This document shows positions 1 through 64,000 of a stretch of DNA of 64,000 nucleotides, in pieces. The number at the start of each line of letters is the position of its first letter. Position 1 is the first letter of the stretch. Both the position numbers and the translations under genes were made by a program. Under the pieces are notes generated by a model. It saw only the letters and a program-made list of their open reading frames with translations. It did not search any database and was not told the origin of the DNA. The DNA comes from Diphasiastrum complanatum (Eukaryota > Streptophyta > Lycopodiopsida > Lycopodiales > Lycopodiaceae): positions 85,433,878 through 85,497,877 of the forward strand of contig CM055092.1 in assembly GCA_029204225.1 (NCBI GenBank). Reading direction: 5' to 3'.

Positions 1-1263
1 TTGTTGTAATGCCATCCTATACTCCCAAATGAGCACACCATGAAGTCCTCGCCATTAGTGTCCCCTGCAGTAGATCGCTAGCAAAATACCCATCATAGTG
101 TTTGCCCTCCGATCACATCCCGTGCGATCTCCATCAGCTCTCCAACCTAGAGCTGGCTCTCAAAGCTTCACGCTTTGACCATTTGCATTTGCAGTTTTCT
201 GATTCCATTATGAATCCCACCTGTAAGTCCTGTCCATGCCAATGACTCAAGTCCAATATGAAATAGCTGTCCCTTGATGATCATCCCATGTCATCCTGCA
301 GTGCTATCCCTACCAGGTATTCCAATGCCATCCCTGATCACAAAGATCTGAACATCTACCCTGTAGTGCCCACTTGTATTCCCCCAAGCTAGCTCCAAGC
401 TGCTCCTATGTATGGTTCCAAAACGCTCCCTCAGAATACACTGAGATGTGAACTCCAAAGCCACCATCAAGTCCCTCACATGACTGTGCATGCCAATATC
501 CCTCCAAGTGGACCTGTGAGATCTTCCATGGCCCAAACCAAACGATCTACACCATGTCATCACTAGAATCTGCATCCTTGATGCAATACTAATATGTCAA
601 AATGACTTGACTTATCCAAACTAGCAGTTGAAGTGTATCTCTTGATGACAAACCTGATACACTGCTCCACAACTAAAATGGCTTGATCAAAATTGACTTA
701 CCGACTGCAAAACCACAAAATCATCACACTCACCACTCACCAAGAGCATCCAAAGTGTGATTATTGACCCGTTCTTCATCCTCTGCGTGTCCCACACATA
801 GCTCATCCAATGCAAGTCCGCTATCTTGCCTAATGGCTTTCAGCTGGCACCACCTCGCACTTCCATCACCTGTGATTGCCAAAATGTGTGTACCTCCAAG
901 CTAGCCCATATTTCCCTTCGAACGAGAAATTTCCAAGCTACAAATGCGTGTGTCAATGAAGCTATCACCTGACTCGACAATGCCATTGCCGATCATACCT
1001 GTGAGAGCGTTCCCCCAAAACGCCACTTGACGTTGGTTGGTTCGGACCCCAAAAGTTGAATCTGATCACAAGAATTTTTCACCTGTAACCAGCATACCAT
1101 GCCTACCTCTCACCTGTGATTGCTTGCCCTCTCAAAATTGTCGTCAATGATGAGTAGTCACGCTGCCAAACTACACTTCCGTCGCCAATACTAGCTTTCT
1201 CCACACAATTCCGCTACCATTCGCTCCCATACCGCATAGTTCATGATGCAATCTTAGACAACA
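1..1263. other. Unrecognised sequence, no supported gene
   Basis: I see no domain, repeat boundary or long open frame I can assign. The short open frames are unremarkable and no retroelement motif is readable on either strand. It may be an old element decayed beyond recognition by eye. Confidence 0.4.
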
Positions 1264-1470
1264 GAATGTCAATCTCACAAAAAAATGGTGAATTATCCAA
1301 GCTCAGGGAAATAGGCACTATTTCTATTCAACTACTTGATTGTAAAAGCAAAACAATCAAGGAGGTACTCTACGTTCCAGGTTTGAAGAAAAATTTAGAA
1401 AGTGAAATTTGCTCATAATCGTTGCTTTGTGAAAAACACGAACCATAAGTTCAAAGTCGTTGCAGATAGT
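1264..1470 (+). pseudogene. Copia gag-pol fragment, protease/pre-integrase junction
   Basis: Translation around 1300-1415 gives a short stretch with the copia hallmark VLYVPGLKKNL, which lies between the aspartic protease and the GAG-pre-integrase domain of Ty1/copia polyproteins. The preceding IGTISIQLL stretch also matches the usual pattern. The frame breaks just after it, where the sequence then reads VKFAHNRC-like in another frame. No catalytic protease motif or integrase follows, so this is a small relic. The motif is seen directly; the family assignment rests on known copia organisation. Confidence 0.65.
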
Positions 1471-2273
1471 ACTTTACATGCTTTTTGATACCACCTTTGA
1501 TAGTAATGTGAAGCTTGAAATGTATGAGCTCACAAAACTAGTAATGCAAATGGGATGCACTGGTCTTTACTATGATACATTTTATGAGGCTTTGATAATA
1601 GTTTTTACCGTAATGCAAAAACTACTTACGCGCTTTTCTACTTTTCGGATAATGCTAATATTCGAACTACGAGTTCATAAAGGAATGACTCTATTACATT
1701 TGGATACATCAGCATTGGCTTTGGACTATGATTATGTGTAATTGATATAAACACCATTGTAATAATACGACACTCTTTGAAGGAGATTGCATGACCATTA
1801 ACTTTCTACTTTGGGTTTCAAATCAGTAATACATTAGTAGGGTTCTGCGTAAATCAATAAGGAGATGGGTAGCTCGCAGGAAATGACCTTACCTCACATT
1901 CAGGTCTAAAGCTTTGTGAAGCTATACCAGCATGAAAGGTAGTATCTCCCTACACTAATATATGTTTCATACATACATATGGGACTTCAAGAGTTATGTT
2001 AAGAAGTTTTTTTTAAAAATAAAACTTTTGATCAGAATAGATGCTCACATTTCATGCTTTGAGTTTTGTAAGCATTGGTCTTTCTTTATCTTTTTACAAG
2101 TTTCGGTTTTTTTTTTTTAAACTTAAGAGCAGCTTGTGTAAGTAAGCTATGGATTTATGCAGAGTTTGACTAGATGTTGGCTTTTCTACATTGGCAAGGT
2201 TGGTGATTTGTTGTCTTTTTAATCAAAGATCAAAGGGATGATTTTGGATCTTAATGATCTAAAATTCTTCACA
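1471..2273. other. AT-rich sequence, probably ending in a copia LTR edge
   Basis: No gene is supported. The last ~40 bases before 2274 resemble the 3' end of the intact copia LTR at 22221-22873, both ending TTCACA immediately before a primer-binding site, so part of this stretch is probably a decayed 5' LTR. Its outer boundary cannot be placed. Confidence 0.4.
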
Positions 2274-3235
2274 TGGTATCAAGCTTTTGTGTTTCAGACT
2301 ATGAAGTAAGCAATCACATCTATCAAGGATTTGGAGGAGATATCAATGCTATAGCATGACTTCTACCCAAAAATCGAGTTTCTTGTATATGTAGATTGGA
2401 TCTTTTGTAGATCAAAACTCAAATCAGGTTTATATACTTGATCAATTCTGATTTCACACTTCACATATTGGATTTGGCCAATTTTTGATGCATAAGAAAA
2501 GTCTAAGTGGTGGCTATAGGATTGCATATCAAGTTTTAAGCAATTGCATGTAGAATTTGAAATATTCAATTTTTTGTGATTTTGTCAAAACCCTAATTTC
2601 AATTGGATCTCTAGTTTATGAGATTTTTGAACTTCATTTGAGTGTGTTTCAATCTTAGGAAGTGGCAAGAGTTATTATATTGAGGATAGATCATAGGTTG
2701 ATCAAGATTTCAATATTCTATGTGTTGGTTTGCTAGATATAAGTGCTAGAAGAGAATTGAGAAGCTCCATATCTTTGTGATTTATTTTTGAAAACATTTG
2801 TTATTGTTCAAAAGAGTGCCTTGTGCATTGGAACAGGTTGGAAGAAAGGATCAGGTCATTGCTACATGGCTACATCAATTGGATTCATGTTGGAAGGCAA
2901 TGATAGGCTTACCTCAAGTAACTATTCATTGTGGAAAGTGATGATGGAATCACTTCTTGAGATGAACGACTCTACATATGATCAAGATGAATGTTACCAA
3001 TGAACTTCTCAAAGAAGTTGGTAAGAGTACTTCACCAAAGGATGTTTGGGATTCATTAAAAAAGCTTTATGAATCCAAGTCTACTTCTAGAGTGTTGACT
3101 CTAAGAAAAAAAATCTTTCAATGTTTGCAAAAGAGTGAAGAAAGTAAAAGCTTTGAATGATGAGTTGGCTACATTGATGACAGCGTTAAGGAAGGAGAGC
3201 TTGTTCAACTTTATTCTTAATGATCTGTTGGATGT
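2274..3235 (+). pseudogene. Copia relic: degenerate PBS, leader and partial gag
   Basis: Starts with TGGTATCAAGC, a degenerate tRNA-Met primer-binding site. The leader at about 2640-2860 follows the leader of the intact copia element at 23230-23480 almost phrase by phrase, including the GTGCATTGGAACAGGT stretch. Gag starts at 2867 with MATSIGFMLEGNDRLTSSNY, parallel to the N terminus of the intact element, and continues in shifted frames through NVTNELLKEVGK and YESKSTSRVLTLRKK. Homology stops near 3235. This is a 3'-truncated, frameshifted relative of the intact family. Confidence 0.8.
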
Positions 3236-3902
3236 TTGTCTACTGGGGTTGTAGTGCACGCACCAAGGGAATCACTTGACCACCGCTTTTGTGCAGTAGT
3301 AGGATCATTCCGATCCAATTGTTTGATCCATCCACTTTGGATATTCCACTTTTCCCGACACACAAGCCATTCTTCAGTTGAACCTGCGACATCTGTACCT
3401 CCTGTTGTGCAGGCAACCGTGTCTCAAGTACCATTGGATTCTGGTGACATCCTAGGGATCCCATACACACCTAGGGCGAATGATCCAGAACATGTTAGAT
3501 GGAAAAACTTCTAGGGAGAAGCAAATTGAAGATTTTGGCTCTGAAAATAATCTCATCAATCAAAAACTGGTCCAATCAATTGAGTTCTCAAGATTTCCAA
3601 GCAACATGAAGAAAAATCTGAAGTAGAGCTCAAAAAGAAAAACAACAAGAAGAGCGCTGGAAAAGTACGTTGCCGAGCTCCACAATGCCCTTATCATAGC
3701 TCACGACAAAGTTGATAAAGTTGTCCAGGACGCTAGACAATAGGTCTTCCTATTGCAAGGTCAATTGGATATGGCTAAGCTTAAGAGAAAAAGAATTTTA
3801 AGTGAATTGGATGCCATGGCTATAGAGGGAGATAATCTACTACACACACATATACTGGATCATCTTGTCTCCCAAGAAGAAATAAACTATCTATCTAGGA
3901 AA
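3236..3902 (+). pseudogene. Host unit X, first segment (unidentified coding relic)
   Basis: Broken open frames with a lysine- and glutamine-rich, coiled-coil-like composition precede the copia-1 insertion. The reading frame ending IN-YLSRK at 3902 resumes after copia-1 at 8846 if one copy of the 5-bp duplication is removed, so 3236-3902 and 8846-9192 were once contiguous. I do not recognise the protein. It could be the gag or other part of an old LTR element, because a purine-rich tract and LTR-like start occur at its far end near 15420-15432. Confidence 0.45.
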
Positions 3903-4764
3903 TGTTAAAAAATGTAAAACATATCTATCATCTGTTGTTAATGTTTGGGGGATCCTACCCATGTAAATATTTTGTACATATCCAAGGTATGTGAATTGAG
4001 AACATATCCTTGTAGAAAAGGGCGAGTTTGGGTTAGGTAGATCAAATTCCAGTGACATGCATAAAGTCTAGTTGGTCTAGTATGATATGCAATAATGTTG
4101 ACAATGTTTAGTTTGACATGCATATAGAGATTTACATGGAATTGGTCAATTATGACCTTGTAGAAACTTGAGCCACAATAAATGCATAATGTCCTAAGTT
4201 TCCATAGTGACATGCAAAGCATGCAATCACTTTAATGGACACAAGCATGTAGATTTGTACATGGCTAGTTGAGAAATTAGGAGGAAGTAGGTAGAAGTTA
4301 GGTGCAACCTGTGCATGCTAGCAGTTAGGTGTCAAGTTAATAGTTGTTTGCACTTGAATAGGTGTAGGATGTGCATTGAATGCAAGGAGTACCACGAATT
4401 TTGGCTCTCCTATATATGTACATATCATTCTCATTCACAAAGTAATGAAGAACCAAAGTTTTGTAGCTATCTCATGCTTGGTTGGTTCTAAACTATTTTT
4501 TCTTGTTATCTCTCTAGCTTTCTCTCTCTAACTCGTGTTGAAGCTAATGCTAAAACACTGTAACCTTGTACTTTTAATCATTCTTTGATTCATTACTATC
4601 ATAGTTTATTGAATAGCATGCTAGATTGTGAATTAGCCATATCTTCTGAACTAGATCTTGTTGAACAATCTAGAATCAGGGTACTGTGCCAATCACAAAG
4701 CTTAATCAAGATCAGTCACTCTTGTGGACATTCCCTACATGTGTGAATTCTGGAATTTACAACA
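3903..4764 (+). repeat. Copia-1 5' LTR
   Basis: 862 bp, begins TGTTAAAA and ends TTTACAACA immediately before the PBS. Matches 8003-8845 with scattered substitutions and a deletion near the 3' end of the other copy, so the insertion is old compared with the copia at 22221. Confidence 0.9.
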
Positions 4765-4776
4765 TGGTATCAGAGC
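4765..4776 (+). other. Copia-1 primer-binding site
   Basis: TGGTATCAGAGC, complementary to the 3' end of plant initiator tRNA-Met, abutting the 5' LTR. Confidence 0.9.
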
Positions 4777-5533
4777 CTCATTAAGCTTTGCATGCTAATT
4801 TTCCTGATAGTACAAGAAATTGAGAGATAAACAAGCAAAAAAGCAGTTTTTCACCTTTTCTAACATTTCTCTGAAGTGTAATTGGATCAAATCGGACCTG
4901 AACTGAATTTTCAGACCTGAATTGAGGTAGTACGAAATTCTGGAATTCCGCACATGTGAAAATCAGAGATTTTCAGTCCCTTTGTCTTCCTTGTTGATAG
5001 ATCCAAAGATAGCAGTTTTACAGTTTGATGGAAAGCTTATGATCTGTACTTTCCATAAAAATTTAAACCAAATCAATCTGAAGTGTCTAGAAAGAGTTAT
5101 AAGCTCTTAAAGAGGATAAGGATAGGTCCAAAATCCGAGTGACAACATTTTGATTTGAATCAATTTTTACTTTGTTCTGAATTCATGGGTTTGAGCATCC
5201 TACACAAGAAACTAAAGATCAAGACTGAGTTTGAAGTAATTGAAGACCCTTTGAGCCTTTTGAGTGTCAATAGTGTTTTCTTTTGTTGCATTTCACACGT
5301 GCCAAAAGTAGGATTCAAACTAACCAAAGTGTCTCAATCCACTTTGTGTATCTGATCTAGTTAGCTTGTCTTGTGGAATATTTGAGATCTGTCTCAAATA
5401 CAGTTGCATGTGTTTCACATAGGAAGGTAGTACATTTTTTGAAAATACCTATAGTGAAAGAGAGCAACAACTCTAAGTCAGATAGGAACAAGCTCAAACA
5501 TATTGCAGTCCAATTACAAGAGTCTTCACATTC

Positions 5534-6540
5534 ATGGCATTTGTAGGAGATTGTCTCTTTCAAGCTAGTGAAAGACTATACACCTTTAACTATTCAGTTT
5601 GGAAGGATATGATAGATCCTTGTTGATTCTCTATGGTGTAATGGATATTGTAACTGCAATTGAAGTTGAACCTGCAGCTTTTGATGAGGCTCAGAGATTC
5701 AAGAAGAGAGCAAGAATTGCTCTACATATCATCAAATTGAACATCTCCGATGAGATGTTGAGAGAGATTAGTTCATGCACCTCAGTCAAGGAGACTTGGG
5801 AGACTCTGAAGAACCTTCATGAAGCCGAGATCAAGTCAAGAAAGAGGAGTAAGAACTAGTACTCTCGTGCCTTCACCAAGAAAAAAGCAAAGAACAAAGA
5901 CTATGGTGGAGTAGAAGATGAGTCAGCTCATCCTTCTAACTTCAAGAAGAAGACACAAGAAGTTCAAACCAATTGTATCATAGAAGACTCACATGCAAGT
6001 TGTGGAGAGGCATCTCTTCCGATGTCTAGTTTTTCTTCTTTACCCTTTAATGATGTATCATGGTATATTGATAGTGGTGCAACCACTCATATGAGTTGCT
6101 CCAAAAAAAATTTTGTCTATTGAATCTGTTCTAGATCCTAAGAAATCAATATACACAACAGTTGGTGATGCATGTGCAATTGAAGGTGTTGGAAGTTGTT
6201 CCTTAAAACTTACACCTTCTATGAATTTTACACTTTCCAATGTTCTCTATGTGCCTAATCTCACAAAGAGTGTGATTAGTGTAGGAAAGTTGTTAGATGA
6301 TGGTTATGAACTAGATTTCAATATCAATGGTTGTTTCATAAAGAAAGAAGATAAGATCCTTGCAAGTGGATCTAGATATGGAGGTATTTTCAAGCTAGAT
6401 GTGCATGAAAATTCAAGTTTATGTGATGTTGCATTGATGACTTATGTTTCCAAGGAGGAGCTATGGCATAGGAAGTTGTATGTTTCCAACTTCAGGTCTA
6501 TGCCTAGTATAGTCAAGGAGATCAAGCCAAGAGTGGCTTA
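5534..6540 (+). pseudogene. Copia-1 gag, protease and pre-integrase remains
   Basis: An ATG at 5534 opens a gag-like frame (RLYTFNYSVWKDM) that shifts near 5600. The next segment ends SWETLKNLHEAE-like, typical of UBN2-type copia gag. No CCHC zinc knuckle is readable. The aspartic protease motif YIDSGATTHM is at about 6065-6095, and NVLYVPNLTKSVISVGKLL and the ELWHRKL start of the pre-integrase domain follow by 6475. Several frameshifts and stops make it non-functional. The cysteine pair expected downstream of WHR is absent. Confidence 0.8.
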
Positions 6541-7993
6541 TTCTATGGAAAAATCACTTATGGATCCATATTTAATGTCTTTTAAAAAGACAGAACATTC
6601 TATGGAGTTGGAACATTTCGATGTTCATCTTTCTTTATCAATAAGCAAGGAAGGTGTTTCTTGCTTTGCATGTACTATTGATGGATCCACAAGTTACGTT
6701 TGGTTGTGTTTGTCTCTTCAAGTTTTTTGGTGCATGTGTATGTTCCATCATGCAAAACTTTATGGAGTTATGAAGCTAATGGAAGAAGTGCACTTTATGA
6801 AGTCTTGTTCAGTTATAAGCCTAAGGTTGTATACCTCAGTGTTCTTGAAGACTATTGCTTTGCATGTGGTTTCTTGGAAAGAAAGAAGGATGGTGATCCT
6901 AGTCTGTGGATCATGGTTGGATGCTTATCCACCAAGGAAGGCTACATAGCCTTTACACTCTCTATCTCAAAGGTGTTTGAGCATGGAGAAGTTCTTGATT
7001 TTGAAGACCTATTTTCTATCTTGGAAGTGGCCAAAAGCACAGTGTCACATAGTGCATCACAAGTCATTACTATGGCAAGTAATCAAGTTGTGATGAGGTC
7101 AAGGCTTGAGGAGGAGTATCCTCAACATGCATGTCCAAGGAGATCTTCATCATTGTACAAGGCCGAGTCCTTGTTGATCTTATTTCATGGAAAAGAAAAG
7201 GTGGTATTCATTTTGATTTACTCACCTATTGTTATTTTTCTTTGATTAATGATGTATCTTGCTTAATTGAGATTTGCTTATCTCAAAGATCAAGTAAGAC
7301 TATTCTATTTTTTAATGAAGTCTTTAGTTTGGAATCAATTCTTGTCTTTTGTGACTTGATTATGTTTCCAAAACATCTAGAAAGCAAGATGTTGTACCAT
7401 CATTTGTATGCTCTTAAATTAAGTAAGAGCAAGTATGAGTTTAGTACTCATAGTTTGAATAAAAAGGAGTTTTTTCATGTATTGAGGCATATTGTAAACT
7501 TCTTGTGAGGTTAAGTGAAGCATCCACTGAGGACACTTACACCCTCAAAAAAGTATTTAGCCTTAATTTGATCAAGTTTGAGTATGGTTCAAGATTAGAT
7601 CCATTTTGGATAGAGTTCATATTTTTTGGACTAGTGAAGCTAGTATGCTTAATCTTGAATATTGCTCATGGTACAATCTTGATCTTTATGATCTTTGTGG
7701 TCATGATGAGGCATGGAAGCCTCGGTTTTTTCAGTCTTTCTTGCAGCCAACTTCATGCATGTGGACTTTGCATACCCAGGATCGACATCAGACATGCAGG
7801 AGGTACATTGGCATAGTAGCAGGTTGGTGGAATATTTTTCAAAGGCATTTGGAAAAGATTTCTATCAAAGAGAACTTATCTTGGATTTGGTAAGCATACT
7901 GCTATGATGGATTCTTTGTTCATCTTCACTTCAAATGCAAAGCAAAGAATCCAAACTCAAAGGATCTTCACCAACATCAGAGAGATATATTTT
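6541..7993 (+). other. Copia-1 internal sequence without recognisable pol
   Basis: Integrase core and reverse transcriptase should lie here, but I find neither the DDE motifs nor YVDD. Instead there are overlapping frames of 95-180 residues rich in cysteine and aromatic residues, for example the frame at 6700-7245. Near 7830-7870 a frame reads YFSKAFGKDF, resembling the C-terminal FTKALGKD motif of copia pol, so the 3' tip of pol may survive. The middle may be foreign sequence captured by the element or a strongly decayed pol. Confidence 0.45.
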
Positions 7994-8002
7994 AAGGAGG
8001 AG
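7994..8002 (+). other. Copia-1 polypurine tract
   Basis: AAGGAGGAG directly upstream of the 3' LTR, the expected plus-strand primer site. Confidence 0.8.
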
Positions 8003-8845
8003 TGTTAAAAATTGTAAAACATATCTATCATCTGTTGTTAATGTTTGGGGGATCCTACCCATGTAAATATTTTGTACATATCCAAGGTATGTGAATTGAG
8101 CACATACCCTTGTAGAATAGGGCGAGTTTGGGTTAGGTAGATCAAATTTCAGTGACATGCATAAAGTCTAGTTGGTCTAGTATGATATGCAATAATGTTG
8201 ACAATGTCTAGTTTGACATGCATATAGAGATTCACATGGAATTGGTCAATTATGACCTTGTAGAAACTCAAGCCACAATAAATGCATAATGTCCTAAGTT
8301 TCCATAGTGACATGCAAAGCATGCAATCACTCTAATGGACACATGCATGCAGATTTGTACATGGCTAGTTGAGAAATTGCCATTTGGAGAAAGTAGGTAG
8401 AAGTTAGGTGCAACCTGTGCATGCTAGCAGTTAGGTGTCAAGTTAATAGTTGTTTGCACTTGAATAGGTGTAGGATGTGCATTGAATGCAAGGAGTACCA
8501 CGAATTTTGGCTCTCATATATATGTACATATCATTCTCATTCACAAAGTAATGAAGAACCAAAGTTTTGTAGCTATCTCATGCTTGGTTGGATCTAAACT
8601 GTTTTTTCTTGTTATCTCTCTAGATTTCTCTCTCTAACTCGTGTTGAAGCTAATGCTAAAACATTGTAATCTTGTACTTTTAATCATTCTTTGATTCATT
8701 ACTATCATAGTTTATTGATTAGCATGCTAGATTGTGAATTAGCCATATCTTCTGAACTAGATCTTGTTGAACAATCTAGAATCAGGGTACTGTGCCAATC
8801 ACAAAGCTTAATCAAGAACACGTGTGAATTCTGAAATTTACAACA
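8003..8845 (+). repeat. Copia-1 3' LTR
   Basis: 843 bp partner of 3903-4764, same termini, flanked on the right by GGAAG. Confidence 0.9.
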
Positions 8846-9192
8846 GGAAGGTCAAGACTTATTGCCAGTCCTTGTCTAACTTCCAAAGCAAATTTGATTT
8901 ATTCAAAGGCACATCATCATTGGAGTTGGCCAAGGCAAAGCAGATAATCAAAGATTATGAGCAAGCAACCGCCAACGACTTGTAGACAATCCCTCAAATT
9001 CTAGTGACGGTCATGCCAAATTTTCTCCACCACCTCAACAACAAGGACATGATGACCAAGGTATAGGACAAATGGACGGAGATCAATCAGTGGACCCATC
9101 GGAACAAAAAACAAGGCCTTCCACATCTACTACTGCACCACTGTTTTGAAGACCCATCACCATCGAGGAGGAAATGCAAAATTTTTTACAAC
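8846..9192 (+). pseudogene. Host unit X, second segment
   Basis: Continues the frame of the first segment for about 47 residues (through LAKAKQIIKDYEQATANDL) before a stop at 8982, then continues with further stops up to the copia-2 insertion. The heptad-like spacing of hydrophobic and charged residues suggests a coiled coil. Function not recognised. Confidence 0.4.
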
Positions 9193-9457
9193 TGTCAAGA
9201 ATCAGATATGCAACATCAAGCATTCACCATAAGCAATCACCAAGTAGGGAGGCGGAAGAAGAACACACAATATCACTCTATCACACTACCATCATACTGA
9301 ATATAAAATGTACATATAAACCCTGAATCCTGATAGAGAGAGAAAACCTACGAATAGACTAATAGACTAGCCTACTGCTAATTACAGCTGGTAACAACTG
9401 TCAACATTAATGTACATCGTAAACAATAACAATGAAGTTTATCATTGATTTCTAACA
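9193..9457 (-). repeat. Copia-2 3' LTR
   Basis: 265 bp on the plus strand from TGTCAAGAATC to TTTCTAACA; differs from the 5' LTR mainly by a short insertion near 9271. Confidence 0.93.
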
Positions 9458-9466
9458 CTCTCCCTC
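9458..9466 (-). other. Copia-2 polypurine tract
   Basis: CTCTCCCTC on the plus strand, that is GAGGGAGAG in element sense, abutting the 3' LTR. Confidence 0.8.
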
Positions 9467-9559
9467 AATGATAAAATTACATTCTTCTATTCCTAATAGA
9501 GTACGAAACTCTCAAATTTTCATCTACCTAATGACTTAGTAAAAATATCTGTCATTTGA

Positions 9560-12500
9560 TCTTCAGATTTACAAAAAACAAGATCAATGGCTCCATCAAG
9601 AATTTTCTCTCAAATAAAATGATAATGTATTTCGATGTGCTTGGTTCGAGCATGTAAAACTGGATTTTTGGCAAGGTGAATGCAACTTTGATTGTCGCAA
9701 GATATAGTAGTCGCATCCAAGCAATCTTCGTAACCATACCGCTTCTTGTGTAGCATTGCTGAGTGCTCGATATTCAGCTTCCGTTGATGATAAAGCTACT
9801 GTAGGTTGCTTTTTGCTGCTCCATGAAATTGCAGCTGTACCATAACTAAATGTATGACCATTGGTAGATCTTCTGTCATCAATATTACCTGCCAATCGGC
9901 ATTTGTATAACCTACCAACATTGGCGCTTCAGGCTGATCATACTTCAAACCAAAATTCAATGTCCCTCGAATGTATCTAAGAATATGTTTAGTAGACTTC
10001 CAGTGTGCTTGACTAGGATCTTGCATAAATTGACTAATAACACCAACAGCATAAGAAATATCAGGTCGTGTGTGTGTCAAATAAATTAAACTACCCACCA
10101 GTTGTCTATACAAATAAGCATCCACTTTATCAGATTCATCATATGCAGTAAGCTTCATGTTGACATCCATAGGTGTACTCAAGGGCTTACAATCTTGCAT
10201 ATTGAACTTATAAAGCAAATCTCATACATATTTGCTTTGTGTAAGAAAGACCATGTCTTCTTTTTGCCATACTTCAATGCCAAGATAGTAGTGCATCAAT
10301 CCTAGATCACTCATGTCAAAAGCATTGGAACTATTTGATTTGATTTCATTAATTAACCTCTCATTACTTCCTGTAATAATCAAATCATCCACGTACAACA
10401 CAATGAACACTATATCTGAATCTTGCCTTAGAATGTAAAGATTAGGATCAGCATCACTCTTTACCATTCTGCTTCGCTTGAAGTGCTCATCAATGCAAGA
10501 GTACCATGCTCGTGGTGCTTGCTTCAATCCATATTTTGTTGAGTTTACAAACCAAATGATCTCTTCTTGTCTCAACAGATCCTTGAGGTTGCTCTAAATA
10601 TACCTCTTCATTCAATACTCCATTAAGAAAAGCAGATTTGACGTCCATTTGCTGGACTTTTCAACCATAGAAAGCAAAAATTGCAATGATAGAATGAATA
10701 GTTACCATTTTGGCTACAAGTGTGAAGGTCTCCTCAAAGTCTATACCTTCCTGCTACTCAAAACCTCTTGCAACTAATCGTGCCTTGTACTTGTTGAGTT
10801 GCCCATCTGTTCCATACTTCGTCTTGTAGATTCACTTACATGTGATAGGCGTCTTACCATCAGGTAGCTCAACCAAGTCCCACGTGTTGTTCTTCAATAT
10901 AGCCTCCATTTTTGTTTCCAAAGCTGCACGCCACTCCTTGTGTTCCTTTGCTTCGTTGAAAGTTTTGGGTTCTTGAGCCGTTAAGATGGATCCCATTAGG
11001 GCTAGATTCATCTCTAATCTTGCAGGAGGTTTTCGATTTCTACTTGATCTTCTAAGCTCTCCCTGCTCACTAGATTCAGGAGTATCTCCCTTCTTTGCAC
11101 CATTTGTGACTGATAAGTACCATTTAGGTACTCTCTTGGGAATTTCAGCATCAGGCTTGCCTTTGTCCAATGGATTTTCTATATCAAAATCCACTTCCTT
11201 TTTGACCTGTACTTTTGATCCCTCATCAAAAGGTTCAGTGATTACTTCAGATTGTTCACCTTGGCCCATCTCATCAAACGTAGCATCCCTAGAAATTACA
11301 AGCTTCTGTGCATTTGTGTCATACATCCCTTATGCCTTGGCCTTCTCATCGTATCCAAGGAAAATACACTTGATAGCTTTTGCATCCAATTTCCTTCGTT
11401 TTTCATCAGAAATATGAGCAAAAGCATCACAACCAAATACTCTCAAATGAGAAATATTAGGTTTCTTTCCAATAATAGTTTCATGAGGTGTCTTACCTTC
11501 CATGGATTTTGTAGGACACTGATTCAGGATGTGCATAGCTATGCTACAAGCTTCTGTCCAAAAGGTGTTTGGCAAACCCTTGCTTTTGAGCATCGCCCTG
11601 GCCATCTCAACAATAGATCTGTTCTTTCGGTCTGCAACTTCAGTTTGCTATGGTGAATAAGGTGTTGTAGTCTGCCTCTTGATCCCTTGATCTTTGCAAA
11701 AATCAATAAACTCTGTTGAAAAATACTCACCACCTCCATCAGATCTCAAAGTTTTGATGCAACATCCTGTTTGCTTTTCAACTAATGCCTTGAATTCCTT
11801 GAACTTAGCAAAAGCATCTGATTTCTTGCTTATGAAATAAATCCAAATGCATCTGCTATAATCATCAATGAAGGTGATAAAGTAATAGTAGCCACTAAGA
11901 GATCTAGTCTGCATAGGTCCACATAGATCACTGTGGACAAGATCTAGGATGCCACTGGCTCTCCTTGCTCCACTTTTGGGAAACCTCTCTCTGTGTTGTT
12001 TTCCCAAAATGCAACCTTCACAAATTTTTCCTTCAAAAGAAATATCAGGCAATCCTATAACTAGATTACCTCTTTTGAGAATTTGTAAACTTTGAGCACT
12101 AATATGACCGAATCGTTGATGCCAAAGATCACTTCAACTATCAACCGTGCTTACCATAGCTTGAGCAAAAGATCTTGCATTCAATTTGTAGAGTCGATTC
12201 CCGTTGACTCTAGCTCCTATACCAATCACTTTGTAGTGATTCTTGATGTCTTTGACAAGACATTTGTCGTTGTCAAACTCAACCTTGAGTTGTTGATCAG
12301 CCATCGTCCCAATAGATAGTAGATTGCTAGCTAAGCTAGGTACATATTGCACATTGCTTATCCGCTTTATCTTCCCGCTGGCTAACTTCACTGGTACCAC
12401 TCCAACTCCTTAAACAGATAGCGATTTGCCATCGGCTTGTCCAACTTCATCACCATTGTGAGTTTCCTTAAGTTCTGAAAACCACTCTTTCCTTGAAGTC

Positions 12501-13568
12501 ATGTGCTTGGATGCACCACTATCAATATACCAGGTATCCTTGGTTTCATCACTTGTCATTAATGTTGTAATGAACAATTTTGAGCTCTCACATGTATCAT
12601 CTTTATATTGATCATCATCGTATTGATGTTGATCAATATAATTGTTTTCATAATAATAATCATCAAATTGATGTTGATCAGCATAATTTCCTACTTGCCA
12701 TTTGTCTTTTCTTTGTTCCATCTCCTTTTGTTTCTTGAAGCATTTACGCTCCCAGTGGCCAAGTTTGTTGTAATACCTACAATTTTCAATTTTATTTTGC
12801 CTGGAATAGCCGCATCCTTGACCTCAGCCTTGATTCCAATTGCCTCGATTTGGGCCATTATTGGATTGTTCTTGAAATTGTTTCACAATTTGAGTTTCCA
12901 CCTCTTGATTGGTGTCTTCCACGACCAAATCTACCACCGTGTCCCCTGACTGCAAGAGCTTGATCGAATCCCATGTTGTAATGACTCAAGTTCTCTTGAC
13001 GTTGTTCTTCCTGCAAAAGCAATCCACCTAACTCTTCATAGGTTGGAAGATTTTCTCGTGTGGCTATACTTGTCACAAACATCTGATGTGACTCACTCAA
13101 ACTATTCAATGTCAACTGCACGATCCCACGATCCTATACTCGCTCTCCAACTGCTGCTAATTGGTCACAAATCTTTTTGATCTTCAGTAGGTGATCAGCA
13201 ACAGTTGCACCATCATCCCTCCGCAATGTGTGCAGCTTCATCTTCAAGAATAGCACTCGAGATGTGTTTGTGGTCTCAAACAATGACTTCAACGTATTCC
13301 ATGCTTCTTTTGGTCCTTCTGAGTCTGAAATGTAGGGAATAATTGCATCTCTAATTGATAAGATGATGACATTCTGTGCTTTCCATTTTCTCCTGTCAAA
13401 TGCCCGTTGATCTTCTTCAATTAATGGCCTTGTCTCTTCACCTCTCACGATCTCCCATAACTTCTTTTCCATCAAAATGTTCTTCAGTTTGAATTTCCAA
13501 ACTGCATAGTTGTCGGCTCCTTCCAATTTGCTTGACTCATTGAGGACACTCTCGCTTAGAGTTGCCAT
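9560..13568 (-). pseudogene. Copia-2 gag-pol polyprotein, broken
   Basis: Starts at 13568 with MATLSESVLNESSKLEG. Gag is interrupted by a TAG near 13134 and then continues. The zinc knuckle at about 12730-12790 reads CRYYNKLGHWERKC, so one of the CCHC cysteines is a tyrosine. Protease motif YIDSGASKHM lies near 12500-12530. Integrase has HSDLCGPM and LRSDGGGEY, but the catalytic glutamate region reads VADRKNRS (E to D) after a stop. RT has YGLKQAPRAWY and YVDD at about 10393. RNase H retains KKQPTVALSSTEAEYRAL near 9790. I count at least five disabling lesions. Confidence 0.92.
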
Positions 13569-13682
13569 TACTGGATAGACAAGTCCGGATCACAAAAATG
13601 GCTCAGTCTGAGCACACAACTTAGTCTCCAAATTTTATCATGCCACAGAACTGTATAATAATTTTTTTTTGGTTATACACAT

Positions 13683-13920
13683 GATATCGGAATGGAGCGT
13701 GGAAGTACGACTGCTCAGGATCCTCTTTAACTTGTGCGCGTAGATCCGATATTGGAGTGGGATATCGGACTGAAGCGCGGATGTACAACTGCTTGGAATT
13801 CTCTTTAGCTTGTCCGCTTGGATCCGATATCGATACGAACATGCGATATCGGACTGGAGCACAGATGTACGACTGCTTGGGATTCTCTTGAGCTAGCGCG
13901 CTTGGATCCGATATTGGTAC
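13683..13920 (-). repeat. Leader tandem repeat in copia-2, three ~80-bp units
   Basis: Units begin GATATCGGA at 13683, 13761 and 13845 (periods 78 and 84). Each contains TACNACTGCT and ends with GGATCCGATAT-like sequence. They lie in the untranslated leader between PBS and gag. Because GATATC and GGATCC are palindromes, each unit has local dyad symmetry. Confidence 0.85.
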
Positions 13921-14425
13921 CAAAAAAAAATGAGAGAATATAAGAAGTTTTAGAGAGAATATTCCATATTCCCTCCTCTTTGCTTAGATTTCAAAACGAG
14001 TGATCGTTCAAACAAACAGATATCAATAATGTGAAAGGTATGAAGCCTCAAAACTCTAAATTGCAGTACTAGACACTGTTTGGTGTAATTTGCAGTACTC
14101 CAAACAAACAAATGAGAGATTTCTTGGCACGACTCTCTGACAAATGACACTTTTCACAAAGATTAAAAAAATATTGTAAAACTTTTTCCACTCAATAGAT
14201 TTCCAATCTGTCTAATGTTGCCCTGGCCTTTCCGATGCCTCCGGGACTGTGTCTTTGTTCCCCACTAATAACTGTGAGCTCCAAAACCTGCAAAATACAT
14301 CAAGAAGGATTTCTTCCAACCGTTTTTGTCTCTCCAAGCTTTCACCTTTTGTGAAGGACTTTCTCACTTCGTTGCGAAGCCAGTGACAAGCTGTATTCAC
14401 TAATCAGGCACGCAGGACTATCATA

Positions 14426-14437
14426 GCTCTGATACCA
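14426..14437 (-). other. Copia-2 primer-binding site
   Basis: GCTCTGATACCA on the plus strand, the complement of TGGTATCAGAGC, directly next to the 5' LTR. Confidence 0.93.
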
Positions 14438-14694
14438 TGTCAAGAATCAGATATGCAACATCAAGCATTCACCATAAGCAATCACCAAGTAGGGAGGCGG
14501 AAGAAGAACATACAATATCACACCACCATCATACTGAATATAAAATGTACATATAAATTCTAAACCCTGATAGAGAGAGAAAACCTACGAATAGACTAAT
14601 AGACTAGCCTACGGCTAATTACAGCTGGTAACAACTGTCAACATTAATGTACATCGTAAACAATAACAATGAAGTTTATCATTGATTTCTAACA
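14438..14694 (-). repeat. Copia-2 5' LTR
   Basis: 257 bp, same termini as 9193-9457, followed by the second ACAAC. Confidence 0.93.
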
Positions 14695-15431
14695 ACAACA
14701 TCATCCTCATGAATCCTTGAGGGGTTGTTGGGTAATAAAATTCAAGTCATCAGAGATAGAAGCTGGCAAGGAGCTTGACAAGATATCCACATTGGGTGAG
14801 AAACCCCCATTGCACCGAACTATTTCTGAGAAAACTCCAGACTCTATTAGGAGTTATGTCTCGAGCCCACGTCAGCTCAGGGTGGATCCATACTATGTGC
14901 CCATGCCATGCAAAAACAAGTGAAAAAATCTTGGTGTTCATCCATACACCAAATTGATTGATTATCCACTAGCCATTCAACTGGAACAATTTAGTTGATT
15001 TTCATCGGGCCCTCCAAGCGTACTCAAGACTAGATCCAACGGTTAGGCAGTCCACTTTATTTGCTAAAGATTTGGCTATGTGGGCATCCATTCAAGCGTG
15101 ATGGGAAGATTGTTTGCCAACCCTATGCTTTGATCCAAATCTTTCAATGGCGTCCAACAAAGTTCCAAATCAAATTGTCGATAGCCAGACTCTACTACCA
15201 TGCGGCGATACTGGGTGGTTCATGGGAGCAAAAATTCATATCCGGACAACATGTAAGTGGTTTTCAAGAGTCAAGAGGTGCTTTTTACTGCACATCAGAG
15301 ACTTCAATGAGCTACTTTTGAAATTTATGGAGAAAGTCCAGTATCATCTCATAAAGGTTCGAAATAAATCAAAGTCCAAAATAAATCTCACGAGGTGTCG
15401 TGGGACTCCACCAGTTTTGGTGGGGGATATT
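14695..15431 (+). pseudogene. Host unit X, third segment
   Basis: Sequence continues from 9192 once copia-2 and one TSD are removed. The longest frame (15114-15479) has 121 residues with a basic C-terminal part and no motif I can place. It ends close to TGGTGGGGGATAT at about 15420, which looks like a polypurine tract followed by an LTR start. That suggests unit X was an LTR retroelement, but no RT or integrase is readable. Confidence 0.35.
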
Positions 15432-15854
15432 GTTGGAGGGTTTGTAGATCCCAAGGCAACCCTAGACCTGCGTGTGTAAGTCCAACCAGATGATCGCATA
15501 GTTATTTGATTAGTTAGAAGTTAATAAAAGGATTTTAGGACATTTTGTGGAAATTAAATGTAGCAAGGCCTAACAATCAAGTTAGTGAATAAAAAGGGCT
15601 CCCCTCAATTTTCTAATTTCAAAATAGTAAGGGAAGTGAAAATTGGCCACTAGGATTTGAGGCCAAAGCCCTAAAATTCACTACATGTTCACTTTCATTT
15701 CAATAAAGCAAGTGATATCTCTTTCAAATGTATATGGAATGTCTCATGAATTACTCTCTGATCAGACAGTCGCTCTAGTACTTCCTAGGAATAAGAGACT
15801 AGGGGCTTAAAACTCTAAAATGATATTAGAGGCCCTAAGTCAAGTTGCAAATAA
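15432..15854 (+). repeat. Possible 3' LTR remnant of unit X
   Basis: Begins TGTTGGAGGG directly after a purine-rich tract, contains CAATAAAG (possible polyadenylation signal) near 15700, and stops abruptly where LTR-O sequence begins. No partner LTR is present in the window, so this is inference from the junction pattern only. Confidence 0.35.
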
Positions 15855-18257
15855 CTTGCCATCCAAACCCACTTGACATACAAGCAGCCAACTCACCAAC
15901 AACGATCAGACTTAACCAACTTGAAGTTCCGAAAACCAACATTGAGATCCAACCTGGCGCCATGCCAGATCGGGGGTCCCGATGTGGGTGACTTCCCTCC
16001 AAGCAAGTCGCCCGACATACATCAAACTTAACCAACTCGAAGCTTCGTTACAAACAAGTAACATCCATTCCAAGCAAGCGGTCTGACTTACATCAGACTT
16101 AACCAACTGAAAGGTTCGTCACGAGCGTTGGAAGCCAACCTGGCGCCACGCCAGACTGGACAGCCATAAACAGGTAACTTCCACCCAAGCAAGCCATCCA
16201 ACTCAGCCGACAGGTTAGAGCCCGTTCCCCAAGAGCTTAACCCATTCACGTTCATGCAAGGAACACTCAGAACCACAAGCCGCGACTGTAGCGCAGGCAT
16301 CCCAAAGGGAGCCGGGAACCACGACTTAGCTTCCCAGCCTTCAACTCTTGCCATCCAAACCCACTTGACATACAAGCAGCCAACTCGCCAACAACGATCA
16401 GACTTAACCAACATGAAGTTCCGAAAACCAACATTGAGATCCAACCTGGCGCCATGCCAGATCGGGGGTCCCGATGTGGGTGACTTCCCTCCAAGCAAGC
16501 CGCCCGACATACATCAAACTTAACCAACTCGAAGCTTCGTTACAAACGAGTAACATCCATTCCAAGCAAGCGGTCTGACTTACATCAGACTTAACCAACT
16601 GAAAGCTTCGTCACGAGCGCTGGAAGCCAACCTGGCGCCACGCCAGACTGGACAGCCATAAACAGGTAACATCCACCCAAGCAAGCCATCCAACTCAGCC
16701 GACAGGTTAGAGCCCGTTCCCCAAGAGCTTAACCCATTCACGTTCATGCAAGGAACACTCAGAACCACAAGCCGCGACAGATATGGAAACAACCAGTTCC
16801 TGGACCAAATGGTCCCGACAGCATACCGCTGGCGCCACGGACCGAATGGTCCCGACGGCATACCGCTGGCGTCCCGGGATACGACCCTCAGCTATGTGCC
16901 AAATTAAAAATTTGGAAAGCGGCCTTACAACTGGCGCTTTTACCGAACACTGAAAACCCAGAAGGTAATCAGAGTCAGTTTGAGGAAAATCCCACTTTAT
17001 TGATAAATCTGAGAAGGTTACATTTCAAGTGTGTGACCGACCCTAGTCTCTGGGGCGCTAGCATGCCAAGGCGAGAGCCATGACAACATTCCAGCAAGGG
17101 AGGCTGAGACTTGGTTGGAGCTCGCCCTGAGTCGCAACCCGCACTCCCCTATAGTATTGGTGTGATTCGGCACCCCCCCTCATACCAAGCACTCTACCCA
17201 AGCTGGTAAAGCACGTTTTTCTCTCTCTAGGATTTTCTCTTTCTAGAAAGTCATTTTCTCTCTCTAGATTTTATTGATCCCCAGGCTTCCTTTAATCATG
17301 CCTAGATCGTGTGAGGTGATTGCACATCGATCTGAGCTCTCTGGACTTCGCTAGAACCGATCAAAGATTTTCAGCCATAGGAACTTGGCGCCGGCTGGAT
17401 TCTGGTCACAGTGGCGCCGGGAGCGGCGCCGGCGCCGTTGGCGCCGGGAGCAGCAGGGGCGCTGCTGGCGCCGGGGACATAGCTGGCGCCGATGGCGCCG
17501 CAAGTAAAGCTTGTAAAGGTAGCTTTACAACAGCGACAGATATGGAGACAACTAGTTCATGGACCAAATGGTCCCGACAGCATACTGCTGGCGCCACGGA
17601 CCGAATGGTCCAGATGGCATACCGCTGGCGTCCCGGGATACGACCCTCAGCTATGTGAAAATTTTGAAGCGGCCTTACAACTGGCGCTTTTATCGAACAC
17701 TGAACCCCAGAAGATAATCAGAGTCAGTTTGAGAAAAATCCCACTTTATTGATAAATCTGAGAAGGTTACATTTCAAGTGTGTGACCGACCCTAGTCTCC
17801 GGAGAGCTGGCATGCCAAGGCGAGTGCCAGGACAACATTCCAGCAAGGGAGGCTGAGACTTGGTTGGAGCTCGCCCTGAGTCGCAACCCGCACTCCCCTA
17901 TAGTATTGGTGTGATTCGGCACCCCCCCTCATACCAAGCACTCTACCCAAGCTGGTAAAGCACGTTTTTCTCTCTCTAGGATTTTCTCTTTCTAGAAAGT
18001 CATTTTCTCTCTCTAGATTTTATTGATCCCCAGGCTTCCTTTAATCATGCCTAGATCGTGTGAGGTGATTGCACATCGATCTGAGCTCTCTGGACTTCGC
18101 TAGAACCGATCAAAGATTTTCAGCCATAGGAACTTGGCGCCGGCTGAATTCTGGTCACAGTGGTGCCAGGAGTGGCGCCGGGAGCAGCAGGGGTGCTGCT
18201 GGCGCCGGGGACAATGCTGGCGCCAGAAGTAAAGCTTATGAAGATAGCTTTACAACA
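15855..18257 (-). repeat. LTR-O, truncated LTR of the A/B family, split by solo LTR S
   Basis: 15855-16286 and 17538-18257 (plus one TSD copy) together match the 1245-bp LTR of elements A and B in reverse orientation, but the terminal ~90 bases (TGTAGCGCAGG side) are missing at 15855. The right end finishes TTTACAACA at 18257. It directly abuts sequence belonging to element C's LTR. The missing left end, together with the missing first ~570 bp of C's 5' LTR, points to a deletion whose junction is at about 15854. Confidence 0.85.
16287..17532 (-). repeat. Solo LTR S of the A/B family
   Basis: 1246 bp from TGTAGCGCAGG to TTTACAACA, flanked by a perfect 5-bp duplication GCGAC (16282-16286 and 17533-17537). 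No internal sequence is present, so this is a solo LTR left by LTR-LTR recombination. It lies inside another LTR of the same family: the sequence on either side joins into a continuous LTR. Confidence 0.93.
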
Positions 18258-18341
18258 GGACTGGTCTAAGTGGAAGGACCCTTACTACAACATTTTTGCG
18301 TCGTCGACGCCTAAGGGTCCTCATCATCGACATGGGGCTTG
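18258..18341 (+). repeat. Element C 5' LTR, first surviving piece
   Basis: Matches C's 3' LTR around 38110-38192 (shared ACCCTTACTACAAC and GCCTAAGGGTCCTC). Bounded on the left by LTR-O and on the right by element A. Confidence 0.85.
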
Positions 18342-19586
18342 TGTAGCGCAGGCATCCCAAAGGGAGCCGGGAACCACGACTTAGCTTCCCAGCCTTCAAC
18401 TCTTGCCATCCGAACCCACTTGACATACAAGCAGCCAACTCGCCAACAACGATCAGACTTAACCAACTTGAAGTTCCAAAAACCAACATTGAGATCCAAC
18501 CTGGCGCCATGCCAGATCGGGGGTCCCGACGTGGGTGACTTCCCTCCAAGCAAGCCGCCCGACATACATCAAACTTAACCAACTCGAAGCTTCGTTACAA
18601 ACGAGTAACATCCATTCCAAGCAAGCGGTCTGACTTACATCAGACTTAACCAACTGAAAGCTTCGTCACGAGCGCTGGAAGCCAACCCGGCGCCACGCCA
18701 GACTGGACAGCCATAAACAGGTAACATCCACCCAAGCAAGCCATTCAACTCAGCCGACAGGTTAGAGCCCGTTCCCCAAGAGCTTAACCCATTCACGTTC
18801 ATGCAAGGAACACTCAGAACCACAAGCCGCGACAGATATGGAAACAACCAGTTCCTGGACCAAATGGTCCCGACAGCATACCGCTGGCGCCACGGACCGA
18901 ATGGTCCCGACGGCATACCGCTGGCGTCCCGGGATACGACCCTCAGCTATGTGCCAAGTTAAAAATTTTGAAAGCGGCCTTACAACTGGCGCTTTTACCG
19001 AACACTGAAACCCAGAAGGTAATCAGAGTCAGTTTGAGGAAAATCCCATTTTATTGATACATCTGAGAAGGTTACATTTCAAGTGTGTGACCGACCCTAG
19101 TCTCCGGGGCGCTAGCATGCCAAGGCGAGAGCCATGACAACATTCCAGCAAGGGAGGCTGAGACTTGGTTGGAGCTCGCCCTGAGTCGCAACTCGCACTC
19201 CCCTATAGTATTGGTGTGATTCGGCACCCCCCCTCATACCAAGCACTCTACCCAAGCTGGTAAAGCACGTTTTTCTCTCTCTAGGATTTTCTCTTTCTAG
19301 AAAGTCATTTTCTCTCTCTAGATTTTATTGATCCCCAGGCTTCCTTTAATCATGCCTAGATCGTGTGAGGTGATTGCACATCGATCTGAGCTTTCTGGAC
19401 TTCGCTAGAACCGATCAAAGATTTTCAGCCATAGGAACTTGGCGCCGGCTGGATTCTGGTCACAGTGGCGCCGGGAGCGGCGCCGGCGCCGATGGCGCCG
19501 GGAGCAGCAGGGGCGCTGCTGGCGCCGGGGACATAGCTGGCGCCGATGGCGCCGGAAGTAAAGCTTGTAAAGGTAGCTTTACAACA
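18342..19586 (-). repeat. Element A 3' LTR
   Basis: 1245 bp. Contains the GGCGCC-rich module near 19440-19555 and TCTCTCTCTAG motifs. Adjoins the element's purine tract (TCCACCCCACCT on the plus strand, 19587-19598). Confidence 0.92.
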
Positions 19587-22220
19587 TCCACCCCACCTTT
19601 ATAAAATCTGATGTCCTCATCAGATGTCAGATTAAAGTAAAGGTGTCTCCCAATTAAAATAACTATACATTTAAGCTACTTGGCACAGTACTCAATTTAC
19701 TGGCCACTTTTTATTAACATTGAAGCTGGCACACCACAAGTCGGAGGCTCAGCTCTTTGTACTGAAAAATTACATAACTTGAAAATATATCTTTGTCTGG
19801 GAAAAGCGTAGATTTGATATCGCTTTCGTAAAACCCGAGAACCTTATTAACTGGTGACAGAGGCCTTTCTTTTGAAATGTTCGCCCCTGTCGCTTCTGAC
19901 TTTCGACTTTGGAACTCCTTTGAGCTCCTGATTTGTCCTTGATGCACTTTGTGTTGAGCTCCCTGAGCTCCAGATTTGTTCAGTTCCGCACAAGTATCAA
20001 GGCTCCCTGAGCCGAAGGATTTATCGTTTGATTGCACACTTTATGGTCCACTTCGTGCCTTGTTGCTTCTGCACCTTGATTTCTCTCCTTGTCCCAGCCT
20101 GATCTTGATACTTTTCCATCTTGGCTCTTTAAGGTAGGCAAAGATTGAGTACTCCGCAATGCACCTCTCACTTAGCTTGGAGTAGCTCTTTGAATCAGCC
20201 CAAATGTAACCATTGACCTCGTGGGAAGCCAAAGGGTCGCACCAGTTTGATCCGCATCCGAACTATCTCTTCGCGTTTGAATGAAGCACCATGTCAGTCG
20301 CGCAAAACTTGACTTTCACAATTCCATCACTGGTCAGTTGCCTCACAGTCAAAACAAGAAGTGTACATCGAGCTTGGCTTCAAGTAGCTCTCTTTGAATC
20401 AGACACATGCACCCATAGTTTGCACTAGTCCGATCTCAACGCGAACTGTCCCTTAGCGTTCGTTCGAAATACCAAGTCTCTCATGCAAGACTCAACTTTC
20501 TCAGTTCCTTCATTGATCAGCTGCCTTACACGTAACACAAGCCAGCGTACTCATATGTTTCCTCATCATTGCTGGTCCAGAGAAAGCCTATAACAAACTT
20601 TCCTTTCCACAACAAAAACTTGTCAACTTATTAGGTCCAAAGTTCGCCAGTTTCCTCGTGTGAGTATGGCTAGGTCACCTTGAATTTGCCCCCATTTTGA
20701 TCAACTTTCATTCAAAATTTGCCCCAAGAGAGAGGTGTGTGTGATAGTTCCCCTCCACTTAATAAATCAGCTGATCGGACTTTAGAGTAGAGTTCTTCGG
20801 ACAAAAAGCCTTTCCAACACTTTGCTTCCCATCTGCTAGGATTATGGCTCGATCCAACTTGTTGACAATCTCTGAAGAGGATCCTAGTCTTTTCCCCTTT
20901 GAGGAAAAACCCAACTGATACTGGATATCACCCATGCTCAGTGAGTTTCAGTTCCGAAGGTGGCCGTCCCAAAATGAAGACCAACTGCTCCATAGAAGAT
21001 CTCCCCTGAAATTGCCCTTTCCAACTTTTGACTTCCTGCTTGCGTCTGGTGGGCGTTGTCGCAAATGAAACTAACCCAAGAAATAGGCTAGCCATCCATC
21101 CTTTGCAAACATTGAGTCGTTTCGTTGTCGTTCACGTGTGAGTACTTGAACTGCAAATCCGCCCCACAGATTCTGTAGTCCTCTTTATTTGATGGTATCA
21201 GCCTTCAAAAGAAAAGGTTCCTTCTCGAGCCATCAGCTCCTTGTATCACAAGCAATCATGCAAACCAGGCAAAGCACGAGTACTAAGACTCACCACGAAT
21301 ACATACAAGTAAGACACTCAGGCAGGTTTACTAACAAGTAACAAAGACAAGGTCCCCCTTTGAGATGGTCCTGCCAACGGACCTTTGCCTGGCCGCGCCC
21401 ATACAAATCGATCACAGAATCAGCCCACATAGGACACCCCTCCAACCATCCGTGCTTTCACCATTAAGCAGCACATTGCCTCAGTCACGCCCCACCACTT
21501 TTTGGTCGATAGCCCTTATAGCTAAACGATCGGCAGCTATCCTTGAATATACCACCCCCGTGGACGCACCCGTGCTTTCACCGTCAGGCAGCACATTGCC
21601 TCAGTAACGCCCCCACCAAATCTAGTCGATAGCCCTTATAGCTAAACGATCGGCAGCGTACCCCCCAATCGTGGACGCACCCGTGCTTTCACCGTTAGGC
21701 AGCACATTGCCTCAGTAACGCCCCCACAAAATTTGGTCGATAGCCCTTATAGCTAAACGAATGGCAGCTATCCTTGAATATACCACCCCCGTGGACGCAC
21801 CCGTGCTTTCACCGTTAGGCAGCACATTGCCTCAGTAACGCCCCCACCAAATTTAGTCGATAGCCCTTATAGCTAAACGATCGGCAGCATACCACCCAAA
21901 TCGTGGACGCACCCGTGCTTTCACCGTTAGGCAGCACATTGCCTCAGTAACGCCCCCACCAAATTTGGTCGATAGCCCTTATAGCTAAACGAACGGTGGT
22001 CATCATGAATATGTCACCCCGCACCCCACAAGGCACAGACCGTGCTTACACCATCCTAATGGCAGCACATTGCCTCATCTGTCCTACGTGCAGACGGCGC
22101 CAGGCCCGAACCGCGGAAACTGACCGTGCTTACACCTCAAGGGCAGCACTTTGACTCATCAAGCCCCCGTCCTGCCAACCACCCCGACCGTGGACGCACC
22201 CGTGCTTACACTGTGGGCAG
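19587..22220 (-). other. Element A internal region, non-coding, proximal part
   Basis: Reverse complement of element B's interior over most of its length. No open frame longer than about 85 codons and none with a recognisable domain. The leader-proximal end (21440-22220) holds the expanded hairpin array. Contiguous with 28087-28179 after removal of the nested copia and one TSD copy. Confidence 0.85.
21440..22020 (-). repeat. Tandem array of ~111/120-bp leader units in element A
   Basis: Five units with the shared core CCGTGCTTTCACC...GGCAGCACATTGCCTC start at 21452, 21572, 21683, 21803 and 21915. Spacings alternate 120, 111, 120, 112, giving a ~231-bp higher-order repeat. Each core contains arms GTGCT and AGCAC able to pair. 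Element B has only one such unit plus one diverged neighbour at the corresponding place, so the array expanded in A. Confidence 0.9.
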
Positions 22221-22504
22221 TGTGAAAAATTGTCAACTAGTAGTATTTTCCTAACTTGAGATTTTGTAGGCCTATGGCCAAATAAAAGTTAGAGATAGGT
22301 TCATACATGTATGTAGAGGCCCAAAGTATGTGTACACTACTTTTGAGGTCACATTAATTAGAGGAGGTCGAGTGTGGAGCTCTTCTATTGGCTCATAATT
22401 TGGTGCATTCCTATTTGACCAAATTTCTAGGTATATGGGTGAATCCTATTGGACCCCAATTTTAGCCTATCATAAGACAAGTGGCCAAGAGGCACTATGG
22501 CTGC

Positions 22505-22512
22505 TATAAATA
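22505..22512 (+). promoter_or_regulatory. TATA box of the intact copia 5' LTR
   Basis: TATAAATA, lying between inverted arms ATGGCT (22497-22502) and AGCCAT (22512-22517). It is the best core promoter candidate for the genomic RNA. The start site would fall about 30 bases downstream, near 22535. The same motif recurs at 27713-27720 in the 3' LTR. Confidence 0.7.
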
Positions 22513-22658
22513 GCCATCTCCACGAGTATGTACACATCTCATTTTCATTCTATTGAATGAATGTTATGCTCTTTGAAGGTCCATCTTCTTCTCTCTCACT
22601 TTTTTGTTCATATCTTGCATTCTAGCCACTAGAATTGTGATTTCTTTGTTGCTATGGC

Positions 22659-22672
22659 TTCACACGTGTGAA
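22659..22672 (+). promoter_or_regulatory. 14-bp palindrome with G-box core in copia LTR
   Basis: TTCACACGTGTGAA is a perfect palindrome with the CACGTG core known to bind plant bZIP and bHLH factors. It lies downstream of the TATA box, so it may be transcribed. Similar CACACGTGTG or CACATGTGTG motifs occur near the 3' ends of copia-1's LTRs and of the LTR at 59500-60127, suggesting conservation across related families. Confidence 0.5.
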
Positions 22673-22873
22673 ATGCAGGTTGTAGGCTCTGAAGTACGGA
22701 CAGGGACAGCAAGTTTCTGTTTGTGGAAGCTTATGATCAGATTTTGATGTTTAGTTGATGTTTAGTATGCTTAACATCACAATTTCTATCATTTTTTCAA
22801 TCTAGATGTGCATAACTTCCATGGCCAAGATCTTTATGAAACTTTAGCATCTTTTGGATCTGAGTTTTTCACA

Positions 22874-22885
22874 TGGTATCAGAGC
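22874..22885 (+). other. Primer-binding site of the intact copia element
   Basis: TGGTATCAGAGC follows the LTR's terminal CA with no spacer; complementary to initiator tRNA-Met. Confidence 0.95.
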
Positions 22886-23482
22886 ATTAGGCGGCCAAAT
22901 GTGCAGGTTTTGCCAGATTTAGAAGAGATTTGTGGGCGAGTTTGCTTTTGTAGCATTCCAATCAAGTTTCTAGCTAAAAATCTTGTTGATTTATGTGTAG
23001 AAATTGGATCTTTGTGATCAAAACATCATTTGTATGCATTTCAATTGAAGTAGGGCGAATTCCCTCTGTACTTATCAGAATAAGGAGACAAAAATTGTTT
23101 TGGAAAGAGGGAGATGCAAGATCCAACAAGATCCTATTAGTTTTCCATTCTAGCATATAGTTTTTTGATTCAATTTCTTGCTTCTTCATGTCAAAAACTT
23201 CAAAATTGATGTAACCCTCTGATTTTCAGTTTGCTGAATGATTCAAGAGTGTATTTCAATCTTAGGAGTGAGGGAAAAGCAAGTATATTGAGGTTTGGTC
23301 TTGGTTTGATCAAGAAATCATAAAACTAGTGGCTAAAATTAAGGAAAAAGTGAGGAAAAGAGAGAAAAAGTAAGGTTTTAGGTTCCAAATCTTTGTGATT
23401 TCTTCTTGTGTTTCATTTGTTGATTCAAGAGAGTGCTTAGTGCATTGGAACAGGTCAAAGATCAGAGATCAATCATTGCAAC

Positions 23483-26400
23483 ATGGCTACAAATGGAGGC
23501 TACATGTTGGAAAGCAATGATAGGCTTACCTCCCTCAACTATTCTACTTGGAAAGTAAGGATGGAGTCTTTGCTTGAGATGAATGAGTTGATGGATATTG
23601 TTGTAGGTGTGGAGGAGAGACCTTTGGCACCTCAAGAACAATTGAGGTATGACAAGAGGGCAAAGAAAGCCCTTCACATGATCAAGATGAATGTGACAAA
23701 TGAGCTTATCAAAGAGGTTGGTAAGTGCACATCATCTAGTGAAGCTTGGGAAGCCTTGAAGAAGGTTTATGAATCCAAGTCTACTTCTAGAGTGTTGACT
23801 TTAAGAAGGCAAATCTTTTCTTGTATGCAAAAGAAGAGTGAGAATGGACATGCTTTTGTTTTGAGAGTTAAAGCATTGAATGATGAGTTAGCATGCATTA
23901 ATGATGGCATAAATAATGAGGAGCTTGTTCAAGTGATTCTCAATGGCTTGTTGGATGATCATGCTAATCTTGTTCAAAGTTATGCTATCCAAAAATGTTT
24001 ACCAAGTGTTGGAGACTTGCAAGAGGTCTTGTTGGCTGAAGAATTCAGGTTGCAAGCAAGAGTGGGAGCATCTTCTACATCTCAAGGAGGAGAAGAGGAG
24101 GCAATGTTCTCTAAAGGCAAGTTCAAGGGCAAAGGTAAAAGCAATTGGTCTAAAGGGCAAGACCAAGGTGAGCACTCTACTTTTGGCAAAAAGAAGGATA
24201 GATCTAAGCTAAAATGTTTCTATTGTGGAGTCAAAGGGCATTTTGCTAGTGATTGTTTTAAGAAAAAGAGGGATCAAGGGGAAAAGCAAACCAATCTAAC
24301 TATTGATGAGGGTGGGGATGAGCTTCTTTCAAATGATGCTTTTGTTATGTCATCTTGCTTGTTGGCTAATCATGGAGACATTGATCCTTGGTGGATTGAT
24401 AGTGGAGCCACTTCTCATATGACATATCATAAAGAGTATTTTTCATCTTTAATGGCATTTGATGGTGATAGGAAGGTAATCTATACCGCAAATGATGGTG
24501 AGTGTGCAATCAAGGGGATTGGCACAATTCCTATTTCACTTTCTACAAATAGGAATATAGAATTGAAAGATGTTTTGCTCATTCCATCCATTACCAAGAA
24601 CTTACTTAGTGTAAGCCAAATGCTTGACAAAGGATTCAAAGTTGAGTTTGATGGTGATGCTTGCTTGATCAAAAAGGGGTGTAGTATCATTGCAAAAGGG
24701 AAAAGGCAAGGGAAATTGTTCAAGCTTGATGCATGTGTTGTTGCTAACCAAGTTGGATGCATGGCAAATGAACAAATGTCAATTCAAGAGGTATGGCATA
24801 AAAGGATGGGACATCTCAACTACAAGGCCTTGGAGGTAATAGCCAAAAAGGAGGTAGTAAGGGGACTTCCCAAGTCTCTTACTTGCTTGAATCATGTTTG
24901 TGAAGAATGTGCTTTGTCTAAATCACATAGATTGCCATATACTAGATCTATATCTAGATCTAAGATGCCTTTTTCTCTCTTGCATTCGGATATTCATGGT
25001 GTTACTACAATTAGCAATGGAGGTGCTAAGATGTATGTAACTTTCATTGATGATTTTAGTAGATTTTGTTGGGTTTATCTACTAAAGAGCAAGGATGAGG
25101 TGTTTGATGTGTTTGTCAAGTTCAAAGTTGCTATTGAGACTCAATTTACAACCAAAATCAAATGCTTGAGGAGCGACAATGGTGGTGAATACATTTCTAA
25201 CAAATTCAAAGCCTTTTGCGATGAGCATGGGATCAAGAGGGAGTACACATGTCCAAGAACACCACAACAAAATGGAGTGGCCGAGAGGAAGAATAGAACC
25301 TTGTGTGAGAGTGCAAAGGCAATGAGATTGAATGCTAATCTTCCTAAACCTTTTTGGAGTGATGCTTTGTTGTGTGCAAATTTCCTATGCAATAGATGGC
25401 CAAGTGTTGTATTGGAAGGAAAAACCCCTTTTGAAGCTTTGTTTGGTACGAAGCCTAATGTCAAGTTTCTAAGAACTTTTGGATGCATTTGCTACTTCAA
25501 CATTACTCTTGATGATAGAACTAAGGAGGATCCATCTTCAAGAAAGGGCATTTTTGTTGGTTATAGTGAAGTAAGCAAAGCATATAGGATTTATGTTCTT
25601 TCAATCAAGAAAGTGTTCACAAGTAGGGATGTCATTTTTGATGAAAGTAACATTCCAAAAGTTGTTTCAAGTGATGATGGTGTTGTTGCAACTAATGTGC
25701 TTGATGACAATGGAGTTGATGACACATTGGATGTGGATGTTGAAGAAGCCTCTTCAAGTCAAATTCCAAGGAGAACTCCAAGGCATAAAGTGAAACCCTC
25801 AAGGCTCACTTATGATGGCAAAGGTAAGCAAGTGGTGGATGGATCCAACTATGCTTTCCTAACTTCTTTTGATGTACCTTCATGTGTAGATGAAGCAAGG
25901 CAAAAAGAGGAATGGATCCAAGCAATGGATCTTGAGTTTGAAGCACTTATGAAGAACAACACATGGAGATTGGTGGAGCTTCCAAAGGGCAAAAGTGCAA
26001 TTGGATGCAAATGGATCTTCAAGGTAAAGACAAATCAAGATGGATCTATCAACAAGTTGAAGGCAAGGTTGGTGGCTAAAGGTTATGCTCAAGAGCATGG
26101 CATTGACTATGAGGAAACCTTTGCACCCGTGGCAAAGATGGTGAGCATAAGAGTAATCATTTCCCTTGCAACTCTTTATGGATGGGATCTTTGGCAATTA
26201 GACATTTCTAATGCTTTCTTGAATGGTGATCTTGAAGAGGAAGTCTACATGGAGCAACCCGAGAGCTATGTTTCTCATAGCAAGCCTAATCATGTGTGTT
26301 TTCTACAAAAAAGTTTGTATGGTCTTAAGCAAGCACCAAGGAGTTGGTATGCTAGGCTTAACTCTTTTCTACTTTCTCAAAACTTCACTATGAGTGAGTA

Positions 26401-27433
26401 TGATCATTCACTTTACTTTAGAATTAGTGCTAATGATGTTACAATCCTTCTAATTTATGTGGATGACATTATTTTAAGTGGAGGGAACAAGGAAGATATA
26501 GAAGATATCAAGAAAGCACTAAAAAAGGAATTTGAAGTGCATGATCTTGGTCTTTTGAGCTATATCTTAGGAATAGAAGTAATTAGAACTTCTCAAATCA
26601 CTTTTATTTCACAAGAGAAGTATGCTATTTCTATTCTCAATAGATTTCATATGGTAGATGCAAATCCTATTGATACACCTATGGAATCACATGTAAAGCT
26701 AACTATAAGAGGTAATGAAAGATCCTTCGAGGACATTACTCTCTATAGGAAGCTAATAGGTTCTCTTATATATCTAACCATCACAAGACCTGATTTATCT
26801 TATTGTGTTGGTAGATTAAGCCAATTCATGCAAGATCCTAGCATAGAACATTGGAAACTAGGAAAGAGGATCTTGAGATACATCTCGGGAACAAAAGATT
26901 TTGGCATTGTTTATAGAGGCTCATCACCTAACTTATTTGGTTTTTCAGATTCAGATTTTGCAGGAGACCTTATGGATAGAAAATCCATAAATGCACATGC
27001 TATTTTCATAGGTGATGGAGCTATCTCATGGATGTCGAAGAAACAAGCAACTATATCACTTTCTTCTAGTGAGGCCGAGTACAAAGCTTTGACATCATGC
27101 ACAAAGGAGATGGTGTGGATCAAGAGGATGATTATGGAGCTTCATTTGCTGGATTTTTCAGAGAGTCCAATCATCTTTTGTGACAACCTTTCAGCCCAAA
27201 GTCTAGCAAGCAATCCGGTTTTCCATGCAAGGAGCAAACATATCGAGGTGGCTTACCATTTTGTGAGAGAACAAGTGTTGGCAAAAGAGATCAAGCTTGA
27301 ACATGTCCCATCAAAGGAATGTGTGGCTGATATCTTTACCAAAGCATTGGGAAAGGACTTATTTTTCAAGCATAGAACAAGTCTTGGTGTACTTTCTAAA
27401 TCTATGCTAAAACTAGTTGAAGAGGGAGTGTGA
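23483..27433 (+). CDS. Copia gag-pol polyprotein, intact, 1316 aa
   Basis: Encodes all proteins for copia retrotransposition. Order: gag (about residues 10-200), CCHC zinc knuckle CFYCGVKGHFASDC at 245-258, aspartic protease WWIDSGATSHM with catalytic D306, pre-integrase starting VWHKRMGH near 438, integrase with D503, D565 and E601 (35 residues between the last two), reverse transcriptase with D907 and YVDD (D994, D995), RNase H with FSDSDFAGD (D1156) and SSSEAEYKAL. The start ATG at 23483 follows a ~600-base leader and matches the start of the relic at 2867. The TGA stop (27431-27433) lies inside the first bases of the 3' LTR, so the purine tract is coding. No frameshift separates gag from pol. 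Every active-site residue I looked for is present. Confidence 0.97.
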   Translation: MATNGGYMLESNDRLTSLNYSTWKVRMESLLEMNELMDIVVGVEERPLAPQEQLRYDKRAKKALHMIKMNVTNELIKEVGKCTSSSEAWEALKKVYESKSTSRVLTLRRQIFSCMQKKSENGHAFVLRVKALNDELACINDGINNEELVQVILNGLLDDHANLVQSYAIQKCLPSVGDLQEVLLAEEFRLQARVGASSTSQGGEEEAMFSKGKFKGKGKSNWSKGQDQGEHSTFGKKKDRSKLKCFYCGVKGHFASDCFKKKRDQGEKQTNLTIDEGGDELLSNDAFVMSSCLLANHGDIDPWWIDSGATSHMTYHKEYFSSLMAFDGDRKVIYTANDGECAIKGIGTIPISLSTNRNIELKDVLLIPSITKNLLSVSQMLDKGFKVEFDGDACLIKKGCSIIAKGKRQGKLFKLDACVVANQVGCMANEQMSIQEVWHKRMGHLNYKALEVIAKKEVVRGLPKSLTCLNHVCEECALSKSHRLPYTRSISRSKMPFSLLHSDIHGVTTISNGGAKMYVTFIDDFSRFCWVYLLKSKDEVFDVFVKFKVAIETQFTTKIKCLRSDNGGEYISNKFKAFCDEHGIKREYTCPRTPQQNGVAERKNRTLCESAKAMRLNANLPKPFWSDALLCANFLCNRWPSVVLEGKTPFEALFGTKPNVKFLRTFGCICYFNITLDDRTKEDPSSRKGIFVGYSEVSKAYRIYVLSIKKVFTSRDVIFDESNIPKVVSSDDGVVATNVLDDNGVDDTLDVDVEEASSSQIPRRTPRHKVKPSRLTYDGKGKQVVDGSNYAFLTSFDVPSCVDEARQKEEWIQAMDLEFEALMKNNTWRLVELPKGKSAIGCKWIFKVKTNQDGSINKLKARLVAKGYAQEHGIDYEETFAPVAKMVSIRVIISLATLYGWDLWQLDISNAFLNGDLEEEVYMEQPESYVSHSKPNHVCFLQKSLYGLKQAPRSWYARLNSFLLSQNFTMSEYDHSLYFRISANDVTILLIYVDDIILSGGNKEDIEDIKKALKKEFEVHDLGLLSYILGIEVIRTSQITFISQEKYAISILNRFHMVDANPIDTPMESHVKLTIRGNERSFEDITLYRKLIGSLIYLTITRPDLSYCVGRLSQFMQDPSIEHWKLGKRILRYISGTKDFGIVYRGSSPNLFGFSDSDFAGDLMDRKSINAHAIFIGDGAISWMSKKQATISLSSSEAEYKALTSCTKEMVWIKRMIMELHLLDFSESPIIFCDNLSAQSLASNPVFHARSKHIEVAYHFVREQVLAKEIKLEHVPSKECVADIFTKALGKDLFFKHRTSLGVLSKSMLKLVEEGV
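27419..27428 (+). other. Polypurine tract of the intact copia element
   Basis: GAAGAGGGAG immediately before the 3' LTR; also translated as the last residues of the polyprotein. Confidence 0.9.
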
Positions 27434-28081
27434 AAAATTGTCAACTAGTAGTATTTTCCTAACTTGAGATTTTGTAGGCCTATGGCCAAATAAAAGTTAG
27501 AGATAGGTTCATACATGTATGTAGAGGCCCAAAGTATGTGTACACTACTTTTGAGGTCACATTAATTAGAGGAGGTCGAGTGTGGAGCTCTTCTATTGGC
27601 TCATAATTTGGTGCATTCCTATTTGACCAAATTTCTAGGTATATGGGTGAATCCTATTGGACCCCAATTTTAGCCTATCATAAGACAAGTGGCCAAGAGG
27701 CACTATGGCTGCTATAAATAGCCATCTCCACGAGTATGTACACATCTCATTTTCATTCTATTGAATGAATGTTATGCTCTTTGAAGGTCCATCTTCTTCT
27801 CTCTCACTTTTTTGTTCATATCTTGCATTCTAGCCACTAGAATTGTGATTTCTTTGTTGCTATGGCTTCACACGTGTGAAATGCAGGTTGTAGGCTCTGA
27901 AGTACGGACAGGGACAGCAAGTTTCTGTTTGTGGAAGCTTATGATCAGATTTTGATGTTTAGTTGATGTTTAGTATGCTTAACATCACAATTTCTATCAT
28001 TTTTTCAATCTAGATGTGCATAACTTCCATGGCCAAGATCTTTATGAAACTTTAGCATCTTTTGGATCTGAGTTTTTCACA
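27429..28081 (+). repeat. 3' LTR of the intact copia element
   Basis: 653 bp, same sequence as 22221-22873 by eye, followed by the second GGCAG. Confidence 0.97.
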
Positions 28082-28086
28082 GGCAG

Positions 28087-28179
28087 CACCTTGCACAACA
28101 GTTGTCTTGATGAACCCCAAACCGTGGCCATTTCCGTGAGATTCGCATAGCTGACCGGCCAGTCGGCTCTGATACCACA
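28087..28179 (-). other. Element A leader next to its PBS
   Basis: Continuation of 22220 after the copia. Holds GCTCTGATACCA (28166-28177), the complement of the tRNA-Met primer site, two bases from the 5' LTR. Its counterpart in B is 30172-30264. The copia insertion falls inside the first leader hairpin. Confidence 0.9.
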
Positions 28180-29424
28180 TGTAGCGCAGGCATCCCAAAG
28201 GGAGCCGGGAACCACGACTTAGCTTCCCAGCCTTCAACTCTTGCCATCCGAACCCACTTGACATACAAGCAGCCAACTCGCCAACAACGATCAGACTTAA
28301 CCAACTTGAAGTTCCAAAAACCAACATTGAGATCCAACCTGGCGCCATGCCAGATCGGGGGTCCCGACGTGGGTGACTTCCCTCCAAGCAAGCCGCCCGA
28401 CATACATCAAACTTAACCAACTCGAAGCTTCGTTACAAACGAGTAACATCCATTCCAAGCAAGCGGTCTGACTTACATCAGACTTAACCAACTGAAAGCT
28501 TCGTCACGAGCGCTGGAAGCCAACCCGGCGCCACGCCAGACTGGACAGCCATAAACAGGTAACATCCACCCAAGCAAGCCATTCAACTCAGCCGACAGGT
28601 TAGAGCCCGTTCCCCAAGAGCTTAACCCATTCACGTTCATGCAAGGAACACTCAGTACCACAAGCCGCGACAGATATGGAAACAACCAGTTCCTGGACCA
28701 AATGGTCCCGACAGCATACCGCTGGCGCCACGGACCGAATGGTCCCGACGGCATACCGCTGGCGTCCCGGGATACGACCCTCAGCTATGTGCCAAGTTAA
28801 AAATTTTGAAAGCGGCCTTACAACTGGCGCTTTTACCGAACACTGAAACCCAGAAGGTAATCAGAGTCAGTTTGAGGAAAATCCCATTTTATTGATACAT
28901 CTGAGAAGGTTACATTTCAAGTGTGTGACCGACCCTAGTCTCCGGGGCGCTAGCATGCCAAGGCGAGAGCCATGACAACATTCCAGCAAGGGAGGCTGAG
29001 ACTTGGTTGGAGCTCGCCCTGAGTCGCAACTCGCACTCCCCTATAGTATTGGTGTGATTCGGCACCCCCCCTCATACCAAGCACTCTACCCAAGCTGGTA
29101 AAGCACGTTTTTCTCTCTCTAGGATTTTCTCTTTCTAGAAAGTCATTTTCTCTCTCTAGATTTTATTGATCCCCAGGCTTCCTTTAATCATGCCTAGATC
29201 GTGTGAGGTGATTGCACATCGATCTGAGCTTTCTGGACTTCGCTAGAACCGATCAAAGATTTTCAGCCATAGGAACTTGGCGCCGGCTGGATTCTGGTCA
29301 CAGTGGCGCCGGGAGCGGCGCCGGCGCCGATGGCGCCGAGAGCAGCAGGGGTGCTGCTGGCGCCGGGGACATAGCTGGCGCCGATGGCGCCGGAAGTAAA
29401 GCTTGTAAAGGTAGCTTTACAACA
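28180..29424 (-). repeat. Element A 5' LTR
   Basis: 1245 bp partner of 18342-19586. Differences noted by eye include A/T near 28654 and two transitions in the GGCGCC module near 29338-29351. Confidence 0.92.
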
Positions 29425-29541
29425 GCTTACCACTATGCCAACTGGTCGGTTTGGCGACCACTATGCCTTGGGTTTCATGTGTGGCTTGTCTTTGCCTTTG
29501 GTTAGCTTTTGGGGACGGATTCTGAGTTGGCTTTCGGGTTG
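29425..29541 (+). repeat. Element C 5' LTR, middle piece between A and B
   Basis: 117 bp matching 38188-38304 of C's 3' LTR (shared CACTATGCCTTGGGTTTCAT). It is the only sequence separating the head-to-head 5' LTRs of A and B. Confidence 0.88.
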
Positions 29542-30171
29542 TGTTGTAAAGCTACCTTTACAAGCTTTACTTGCGGCGCCATCGGCGCCAGCTATGTCCC
29601 CGGCGCCAGCAGCGCCCCTGCTGCTCTCGGCGCCAACGGCGCCGGCGCCGCTCCCGGCGCCACTGTGACCAGAATCCAGCCGGCGCCAAGTTCCTATGGC
29701 TGAAAATCTTTGATCGGTTCTAGCGAAGTCCAGAGAGCTCAGATCGATGTGCAATCACCTCACACGATCTAGGCATGATTAAAGGAAGCCTGGGGATCAA
29801 TAAAGTCCAGTCTGGCGTGGCGCCGGGTTGGCTTCCAGCGCTCGTGACGAAGCTTTCAGTTGGTTAAGTCTGATGTAAGTCAGACCGCTTGCTTGGAATG
29901 GATGTTACTCGTTTGTAACGAAGCTTCGAGTTGGTTAAGTTTGATGTATGTCGGGCGGCTTGCTTGGAGGGAAGTCACCCACGTCGGGACCCCCGATCTG
30001 GCATGGCGCCAGGTTGGATCTCAATGTTGGTTTGCGGAACTTCAAGTTGGTTAAGTCTGATCGTTGTTGGCGAGTTGGCTGCTTGTATGTCAAGTGGGTT
30101 TGGATGGCAATAGTTGAAGGCTGGGAAGCTAAGTCGTGGGTCCCGGCTCCCTTTGGGATGCCTGCGCTACA
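29542..30171 (+). repeat. Element B 5' LTR with 615-bp internal deletion
   Basis: Both ends match the 3' LTR at 32763-34007, but sequence equivalent to 33026-33640 is missing; the junction reads CAATAAA then GTCCAG. The lost part includes the pyrimidine-rich TCTCTCTCTAG block and the AATAAAG region, so transcription from this LTR is probably impaired. Confidence 0.92.
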
Positions 30172-30173
30172 TG

Positions 30174-30185
30174 TGGTATCAGAGC
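30174..30185 (+). other. Element B primer-binding site
   Basis: TGGTATCAGAGC, two bases after the LTR end. Confidence 0.93.
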
Positions 30186-30261
30186 CGACTGGCCGGTCAG
30201 CTATGCGGATCTCACGGAAATGGCCACGGTTTGGGGTTCATCAAGACAACTGTTGTGCAAG

Positions 30262-30647
30262 GTGCTGTCCACAGTGTAAGCACGGGTGCGTCCACGGTCG
30301 GGGTGGTCGGCAGAACGGGGGACTTGATGAGTCAAAGTGCTGCCCTTGAGGTGTAAGCACGGTCAGTTCTCGCGGTTCGGGCCTGGCGCTGTCTGCACGT
30401 AGGGCGGATGAGGCAAAGTGCTGCCTAGGGAGGTGAAAGCACGGTCTGTACCTTGTGGGGTGCGGGGCGACATATTCGAACTGTACGGGTCAACCATTGA
30501 TACAGAGATGCTGCTCGAATTCGGGTGTAAAGCACGGGTGGTTAGCTGCCGGTGCGGGATAGCTGCCGATCGTTTAGCTATAAGGGCTATCGACCAAAAG
30601 GTGGTGGGGCGTGACTGAGGCAATGTGCTGCTTAATGGTGAAAGCAC
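30262..30647 (+). other. Leader hairpin array of element B, five copies
   Basis: Five motifs at 30262-30283, 30337-30360, 30418-30442, 30508-30535 and 30625-30647. Each has a 5' arm GTGCT (ATGCT in the fourth) and a 3' arm AGCAC. Copies two, three and five also have inner arms GCC/GGT or GCT/GGT and a 3-base 3' bulge (GAA or GTA). The pattern is seen directly; that it folds as RNA is inference. Located between PBS and the rest of the interior, as in A and C. Confidence 0.75.
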
Positions 30648-30923
30648 GGATAGTTGGAGGGGTGTCCTATGTGGGCTGATTCTGTGATCGATTTGTATGG
30701 GCGCGGCCAGGCAAAGGTCCGTTGGCAGGACCATCTCAAAGGGGGACCTTGCCTTTGTTACTTGTTAGTAAACATGCCTGAGTGTCTTACTTGTACGTAT
30801 TCGTGGTGAGTCTTAGTACTCGTGCTTTGCCTGGTTTGCATGATTGCTTGTGATACAAGGAGCTGATGGCTCGAGAAGGAACCTTTTCTTTTGAAGGCTG
30901 ATACCATCAAACAAAGAGGACTA

Positions 30924-31428
30924 CAGAATCTGTGGGGCGGATTTGAAGTTCAAGTACTCACACGTGAACGACAACGAAACGACTCAATGTTTGCAAAGGA
31001 TGGATGGCTAGCCTGTTTCTTGGGTTAGTTTCATTTGCGACAACGCCCACCAGACGCAAGCAGGAAGTCAAAAGTTGGAAAGGGCCATTTCAGGGGAGAT
31101 CTTCTATGGAGCAGTTGGTCTTCATTTTGGGACGGCCACCTTCGGAACTGAAACTCACTGAGCATGGGCGATATCCAGAATCTGTGCGGCGGATTTGCAG
31201 TTCAAGTACTCGCACGTGAACGACAACGAAATGACTCAATGTTTGCAAAGGATGGATGACTAGCCTGTTTCTTGGGTTAGTTTCATTTGCGACAACGCCC
31301 ACCAGACGCAAGCAGGAAGTCAAAAAGTTGGAAAGGGCAATTTCAGGGGAGATCTTCTATAGCAGTTGGTCTTCATTTTGGGACGGCCACCTTCGGAACT
31401 GAAACTCACTGAGCATGGGTGATATCCA
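30924..31428 (+). repeat. 252-bp tandem duplication inside element B
   Basis: CAGAATCTGTG starts at 30924 and 31176; the two copies run in parallel to about 31428 with scattered substitutions. Element A has a single copy of this region near 20930-21180. Confidence 0.88.
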
Positions 31429-32762
31429 GTATCAGTTGGGTTTTTCCTCAAAGGGGAAAAGACTAGGATCCTCTTCAGAGATTGGCAACAAGTTGGATCG
31501 AGCCATAATCCTAGCCGATGGAAAGCAAAGTGTTGGAAAGGCTTTTTGTCCGAAGAACTCTACTCTAAAGTCCGATCAGCTGATTTATTAAGTGGAGGGG
31601 AACTATCACACACACCTCTCTCTTGGGGCAAATTTTGAATTAAAGTTGATCAAAATGGGGGCAAATTCAAGGTGACCTAGCCATACTCACACGAGGAGAC
31701 TGGCGAACTTTGGACCTAATAAGTTGACAAGTTTTTGTTGTGGAAAGGAAAGTTTGTTATAGGCTTTCTCTGGACCAGCAATGATGAGGAAACATATGAG
31801 TACGCTGGCTTGTGTTACGTGTAAGGCAGCTGATCAATGAAGGAACTGTGAAAGTTGAGTCTTGCATGAGAGACTCGGTATTTCGAACGGACGCTAAGGG
31901 ACAGTTCGCGTTGAGATCGGATTAGTGCAAACTCTGGGTGCATGTTTCTGATTCAAAGAGAGCTACTTGAAGCCAAGCTCGATGTACACTTCTTGTTTTG
32001 ACTGTGAGACAACTAACCAGTGATGGAATTGTGAAAGTCAAATTTTGCGCGACGGACATGGTGCTTCAAACAAACGCGAAGAGATAGTTCGGATGCGGAT
32101 CAAACTGGTGCGACACTTTGGCTTTCCACGAGGTCAATGGTTACATTTGGGCTGATTCAAAGAGCTACTTCAAGCTAAGTGAGAGGTGCATTGCGGAGTA
32201 CTCAATCTTTGCCTACCTTAAAGAGCCAAGATGGAAAAGTATCAAGATCAGGCTTGGACAAGGAGAGAAATCAAGGTGCAGAAGCAACAAGGCACGGAGT
32301 GGACCATAAAGTGGGCAATCAAACGATAAATCCTTCGGCTCAGGGAGCCTTGATACCTGTGCGGAACTGAACAAACCTGGAGCTCAGGGAGCTCAACACA
32401 AAGTGCATCAAGGACAAATCAGGAGCTCAAAGGAGTTCCAAAGTCGAAAGTCAGAAGCGACAGGGGCGAACATTTCAAAGAAAGGCCTCTGTCACCAATT
32501 AATAAGGTTCTCGGGTTTTACGAAAGCGATATCAAATCTACGCTTTTCCCAGACAAAGATATATTTTCAAGTTATGTAATTTTTCAGTACAAAGAGCTGA
32601 GCCTCCGACTTGTGGTGTGCCAGCTTCAATGTTAATAAAAAGTGGCCAGTAAATTGAGTACTGTGCCTAGTAGCTTAAATGTATAGTCATTTTAATTGGG
32701 AGACACCTTTACTTTAATCTGACATCTGATGAGGACATCAGATTTTATAAAGGTGGGGTGGA

Positions 32763-34007
32763 TGTTGTAAAGCTACCTTTACAAGCTTTACTTGCGGCGC
32801 CATCGGCGCCAGCTATGTCCCCGGCGCCAGCAGCGCCCCTGCTGCTCCCGGCGCCAACGGCGCCGGCGCCGCTCCCGGCGCCACTGTGACCAGAATCCAG
32901 CCGGCGCCAAGTTCCTATGGCTGAAAATCTTTGATCGGTTCTAGCGAAGTCCAGAGAGCTCAGATCGATGTGCAATCACCTCACACGATCTAGGCATGAT
33001 TAAAGGAAGCCTGGGGATCAATAAAATCTAGAGAGAGAAAATGACTTTCTAGAAAGAGAAAATCCTAGAGAGAGAAAAACGTGCTTTACCAGCTTGGGTA
33101 GAGTGCTTGGTATGAGGGGGGGTGCCGAATCACACCAATACTATAGGGGAGTGCGGGTTGCGACTCAGGGCGAGCTCCAACCAAGTCTCAGTCTCCCTTG
33201 CTGGAATGTTGTCATGGCTCTCGCCTTGGCATGCTAGCGCCCCGGAGACTAGGGTCGGTCACACACTTGAAATGTAACCTTCTCAGATTTATCAATAAAG
33301 TGGGATTTTCCTCAAACTGACTCTGATTACCTTCTGGGTTTCAGTGTTCGGTAAAAGCGCCAGTTGTAAGGCCGCTTTCAAAATTTTTAACTTGGCACAT
33401 AGCTGAGGGTCGTATCTCGGGACGCCAGCGGTATGCCGTCGGGACCATTCGGTCCGTGGCGCCAGCGGTATGCTGTCAGGACCATTTGGTCCAGGAACTG
33501 GTTGTTTCCATATCTGTCGCGGCTTGTGGTTCTGAGTGTTCCTTGCATGAACGTGAATGGGTTAAGCTCTTGGGGAACGGGCTCTAACCTGTCGGCTGAG
33601 TTGGATGGCTTGCTTGGGTGGATGTTACCTGTTTATGGCTGTCCAGTCTGGCGTGGCGCCAGGTTGGCTTCCAGCGCTCGTGACGAAGCTTTCAGTTGGT
33701 TAAGTCTGATGTAAGTCAGACCGCTTGCTTGGAATGGATGTTACTCGTTTGTAACGAAGCTTCGAGTTGGTTAAGTTTGATGTATGTCGGGCGGCTTGCT
33801 TGGAGGGAAGTCACCCACGTCGGGACCCCCGATCTGGCATGGCGCCAGGTTGGATCTCAATGTTGGTTTGCGGAACTTCAAGTTGGTTAAGTCTGATCGT
33901 TGTTGGCGAGTTGGCTGCTTGTATGTCAAGTGGGTTTGGATGGCAATAGTTGAAGGCTGGGAAGCTAAGTCGTGGGTCCCGGCTCCCTTTGGGATGCCTG
34001 CGCTACA
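32763..34007 (+). repeat. Element B 3' LTR, complete 1245 bp
   Basis: TGTTGTAAAGC to TGCGCTACA-type termini. Contains eight GGCGCC hexamers between 32796 and 32908, a CAATAAAA near 33019, a CAATAAAG near 33295 and TCTAGAGAGAG blocks. Best reference copy of the family. Confidence 0.95.
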
Positions 34008-34165
34008 GGTTGGTTGGGATTCCAGTTTTCTTAAGTTTGAATGGTTAAGCTTGTTACATTTCTGAGTTGGCTTTTACGTAAGTGCATGATGAATGAATGT
34101 TAGACTTAAGCGCGTGTTGGAGAAACCGCTCAAGTCCCAGCACCCTTTGAGGCGCCGGCGCAACA
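34008..34165 (+). repeat. Element C 5' LTR, 3' end
   Basis: Matches the last ~150 bp of 37540-38457, ending GGCGCAACA, two bases before the PBS. Confidence 0.88.
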
Positions 34166-34255
34166 TGTGGTATCAGAGCCGACTAGCCGGTCAGCTACGC
34201 AAGTCTCACAGGGATGGCTACGTTTTGAGATTTGTCAAGACAATCGTTGCGCAAG

Positions 34256-34607
34256 GTGCTGCCCACAGTGTAAACATGGGTGTGTCCATGGTCGGGGTGG
34301 TCGGCAGAACGGGGGACTTGATGAGACAAGGTGCTGCCCTTCAGGTGTAAGCACGGTCATTTCCCGCCGTTCAGGCCTGGCGCCGTCTGCACGTAGGACA
34401 GATAAGAAAATGTGCTGCCATTAGGTTGGTGAAAGCACGGTCTGTGCCTTGTGGGATGCATACAGAGATGCTACTCGGATTCGGGTGTAAAACACGGGTA
34501 GTTAGTTACCGGTGCGGGATAGCTGCCGATCGTTTAGCTATAAGGGCTATCGACCAAAAAGTGGTGAGGCGTGATTGAGGCAATGTGTTGCTTAATGGTG
34601 AAAGCAC
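34256..34607 (+). other. Leader hairpin array of element C, five copies
   Basis: Motifs at 34256-34277, 34331-34354, 34412-34438, 34468-34494 and 34585-34607 align one to one with those of element B. The fifth has GTGTT against AGCAC, a change that keeps pairing through G-U. The first has lost its 3' arm (AACAT). Confidence 0.7.
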
Positions 34608-34963
34608 ATATGGTTGGATGGATGTTTCCCCGTGGGCTAATTCTATGATAGATTTGTGTGGGCGCAGCTAGGCAAAGGTCCTACGTTCGGTCTCAGGGGG
34701 GATTGTGGCTTGAGAGGGATCCTTTGTGTTTGCTTTGGTTGGTATGTTCCGTTTGTTGTGTGCTTGCTTGGACACAAATGACCTGGTTCCTACTTGGCTC
34801 TCAGGTGATGTGAGCATGCTAAGTTTGAGGAGGGGATATTTTCATTGAAGCTGATTTAATAAAGAAGAAAAGAGAGTTGTGGGGCCCGGCCAACAAAAGG
34901 GAGAGTTTTCAAAAATAAAAAGGATTAAGGCGATAATCTGTTGGAAGTACACCTCTTACTATA

Positions 34964-37173
34964 ATGGAGGACCACCTTGATGAGTTACAAGAATTGATGG
35001 ACGGAGAGGAGCAGGCTCGAGAATACGGCTCCCGCATGCATTGAGATGGCACCAGGTCCAAGTCAAGAAAGAAAGAGCGTATGCACTCCACAGTGGCGCC
35101 TCTCCAAGAAGAGATGGGTGGCCCTTCTGAACCTACACCAAGAGACGAACCCTTGCCAGAGGTGCAACAAGACCTCTTTGAAGTGAAGATGCGGCAATAC
35201 TTATCAAGTGCAATGACGGTTATGCTTAGCGAGGTGAAGAAGGAGAGAGAAACAGAAAGAAAAGAATGGCAAACATCCCTGCGAACCATGAACCTTACTC
35301 AATTCAACCTCGCTAGAGAAATGAGAGACAGGCTAACATAGCTCGAAGCCAGGTTTGAAGAGTTGGAGGCAACTAGAGGGAATGCAGTGGCGCCTCCTCC
35401 ACAGATACCAAGAGAACCACGAGCACAAAACACAGAAGGCCCAAAGAAGACTGTCAAAGTAAAACCACCTACTTTCAAAGGAGAGCGTGACATTCGAATT
35501 GTGGAAGATTGGTTGTTTCACATGGACCATTAATTCTGTCTGATGAACACTCCTGAGGAAGAAAGAACGGACTTGGCATTAGCATATTTTGAGGGCTACA
35601 CCACAAATTGGTACCGGATGACAAGAATGCATTTCCAGACATGGGACGCATTCAAAACCGCATTACGAGAGGAGTTCATACCGAAGAATTCACACATGAG
35701 ATTGAGGACAAAATTATCAGGGCTCAAGCAGAAAGGGTCATTGCGAGAGTACCTCAATAAATTCAGACAGAGTGTATGGGTTATTGAAGATATGTCCGAG
35801 GCAGACAAAACTCATTACCTCTTGTCTGGAATGCAATCTTGGACCTGGCGTGCAATAGACAGCTACATGCCCCATGATTTCAATTCAACTATCGGGCGGC
35901 TGAAATGGTTTGTGAGTATGAGAGCACATTGGCACCAGCTGCTCCCTCAACCTCAACAAGAGTATTTAGTGGATCCAGACCGAGTCCGAGCTTCTTTTCA
36001 AGGGGGGACTCAGCTTCAAATGGCAACCAAGCCTCGAGTAGCGTGAACAAATTCCCAACAAAAATAGGGTTTGGCAACCAAGGCAACAATTGAGGGAACA
36101 CGTTCCAGAGAAGAAACAATGTTGGACCTTCAGCTAGTCACAGCGACAGCTCACCAACAGTGGGCTGTTCCATGCGCCGCTTCAACTGTCATCAGCAAGG
36201 TCACTCTTGGAGGTCATGCCCCAAACCATTGAACAAGCAAATCATGGCTGCCATTGAAGGATTTGATAGAATGGAGAGAGAGGCATTTGATCAAGAAGAT
36301 GGTGAACAGGATGACGAAGAGGACCTAGAAACGGATTTGATGGAGTCTGACCTGAATGCCTCACAACAGGTAGGGGCACTTGCGGCGTATCGTGAACATC
36401 TCATGGCGACTCCTGCGAGAGGATCAAAGTTATTGTACCTGAAAGGCTGTATTCAAGGCAAGATCATTTACTTCATGGTAGACTTGGGAGCGTCACATAA
36501 CTACTTGTCAGAAAAACTGACAGGGGAATTGGACATCCAATGTGAAAAAAATGTGACTCCTATTTGTGTGGAGACTATGAAAGGTACAATGACCACTTGC
36601 AGATTGGCAACCACCTTACCAATCTCCCTGGGAACCTGGAAGAATCGACTAACGTTCACAATCTTGAAGATGGATGCCTTCAACGCTATTTTGGGATTAA
36701 GCTAGTTTAACGAACATGTGGTGGCCTTCTTGGCAAAAGGGGTTAAGCTTGTGTTATTATATAATGGCAGGAGACCTTGTGTCGTCAGAGCTGTGCCAGG
36801 GGACCAACTAAAAAATAACGACACAAATGAACCTAAGCCAACCATCCCTCCCAATCTCATTCACCTCTTTAACGAAGGGCAGCCAACAGTGACAAACCAG
36901 CTGACACGGGACCAAATGGAGCCAACATTGCCTACAGTTTGTACATCAAAGGTGAATTCAAGTGCCGATGCAGAGCTCAAGGAGCTCAACTTGTGTGACC
37001 AAGCGAAAGCTCACCTCTTTAACAAAGGACATCTAGCAGTGACAGACCAGCTGACGCGAGGTCGAATGGAGCCAACATTGCCTGCAGCTTCTACATTAGA
37101 GGTGAATCTAAGTGCCGATGCAGAGCTCAAGGAGCTCAACTTGGGCGACCAAACAAAAAATCTAGAGTCCTAG
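34964..37173 (+). pseudogene. Element C gag-protease gene, broken
   Basis: ATG at 34964 (MEDHLDELQELMDGEEQ) opens a frame interrupted by TGA at 35042, TAG at about 35339 and TAA at about 35532, with a frameshift near 35900. Gag core at 35543-35900 (LALAYFEGYTTNWY, FIPKNSHMRLRTKL, GSLREYLNKFRQSV) matches the Retrotrans_gag fold of Ty3/gypsy elements. The zinc knuckle near 36180-36222 reads FNCHQQGHSWRSC, lacking the first cysteine (R). The retropepsin-like motif near 36480 is DLGASHN instead of the usual D-S/T-G-A, so the catalytic triad is altered. NAILGLS near 36690 is the second protease signature. Its tail contains two 50-residue repeats. Confidence 0.85.
36862..37161 (+). repeat. Two 150-bp in-frame repeats at the end of element C's ORF
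   Basis: CACCTCTTTAAC starts at 36862 and 37012. Each unit encodes HLFN-G, VT-QLTR, MEPTLP and ADAELKELNL. The repeat keeps the frame, so selection on the protein or a recent duplication is likely. Function unknown. Confidence 0.88.
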
Positions 37174-37539
37174 GGGACTCATTCAGACGTGCGACGAAAA
37201 CGACATATCTGAGGCTTAAGGGATCCGTAAGTACCTTTTTCTTTCATGTTAATAAAGTAAGCCACATTTCTCATCGAGGAGTGAGCTTCAGTCTAATGTC
37301 TAAGTGCAGCAACTTTACATAGGTTTTACGTAAGTGAACTAGATCCACACTTTTCCTGTGCTGGGTGCAAACACAATATTTTTACTTCTCTTTACAATTG
37401 GTCTCCTTTGGTCGGTGAATCAAGCCCGTGCCCTTGTATATGTGAATAAAGTCTGGCCGGTGAATTAAGCCCGTGCCATGAGTCTTAGGTTCTAGTTTGG
37501 CCCTAATGAGGACATCAGCTTTCTCAAACGAGGGGAGGA

Positions 37540-38457
37540 TGTTGTAAAGCTGAATCGGGTGCACCCATCGTGCCCTGTAAGACTCTAAGGAGTGACACTC
37601 TCTAAGGTCCCAGAGCAAGTTAGAACGTCAAGGATTGAGCCTCCGACCTGTGGTGAGCCAGTCAAGTAGTCACAAGTCATGAGCTAGCTCTGGAGCTCGA
37701 GTCATGGCCTAGTCAGGAAAGCAAGTTGATTCTGCCGCTGGGACCACTCCCGGGACCCATGTACGGGAGCCAGACTGATTCTGCCAGGCTTGCCAGGCTT
37801 AATCAGCAAAATAAAAACTAAGTCCTGAAAAGCGTGCTTTACCAGAAAGCACTATGTTTCAAACCAGAGGGGGTGCGCCAAATCATAGCAGAACTATAGG
37901 GGGAGTCCGGCAGACAGAAACTTGGGCAGCTCAACCAGCGCCAGGAATCCAGTCGCCAGGTCTCAGCTCCCTCTACCAGCACGAGCCAGGCAAATGCACA
38001 GCACGTGTTGGTGGCCCCGAGACTGGTCAGTCTATGTATGAATGCAACCTCTTCCAAATCTAATAAAGTTGATCCTTGGGGATGATTACCATTTCGGTTT
38101 TGCCTCCGAGACTGGTCCAAGTGGAAGGACCCTTACTACAACCTTTTTGCGTCGTCGGCGCCTAAGGGTCCTCGTCATCGACGTGGGACTTGCCGCTATG
38201 CCAATTGGTCAGTTTGGTGACCACTATGCCTTGGGTTTCATGTGTGGCTTGTCTTTGCCTTTGGTTACCTTTTGGGGATGAATTCTGAGTTGGCTTTCGG
38301 GTTGGTTGGGATTCCAGTTTTCTTAAGTCTGAATGGTTAAGCTTGTTACGTTTCTGAGTTGGCTTTTATATAAGTGCATGATGGATGAATGTTAGACTTA
38401 AGCGCGTGTTGGGGAAACCGCTCAAGTCCCAGCGCCCTTTGAGGTGCCGGCACAACA
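37540..38457 (+). repeat. Element C 3' LTR, complete, 918 bp
   Basis: Starts TGTTGTAAAGCTGAA (first 12 bases as in the A/B LTR) and ends GGCACAACA. Internal blocks such as GTGCTTTACCAG and ACTATAGGGG are shared with the A/B LTR, showing common ancestry. Used here as the uninterrupted reference for the invaded 5' LTR. Confidence 0.9.
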
Positions 38458-38483
38458 CATGATCAAGCCCCATTGGTTTTTCC

Positions 38484-40486
38484 ATGAGACATTGGTCTTT
38501 CCATGAGACCATGGGACATCTTATAAAAAGTCCAGAGATCAGTGATCAATATGATGGCTACATTCCTAAAGAATATCTACAATATATAGTAAAATCACCT
38601 CTCTCTAAAGCGACAGGTTTTTGCGCTAGTTCTGCACAATCTCACAACAGAAGACCTGATAGATTTGATGTTAAAATTAAATATTTGCTTTGAGGTGGAC
38701 AAAGAAAAGTTTTATATCCCAACTACTTTATCAGATCGAAGTAAGGCATCTGTCACCGAGGGAGGAATTAGATCATTGACATAGCTATCTGCCGAACAGT
38801 CCCCTCATTGCGTGTACATTGGACGCAGGTTGGAGTGTAGTGATCAAGATCTCACATTCCTCACGGTGGGGTTTTTCCCACGCCTTCAGGTACGAGCATG
38901 TGAATTTGATCTAAGATATAGAAGTGTAAACCCAAATAATCACAAAATGAAGTAGTAATCAACATGAAATAACTGTGGAGGTGACTGAAAAGCATCGAAT
39001 GAAGACCACTCTACCATCAAAGTTTATGGTTTCAAATCTTATTAGAAATGACGTGGGGGTCGTGTTCTTATTCTATTAACCTTTCCATCTGTCTCATCCA
39101 TGCAGGTGGAGTTTCGAAAGATTTTTGGATCAAAAGATAAAGGTGCAGGTTTTTCACTCCAGAGGATGTGATATCTTTTTACGATGGTGTGGACATCATT
39201 GTGGAGTATGGTGGTGATAGAGGCTTTGACATTGACATTTTGGTCCGCTCATCCTGCAAGACAGACATTGATATTCTTGAGTTGTGGAAGGAGATCTATT
39301 GAAGCGTATTGTAGACTTTTGTGCAAAGCCGATAGTTGGGTGCCAGGGAGTCGTGCTTGTGACCAGCATTTTGCGACCAAAGTGCGTGGAGATGTTGACA
39401 CCATACATATACAGGAAGCAACAAGCAGTGTCTGTGGAAGCTTTGAAACAGAAGGTGTTGGAGGGAGGCGACTTAAGCTTTAAGCATTCCTGGGATTCGT
39501 CCAATCATGCAGTGTGCTGAGTTAAAACCTGAACCTGACAAGGCGCAGGATTTGTTGGGCAGCAAAGCATGGGTGGATGTGCTTGAAAGACACAAGGACG
39601 CGTTGGTAATGCGTCTTCGTGATTTGAACAGTTTGGACGAAAAGCTTAATCAACCAAATGATACAAATGTGGTGGAGCCTGACGTATCATCGCCAAAAAC
39701 TAATGTTTACAGCCGGAATGGATAATTCCGAGTTGAGAATCGTTTGTCTGGTATTGTGAGAGACATGGAGGAGCTGCATGGCCACATGAAGAACCATTTT
39801 TAGGCGTTGCGTGATGATATGAAGAACCAATTTGATCGGCTAGAAGAGAAACTAGTGGAGATGGATAAAGAGATCAAATCAATGCAAGATAAGCTTCTGC
39901 CAGAGGTTTGCTCTAAGTTGGATGAGATAATGGACTTCTCTGTGGAGTTGAAGAAGCTTAAGTTCCTAGGCTTGTGTACTTCACACATGATGATGCCATT
40001 TTGGGCAGAGAATTAGTGACGAAACTAGTGCTTGAGATGAGGACTTTGCAGCTTCACCTCATGTGTGAACATAAAGATGGGTTTCATCGAGTGGAGGGTC
40101 AAGCCGGTTGTGAATTCACATGGGAAAGCAACTTGGGACAAAACATTCACCTTCTTTCGGTATGGGGCCTCAATGTCATTATATTGTTGATTAAAGTGGG
40201 TGCCCATGTGGCCTTAGGGATGGGTGACATGATCCATGATGTGGCAAAGGTGCTAGGACTTCAACTGGGGATTCATGGAAAGTACGCAATTGGAAGTGAC
40301 AATGGGTTGGCGCCACATGATAAAGATGCAGCTACAAGGGCCCTCAATGATTTTTTGAAAGAAAAAAACATTTTAGAGCTGTTTGGTTTGGAAAAAGTCA
40401 TGTATAAGGAGCAAGAACTTAAAATGGGATCATTGGCTTGGGTTTGTGAAAACACTTTAACGAGGGATTGCGTAATGGCACATTGA
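38484..40486 (+). pseudogene. Decayed fragment of a cellular gene, COR-domain (Roco/NLR-like) candidate
   Basis: Frames at 38484-38890 give HETMGHLIKSPEIS, then after a shift near 38630 LTTEDLIDLMLKLNICFEV, FYIPTTLSD and YIGRRLECSDQDLTFLT...FFPRLQ. This pattern resembles, from memory, the COR (C-terminal of Roc) region of plant Roco/NLR-like proteins. After a GT-AG intron come VEFRKIF, VDIIVEYGGDRGFDIDI, VVLVTSILRPKCVEML and, from 39507 on, a coiled-coil segment and WGLNVIILLIKVGAHVALGMG. Several frameshifts and stops (for example near 39250, 39725, 39800 and 39975) disable it. Upstream exons are missing where element C is inserted. The family call is tentative; that it is a host gene rather than a retroelement is supported by the intron. 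Confidence 0.55.
38890..39105 (+). other. Retained intron of the COR-like pseudogene
   Basis: Donor CAG|GTACGAG and acceptor CATGCAG|GTGGAG, with a pyrimidine-rich run (TTTCCATCTGTCTCATCC) before the acceptor. 216 bp, AT-rich. Joining the exons keeps the frame. Confidence 0.7.
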
Positions 40487-41480
40487 TGATGTGGCCTCGA
40501 GACTAGATTAGCGGAAGTTATGGTTGGGGTTGGCTCTGTTCGCCTGAAGAGGATTTAAAAGTAAAAAATATGCAAAACTAATTTAAGAGGTTATCATAAT
40601 GACATAAGAGGATATACTTTTGGAATTAAAAGTTTTTGAGTTTTTACACCATTTGGAAGGAAATTTTTTTGTGTGTAGAAAACAAATAGTTATTCATTGT
40701 AGAGTCGACATGAATATCACAAGTTTGGTTGCTTGAGGCTTGTACATTGCAACATATATAGTGTAACTGGAAATCTACAAAAATGATGTAACTATAAATC
40801 AAAGCATGTCGTTGAATTTTTATGAATGATCTACATTTGAATCATCTATATCATCAACCATTAAAATCTACATTTCTACTTCTCAACCATATATTTTGTT
40901 GATCTACTTGTTTTTCACATGGATTCTACATTCTGTAAGTTAAAAGATCAAGAGTAGTATACTCCTGCCTTCTGTATCTAACTCTATAATTTTTGCATTG
41001 CTATACAAATTTAAATGATCTACACTTGAAGTTCAAAGAAATTGAAGCAATGTGATTGATTGTTTGATAGTAACACACTATGTTGCAGTAGACATGATTA
41101 AGAGATTGAGACAAGCTAGATACAATAAAAGAAGTTTTCAATGGTGTGCTCTATGATGTTTGATGTGGAACTTGACCTTGAATGAGAATATGTACGAGTA
41201 GTGGATCAGAGCTCGATGTTGAACATTTAATAGGATAATTTATAAGATATCGAGTAATAATTGAATCCAGGTGCGTGATAACTTATTGAGATGATGTGAC
41301 ACATCTTTAATTCAGTAGCATTGTGTGTTGCCTTAGAATGGCAACTAGTGTCACATGCTCACCTGCATCTACAATTTCAACAATATCAACACAATGGTAT
41401 GTGGATGCATCTGTTAGATTTCTTATGCTCAACATTAAACAAATCGTTCAAGTAATGAGCATCCTGAAAATCGAAGGCCG
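40487..41480. other. AT-rich sequence without recognised features
   Basis: No supported gene, repeat or element boundary. Probably the downstream flank of the pseudogene grading into the LTR or flank of copia-4. Confidence 0.5.
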
Positions 41481-41935
41481 ACAACATGTTTTCGGGCCTT
41501 CACATTTTTCCTTTGAGATTTTTTGTGCCTTAAACGTTTTGAAGGCACCTTCTCCGTTTTCATCTTTTTCGCCTTTTTTTGCAACTTTGCGAAAAAATTG
41601 ACACAATGGCCAAGTGGCCAAAATGCCTTAGAAATCATTTTTAAGGCACCTTCTCCTTTTTCGTCTTTTTCGTCATTTTAAAGACACCTTCGCCTTTTTC
41701 AGCTTTTTTATTGTCTTTAATCTAAGGCACCTTCGCCTTCTTCATTGCCTTTAATCTAAGGCACCTTCACCTTCTTCACTAAACTTCAATGTAAGGCACC
41801 TTCGCCTTTTTCGCCTTCTTCAATGCCTTCAGTCTACAAATGCCTTAGGGATTTACACACCTTGAGTCTAAGGGCACCTTCAAGAATTGCATACCTTCAG
41901 TCTAAAGGGCACCTTCGGATTTTTCGCGTTTTTGC
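41481..41935 (+). repeat. Degenerate AAGGCACCTTCGCC repeat region
   Basis: About nine irregularly spaced copies of GGCACCTTC (with variants) separated by runs such as TTTTTC, TTCATTGCC and TTAATCTAAG. Units vary from ~25 to 60 bp. Upstream of a copia PBS by ~460 bp, so it may belong to that element's 5' LTR. Confidence 0.75.
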
Positions 41936-42392
41936 TACATTGGCAGACCGACATCGCCAACTTATCATCAACCCTAAAACAGGTGGAGAAACAAATATCC
42001 TAAGGGCGGTTACCAATTTTTGTATAGATGCAAAACTGGAGTAAATGGCAGTTAAGGCATAAGATATTTTTCTCTCGACACTTGTAAATATATATACTTG
42101 CTTAATCAAGCTATGTAAGCGTTAATTGAATTTCTTCTTTTAATCAAAGTTTTTCTGTAGCCAGCGTTATCAAACTCAACAAGCTGAAGTTATTACTTCA
42201 AGCCATCATACTCACTATTGATATTTATCAGAGTGCAATTTTTGTCTCACTATTGTGTCGTTCATTTGCATATTCTGTATGAATTCTTCTACTTGAATAT
42301 TTTTGCTGCTAACTGTTGCGTTTCCGTTCCTACATGCCACGCTCAGATCCTCGAGCCTCCGCTACCGCTCACGCTCCCACCGTTTTATGACA

Positions 42393-42404
42393 TGGTATCA
42401 GAGC
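42393..42404 (+). other. Copia-4 primer-binding site
   Basis: TGGTATCAGAGC directly after TTATGACA, which should be the end of a 5' LTR whose start I cannot place. Confidence 0.85.
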
Positions 42405-42537
42405 AGGCATTTCAGTAATCTGCATTTCTATTGCAGATTACTAGTCTTGTTTCTATCAAAACGTCTTTTTAGCAAACGCACAACCAACAGTATTCTGACA
42501 GTCGCTGTTTCTAGCAACGATCTCGTTCAACCAGAAT

Positions 42538-45100
42538 GGATCCATCATCTAGGTCATCTCTCATTGACAAACTCGATGGAGATAACTACCATCTCTGGAA
42601 ATTCAAGATGAAGGTTATACTTCTAGCCAAAGAACTATGAGACATCGTTGATGAGCTCTCTATTCAAAAAATCAAAAGATTAGATCCAAGAGATCTACAA
42701 AGTCAGGCTCTATTGACAAGAAGAGCAACATGCAGTCTGGACCAAATTTCGGTTCAAGATCGAATTCATGCTCTTCATCATTTCAACCAGCGTAGAAACT
42801 TTTTTGTAGATACTGTAAGAGGACTAGCCATGAAATCAAGGACTGTCGAACTTTGAAGTACAACAACGAAAAGAAGAAGCAGTTCCAACAACAAGCACAT
42901 AGTGCTACAGCCAGTCACTGAAATCAGCAACAAGAAGAAGAAGATGAAGCAGCATTCATGACCAAAGTCGGAGAACAACATGATATCAATTCCTAGTATC
43001 TAGATTCCGAAACAACTCAACACATGACTCACCATCTCGTCTGGTTCACAAACTACAAGTCATTCACCCACTCTCGAGTTGTGCAACTTGGAGACAACTC
43101 ATCACATTCAAACGAAGGTGAAGGAACAGTCAGAGTTGAATTCAAAAGAGGTGAAGTCAAGTTGATGTCCAAAATTCTCCACGTTCCAAATCTGACCAAG
43201 AATCTGCTCTCAGTTAGCAGAATTACCGATTCAGGTCGGAGAGTCAAATTCAATATAGAAGGTTGCATAATTTTTGACAAATCCCAGAAGGTTCTAGCCT
43301 ACGGAAGAAGAAGCGGCTATCTATACAAACTCAGCCATTGCTATTCTTCTAACAATCAAGCTCTTCACACAACCACTTCTAAATCAACTGATATGCTATG
43401 GCATTTCAGACTTGGCCATCTTAACTTCAACGGTATTCAACAAATGTCCGCTCAAAGTCTAGTACAAGATCTGCCTTCAATCAGCAAGCCAACTTCTCTA
43501 TGCAAAAGCTGTATTATCAACAAGCATGCAAGGAGTCTCTTCAGTTCAGACTCAGTTCACACATCCAAGGACTTGCTTGACCTTGTAAATATGGAGATTT
43601 GTGGCCCGATGGGAGCTCTCTATTTTCTAATCTTCATCGACAACTTCTCTCGAAGGACTGCAACCTACTATCTGAAGAACAAGTATGAAGCATTCAAGTT
43701 CTTCATGCAGTTCAAGGCATCTGCAGAGAACCAGACCCAAAGGAAGATCAAGACGCTACGCACAGATGGAGGGGGAGAGTACATCTTCACAGAATTCAAG
43801 GAGTTCTGCAAGGCCAATGGGATACATCAACAATATACAACCAGCTACTCACCTCAGTCCATACCTCAGTCCAATGGTATAGTTGAACGGAAGAATCGAA
43901 CACTCGTCGAGAGTGGCAAGAGCATGATGGCCCGTGTCTCTCTTCCAAAGCAGAAGCTGTTACTATAGTTGCCTATTTACAGAATCGATTCATCACCAAA
44001 GCCCTGAATGGCAAGAAACCTTCTGAGGTGTGGACAGGATCAAAACCATCACTCAAACATATTCGAGTGTTTGGATGCATCACTTTCACTCAGATCCCTG
44101 AGAATCTAAGAAGAAAGCTAGATGACAAGAGCAGGAAAACGATTTTGATTGGCTATTTCCCAAATCACAAGGTATACAAGCTCTACAATTTGGATAACGA
44201 GAAGGCATTCACTAGTAGAGATGTCATTTTCATGGAAGACCACTTGATCGACCACAAATGGAAAGCCGTTGATAATTCCGACCCAAGGATCGAGCAACCA
44301 GACAATTTTGATCCAGGGATTCAACTACTGAATAACGACGATGACTCGGACAATGAGTTAGAACCTCAACGAGTCAACCCACATTAGAGGACCAAAGTTC
44401 AACCCAGAAGGTCGAACAGGTCCAGACAGCCTCCATCCAAATTTATGAATAATTCAGCCTACTACTTCGTATAGGAACCAAACACAGTTGCTAAGGCGAT
44501 GTCTACTCCTAATGCTAACTAGTGGAAAGCAGCGATGGACACCGAATTCGATTCTCTTATGGAGAATCAAACATGGACAATCACTGAGCTGCCAAAGGAC
44601 CGAAAACCAATTCCATGCAAATGGATATTCAAGACAAAGTACGACGTTGAAGGAAGGCTAAATTGTTATAAGGGCTAGGCTATTCGCCAAAGGCTTTTCC
44701 CAGATTTTAGATCTGGATTATTTAGAAACCTTCATCTCAGACGTCAAACATGCTTCGATCCACCTACTCCTCTCCTTTGCAGCCATAGCAGATCTTGAAG
44801 TCCACCAGATGGATGTCCAGACTGCTTTCCTCAATGGAACCATCGAAGAGGAAATCTACATGATGCAACTAGAGGGATACGAACTCAATGGCAAGCAATA
44901 GCACCTTGTATGCAAAATCCACAAGGTGCTCTATGGGTTGAAACAATCACTCAGAGCTTGATTCCAAAAGATCAATGCATTTCTGATAGAGAATGGTTTT
45001 ATTCCAAACTCAGCATACTCGAATGTCTACTTCAAATCTGTATCAAATCACTTCATCATCATCACTCTCTACGTAGATGATACACCCTTATTCTCTCCCA
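42538..45100 (+). pseudogene. Copia-4 gag-pol, broken and truncated at the RT active site
   Basis: MDPSSRSSLIDKLDGDNYHL at 42538 starts gag. A large part of gag is missing: the knuckle region (FCRYCKRTSHEIKDC) follows after only ~80 codons. The protease motif is YLDSETTQHM, so the usual DSGA is changed to DSET. Pre-integrase and integrase are open from 43024 to 43968, with HFRLGHLNF, RTDGGGEY and VERKNRT present, but the first aspartate is replaced (NMEICGPM). IN-RT linker and RT start follow (WKAAMDTEFDSLM, QMDVQTAFLNG) with stops, ending at LYVDD near 45085. RNase H and 3' LTR are absent. Confidence 0.88.
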
Positions 45101-45830
45101 TCTCAACCGGAGCCATTTTTGAAATCTCAACCGGAGTCTTTTTGAAATCTCGACCGAAGCTTTTGAGTTAGATCTCAACCAGAGCGTTCACGTCAGATCT
45201 CAACTAGAGCATTCCAGTCAGATTCCAACCTGAGCGTTCCAATCAGATTTTGACCGAAGCTTCTTGTCAGATCTCGACCGAAGCTTTCGTATCATATCTC
45301 GATCGAAGCTTTCACGTCAGATCTCAATTGGAACATTCCAGTCAGATCCCAACCGGAGCACTCTTGTCAGACCTCAACTGGAGCGTTCCAGTCAAATCCC
45401 AACCGAAGTCGTCTGTTCGATATCAACCAGAGCACTCCTGACCGATCTTGACCGAAACACTCCTTTCAATTCTTGACCGAAACACTTCTTTCAGATTTCA
45501 ACCGGAGTCGTCTATCCGATCTCGACCAGAGCACTCCTTTCAGATCTTGACCGGAGCACTCCTTTCAAATCTCAACCAGAGCACTTCAGTTAGATCTCGA
45601 CTGAAGGTCCAGTCAGATCTCGACCGAAGGCTTCTGTTGGCATCTCGACCGAAGGCTCCAGTCCGATCTCGACTGAAGGTTTTGGTTCAGATCTCGACCA
45701 AAGGCTTCTATTGGCATCTCGACCGAAGGCTCCAGTCCGATCTTGACCAAAGATTCTGGTTCAGATCTCGACCGAGACAATTAGGTCAATTCTCGACTGG
45801 ATCAATTCACTCTCATCTCGATCGGACCGG
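45100..45830 (+). repeat. Minisatellite, ~27-bp unit, about 27 copies
   Basis: Diverged tandem units with consensus close to TCAGATCTCGACCGAAGC plus 8-9 variable bases. Purines in the GAGC/AAGC part alternate between units. The array begins a few bases after the YVDD codons of copia-4 and ends before an A-rich stretch. Each unit contains an AGATCT palindrome or a one-base variant. Confidence 0.92.
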
Positions 45831-46172
45831 ACCAAGACCAACCCACATAACTTTCAAACGAGACCTCTGATTGCCATTTCGACCGAACCACCATCTTCCC
45901 AAAGCCTTAAGTCTGAAAAAAAAAAAAAAAAGACATGAACACCAAAAAAATTCAAAAAATAAAACTTATACCAATATGAAGCCCTTTTCATACTGAGTCT
46001 CCCCCTCAAAAACCCTAAAAAATCCAAAAACACTAGAAACTCATACCCAACACAAAAAAGACACAACAGTACCCAATGGACACGCATACAGATCTTTGAA
46101 ATCCCAGAAGATTATTCATACGAGATAAGGTCCCATACAGCTGAACAAATCAAACGTCATAGATTCTACCGA
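45831..46172 (+). other. A-rich spacer before gypsy gag
   Basis: Includes an A run near 45917-45934 and several CCCTAAAAAATCC-like stretches. Possibly the leader of the following gypsy element; no PBS seen. Confidence 0.4.
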
Positions 46173-47413
46173 ATGTGGTCCCAACTCCACAAGCCATCCA
46201 CAAACCCATTCACTAATCAGGTGCCTAATAGAACCGAGTCTTCACGAGCACAAGCCCATTTTTATGGTACTGAACCCCCACAGGCCAGAACCCGTCTTAA
46301 TGGCGTTTTTGCTACTCATGGAGCTCATCTTGAGAGACGTGCATCCAAGTTAGATCTACCCAATTTTGATGGTAGTTCGGAACCTCAAAGATTTTTGCAA
46401 ATCTTTGAGAATGCATGTGATGTGTATGGCGAAAAATCTTCCGACGCTATGGTCCAACTATTTTTCATGTCCTGATCGCTAACGCACGTGATTGGTTTTT
46501 CAACCTTGATTGTGAAGATAAGACAGACTAGTCAATTTTGAAAGAGTCATTTATTAAGCGTTTTAAGCCCTTTCGCTTGATCGAGAGCCCTTTTGTCAAA
46601 TTGAGTAACATCAAAATGACAAAAGACGAACGTGTATGAGACTATATCAAGTGTTTCAAATGCCTCAAAAGTCAAGTACATGAATAGCCTACCGAACAGA
46701 TGCTCATCATCTGGTTTTTAGTCGGCCTTTCAAAATGGATCAGACACGAGCTTAAATCCAATGATGAATATATAAGCCTAAAGTTAGCTATGCCTGATGC
46801 CATCAAGGAGGAAGATGAAGGATCAGATGTTGACAAATCCAGGGAAAGACGAGCACTACGTGCTCCTGTCCATGAGTCGAAGCCGATCGAGAACACCCGA
46901 GATCAGCTTTGGAAATCCCAGTTGGAGTTGCTTAATAAGCAACACCAACTACAGATGGAGAAACTCACCAATGAGTTTCAAACTACTTTAAAGTCTATCC
47001 AAAGCAGTATGCCTGGTCAGCCAAACCCTACACAGGTACCTTATAGAAGAAAACCAATTTGGTGCCCACACTGTCAGGCTACACATCATGCTGATGCTTG
47101 TCCTTCATATCAGTCTATCCAAGCACATACAGTCCAACAATATGAAGAACAACCGTCATAGTCTTATCATGAATATCCACCTGAAAGTCCAGAACCATTC
47201 GCCATACAAGATGGCTATGTCGTTATACAAGGGCCATTGAACAACAGATGTTTCATCTGTGGTGAAACCGGCCATTTCATGGTTGATTGTCCAGTCAAGA
47301 CCAAGTACCACACTGAGTGTCCCGACTGTGTCAAAAAACACAGTTTCAAAGACTGTTTGAAACAACCAAGTAAGATCCTACCTGCCCGCCACGTCAGTTA
47401 TGATTACCGATAG
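46173..47413 (+). pseudogene. Gypsy-type gag with three zinc-knuckle-like motifs
   Basis: Begins MWSQLHKPSTNPFTNQVPN. The core has LDLPNFDGSSEPQRFLQIFE and, after a stop and frameshift near 46475-46500, ARDWFFNLD and ESFIKRFKPF, typical of Retrotrans_gag. In-frame stops occur near 46638, 46685 and at 47159. Zinc-knuckle-like motifs: CPHCQATHHADAC (47063-47101), a canonical CFICGETGHFMVDC (47249-47290) and CPDCVKKHSFKDC (47318-47356). No protease, RT or integrase is readable afterwards. Upstream and downstream LTRs were not identified. Confidence 0.82.
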
Positions 47414-49600
47414 GATCCTCACGACAACACAACACGAGCACCATAGCACCCAATCGCTCAATTTGCTGCTCACTCAAAAAGTTTCTTGCAAACTTCTACA
47501 TTACCTAGCAATTCACCAACTCCATAATGCAAAAAGACACTAATATGACATGCGTCCTTGTAGGAGGAAAGCAAAACCGATATTCCGTCATCTGCTACAA
47601 CGTCCAACCAAGAGCAACCTCCACAAAGACTTGACAGTTTTTCTCCCCTTCTGCAACCTCAAATCTATTTGTCTTTCCACGTGTTGATAAGATTTCCAAT
47701 GTGCCAATACACAATAAATCTAGGAATCAAAAATCTAGATAGAGATTCGGTTCTGAATCTCTTGCTCAAAGAGGTCCTCAGGCCATAGTACCTCAACCAT
47801 AACTGCATCTCAAGCTATATCTTACAACATCTACTATCAAAGATGGTAGATTCAGTGTCACTATTCCTGCCTTGTTTTTAACAAGGGCTTATGAGATTTC
47901 TTTCATTACTCTAAAAGATCAATAGAAACATAAAATTGTCCAAGTGAATTATACATGTTGATGAATGAATTTTGTTTGACAAGTGCTCTAAGGCTTTCAC
48001 TCTCGGTAACATTGGTACCTTCCTTGTTTATTTTTTTTTGTCATTTTTTGGTTTGGTAATTACTTCTATTTGCATATCTTTTTCTAGATTTGTTTTTAGT
48101 TCATCAAGGATAGCCATTGAATAGGAGACATTATGTAGCGTATCTCAAGAGTAACTTGTCATTTCTCTATCAATCTTCATATCACCTTATACAGAGTTTT
48201 GGATTTTTGAGCATATTTCAAATCTGCGAAGTACAGATCACCTCAGAGTTGATTCTTGCATCTCATTGCCATATTGCTTTTCGAATCAACTATAGGAAGA
48301 TCGAAACAAATTTAGTTAATTTGTTCAATCTTTAGTCCAGTCACGTGTTCAACATGTTTTCAACTATGTGTTCCACACGCCAATCCAATCTTGAGCATGA
48401 ACAATTACCAGCAACAACATCCTCGTCAACAGATTTTGGGGATGGGAGAAAAAAGTGGATCTACTTGGATCCACTGGAGCAGTTACATTGCCTGCAACAA
48501 CATCAGCAAGATCGACAGCCAAGGTCACAATCCCAAAGTTGACAACGACAAGGCTAAGAAGACATATGGGCAATCCAAAGTGACTCAATCAGAAGAAGTA
48601 TCCCAGTCACGACGAAGATCCTTCAGAAAAGAGAAACACAAGCATTGGGAGATCAGTCTCCTTCAACCGGCCTCTTGCCATACTTCTGCGCCCATCCTCA
48701 TGCCTATCGTCCACACCATCTACCGACGTCACCACCCCCACCCTACCTTCCATCTGTTTGTTTATCATCATTTCACTATTCTTCTGAGAAATTTCCAGTT
48801 TTTTATATTCTTACCGAAGCAGCTGATAGATCATTGCAAATGTCCTGTGGAGACCAACTACAACCTACAATGGTTGATCAGCCAAATGAAGATCTAAGAA
48901 GTAGGTGAAGCACTTAGAAGACATAAGAAATTAAGCAAAGAAGCTAAGGAGGAAAGGACAAAATTTAAGCAACAGATAAGTCAGATTGATCTTGATCAAA
49001 AGAGACTCTCTAGAGCAATTATAGTTGAATCCCCTCTTATGAAGCCCAAAGAGATCCAAAATTAATAGATCAAAAGAAAGAGTTGTAGAAAAAAGAAAGA
49101 TAAAGACAACCATGAACCTGCAAAATAAAGTGAGTTCCTCACCCAGCAAGTGGTGGTCAAAGCTCGACATTGAAGGGTCCAAGGCTGCAACTATAGAACT
49201 ATCAGTTCCTTCACCGTTCCACCAAGCCTTCATCATGTTTCCTTACTATTACCAAACCATCCACCCAAATCTGTTTCTACCACCAATTTTTTGATAATGA
49301 GTCCATCCCCTTGAGACTAATAATTGAAGCTTGTGCAACCTGCAGAACGAAGGTCTTTTTTGAGACTGGAACTTCAACTGAGAGAAGAACCACAGAAACA
49401 CCCAAAAGCAAATGGAGGATACAGACCTCCCAGAAGTTAGGATCTGCCAAGAAACTAGAGATGAAACCGTCAATGGCAGGTACAAGTGATAAAAAAAAGA
49501 GACACGAGGAAAGCACTCGAGCATGCAAGTTGTGAAGCTGTTGGGAGCTCTCCAAATTTTGAGAATGTCAACCACTTGCAGCAATAAAACATTCTAGTTA
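47414..49600 (+). other. Unrecognised, possibly rest of the gypsy element
   Basis: Contains broken plus-strand frames, the longest 48391-48897 (168 codons, Gln/Ser/His-rich) and its overlap 48645-48908. No domain recognised. No pol motif in any frame that I could read. Could be decayed pol or accessory sequence. Confidence 0.35.
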
Positions 49601-50400
49601 AATTGTGGCAATTTGCAAAGCTAGTTTATTGATAAAGACTGGCAACAATAAACACTTGGCTTTATGTAAGCGAACGAGGATCTACGCTTTTCAAAGTGAC
49701 AATCGAAGATGCCAATGTGGAAGCAAAATGACATCAGCAGTGGGTCCTGCAACACATTAGGGGTGGGATGATGTTGGCTGATTCTGACGAATCCCCAAGA
49801 TACTCGACCAGAGCTACCCAAGAGCATCTCTCATCTTAGACCGAGGAGGTCTCTGAGAAGACGAGACGAACGAAGACTAAGAGCTGAGAAATACTAGTAG
49901 TAATGACAAGCAAGAACTGTGTAAGCGTCATGGTGAATCCCGAAAGATGGAATGACCATGTAGGAACTAGTATTTCTAGGCAAATGTAATAAATGCAAGT
50001 AGACCCCTCTTAAAGAAAGTAGAGTGAGCCACCTTTTGATGGTGACCTCTAGTGGAGAGCATTATTCCACTTGTAATTTGTGAAATGCGGAAATTTTACT
50101 AGGATGCCATCTAAGGAGCCCTCTTGCTTATTTAAGAGACTCCCTCTTTGTGAAGAGGAGCTTTTTGTGTATTGTATCGACTCCATGCTGAAATGAGAAG
50201 AGCCTCCACAAGTTAGATGCATCCATTGAGCTCCTTGATCATGCTTGTTTCTTGAGTGAATGCATTCATGATCCTGCCCTTCCCTCCTTTGTGTGTGGTT
50301 GTGGATTGTAGAGTGGATTAGTTTTCATTTCTTGTTTGTGGATTAATGTAGGAATCAACATTCAAGTAAACTAAATAGGCTAGAAATGTGGCATAAATCT
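49601..50400 (+). repeat. Possible gypsy-type LTR
   Basis: AATAAAAC/AATAAACAC signals near 49585-49650, TTATTTAAGAGAC-type promoter sequence near 50130, then a transcript-end-like GTGTATTGTATCGACTC. This resembles the U3-R-U5 layout of gypsy LTRs. No partner copy in the window, so boundaries are approximate. Confidence 0.3.
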
Positions 50401-52324
50401 TGCATATCCTCCAACATTCTAGTTCTTGATGTTCTTGGGATGTCCAAAAATCAAAAGACTGGCTGGTTTCTTGATTTTTGGACTTCTAAAATGTTGTAGA
50501 GTAGTTTTTTGTTTAAGTTCTGTGGATTAATGCAGGTGTAGGTGTAGCTTAATTTTAGTAATGTGTAGGTCTGATTCAATTCATTTTTAGAGTAGGTAGT
50601 TGTAGAACTATTGAATGTTCATTTGGGCTACATGCTGATCTGTAAATGAATGTTCATGGTTTGCATCTCTGTTTGAGTGTGAGTGCTTTCAAGAGAGAAC
50701 AACCTTGAGTGTCCTTTGACAAGCAGGACATAAACTACAACATTAATCAGTCTGTTTTTGTTTGGCCTAGGCATTGTAACAAATAAGAAATAGCCAATTA
50801 ATGTCCAAACGAGCCTGATAATAGGCAGAGATTGTTCTGAAACTAAGAAGAAGTAAAGAAGTAGTAAACAGATCCTCCCAAGCAAAAAATCTGTGAATAA
50901 CATGCTCTAACTACAGGCCCTATCCTTTGAGTGATCTCCATTCATTAATAATGAATGCTTACTTTGTCTAATTTGGTGAAGTTTTTCTACTTTTATCTAG
51001 TTTCTATATTTTTGACTAGTTTTCATAATTTCTTGCATTTCCTTTGTAATTTGATGTTCACGAATGGATTAAATGTTTGAATGCTAAGATTGGCACATGA
51101 CACACTTAGGAGGAGTTTAAACTAGAAGCCTTATGAGATTTTTCAAAGCATTTATGTGTATAAGCCAAAGCAACTTCAAGGCTCAGTTGCACCACCACCC
51201 ATCCCAACTGTAATGCATATCACTACATTTTGTGAGAAATTTTGAGCAATACCATCTTTGTCATTGTCATATCTCATATAACCTTCACAAGACTGATTGC
51301 ATACCAAGTTCCACATGTACTCACATCACATTCATTCTTGTGGCTGCAATAACTCAAGCATATTACGACAACCATGCAATCTTTGAGTAACTTGCCAAAA
51401 GCCTTACACTAATTTAAATGTGAAAACCACATGGTTTTGAAGCTACCACTTCTTAGGAGTTGGAAAAGATGTGATATCTCTTGTTATTTATCTACTTAAG
51501 TAGATGTACATAATAAGAAATGTCAAATTGGAAAATGACATATAACGTCTTTGAAGTTTTGCTAGTTGATAGTGTGCAAGATCCACTTTATGATTCTTGC
51601 ATGAATGCCTATCAAAACTTATGTAGCAACCATTGTGATCCTTTCCAAATTCCAAATTGGTATCCATTAGCATGTGTGATTCAAAATGACCTCTCACACA
51701 ATTTTTGATGTAGAAGAAAGCTACATTCATATTGCAACCATGTATGTCCTCGCAAGATAAAAATGTTGTCACATTGTGTTCTTCGTAGCATTAGTATGTT
51801 AGTAGGCTACCCACGTCAATACCAAGACTTGCATATGGTTTCACTGCTTTCTTAAAAGCTACACACACTTTTCTGAAACTTGGATCTAACAAAAGTTTGC
51901 ATTCTTTCATCATTTCTCAGGGAACTAATTTGTTCGATGCTGATGTAGGAAAAAAATAGGATTCTCTAGGAAAAAGTGAACACTTCTTGGACAGACAATC
52001 TTAATGAAGTGTATTTGAAATTCATTGTTCTCTCTTAAAAGAGTTTTCTTTTTGGTATAATCATTCACAAACAGTAAAATGGCAAGTCGAACTCTTAAAA
52101 TAACTTTTTTCAACTCGACATAAGCTTTGAAGTGAATACTAATAGTAATCGCAGCGCACATAGCATCCATAAAGAAATTTAAAACTACTATCTTAAAACT
52201 AGATGACCTTCTATAATAGGAATGAAGAAATTTGTGTGAAAGTCTATATTGCTATCTTATGCTTGAAATATGCTACGATGCACAATGTATTACAACTATT
52301 GTGAATCATAATAAAAATATATAA
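50401..52324. other. AT-rich sequence without recognised features
   Basis: I see no gene, element terminus or repeat here on either strand. Confidence 0.5.
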
Positions 52325-52415
52325 GATTGCTTGTGTAATTTCATCCACTTTTGGATTACTTGTGTAATTTCATCCACTTTCGGATTGCTTGTGTGATTTC
52401 ATCCACTTTCGGATT
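52325..52415 (+). repeat. Three 30-bp tandem repeats
   Basis: Unit GATTGCTTGTGTAATTTCAT followed by CCACTTTCG; three copies in a row with one to three substitutions. Confidence 0.9.
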
Positions 52416-54259
<1,844 letters not shown>

Positions 54260-54916
54260 TCAGAAGACTAAACAAGAGCCCTTGAAGGTACCCAAGGTTT
54301 GGTACACTGACGTGACATCCTTAGGCCCGGCCGGTATGGTACTGCTGGCTGGGGCTTGGTGTGGTGCTACCCATGTGACTTGCACGTCATCGTCGTCATC
54401 TTCAATGAGTTTTTCTTGCTCAAAAAATGTCCTTCGGTGCGGTGGGATTAGCACGAGGAAGAGATGGGACGTACTCCGTTTGTTCGAATGCATCATCATC
54501 CAACAATTTGTCAGACTCGACAATCGAATTAGATGAATTTGGAGGAGGAGTGAGATGAGTGGTAGAAGTGTGTACAGGGGGTGGAATGGGTTGTTCAAAA
54601 GAGACAACTTGTGGGAGTGTAGGGAATTGGAGGGTGCTGTTAAGGATGGATGGAGATGTGGGAGGTGTGAGGTTGAGGAAATTTGTCCAAGAGAGGATTT
54701 CATATGATAAATGGAATCTTGGGAGTTAATGATGAGGGGTGGAGTGTAAATGGAAGAGGTAAGGGAGGCAAGAGGGATGGAAGATGCGATGGTGATGGAG
54801 GGTGAAGAAGAAGCAAGAATGGAGGCAGAAGGTGGAGGAATAGGGACGATGGGAATAGAAGTTGTGGTAGTAGTGGATGATGGGATGAAAGCGGAAGCAG
54901 AAGAAGTGGATGCCAA
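54260..54916 (-). other. Low-complexity Ser/Thr/Pro-rich open frame
   Basis: 218-codon frame of mostly Ser, Thr, Pro, Leu and Ile, ending in an acidic EDDDDDV stretch and a more ordinary C terminus. Alternative frames are also open because of the biased composition, so coding status is doubtful. It lies downstream of the gypsy integrase fragment on the same strand and could be the variable 3' end of such a polyprotein. Confidence 0.3.
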
Positions 54917-55039
54917 GCGTGGAAGTGCGGTGCATTGTTGGGTGGCAGGAGGACTTGTGGAGGAGGAGGCAATGCCATGCTACGTTTGATGGCCGGTGAG
55001 TTAGTTTGAGCAACATGAGGGATAAGGCTGGTGGATGCT

Positions 55040-55420
55040 TGCCTCAACTATTTTGGTCATAATATTGCAAAGACTCTTATTTGAAAAATCTGCCTGTCCG
55101 TTACCCCTCGGATAATACGATGGACTAAACCATTTAATAACAACAAATTCCTTCGGTAAACACTTGATTGTTTTATTAATAAAATGGATTCCCTGATCAT
55201 TGATGATCTCAATTGGACAACCAAATTGAGCAATAATGTTCTCATATACAAAATTGGCGGTAGACTTTGCATCAGCAACACGAACTACAACGGTGGTCGA
55301 GAGGACGTAAGAATGAGTAAAACCCCGAACAATCTATTCAAGGAGGGTAACAGCAAGGGCGGAGAGAAGGGGCCCCACGGTGATTCGGTCACACGTGTTG
55401 GGTTTTATGGCCCGCATCAA
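55040..55420 (-). pseudogene. Gypsy integrase core fragment
   Basis: The minus strand reads open from about 55300 to 55060 with ENIIAQFGCPIEIINDQG, HFINKTIKCLPKEF and YYPRGNGQAD. These are the second catalytic aspartate (NDQG) and the third catalytic position of Ty3/gypsy integrase; the third is aspartate here instead of glutamate (usually GNGQAE). The first aspartate region upstream is not recognisable and a stop lies near 55370. No RT or RNase H is adjacent. Confidence 0.8.
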
Positions 55421-56045
55421 CTCGGAGATATGAAGGTATGCCAATCATAGGGCACAACCGAGGGGCTAGGAAATTTCTTATAGGATTTTACAATTTGGCT
55501 GAGAAGGTTGGACTGAATGTGTTCCTTATGCAAGCTTCCAATGGCTAGGAAATTGCTCAATAGATGAGCGGCAGCTTGGATAGTGGGGTCATTGATGGCC
55601 TCTATCAGATAACCATTGTTCATGTGCATAATGGATTCAGCAGGAGGGGTCAGGTATGGTTTGATGAGTTTAGGAGCATGGCAGTGGCTTGGCTTGGGTC
55701 TATCACCATAACGGATTCCGGTGGTAGCCAGGGAGTTAGCATTCACACACACACGATGCATGGTACCATGGTACTTGATGTAAAAATGGTTTTTGTTCTC
55801 ATTCCACGTGGCGTAGGCCATGAGGATGATTTGCATGTTAAGGGCGGAGGAGAAGATTGTTGGGCAAATTCCCATTGCTTCGAGGAGAGGGCCAGTGGTT
55901 TTGATCTTTGGAGCGATCTGAGACTTCGTAGGCAGATCCATGATTTGGGTAGCACGGTAGGGACTTCACGTATAATCACATGTTTGGTGTCGATTTCATC
56001 GGAAGGGATAGAGGGTTGTTTATCGAGGGTTGAGGAAAATGCCAT
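55417..56045 (-). other. Unrecognised minus-strand ORF pair
   Basis: A frame starting at 56045 (MAFSSTLDKQPSIPSDEIDT) passes by a frameshift near 55940 into a 174-codon frame (55941-55417) with YATWNENKNHFYIKYHG, NANSLATTGIRYGDRP and NDPTIQAAAHLLSNF. Together they give ~205 residues with ordinary protein composition. No family recognised. Position upstream of the integrase fragment on the same strand suggests it could be the gag-like gene of that element. Confidence 0.4.
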
Positions 56046-56339
56046 GATGATGGGGGCCGGTTGGGGTCTTTACAAAGGTAAGGTAAGGGTTGGGTACGAT
56101 GCGATAATGACTGGGGAGTGAAAAAGGAGAAAAAAGCTTTAAAAAAAGATAAAAAGACTCAAAAAGGTGAAAATGATGGATTTTGAATGAATGGGAGTGG
56201 AATCGATAGAAACAAGAGTGGAGCAGGTGGTTATGAGTGTTGAGGAAGGCGTGTGTGAAGTTTGGTCACAAATAGAGACAGTTGAAAATTTGCTTAAAAA
56301 TTTGGCAAGAGCTTCTCTGAGAAAGTGAGAAATGACTCT

Positions 56340-57900
56340 AATTCCCTGCGTATATATGAAAAATTGGATTGTTGGCAAGAGCTTGGGCCGAGATGTTGTC
56401 ACATTTGATCAAAGGAAAATCCTCTTCCTTAATGCATTTGATCTCCAATAATAACCTCTTGATCCAAAGCACTTCTTTTGTTGTTGTAGTAACGGCCTTA
56501 TACTTGACCTCACATGATGAAAGAGAAATAGTATCTTGTTTTTTGGAAAGCCAAGATATGAGATTTCCTCCAAGAAATAGTGTAAGCACTTGTAGATTTC
56601 AATCCAATTTGTCACTAGCAAAATCTGAGTCCGAGTAGCCAAGAATAGACAAATCTTCACTTTTGTAGAGCAAACCAAAATCATGAGTTGCAGATATATA
56701 CTTAGGAATCTTTGGCCAATTTCCAATGGTAGATCTTGGGATCTTGCATAGATTGGCTTAGCTTTTGCACACAATAGCTCAAACTGAGCCTGGTGATGGT
56801 CAACCAAATCAAGGAGCCAATAAGACTCCTAAAAAGGGTGATGTGTCCTCGAAGGATCTTTCATCTCCCTTAATAGGATCTTCCCATAGGTGTCTCTATG
56901 CTCTTATAGTTCTCCATGTGAAACTTTTTCAACATTGATTGACATATAAAAGCATAATCAAGATGAAAGTCAATCTGTAGGCCGAAGATATAGTGGAGTT
57001 CACCTAGATCTTGCATTTTAAATTCTCCTCCAAGTGCACTTTTAGTCTCATTTACATGCTTCATGCAACTTCTATATAAGATAATGTCATCTACATAAAT
57101 TTTTAGACTGACAAAATCATTAGGAACTGACTCTAAGTACATGAAAGGATCATAGTCACTTAGGATGAATCCAAGTGAGATGAGAAAAGAATTGAGTCTT
57201 GCATACCATGATCTTGGTGCTTCCTTGAGTCCATAAAGACTTTTGAATAGCAAGCAAACTTTGGATTCATCCTTGATGAATCCTCATGGTTGCTCCATAT
57301 AGATCTCCTCCTCAAGATATCCCTTGAGAAAAGCATTGGAGACATCCAATTGGAACACCTTCCATTTAAAATAGCAAGCAATAGATATGATGATCCTTAT
57401 TGTCACCATCTTTGCAATGGGTGCAAAGGTTTCTTCATAATCAAGCCCTTGGATCTGAGCAAATCCTTTTGCACATAGCCTTGTTTTGTATTTGTTGATG
57501 GTGCCATCATTATTGTATTTGATTCGAAACACCCACCTGCAACCAATAGTATGCTTGTTGGATGGTGGATCCACAAATGTTGTTGGTGATAAAAGCATCA
57601 TAATCTTGCTTCATATCTTTGTACCACTCCTTTGATTGAAGTGCATTTTGGACACTTCTTGGCTCTTCATGTGATATGAAAAAAGCATAATTGGTGGAAT
57701 CAAGGTCCACCTACTTGCCTTTGTCAATGTATGAGAGCCTCTTAGGCTCGGATCTCTCTCTCAAAGATCTTCTTGGTGAGAATACCTCCTCCTCAAACCT
57801 CAACCCCATCACTTCTTTATTTCCTTCAATAGAGATAGTACGTGATGCATCTTGAGATGCCTTAATCTCGACCCCTTCCAAAGTGGATTTTTTAACTTCA
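56340..57900 (-). pseudogene. Copia RT and RNase H fragment (second parent of a chimera)
   Basis: From about 57900 downward: IN-RT linker (SEPKRLSYIDKGK), RT start (WYKDMKQDYDAF, CRWVFRIKYNNDGTINKYK), ETFAPIAKMVTIRIIISIA, FQLDVSNAFLKGYLEEEIYMEQP, YGLKEAPRSWYARLNSF and YVDD near 57080, then frameshifts and RNase H (SWLSKKQDTISLSSCE, near 56530). Ends near 56340 where unrelated sequence begins. Related to the intact copia family but broken in many places. Confidence 0.88.
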
Positions 57901-58960
57901 TGAAAAGTGAGAAACCTTTTGCTACAAGTCTCGCTTTATACTTATTATTGATCCTTCTTTATTATACTTCAATCTATACACCCACTTGCAATCAAGTGGT
58001 TTCTTCCCTTGAGAAAGATCAACAAGCTCCCAAGTATGATCCTCCATGAGAGCATCATAATTCACTTGCATTGCATTCATCCAACTTTTTGATTTACAAG
58101 CATCTTCATAGAAAGTTGGTTCATCAAGCATTGAAGTAAGGAAAGTGTATGAAGTAAAAGATGAAATGTCTTCTCTTTGATCACCTCTGCCATCATAAGT
58201 GAGCCTCAATGGCTCTCAACCCTTGATCTTGTGGATCTTCTTGGAGTCCTTGGATCTTGAGTTGGATCCTCAAGCTCTTGATCACTTTGAAGCTCCTCCT
58301 CCATCCTAGCATGGTCTTTGACATCAAGATGATTAGTAGCATTATCATCCACTTTACAAGCATGTCCTTCATAAAAAATAACATCCCTACTCACTATGAC
58401 TTTCTTAGTGATGGGATTGGAAGATTCTATACCCTTTTCTATTCTCATCATATCCCACAAAGATGCTTTTGATGGAAGTTTTGCATCATTCTTCTTCCTT
58501 GTCTCCAAAGAATGGTGTACATAGCATGTGGATCCAAATATCCTTAGATCCTTGAGATTTGGCTTTTCTCTAGATAGAGCTTCATATGGTGTGATTCCTC
58601 CAATGGCTTGATTGGGCAATCTATTGCACAAAAGTTAGCACAAGTAATTGCCTCACCCCAAAGGTAGAGAAGCATATAGCCTTAAGGCTCTAGCACACTC
58701 ACAAAGAGATCTATTTTTCCTCTCCGCCACTCCATTTTTTTAAATACTTTAGCTATGCAATCATCATTTTTAAAATGGAACAAACTCCATGCTTAAACTG
58801 TACATCAAGGCCATTATCCATTAATTGGCCAACACTCAACAAGTTCTTAGTGATAGATGGTACATAAAGGACATTTTCAAGATTCATCCTTTTGGATGAT
58901 CCCAAGTACAATGTAACAGTTGTGAAGAATAAAAATCCATTCAACTTGACTATTGGGGTT
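57850..58960 (-). pseudogene. Copia protease-to-RT fragment lacking the integrase core
   Basis: From 58944: LYLGSSKRMNLENVLYVPSI and KNLLSVGQLMDNGL (protease/pre-integrase). At about 58740 the frame jumps to NGVAERKNRS, the integrase region around the catalytic glutamate, so the zinc-binding and first two catalytic positions are deleted. Then NRLPNQAIGGITPYEAL, SRDVIFYEGH and RT start DCKWVYRLKYNKEG near 57970. It stops at about 57900, where a second RT linker begins. Confidence 0.86.
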
Positions 58961-59154
58961 GATGAAGAAATTCATCTTGCATGTAAAGTTACAAGTTGTA
59001 AATATCAATTTTATCCTTGTAGAAACTCAAGCTACATCACATGCATTTAAGTCTAGTTGTTATTTGTGACATGCACAATGTCTAGATTGGTCAAATATGA
59101 CATGCATCTCACAATACAAAAACACAGTAGTTCTACTTTTATTCTAACTCAAAA

Positions 59155-59480
59155 GAGTCCTAAGATACATCTCATCAACTAGGAATTTTGGCATACTCTA
59201 CAAAGGGACTGATCTTGGCTTAAGATCCTATAGTGACTCGGATTTTGTAAGTGACAAAGTGGATAGAAAATCTACAAGTGAATTTGCTACATTCCTTTGC
59301 GATGAAGTATATCGTCACTTTCCAAAAAGCAAGATACTATTTCATTGTCTTCAACTGAATCTGAGTATAAGGCCTTGACATCAACATGCAAGGAGGTCTT
59401 ATGGCTCAAAAGGCTTTGGTGGAGCTTCAAGCTATGGAGGCTGATGAGGTACCTTGGATCTATTATGACAACCAATCAGC
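59155..59480 (+). pseudogene. Copia RNase H remnant
   Basis: LRYISSTRNFGILYKGTD, then SYSDSDFVSDKVDRKST and, after a frameshift, SSTESEYKALTSTCKEVLWLKRL. These are the RNase H signatures of copia pol, with the aspartate and glutamate positions kept. Frame broken near 59310. Confidence 0.82.
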
Positions 59481-59499
59481 CCAATTTAGACATAGAAAT

Positions 59500-60127
59500 G
59501 GCCAAATTTGGGCTAGTAGGAGCTCGAGCCACATCAAATGCATTGTGTCCTAAGTTTCCATTATTGTGACATGCAAGGCATGCAAATGTTGTAATGGACA
59601 CATGCAAGTAGAATTTTACATATCTAGCTTAGAATTTGTCATTTGTAGAAAGTAGGTAGGAGTTGGTGAACAACCATGCATGCAAAGTGATATGTGTCAC
59701 AATTTTGGTAGATTACACTCTTTGAGGTGGATAGAAATAGAGGCATGCTAGTACTACCACGAGCTATTGTTCTCTCTATATATGTGATGGGGATTCCCTC
59801 ACAATTATGGATGATGAATCAAGATAGAGGTTGTCATAATGTCAAAATTGGATCTCATATTGTTTTGCTTGTATTGTGTTTCTCTCTCTAACCTGAGTTT
59901 GGAGTATTCTTCATACATTTAATGCTTGTTTACTTTTTCACACGTGTGGAATTAATGAAGCTTTGATCAATAGCATTCTAGATTGTGCTTAAGCCTTGGA
60001 TTCTTGAGGTAGATTGTGAATTTCACTCTCCATGTGGTCTAGGTGCTTACACAAAACTTTGGTAAGATCATTCACACATTTATGGTGGTTCCCCACATGT
60101 GTGAATATTCCAAATTTTTCACAATAG
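59500..60127 (+). repeat. Copia-1-related 3' LTR
   Basis: Shares with copia-1's LTR the order TTTCCAT..GTGACATGCAAGGCATGCAA, GTAGAAAGTAGGTAGGAGTTG, CACGAGCTATTG, TCTCTCTAACCTGAGTT and CACATGTGTGAAT. Diverged, so a separate family member. Confidence 0.75.
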
Positions 60128-60560
60128 TCCCTACACCACCTATCCTACACTCTTGATCACTAGTTGTAAAAATGAACTTTTTAGCACCATAAGAGAGTAG
60201 AGTTGAAAATTACTCCTTTTGGAATGTCATGTGGGAGCTTGCCCCACTATCAATCCACCATGCTTCACTTGGATTGGTCTTTGATGAAGGTGTTGAGTTG
60301 GATGCCATTAAGGATGATTATTTTTTATCCTCCTCCTCCTCTTGATGTGCAATGTTGCTTTGTTTTTCTTCTTGTGCCTTCTTCTTCTTGAAACATTCTG
60401 ATGCAAAGTGCCCTTTTTTACCACAAAAGAAGCACTTGTCCTATGTCTTGTCAATCTTCTTCTTGTCTTTTGAACTTGATGGTGAGTCCTCCTCCTTGGC
60501 CTCCTTTTGATGATTCTTCTTGCCTCAATTGGTCTTCTTCTTGCCTTTGAATGAGACATT
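60128..60560 (-). pseudogene. Copia gag zinc knuckle and protease start
   Basis: Minus strand: CCHC knuckle CFFCGKKGHFASEC at 60393-60434, lysine-rich stretch, Glu-rich stretch and a stop, then WWIDSGASSHM-like aspartic protease motif near 60225-60256. It is the upstream half of the copia that continues at 58960 after the inserted plus-strand element. Confidence 0.85.
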
Positions 60561-60719
60561 AAGATGCACGTATATCACTTACATTCTGATTGATGAACCT
60601 GTTTATGATCTTTGGTAGTGAAGTCTTGTTTCTATTATTGTTTATTATCACCATATTGTTTTTGTTTTGTTTTAACATGTATTATATATTGTATGATGTT
60701 CTCAACATTTATAGTATTA

Positions 60720-62010
60720 TGGAGACGAAGAGGATTTTGGAGGGCCTGGGCTTGCTACATTTTTTAAACGACATAAGAAAACTATTCAAAAAATGTGACA
60801 AGCATCGTTGGAGTATCTTCGTCGACGATCGACAAGCACAAGAATCGACATTTCAAACCAAGAACACAATCATTGTTTTGAAGAGGAAGATGATATAATG
60901 AAAGATTTGATACATTCATACTATCCTCCTCATGAGACCACTCCAATCACTAGAAATGATGCACATCACAATTATATACAAGAAGCTAACCTCACAGCTC
61001 ATGAAAATATCAAAGACATGAGAACCGAAGGTGAAACAAGCATGGGAACTAAAGCTACAACTTTTTTATATGAAAGGGCAAGTATTTTCATACTGTCAGC
61101 ATGCTTGCTAGTCCTAAATCTTCAAGTTGTGTACAAATGGAGTAATCAAAGTGTTGATGCATTATTTAGGTGACTTTTTAAACAACTTTGATGTTTTTTG
61201 TTTCAATTTAAAACTAACTTGTTGATAAAGTTTGTAACATTATTGGGCATTTGTCATAGGTTGTTATGTTCACTATTACCCGAGGGCAATACAATTCCAA
61301 ATTCAAGGAAAGATGTAAAAAAAATATTGGCGACGCTTCAAATGGATTGCAACTGCATTCATGCATGTTCAAATGATTGCATATTATACATGGGTGTACA
61401 CGAATCAAAAATAAGTTGCCCTAAGTGTGAATCCCCACGATATCGACAAGATGTGCAAGGAACCAAAGTTGCATCCAAGGTTGTTGGCCATTTTCCAGTA
61501 CTACCACATATCCAACACATGTTTCGTTGCCAGTCCTTGGCCGAATTGATGGATTGACATGCTAGGAATAAATCCACTGAAGGTGTCATGAGAATACCAT
61601 GTGATAGTATGGCTGCAAAAACACATCAAAATATGAGAGTGGCCGATATTTCATACTGAGCCAAGACATTTAAGACTTGGGTTTTATGGACGATATTAGT
61701 CCTCATGGCCATCGATCTTCTGCTTGGACAACATGGCTAGTGATGCTTGTGAATTACAACATACCTCTATGCATGGCAATGAAAAAAAGTCATCTTTTAC
61801 TTGCTCTCATCATTCCCAATCATTACAAGGTAGAAAAAACATGGATGTCTATCTAGAACCTATTGTCAAGGAGTTGCAAATTCTTTGAGAGGATTCGTGT
61901 GTATGACATTTCACATCCTATCGAATCTCGAGAATTTTAATTAGAAGGTATTTTGATGTGGACGATGCACGATTATCCTAGATTGGGTGAGTGTTGGGGT
62001 TTTCTGCAAA
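60720..62010 (+). pseudogene. CACTA (En/Spm) TNP2-type transposase fragment
   Basis: Frames carry hallmarks of the plant TNP2 transposase (Transposase_21 type): LNLQVVYKWSNQSVDALFR before an intron; then LLPEGNTIPNSRKDVKKIL, NCIHACSNDCILY, SCPKCESPRYRQDV, KVVGHFPVLPHIQHMFRC, ELMD then a stop where Trp is expected, GVMRIPCDSMA, and finally LMWTMHDYPRLGECWG near 61955-62003. Stops and frameshifts between 61557 and 61950 disable it. I could not find the terminal CACTA inverted repeats in the window. The DNA-transposon call is solid; completeness is not. Confidence 0.88.
61170..61259 (+). other. Intron in the CACTA transposase relic
   Basis: Donor TTTAG|GTGACT, acceptor GTCATAG|GTTGTT. Joining gives the expected ALFRLL..LLPEGN continuity. 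90 bp, AT-rich. Confidence 0.75.
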
Positions 62011-62160
62011 TTTTGAGAGAGTCTGTTTTTATTATTATTATTATTATTAGGTTTAGCCTTAGGGTCAGGGCTAGCGTGGATAGGGTTAGGTCATTTTTTT
62101 TTATAGTGATTTTTGACAAAAACTTCAAAATGAAGAGCTGAAAAAAAAAACTTAACAAAG
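62011..62160 (+). repeat. Short (ATT)n tract and flank
   Basis: About seven TTA/ATT triplets at 62030-62050, followed by TTAGGG-like words and then an A run at 62141-62150. Marks the end of recognisable CACTA sequence. Confidence 0.6.
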
Positions 62161-62877
62161 AAATTGAGCTTCAAGAATGAAAATTTGAAGTGCTTCTCTC
62201 TCACTTGGAAAATCCACAAGAAAATTTTCAAAATTCTGGCCAGCTTAACCCATCTCCACTTAATTGATCATAACTCCCTCAATATTGATCCAAATCACAC
62301 AAACTCAGTAGCTCTGAAAAGCTAACAACAAGCTCTATCAGCTTATGAATCAGATCAATGATTGGAGGTGATTTGATAGGTTGAATTAATCATAGAACAG
62401 GTCTAAAAATTTTGAAAAAAAGAAAAACTAGCAAAACTAGAGCTAAGAATAAAAAACTGTCATAACTCTTTGGATACTAATCCAAACAACCTGCCATATA
62501 GATCAGATCAAAGTAAGACAATGCTCTAAAATATTATGGAAAGAAAATTGAAATAAAAACTCAGATCAAATCTGAAAAATTCAAATTAAGTGAAAGCAAA
62601 AATCTAGTCACCTATTTTGACAGCTTTTGAAAAAAGTGCAATAACTTTTGCATCTCTTATCCAAATGGCTTGAAAATTGGTGCAAGTTAAAGTGAAACAA
62701 AGCTCTACAGATCTACGGAATCAAATTAGAAATGAAAAACGAAATTGAATGTACAAAATTGATTTGACAGACCTGAAAAATTCAAACTCAAAAATTAACA
62801 AAAAGAAAACTACAAAAACAATAAACTCATCAAATCTAATGGAATCCACATAGGATCATCATGAATCATGGATCTGT
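62161..62877 (-). other. Copia-6 leader-like region
   Basis: Minus-strand text resembles the leader of copia-1 (phrases on sensitivity such as AACTCTTTGGATACTAATCCAAA correspond loosely to its 5060-5110). No gag start found. Lies on the leader side of a PBS. Confidence 0.5.
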
Positions 62878-62889
62878 GCTCTGATACAA
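62878..62889 (-). other. Copia-6 degenerate primer-binding site
   Basis: GCTCTGATACAA, one base from the complement of TGGTATCAGAGC. Confidence 0.7.
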
Positions 62890-62894
62890 AGAAA

Positions 62895-63546
62895 TGTCAT
62901 GTGCCAAATCTAAGCAAATAGCAATTACAATGGAATTAAAGCTAAGAGCAAAAAAAGTACAAAGCATTTGAGATATCATATCCATAGAAAGCTAGAAACA
63001 CAAGGATCTCCATAGAATCACAATAGAAATGAAATGAAGAGTACAAAGCAATGTAATGAGCATGGATTCATGTAGATAAGGCACATGAGACCTGGCAAAG
63101 GAAATCCTCATAGCTCATATTCACAAGGAGGAAGCTAGAAGCTCTCACTTGCAAATGAGCCAAAAGATTCACAAATTGATGTCTCTTGCCCTAGTTATAG
63201 ACAATGCTCTCACTAACTAAACATAACTATCTTGCGGGATAGTTAGCCCTTGTTAGGAGCTATTTTAACTACATTGGGCCCTTGTTGACCTATTATCCTT
63301 ATTAATTACTTTGGAGGGCCTAAAGAGGGAACCGTCTTGTTATTAAGGCTAGTAGCTCCTTTTGGGCCTACAAAGCTTACAATGGATATTATACTATCTT
63401 GAAAAGCACTGATGTACTAAAAGTACATGACACACTTGTAATTTTGTAGACTATGAAAACACACAAAAAAAATCCACAGAACTGGATTAACAATGTATCA
63501 AAATTAAAACCGATTAGTCGATTGGTAAGAAGGAGAATAATCCAAC
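62895..63546 (-). repeat. Copia-6 LTR with internal sequence on both sides
   Basis: From TGTCATGTGCC to AATAATCCAACA on the plus strand (652 bp). A PBS lies next to one end and a purine tract (CTCCCCCTA on plus, 63547-63555) next to the other. One LTR flanked by both is expected in the middle of tandem elements sharing an LTR. Contains the stem AACTATC/GATAGTT near 63216-63235. Confidence 0.7.
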
Positions 63547-63555
63547 ACTCCCCCT

Positions 63556-64000
63556 AAATCTGAATCCTTGAATGCCTTGACCTTCAAAACTTAGTTCTAC
63601 ACAGAATCTTCTATGTGACTCCAGACTTAATGCTTTAGTAAAAACATCTGTTGTCATAGTCTTGCGTTCTACAGTACTGCAATCTGACCTCTTCGTTGAG
63701 AACTTTGCTTCTGACGAAATGATACTTTGGTTCAATGTGCTTACTCCTGGAATGATTATCTAGGGCTGGTTGATAAAGCGATGGCACTTTGATTATCACA
63801 AAATATGTTGTCGGAGCATATTGATTTAGACCAATATCTGAGAGTAAATTCCTCAACCAAATTGCTTTCTTTGTAGCTTGAGAGGCTGCGATATAGCTTT
63901 GATTCAGTGGAAGATAGAGCTATTGAAGATTATGCTTGCGACTATTCAGAAAACTGGACATTGTTGAGGAAGAATGTAAATCCGGAAGTAGATTTACAAG
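63556..64000 (-). pseudogene. Copia-6 RNase H and C terminus
   Basis: Minus strand: RSKHIEPKYHFVRSKVLNEEVRLQYC near 63660-63750, then (shifted) DVFTKALSLESHRRFCVELS near 63590-63640, the typical C-terminal end of copia pol. The window ends before more of pol can be seen. Confidence 0.82.

What the first reader, a model, noticed from the sequence alone, without database searches (positions are those of the whole stretch)
30262..34607. Conserved two-tier hairpin array in the leaders of three non-autonomous retrotransposons
In element sense the motif is GTGCT-GCY-loop-GGT-GWA-AGCAC: an outer 5-bp stem, an inner 3-bp stem and a 3-base 3' bulge. It occurs five times in element B (30262-30647), five times at matching places in element C (34256-34607) and eight times in element A (21452-22206, minus strand). 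Some differences keep pairing, for example GTGTT opposite AGCAC in C's fifth copy. The arms repeat while the loops vary. Position right after the PBS suggests a packaging, dimerisation or translation signal. I know of no named element of this form.
Basis: partly seen in the sequence, partly recalled or inferred. Interest (0 to 1): 0.72.

Follow-up and report, generated by a model that had tools for sequence, protein, structure and literature searches.

The report
Hairpin array shared by split retrotransposons
A plant genome carries thousands of copies of one hairpin motif, set in short arrays at the head of retrotransposons; the same array heads elements that carry only the shell gene, elements that carry only the enzyme genes, and elements with no genes, so it may be the shared tag by which their RNAs travel together.

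Summary
GTGCTGCY-loop-GGTGWAAGCAC has 12 exact matches in the window (0 in 100 shuffles) and 10,845 in the 1.74-Gb genome (reversed control 0), usually as five units after the PBS. The context is more interesting. Nearly the same LTRs and leader head two complementary coding elements: gag plus a protease-like domain with DLG instead of DSG (746-aa frame), and protease-RT-RNaseH-integrase-chromodomain without gag (1165-aa frame). The same array, under other LTRs, heads non-coding elements A and B. Between sampled A/B and coding copies, fixed differences number 16 in the 88 columns before the array, 2 in its 391 and 11 in the next 61. Best reading: a cis-acting RNA signal, most likely packaging or dimerisation, of a two-part LTR retrotransposon with non-coding followers. 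Function is inferred, RNA pairing unproven, and an autonomous helper is not excluded.

The parts
30262..30283 (+). B, unit 1 (inner C-to-T; GTC opposite AGT)
   Evidence: unit 1 class
30337..30360 (+). B, unit 2
30418..30442 (+). B, unit 3 (6-nt loop TAGGGA)
30508..30535 (+). B, unit 4 (ATGCT opposite AGCAC, one extra A in the bulge)
30625..30647 (+). B, unit 5
30174..30185 (+). B primer-binding site
29542..34008 (+). Element B: 5' LTR 29542-30171 with an internal deletion, body without a frame of 150 aa or more, 3' LTR 32763-34008; it interrupts C's 5' LTR
34256..34277 (+). C, unit 1 (right arm damaged)
34331..34354 (+). C, unit 2
34412..34438 (+). C, unit 3 (8-nt loop ATTAGGTT)
34468..34495 (+). 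C, unit 4 (two mismatches)
34585..34607 (+). C, unit 5 (GTGTT opposite AGCAC)
34168..34179 (+). C primer-binding site
35534..36043 (+). C gag piece (Retrotrans_gag 7.4e-12)
36094..36702 (+). C protease-like domain (RVP_2 1.9e-7), motif DLG, after a zinc knuckle that lacks its first Cys in this copy
37540..38457 (+). C 3' LTR; no pol frame seen between the protease piece and this LTR
21452..21474 (-). A, last unit (unit 5 type)
21572..21594 (-). A, tandem unit
21683..21705 (-). A, tandem unit
21803..21825 (-). A, tandem unit
21915..21937 (-). A, tandem unit
22042..22068 (-). A, unit 3 (loop ATTAGGAT)
22126..22149 (-). A, unit 2
22202..22215 (-). A, right part of unit 1, cut off by the copia insertion
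28082..28089 (-). A, left arm of unit 1 on the far side of the copia insertion
18342..29424 (-). Element A: 5' LTR 29424-28180, leader, copia 22221-28081, body without a frame of 150 aa or more, 3' LTR 19586-18342 (LTRs 99.76% identical)

Best explanation
The array is a shared cis-acting RNA signal, most likely for packaging and/or dimerisation of genomic RNA, of a two-part LTR retrotransposon. One part (G) makes Gag; the other (P) makes protease, RT, RNase H and integrase with a chromodomain; non-coding elements A/B carry the same array and follow along. Gag (zinc knuckle) or Pol would recognise the repeated hairpins and gather G, P and A/B RNAs in one particle. Shown: the array, its copy number, its sharing among the three kinds, the split of coding, and the protease motif difference. 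Inferred: that the arms pair in vivo, that Gag or Pol binds them, that co-packaging happens, and that G and P depend on each other.
For: Array in all three kinds: 19 of 19 fetched P stretches (right-arm pattern at units 2-5 in 18, units 3-5 in L092), G elements and A/B. In 19 of 19 P stretches the frame that holds RT opens at the same place, first ATG about 712 nt after the PBS start, with no room for gag (18 of the 19 have the 1165-aa frame, L102 has 1158). 54 of 148 scored RT hits have a 1165-aa frame without stops (counted by eye; some lie on unplaced contigs and may repeat a copy). G: 33 of 150 scored gag hits have a 746-aa frame without stops (counted by eye); the LTR begins about 370 nt after it in 19 of 20 stretches, and the twentieth runs into LTR letters. 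Protease motif DLG in 17 of 20 further G stretches (3 unread) and DSG in 19 of 19 P. LTRs of two G copies against one P copy: 19 and 25 mismatches in about 918 plus a 52-nt indel. G and P leaders have no fixed difference before column 551, yet a G and a P protease are 41.5% identical. A/B against G+P: 16 / 2 / 11 fixed differences before, in and after the array, both inner ones in loops. Both unit-3 loop forms (8 and 6 nt) occur in A/B, G and P, in P the 8-nt form only in L053, which fits exchange between co-packaged RNAs. Hairpin tops of units 2, 3 and 4 of one P copy hold palindromes of 8, 6 and 8 nt, as retroviral dimerisation loops do (recalled).
Against: No specific covariation. Spacers inside the block are as conserved as the arms between sampled A/B and G/P, so recent exchange of the whole block could explain its identity without selection on hairpins. 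The five A/B rows of that count all carry the young 6-nt form; older A/B copies were left out. Palindromes are absent from unit 1, from A/B unit 2, from A-type loops and from C unit 3. The AU test of A/B as one clade on the array is borderline (p 0.0505). No binding, probing or expression data. A complete gag-pol helper among unscored candidates (first looks of 8487 for gag, 50323 for RT) is not excluded. The chromodomain and integrase were seen in the old copy L060 and by similarity in L053, not in a young 1165-aa frame, whose end only lies at the same distance from RT.
Confidence: 0.5

Rival explanations
1. The array governs translation: it lets ribosomes pass a long leader with many upstream ATGs (shunt, internal entry or reinitiation), or it lies in an intron removed from the mRNA.
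For: 12 upstream ATGs in the 712-nt leader of one P copy, and a 36-codon upstream frame at unit 4 in the three leaders looked at, one per kind. Both coding kinds need their ATG reached.
Against: A and B have no frame of 150 aa or more apart from the inserted copia yet keep the array; the frame from the ATG at +46 is 45 codons in the P and G copies and 19 in B.
Confidence: 0.15
2. The array acts as DNA: repeated binding sites for a host factor (enhancer or insulator), like the Su(Hw) sites in the leader of Drosophila gypsy (recalled).
For: Many near-identical sites in a leader soon after the PBS; arms conserved as sequence, not by covariation; flanking TGAGGCAA or TGAGTCAA and CGG are shared by several units.
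Against: Loop length varies from 3 to 8 nt between fixed arms, which would rotate half-sites; the asymmetric 3-nt bulge suits RNA better.
Confidence: 0.15
3. No function: a tandem-repeat-prone leader stretch spread among elements by recombination.
For: A-type arrays expand in 111-120-nt steps; spacers inside the block are as conserved as the arms; older copies decay mostly by C-to-T and G-to-A changes.
Against: Units 1-5 differ in their spacers but keep arms and order in all three kinds; the near-zero block begins within 6 and ends within 5 columns of the outermost hairpins.
Confidence: 0.17
4. G and P elements are ordinary deletion products of an autonomous gag-pol element that still drives the family.
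For: Only the best 150 and 148 candidates were scored.
Against: Frames of exactly 746 and 1165 aa recur in 33 and 54 scored hits; a G and a P protease differ at 58% of sites while G and P leaders are 98-99% alike over columns 1-540; older G copies (70-79% gag identity) have the same DLG (7 of 10, 3 unread) and the old P copy L053 already lacks gag.
Confidence: 0.3

Closest known systems
BARE1/BARE2 of barley (PMC3735527, passages read)
   Same: An element that cannot make its own Gag is packaged, in line with conserved dimerisation and packaging signals.
   Different: There the partner is autonomous (recalled); here gag and pol sit on two elements, each lacking the other, and the shared signal is a five-unit hairpin array.
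TR-GAG and LARD elements (names in search listing; definitions recalled)
   Same: G resembles TR-GAG (LTRs and gag, no pol); A/B resemble LARDs (long, non-coding).
   Different: G has a pol-only partner with nearly the same LTRs and leader, and a DLG protease motif in every copy read.
Retroviral psi/DIS leader hairpins (recalled)
   Same: Hairpins after the PBS, some with palindromic tops.
   Different: Five to eight repeats of one sequence motif; no Rfam family matches.
Foamy virus Pol made apart from Gag (recalled)
   Same: Pol begins with protease and is not fused to Gag.
   Different: Here Pol is encoded by another element, not by a spliced RNA of the same one.
Drosophila gypsy leader insulator (recalled)
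   Same: Array of repeated sites soon after the PBS.
   Different: Units have inverted arms with variable loops and an asymmetric bulge.

Membership tests
Ty3/gypsy chromovirus (P elements) | RT, RNase H and integrase followed by a chromodomain | tested here: met
   Old copy L060, three frames: RVT_1 8e-32, RT_RNaseH 2.5e-23, Integrase_H2C2 4.9e-23, rve 8.5e-7 (below its cut-off), SH3_Tf2-1 8.2e-19, Chromo 1.1e-9; not scanned in a young 1165-aa frame
Ty3/gypsy chromovirus (P elements) | gag upstream of protease in the same element | tested here: not met
   19 of 19 stretches: leader runs directly into the protease frame
TR-GAG (definition recalled) | LTRs, gag domain, no pol | tested here: met
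   L062, L067, window C; LTR start after the frame in 19 of 20
LARD (definition recalled) | LTRs, long non-coding interior | tested here: met
   No frame of 150 aa or more in A (copia apart) or B
Retroviral-type packaging or dimerisation signal | structured RNA in the leader, supported by covariation | tested here: inconclusive
   Arms nearly invariant; no specific excess of pairing double changes
Retroviral-type packaging or dimerisation signal | palindromic apical loop | tested here: inconclusive
   8, 6 and 8 nt in units 2, 3, 4 of P88; 4 nt or none in the other units and kinds tried except B unit 3, 6 nt
Retroviral-type packaging or dimerisation signal | binds Gag, directs RNA into particles | not testable with these tools
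   needs biochemistry
Any Rfam 15 family | match at gathering score | tested here: not met
   0 in the window; best at relaxed threshold in 30174-30780: 14.2 bits against 45 needed
Leader insulator of the gypsy kind | binding sites of a DNA-binding factor | not testable with these tools
   no binding data

The most novel reading that the evidence does not exclude
A segmented LTR retrotransposon: gag and pol sit on two separate, mutually dependent, high-copy elements, and a repeated hairpin array works as the common region that brings both RNAs, and those of non-coding followers, into one particle, much as segments of a divided virus genome share end sequences.
Probability: 0.4. Interest if true: 0.85.

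Novelty: new variant of a known kind. Interest (0 to 1): 0.66.

Why it matters
[quoted passage not shown] Here one short array is shared by three kinds of element with different coding, which marks a candidate cis signal and makes it directly testable. A stable division of gag and pol between two elements, one with an altered protease motif, would be an unusual life style for retrotransposons.

Tried and rejected
Rfam at gathering and relaxed thresholds: nothing. Exact pattern in IMG/VR: 23 stretches with one match each and loops of 0 to 20 nt, no arrays; taken as chance and not followed. Protein coding as the reason for conservation: the frame from the leader ATG at +46 differs between A/B and G/P. 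Kink-turn and other named RNA motifs were considered from memory and did not fit. Genome-wide compensated form GTGTT..AACAC: 7 matches; the single-change count GTGTT..AGCAC was asked 20 times, GTGCT..AACAC twice and two control forms once each, none answered, so no genome-wide ratio is claimed. MFE of whole leaders shows the hairpins only in part. Tree conflict between array and flanks: loop-form changes 1 on the array tree and 4 on the flank tree, A/B changes 5 and 1 (quick trees); in a careful tree without the unit-3 loop A/B changes 3, AU p 0.0505, support of the loop-form split 64/65: suggestive only. Hairpin scan with up to 5 mismatches: 417 in 73 of 77 stretches against 47 in reversed sequence, so some of the 417 are chance. 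Rows dropped: P92, P98 and G119 from the leader alignment, window C from the fixed-difference count; of 11 early stretches 7 were used, and those left out (X32, X37, X49 of A/B type, X41 of G type) include the older A/B copies with the 8-nt loop, as do the A-type arrays, which were also not aligned; 7 of 56 rows without a readable unit-3 loop. Six of the 20 gag-hit upstream stretches (L068, L070, L071, L078, L081, L083) showed no array pattern; the two of them that were printed (L068, L083) hold other sequence where the leader would be. Paper searches for a split or two-part LTR retrotransposon or a leader array: (listings and abstract starts only, except passages of PMC3735527); none of the listed titles or abstract starts describes one, in this open-access library only. 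The host plant was not identified; a guess was searched once and led nowhere.
Full report
Observation. The pattern GTGCTGCYN{0,20}GGTGWAAGCAC has 12 exact matches in the window and none in 100 shuffles; in the whole genome (1,744,706,496 bases, 5176 contigs) it has 5350 + 5495 matches and 0 for the reversed pattern. Reading the sequence gives five units in B, five in C (two damaged) and eight in A (the first split by a copia insertion). In a P leader the units stand at +89, +164, +245, +335 and +452, counted from the second base of the PBS.

Anatomy. A (minus strand) and B (plus) are one family, with LTRs of about 1247 nt and no frame of 150 aa or more apart from the copia inside A. C has LTRs of about 918 nt, a gag piece and a protease-like piece, then its 3' LTR, with no pol frame seen. 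B interrupts C's 5' LTR, pieces of which flank it at 29426-29546 and 34008-34165; A's 5' end abuts that LTR at 29424, but the LTR's first part was not found on A's other side in the window. LTR pairs: A 3 mismatches in 1245; B 1 in 367 and 3 in 269, so both are young.

Three kinds of carrier. I chose 20 array places from the first listed ones on contig C1, for variety, not at random: 10 had an A/B tail, 4 a pol-type tail, 3 a gag-type tail and 3 were unclassed. G type: L062 has an open 746-aa frame with Retrotrans_gag and RVP_2, a zinc knuckle, and LTRs identical over the 605 nt seen. P type: the old copies L053 and L060 show protease, RT, RNase H, integrase and chromodomain in pieces, with a C-type 3' LTR in both and part of the 5' LTR in L053. 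In 19 of 19 young P stretches the frame opens about 712 nt after the PBS start without any gag; 18 of them have the 1165-aa frame and one 1158. From the lengths the 1165-aa frame ends as far from the RT start as the chromodomain frame of L060; I did not scan a young frame's end. Among scored hits, 33 of 150 gag hits have the 746-aa frame and 54 of 148 RT hits the 1165-aa frame, counted by eye from listings of the best candidates; hits on small contigs may repeat a copy. By eye, the only same-strand G and P hits within 5 kb in these two lists are on C22, with a full LTR between them.

Complementary coding. The G protease-like domain reads DLG at the active-site motif in window C, L062 and L067 and in 17 of 20 further stretches, 3 unread; P reads DSG in 19 of 19. 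That aspartic proteases carry D[ST]G is recalled; loss of activity is inferred. A P protease (L057) and a G protease (L062) are 41.5% identical over 142 aa (other pairs 37-47%), while G and P leaders have no fixed difference before column 551, and LTRs of two G copies differ from one P copy at 19 and 25 of about 918 positions plus an indel. So G and P do not look like recent deletions of one parent; they have stayed apart in coding while sharing termini.

The shared module is the array. With 18 P, 14 G and 5 A/B rows, differences fixed by kind (at least 4 of 5 A/B rows, at least 85% of the others) are 16 in columns 1-88, 2 in 89-479 and 11 in 480-540 (rows). The nearest flanking fixed differences are 6 columns before unit 1 and 5 after unit 5. 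Both inner differences lie in loops (units 2 and 3). After column 600 A/B identity to the others is below 0.53. Against a reading as selection on the arms: spacers within the block show no fixed difference either, and the A/B rows are young copies with the 6-nt loop form; older A/B copies were not in this count. The two unit-3 loop forms occur in all three kinds, in P the 8-nt form only in L053, as expected if array pieces move between kinds; the tree tests are suggestive only. For retroviruses such exchange needs two RNAs in one particle (recalled); DNA conversion is an alternative.

Structure. Alone, units 3, 4 and 5 of L088 fold as described; unit 2 keeps the outer stem with another inner arrangement; unit 1 has the outer stem only; z-scores of units 1-5 are -0.08, -1.55, -1.66, -1.72, -1.73. 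In seven whole leaders the mean probability of the outer pairs ranges from 0.03 to 0.98. Over the classed units among 417 found, single-side changes keep pairing in 93 cases and break it in 84; double changes are 17 against 4.1 expected, of which pairing ones are 8 against 1.58 and non-pairing ones 9 against about 2.5. The excess is 5-fold and 3.6-fold, not distinguishable at these counts, and both are expected when old copies carry more changes. The copy L036/L057, with GTGTT..AACAC in units 4 and 5, looks compensated but fits C-to-T and G-to-A decay.

Mechanism. Most likely the array is a packaging and/or dimerisation signal read by Gag or Pol, which lets G supply Gag, P supply the enzymes, and A/B ride along. 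Shown: sequence, copy number, sharing, split coding. Inferred: pairing in the cell, recognition, co-packaging, dependence. Translation, DNA-level and neutral rivals remain at about 0.15-0.17 each.

Known and new. BARE2 (PMC3735527, passages), TR-GAG and LARD elements (names in listing, definitions recalled) are the nearest kinds. I saw no description of a stable gag-only plus pol-only pair in the listings, which cover open-access papers only. I rate it a new variant of a known kind.

Noticed in passing
window 22221-28081 (+), ORF 23441-27433: A copia element with an open 1330-aa frame and 99.8% identical LTRs sits inside hairpin 1 of element A, with a 5-bp duplication CTGCC.
   Followed up: partly
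window 15855-19586 (-): Several whole and partial A/B LTRs stand side by side, a tandem LTR cluster next to element A.
   Followed up: no
window 30558-30595 and 34518-34555: A second stretch identical in B and C, GATAGCTGCCGATCGTTTAGCTATAAGGGCTATCGACC, with inverted GATAGC/GCTATC, lies between units 4 and 5.
   Followed up: no
leader +335 (L088, L109) and +334 (window B): A 36-codon upstream frame begins at hairpin 4 in the three leaders looked at, one of each kind.
   Followed up: partly
window 32710-32762, 37500-37539; L122, L124, L126; 19 of L127-L146: All three kinds share TGATGAGGACATCAG just before the polypurine tract (one change in window C).
   Followed up: no
L107 (C22:29220600-29223200): A G element's 3' LTR abuts a P leader that lacks the PBS and units 1-2, so one G and one P lie in tandem.
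   Followed up: partly
window 30924-31433: A tandem duplication with a 252-nt step in the body of B, 95.8% identical.
   Followed up: no
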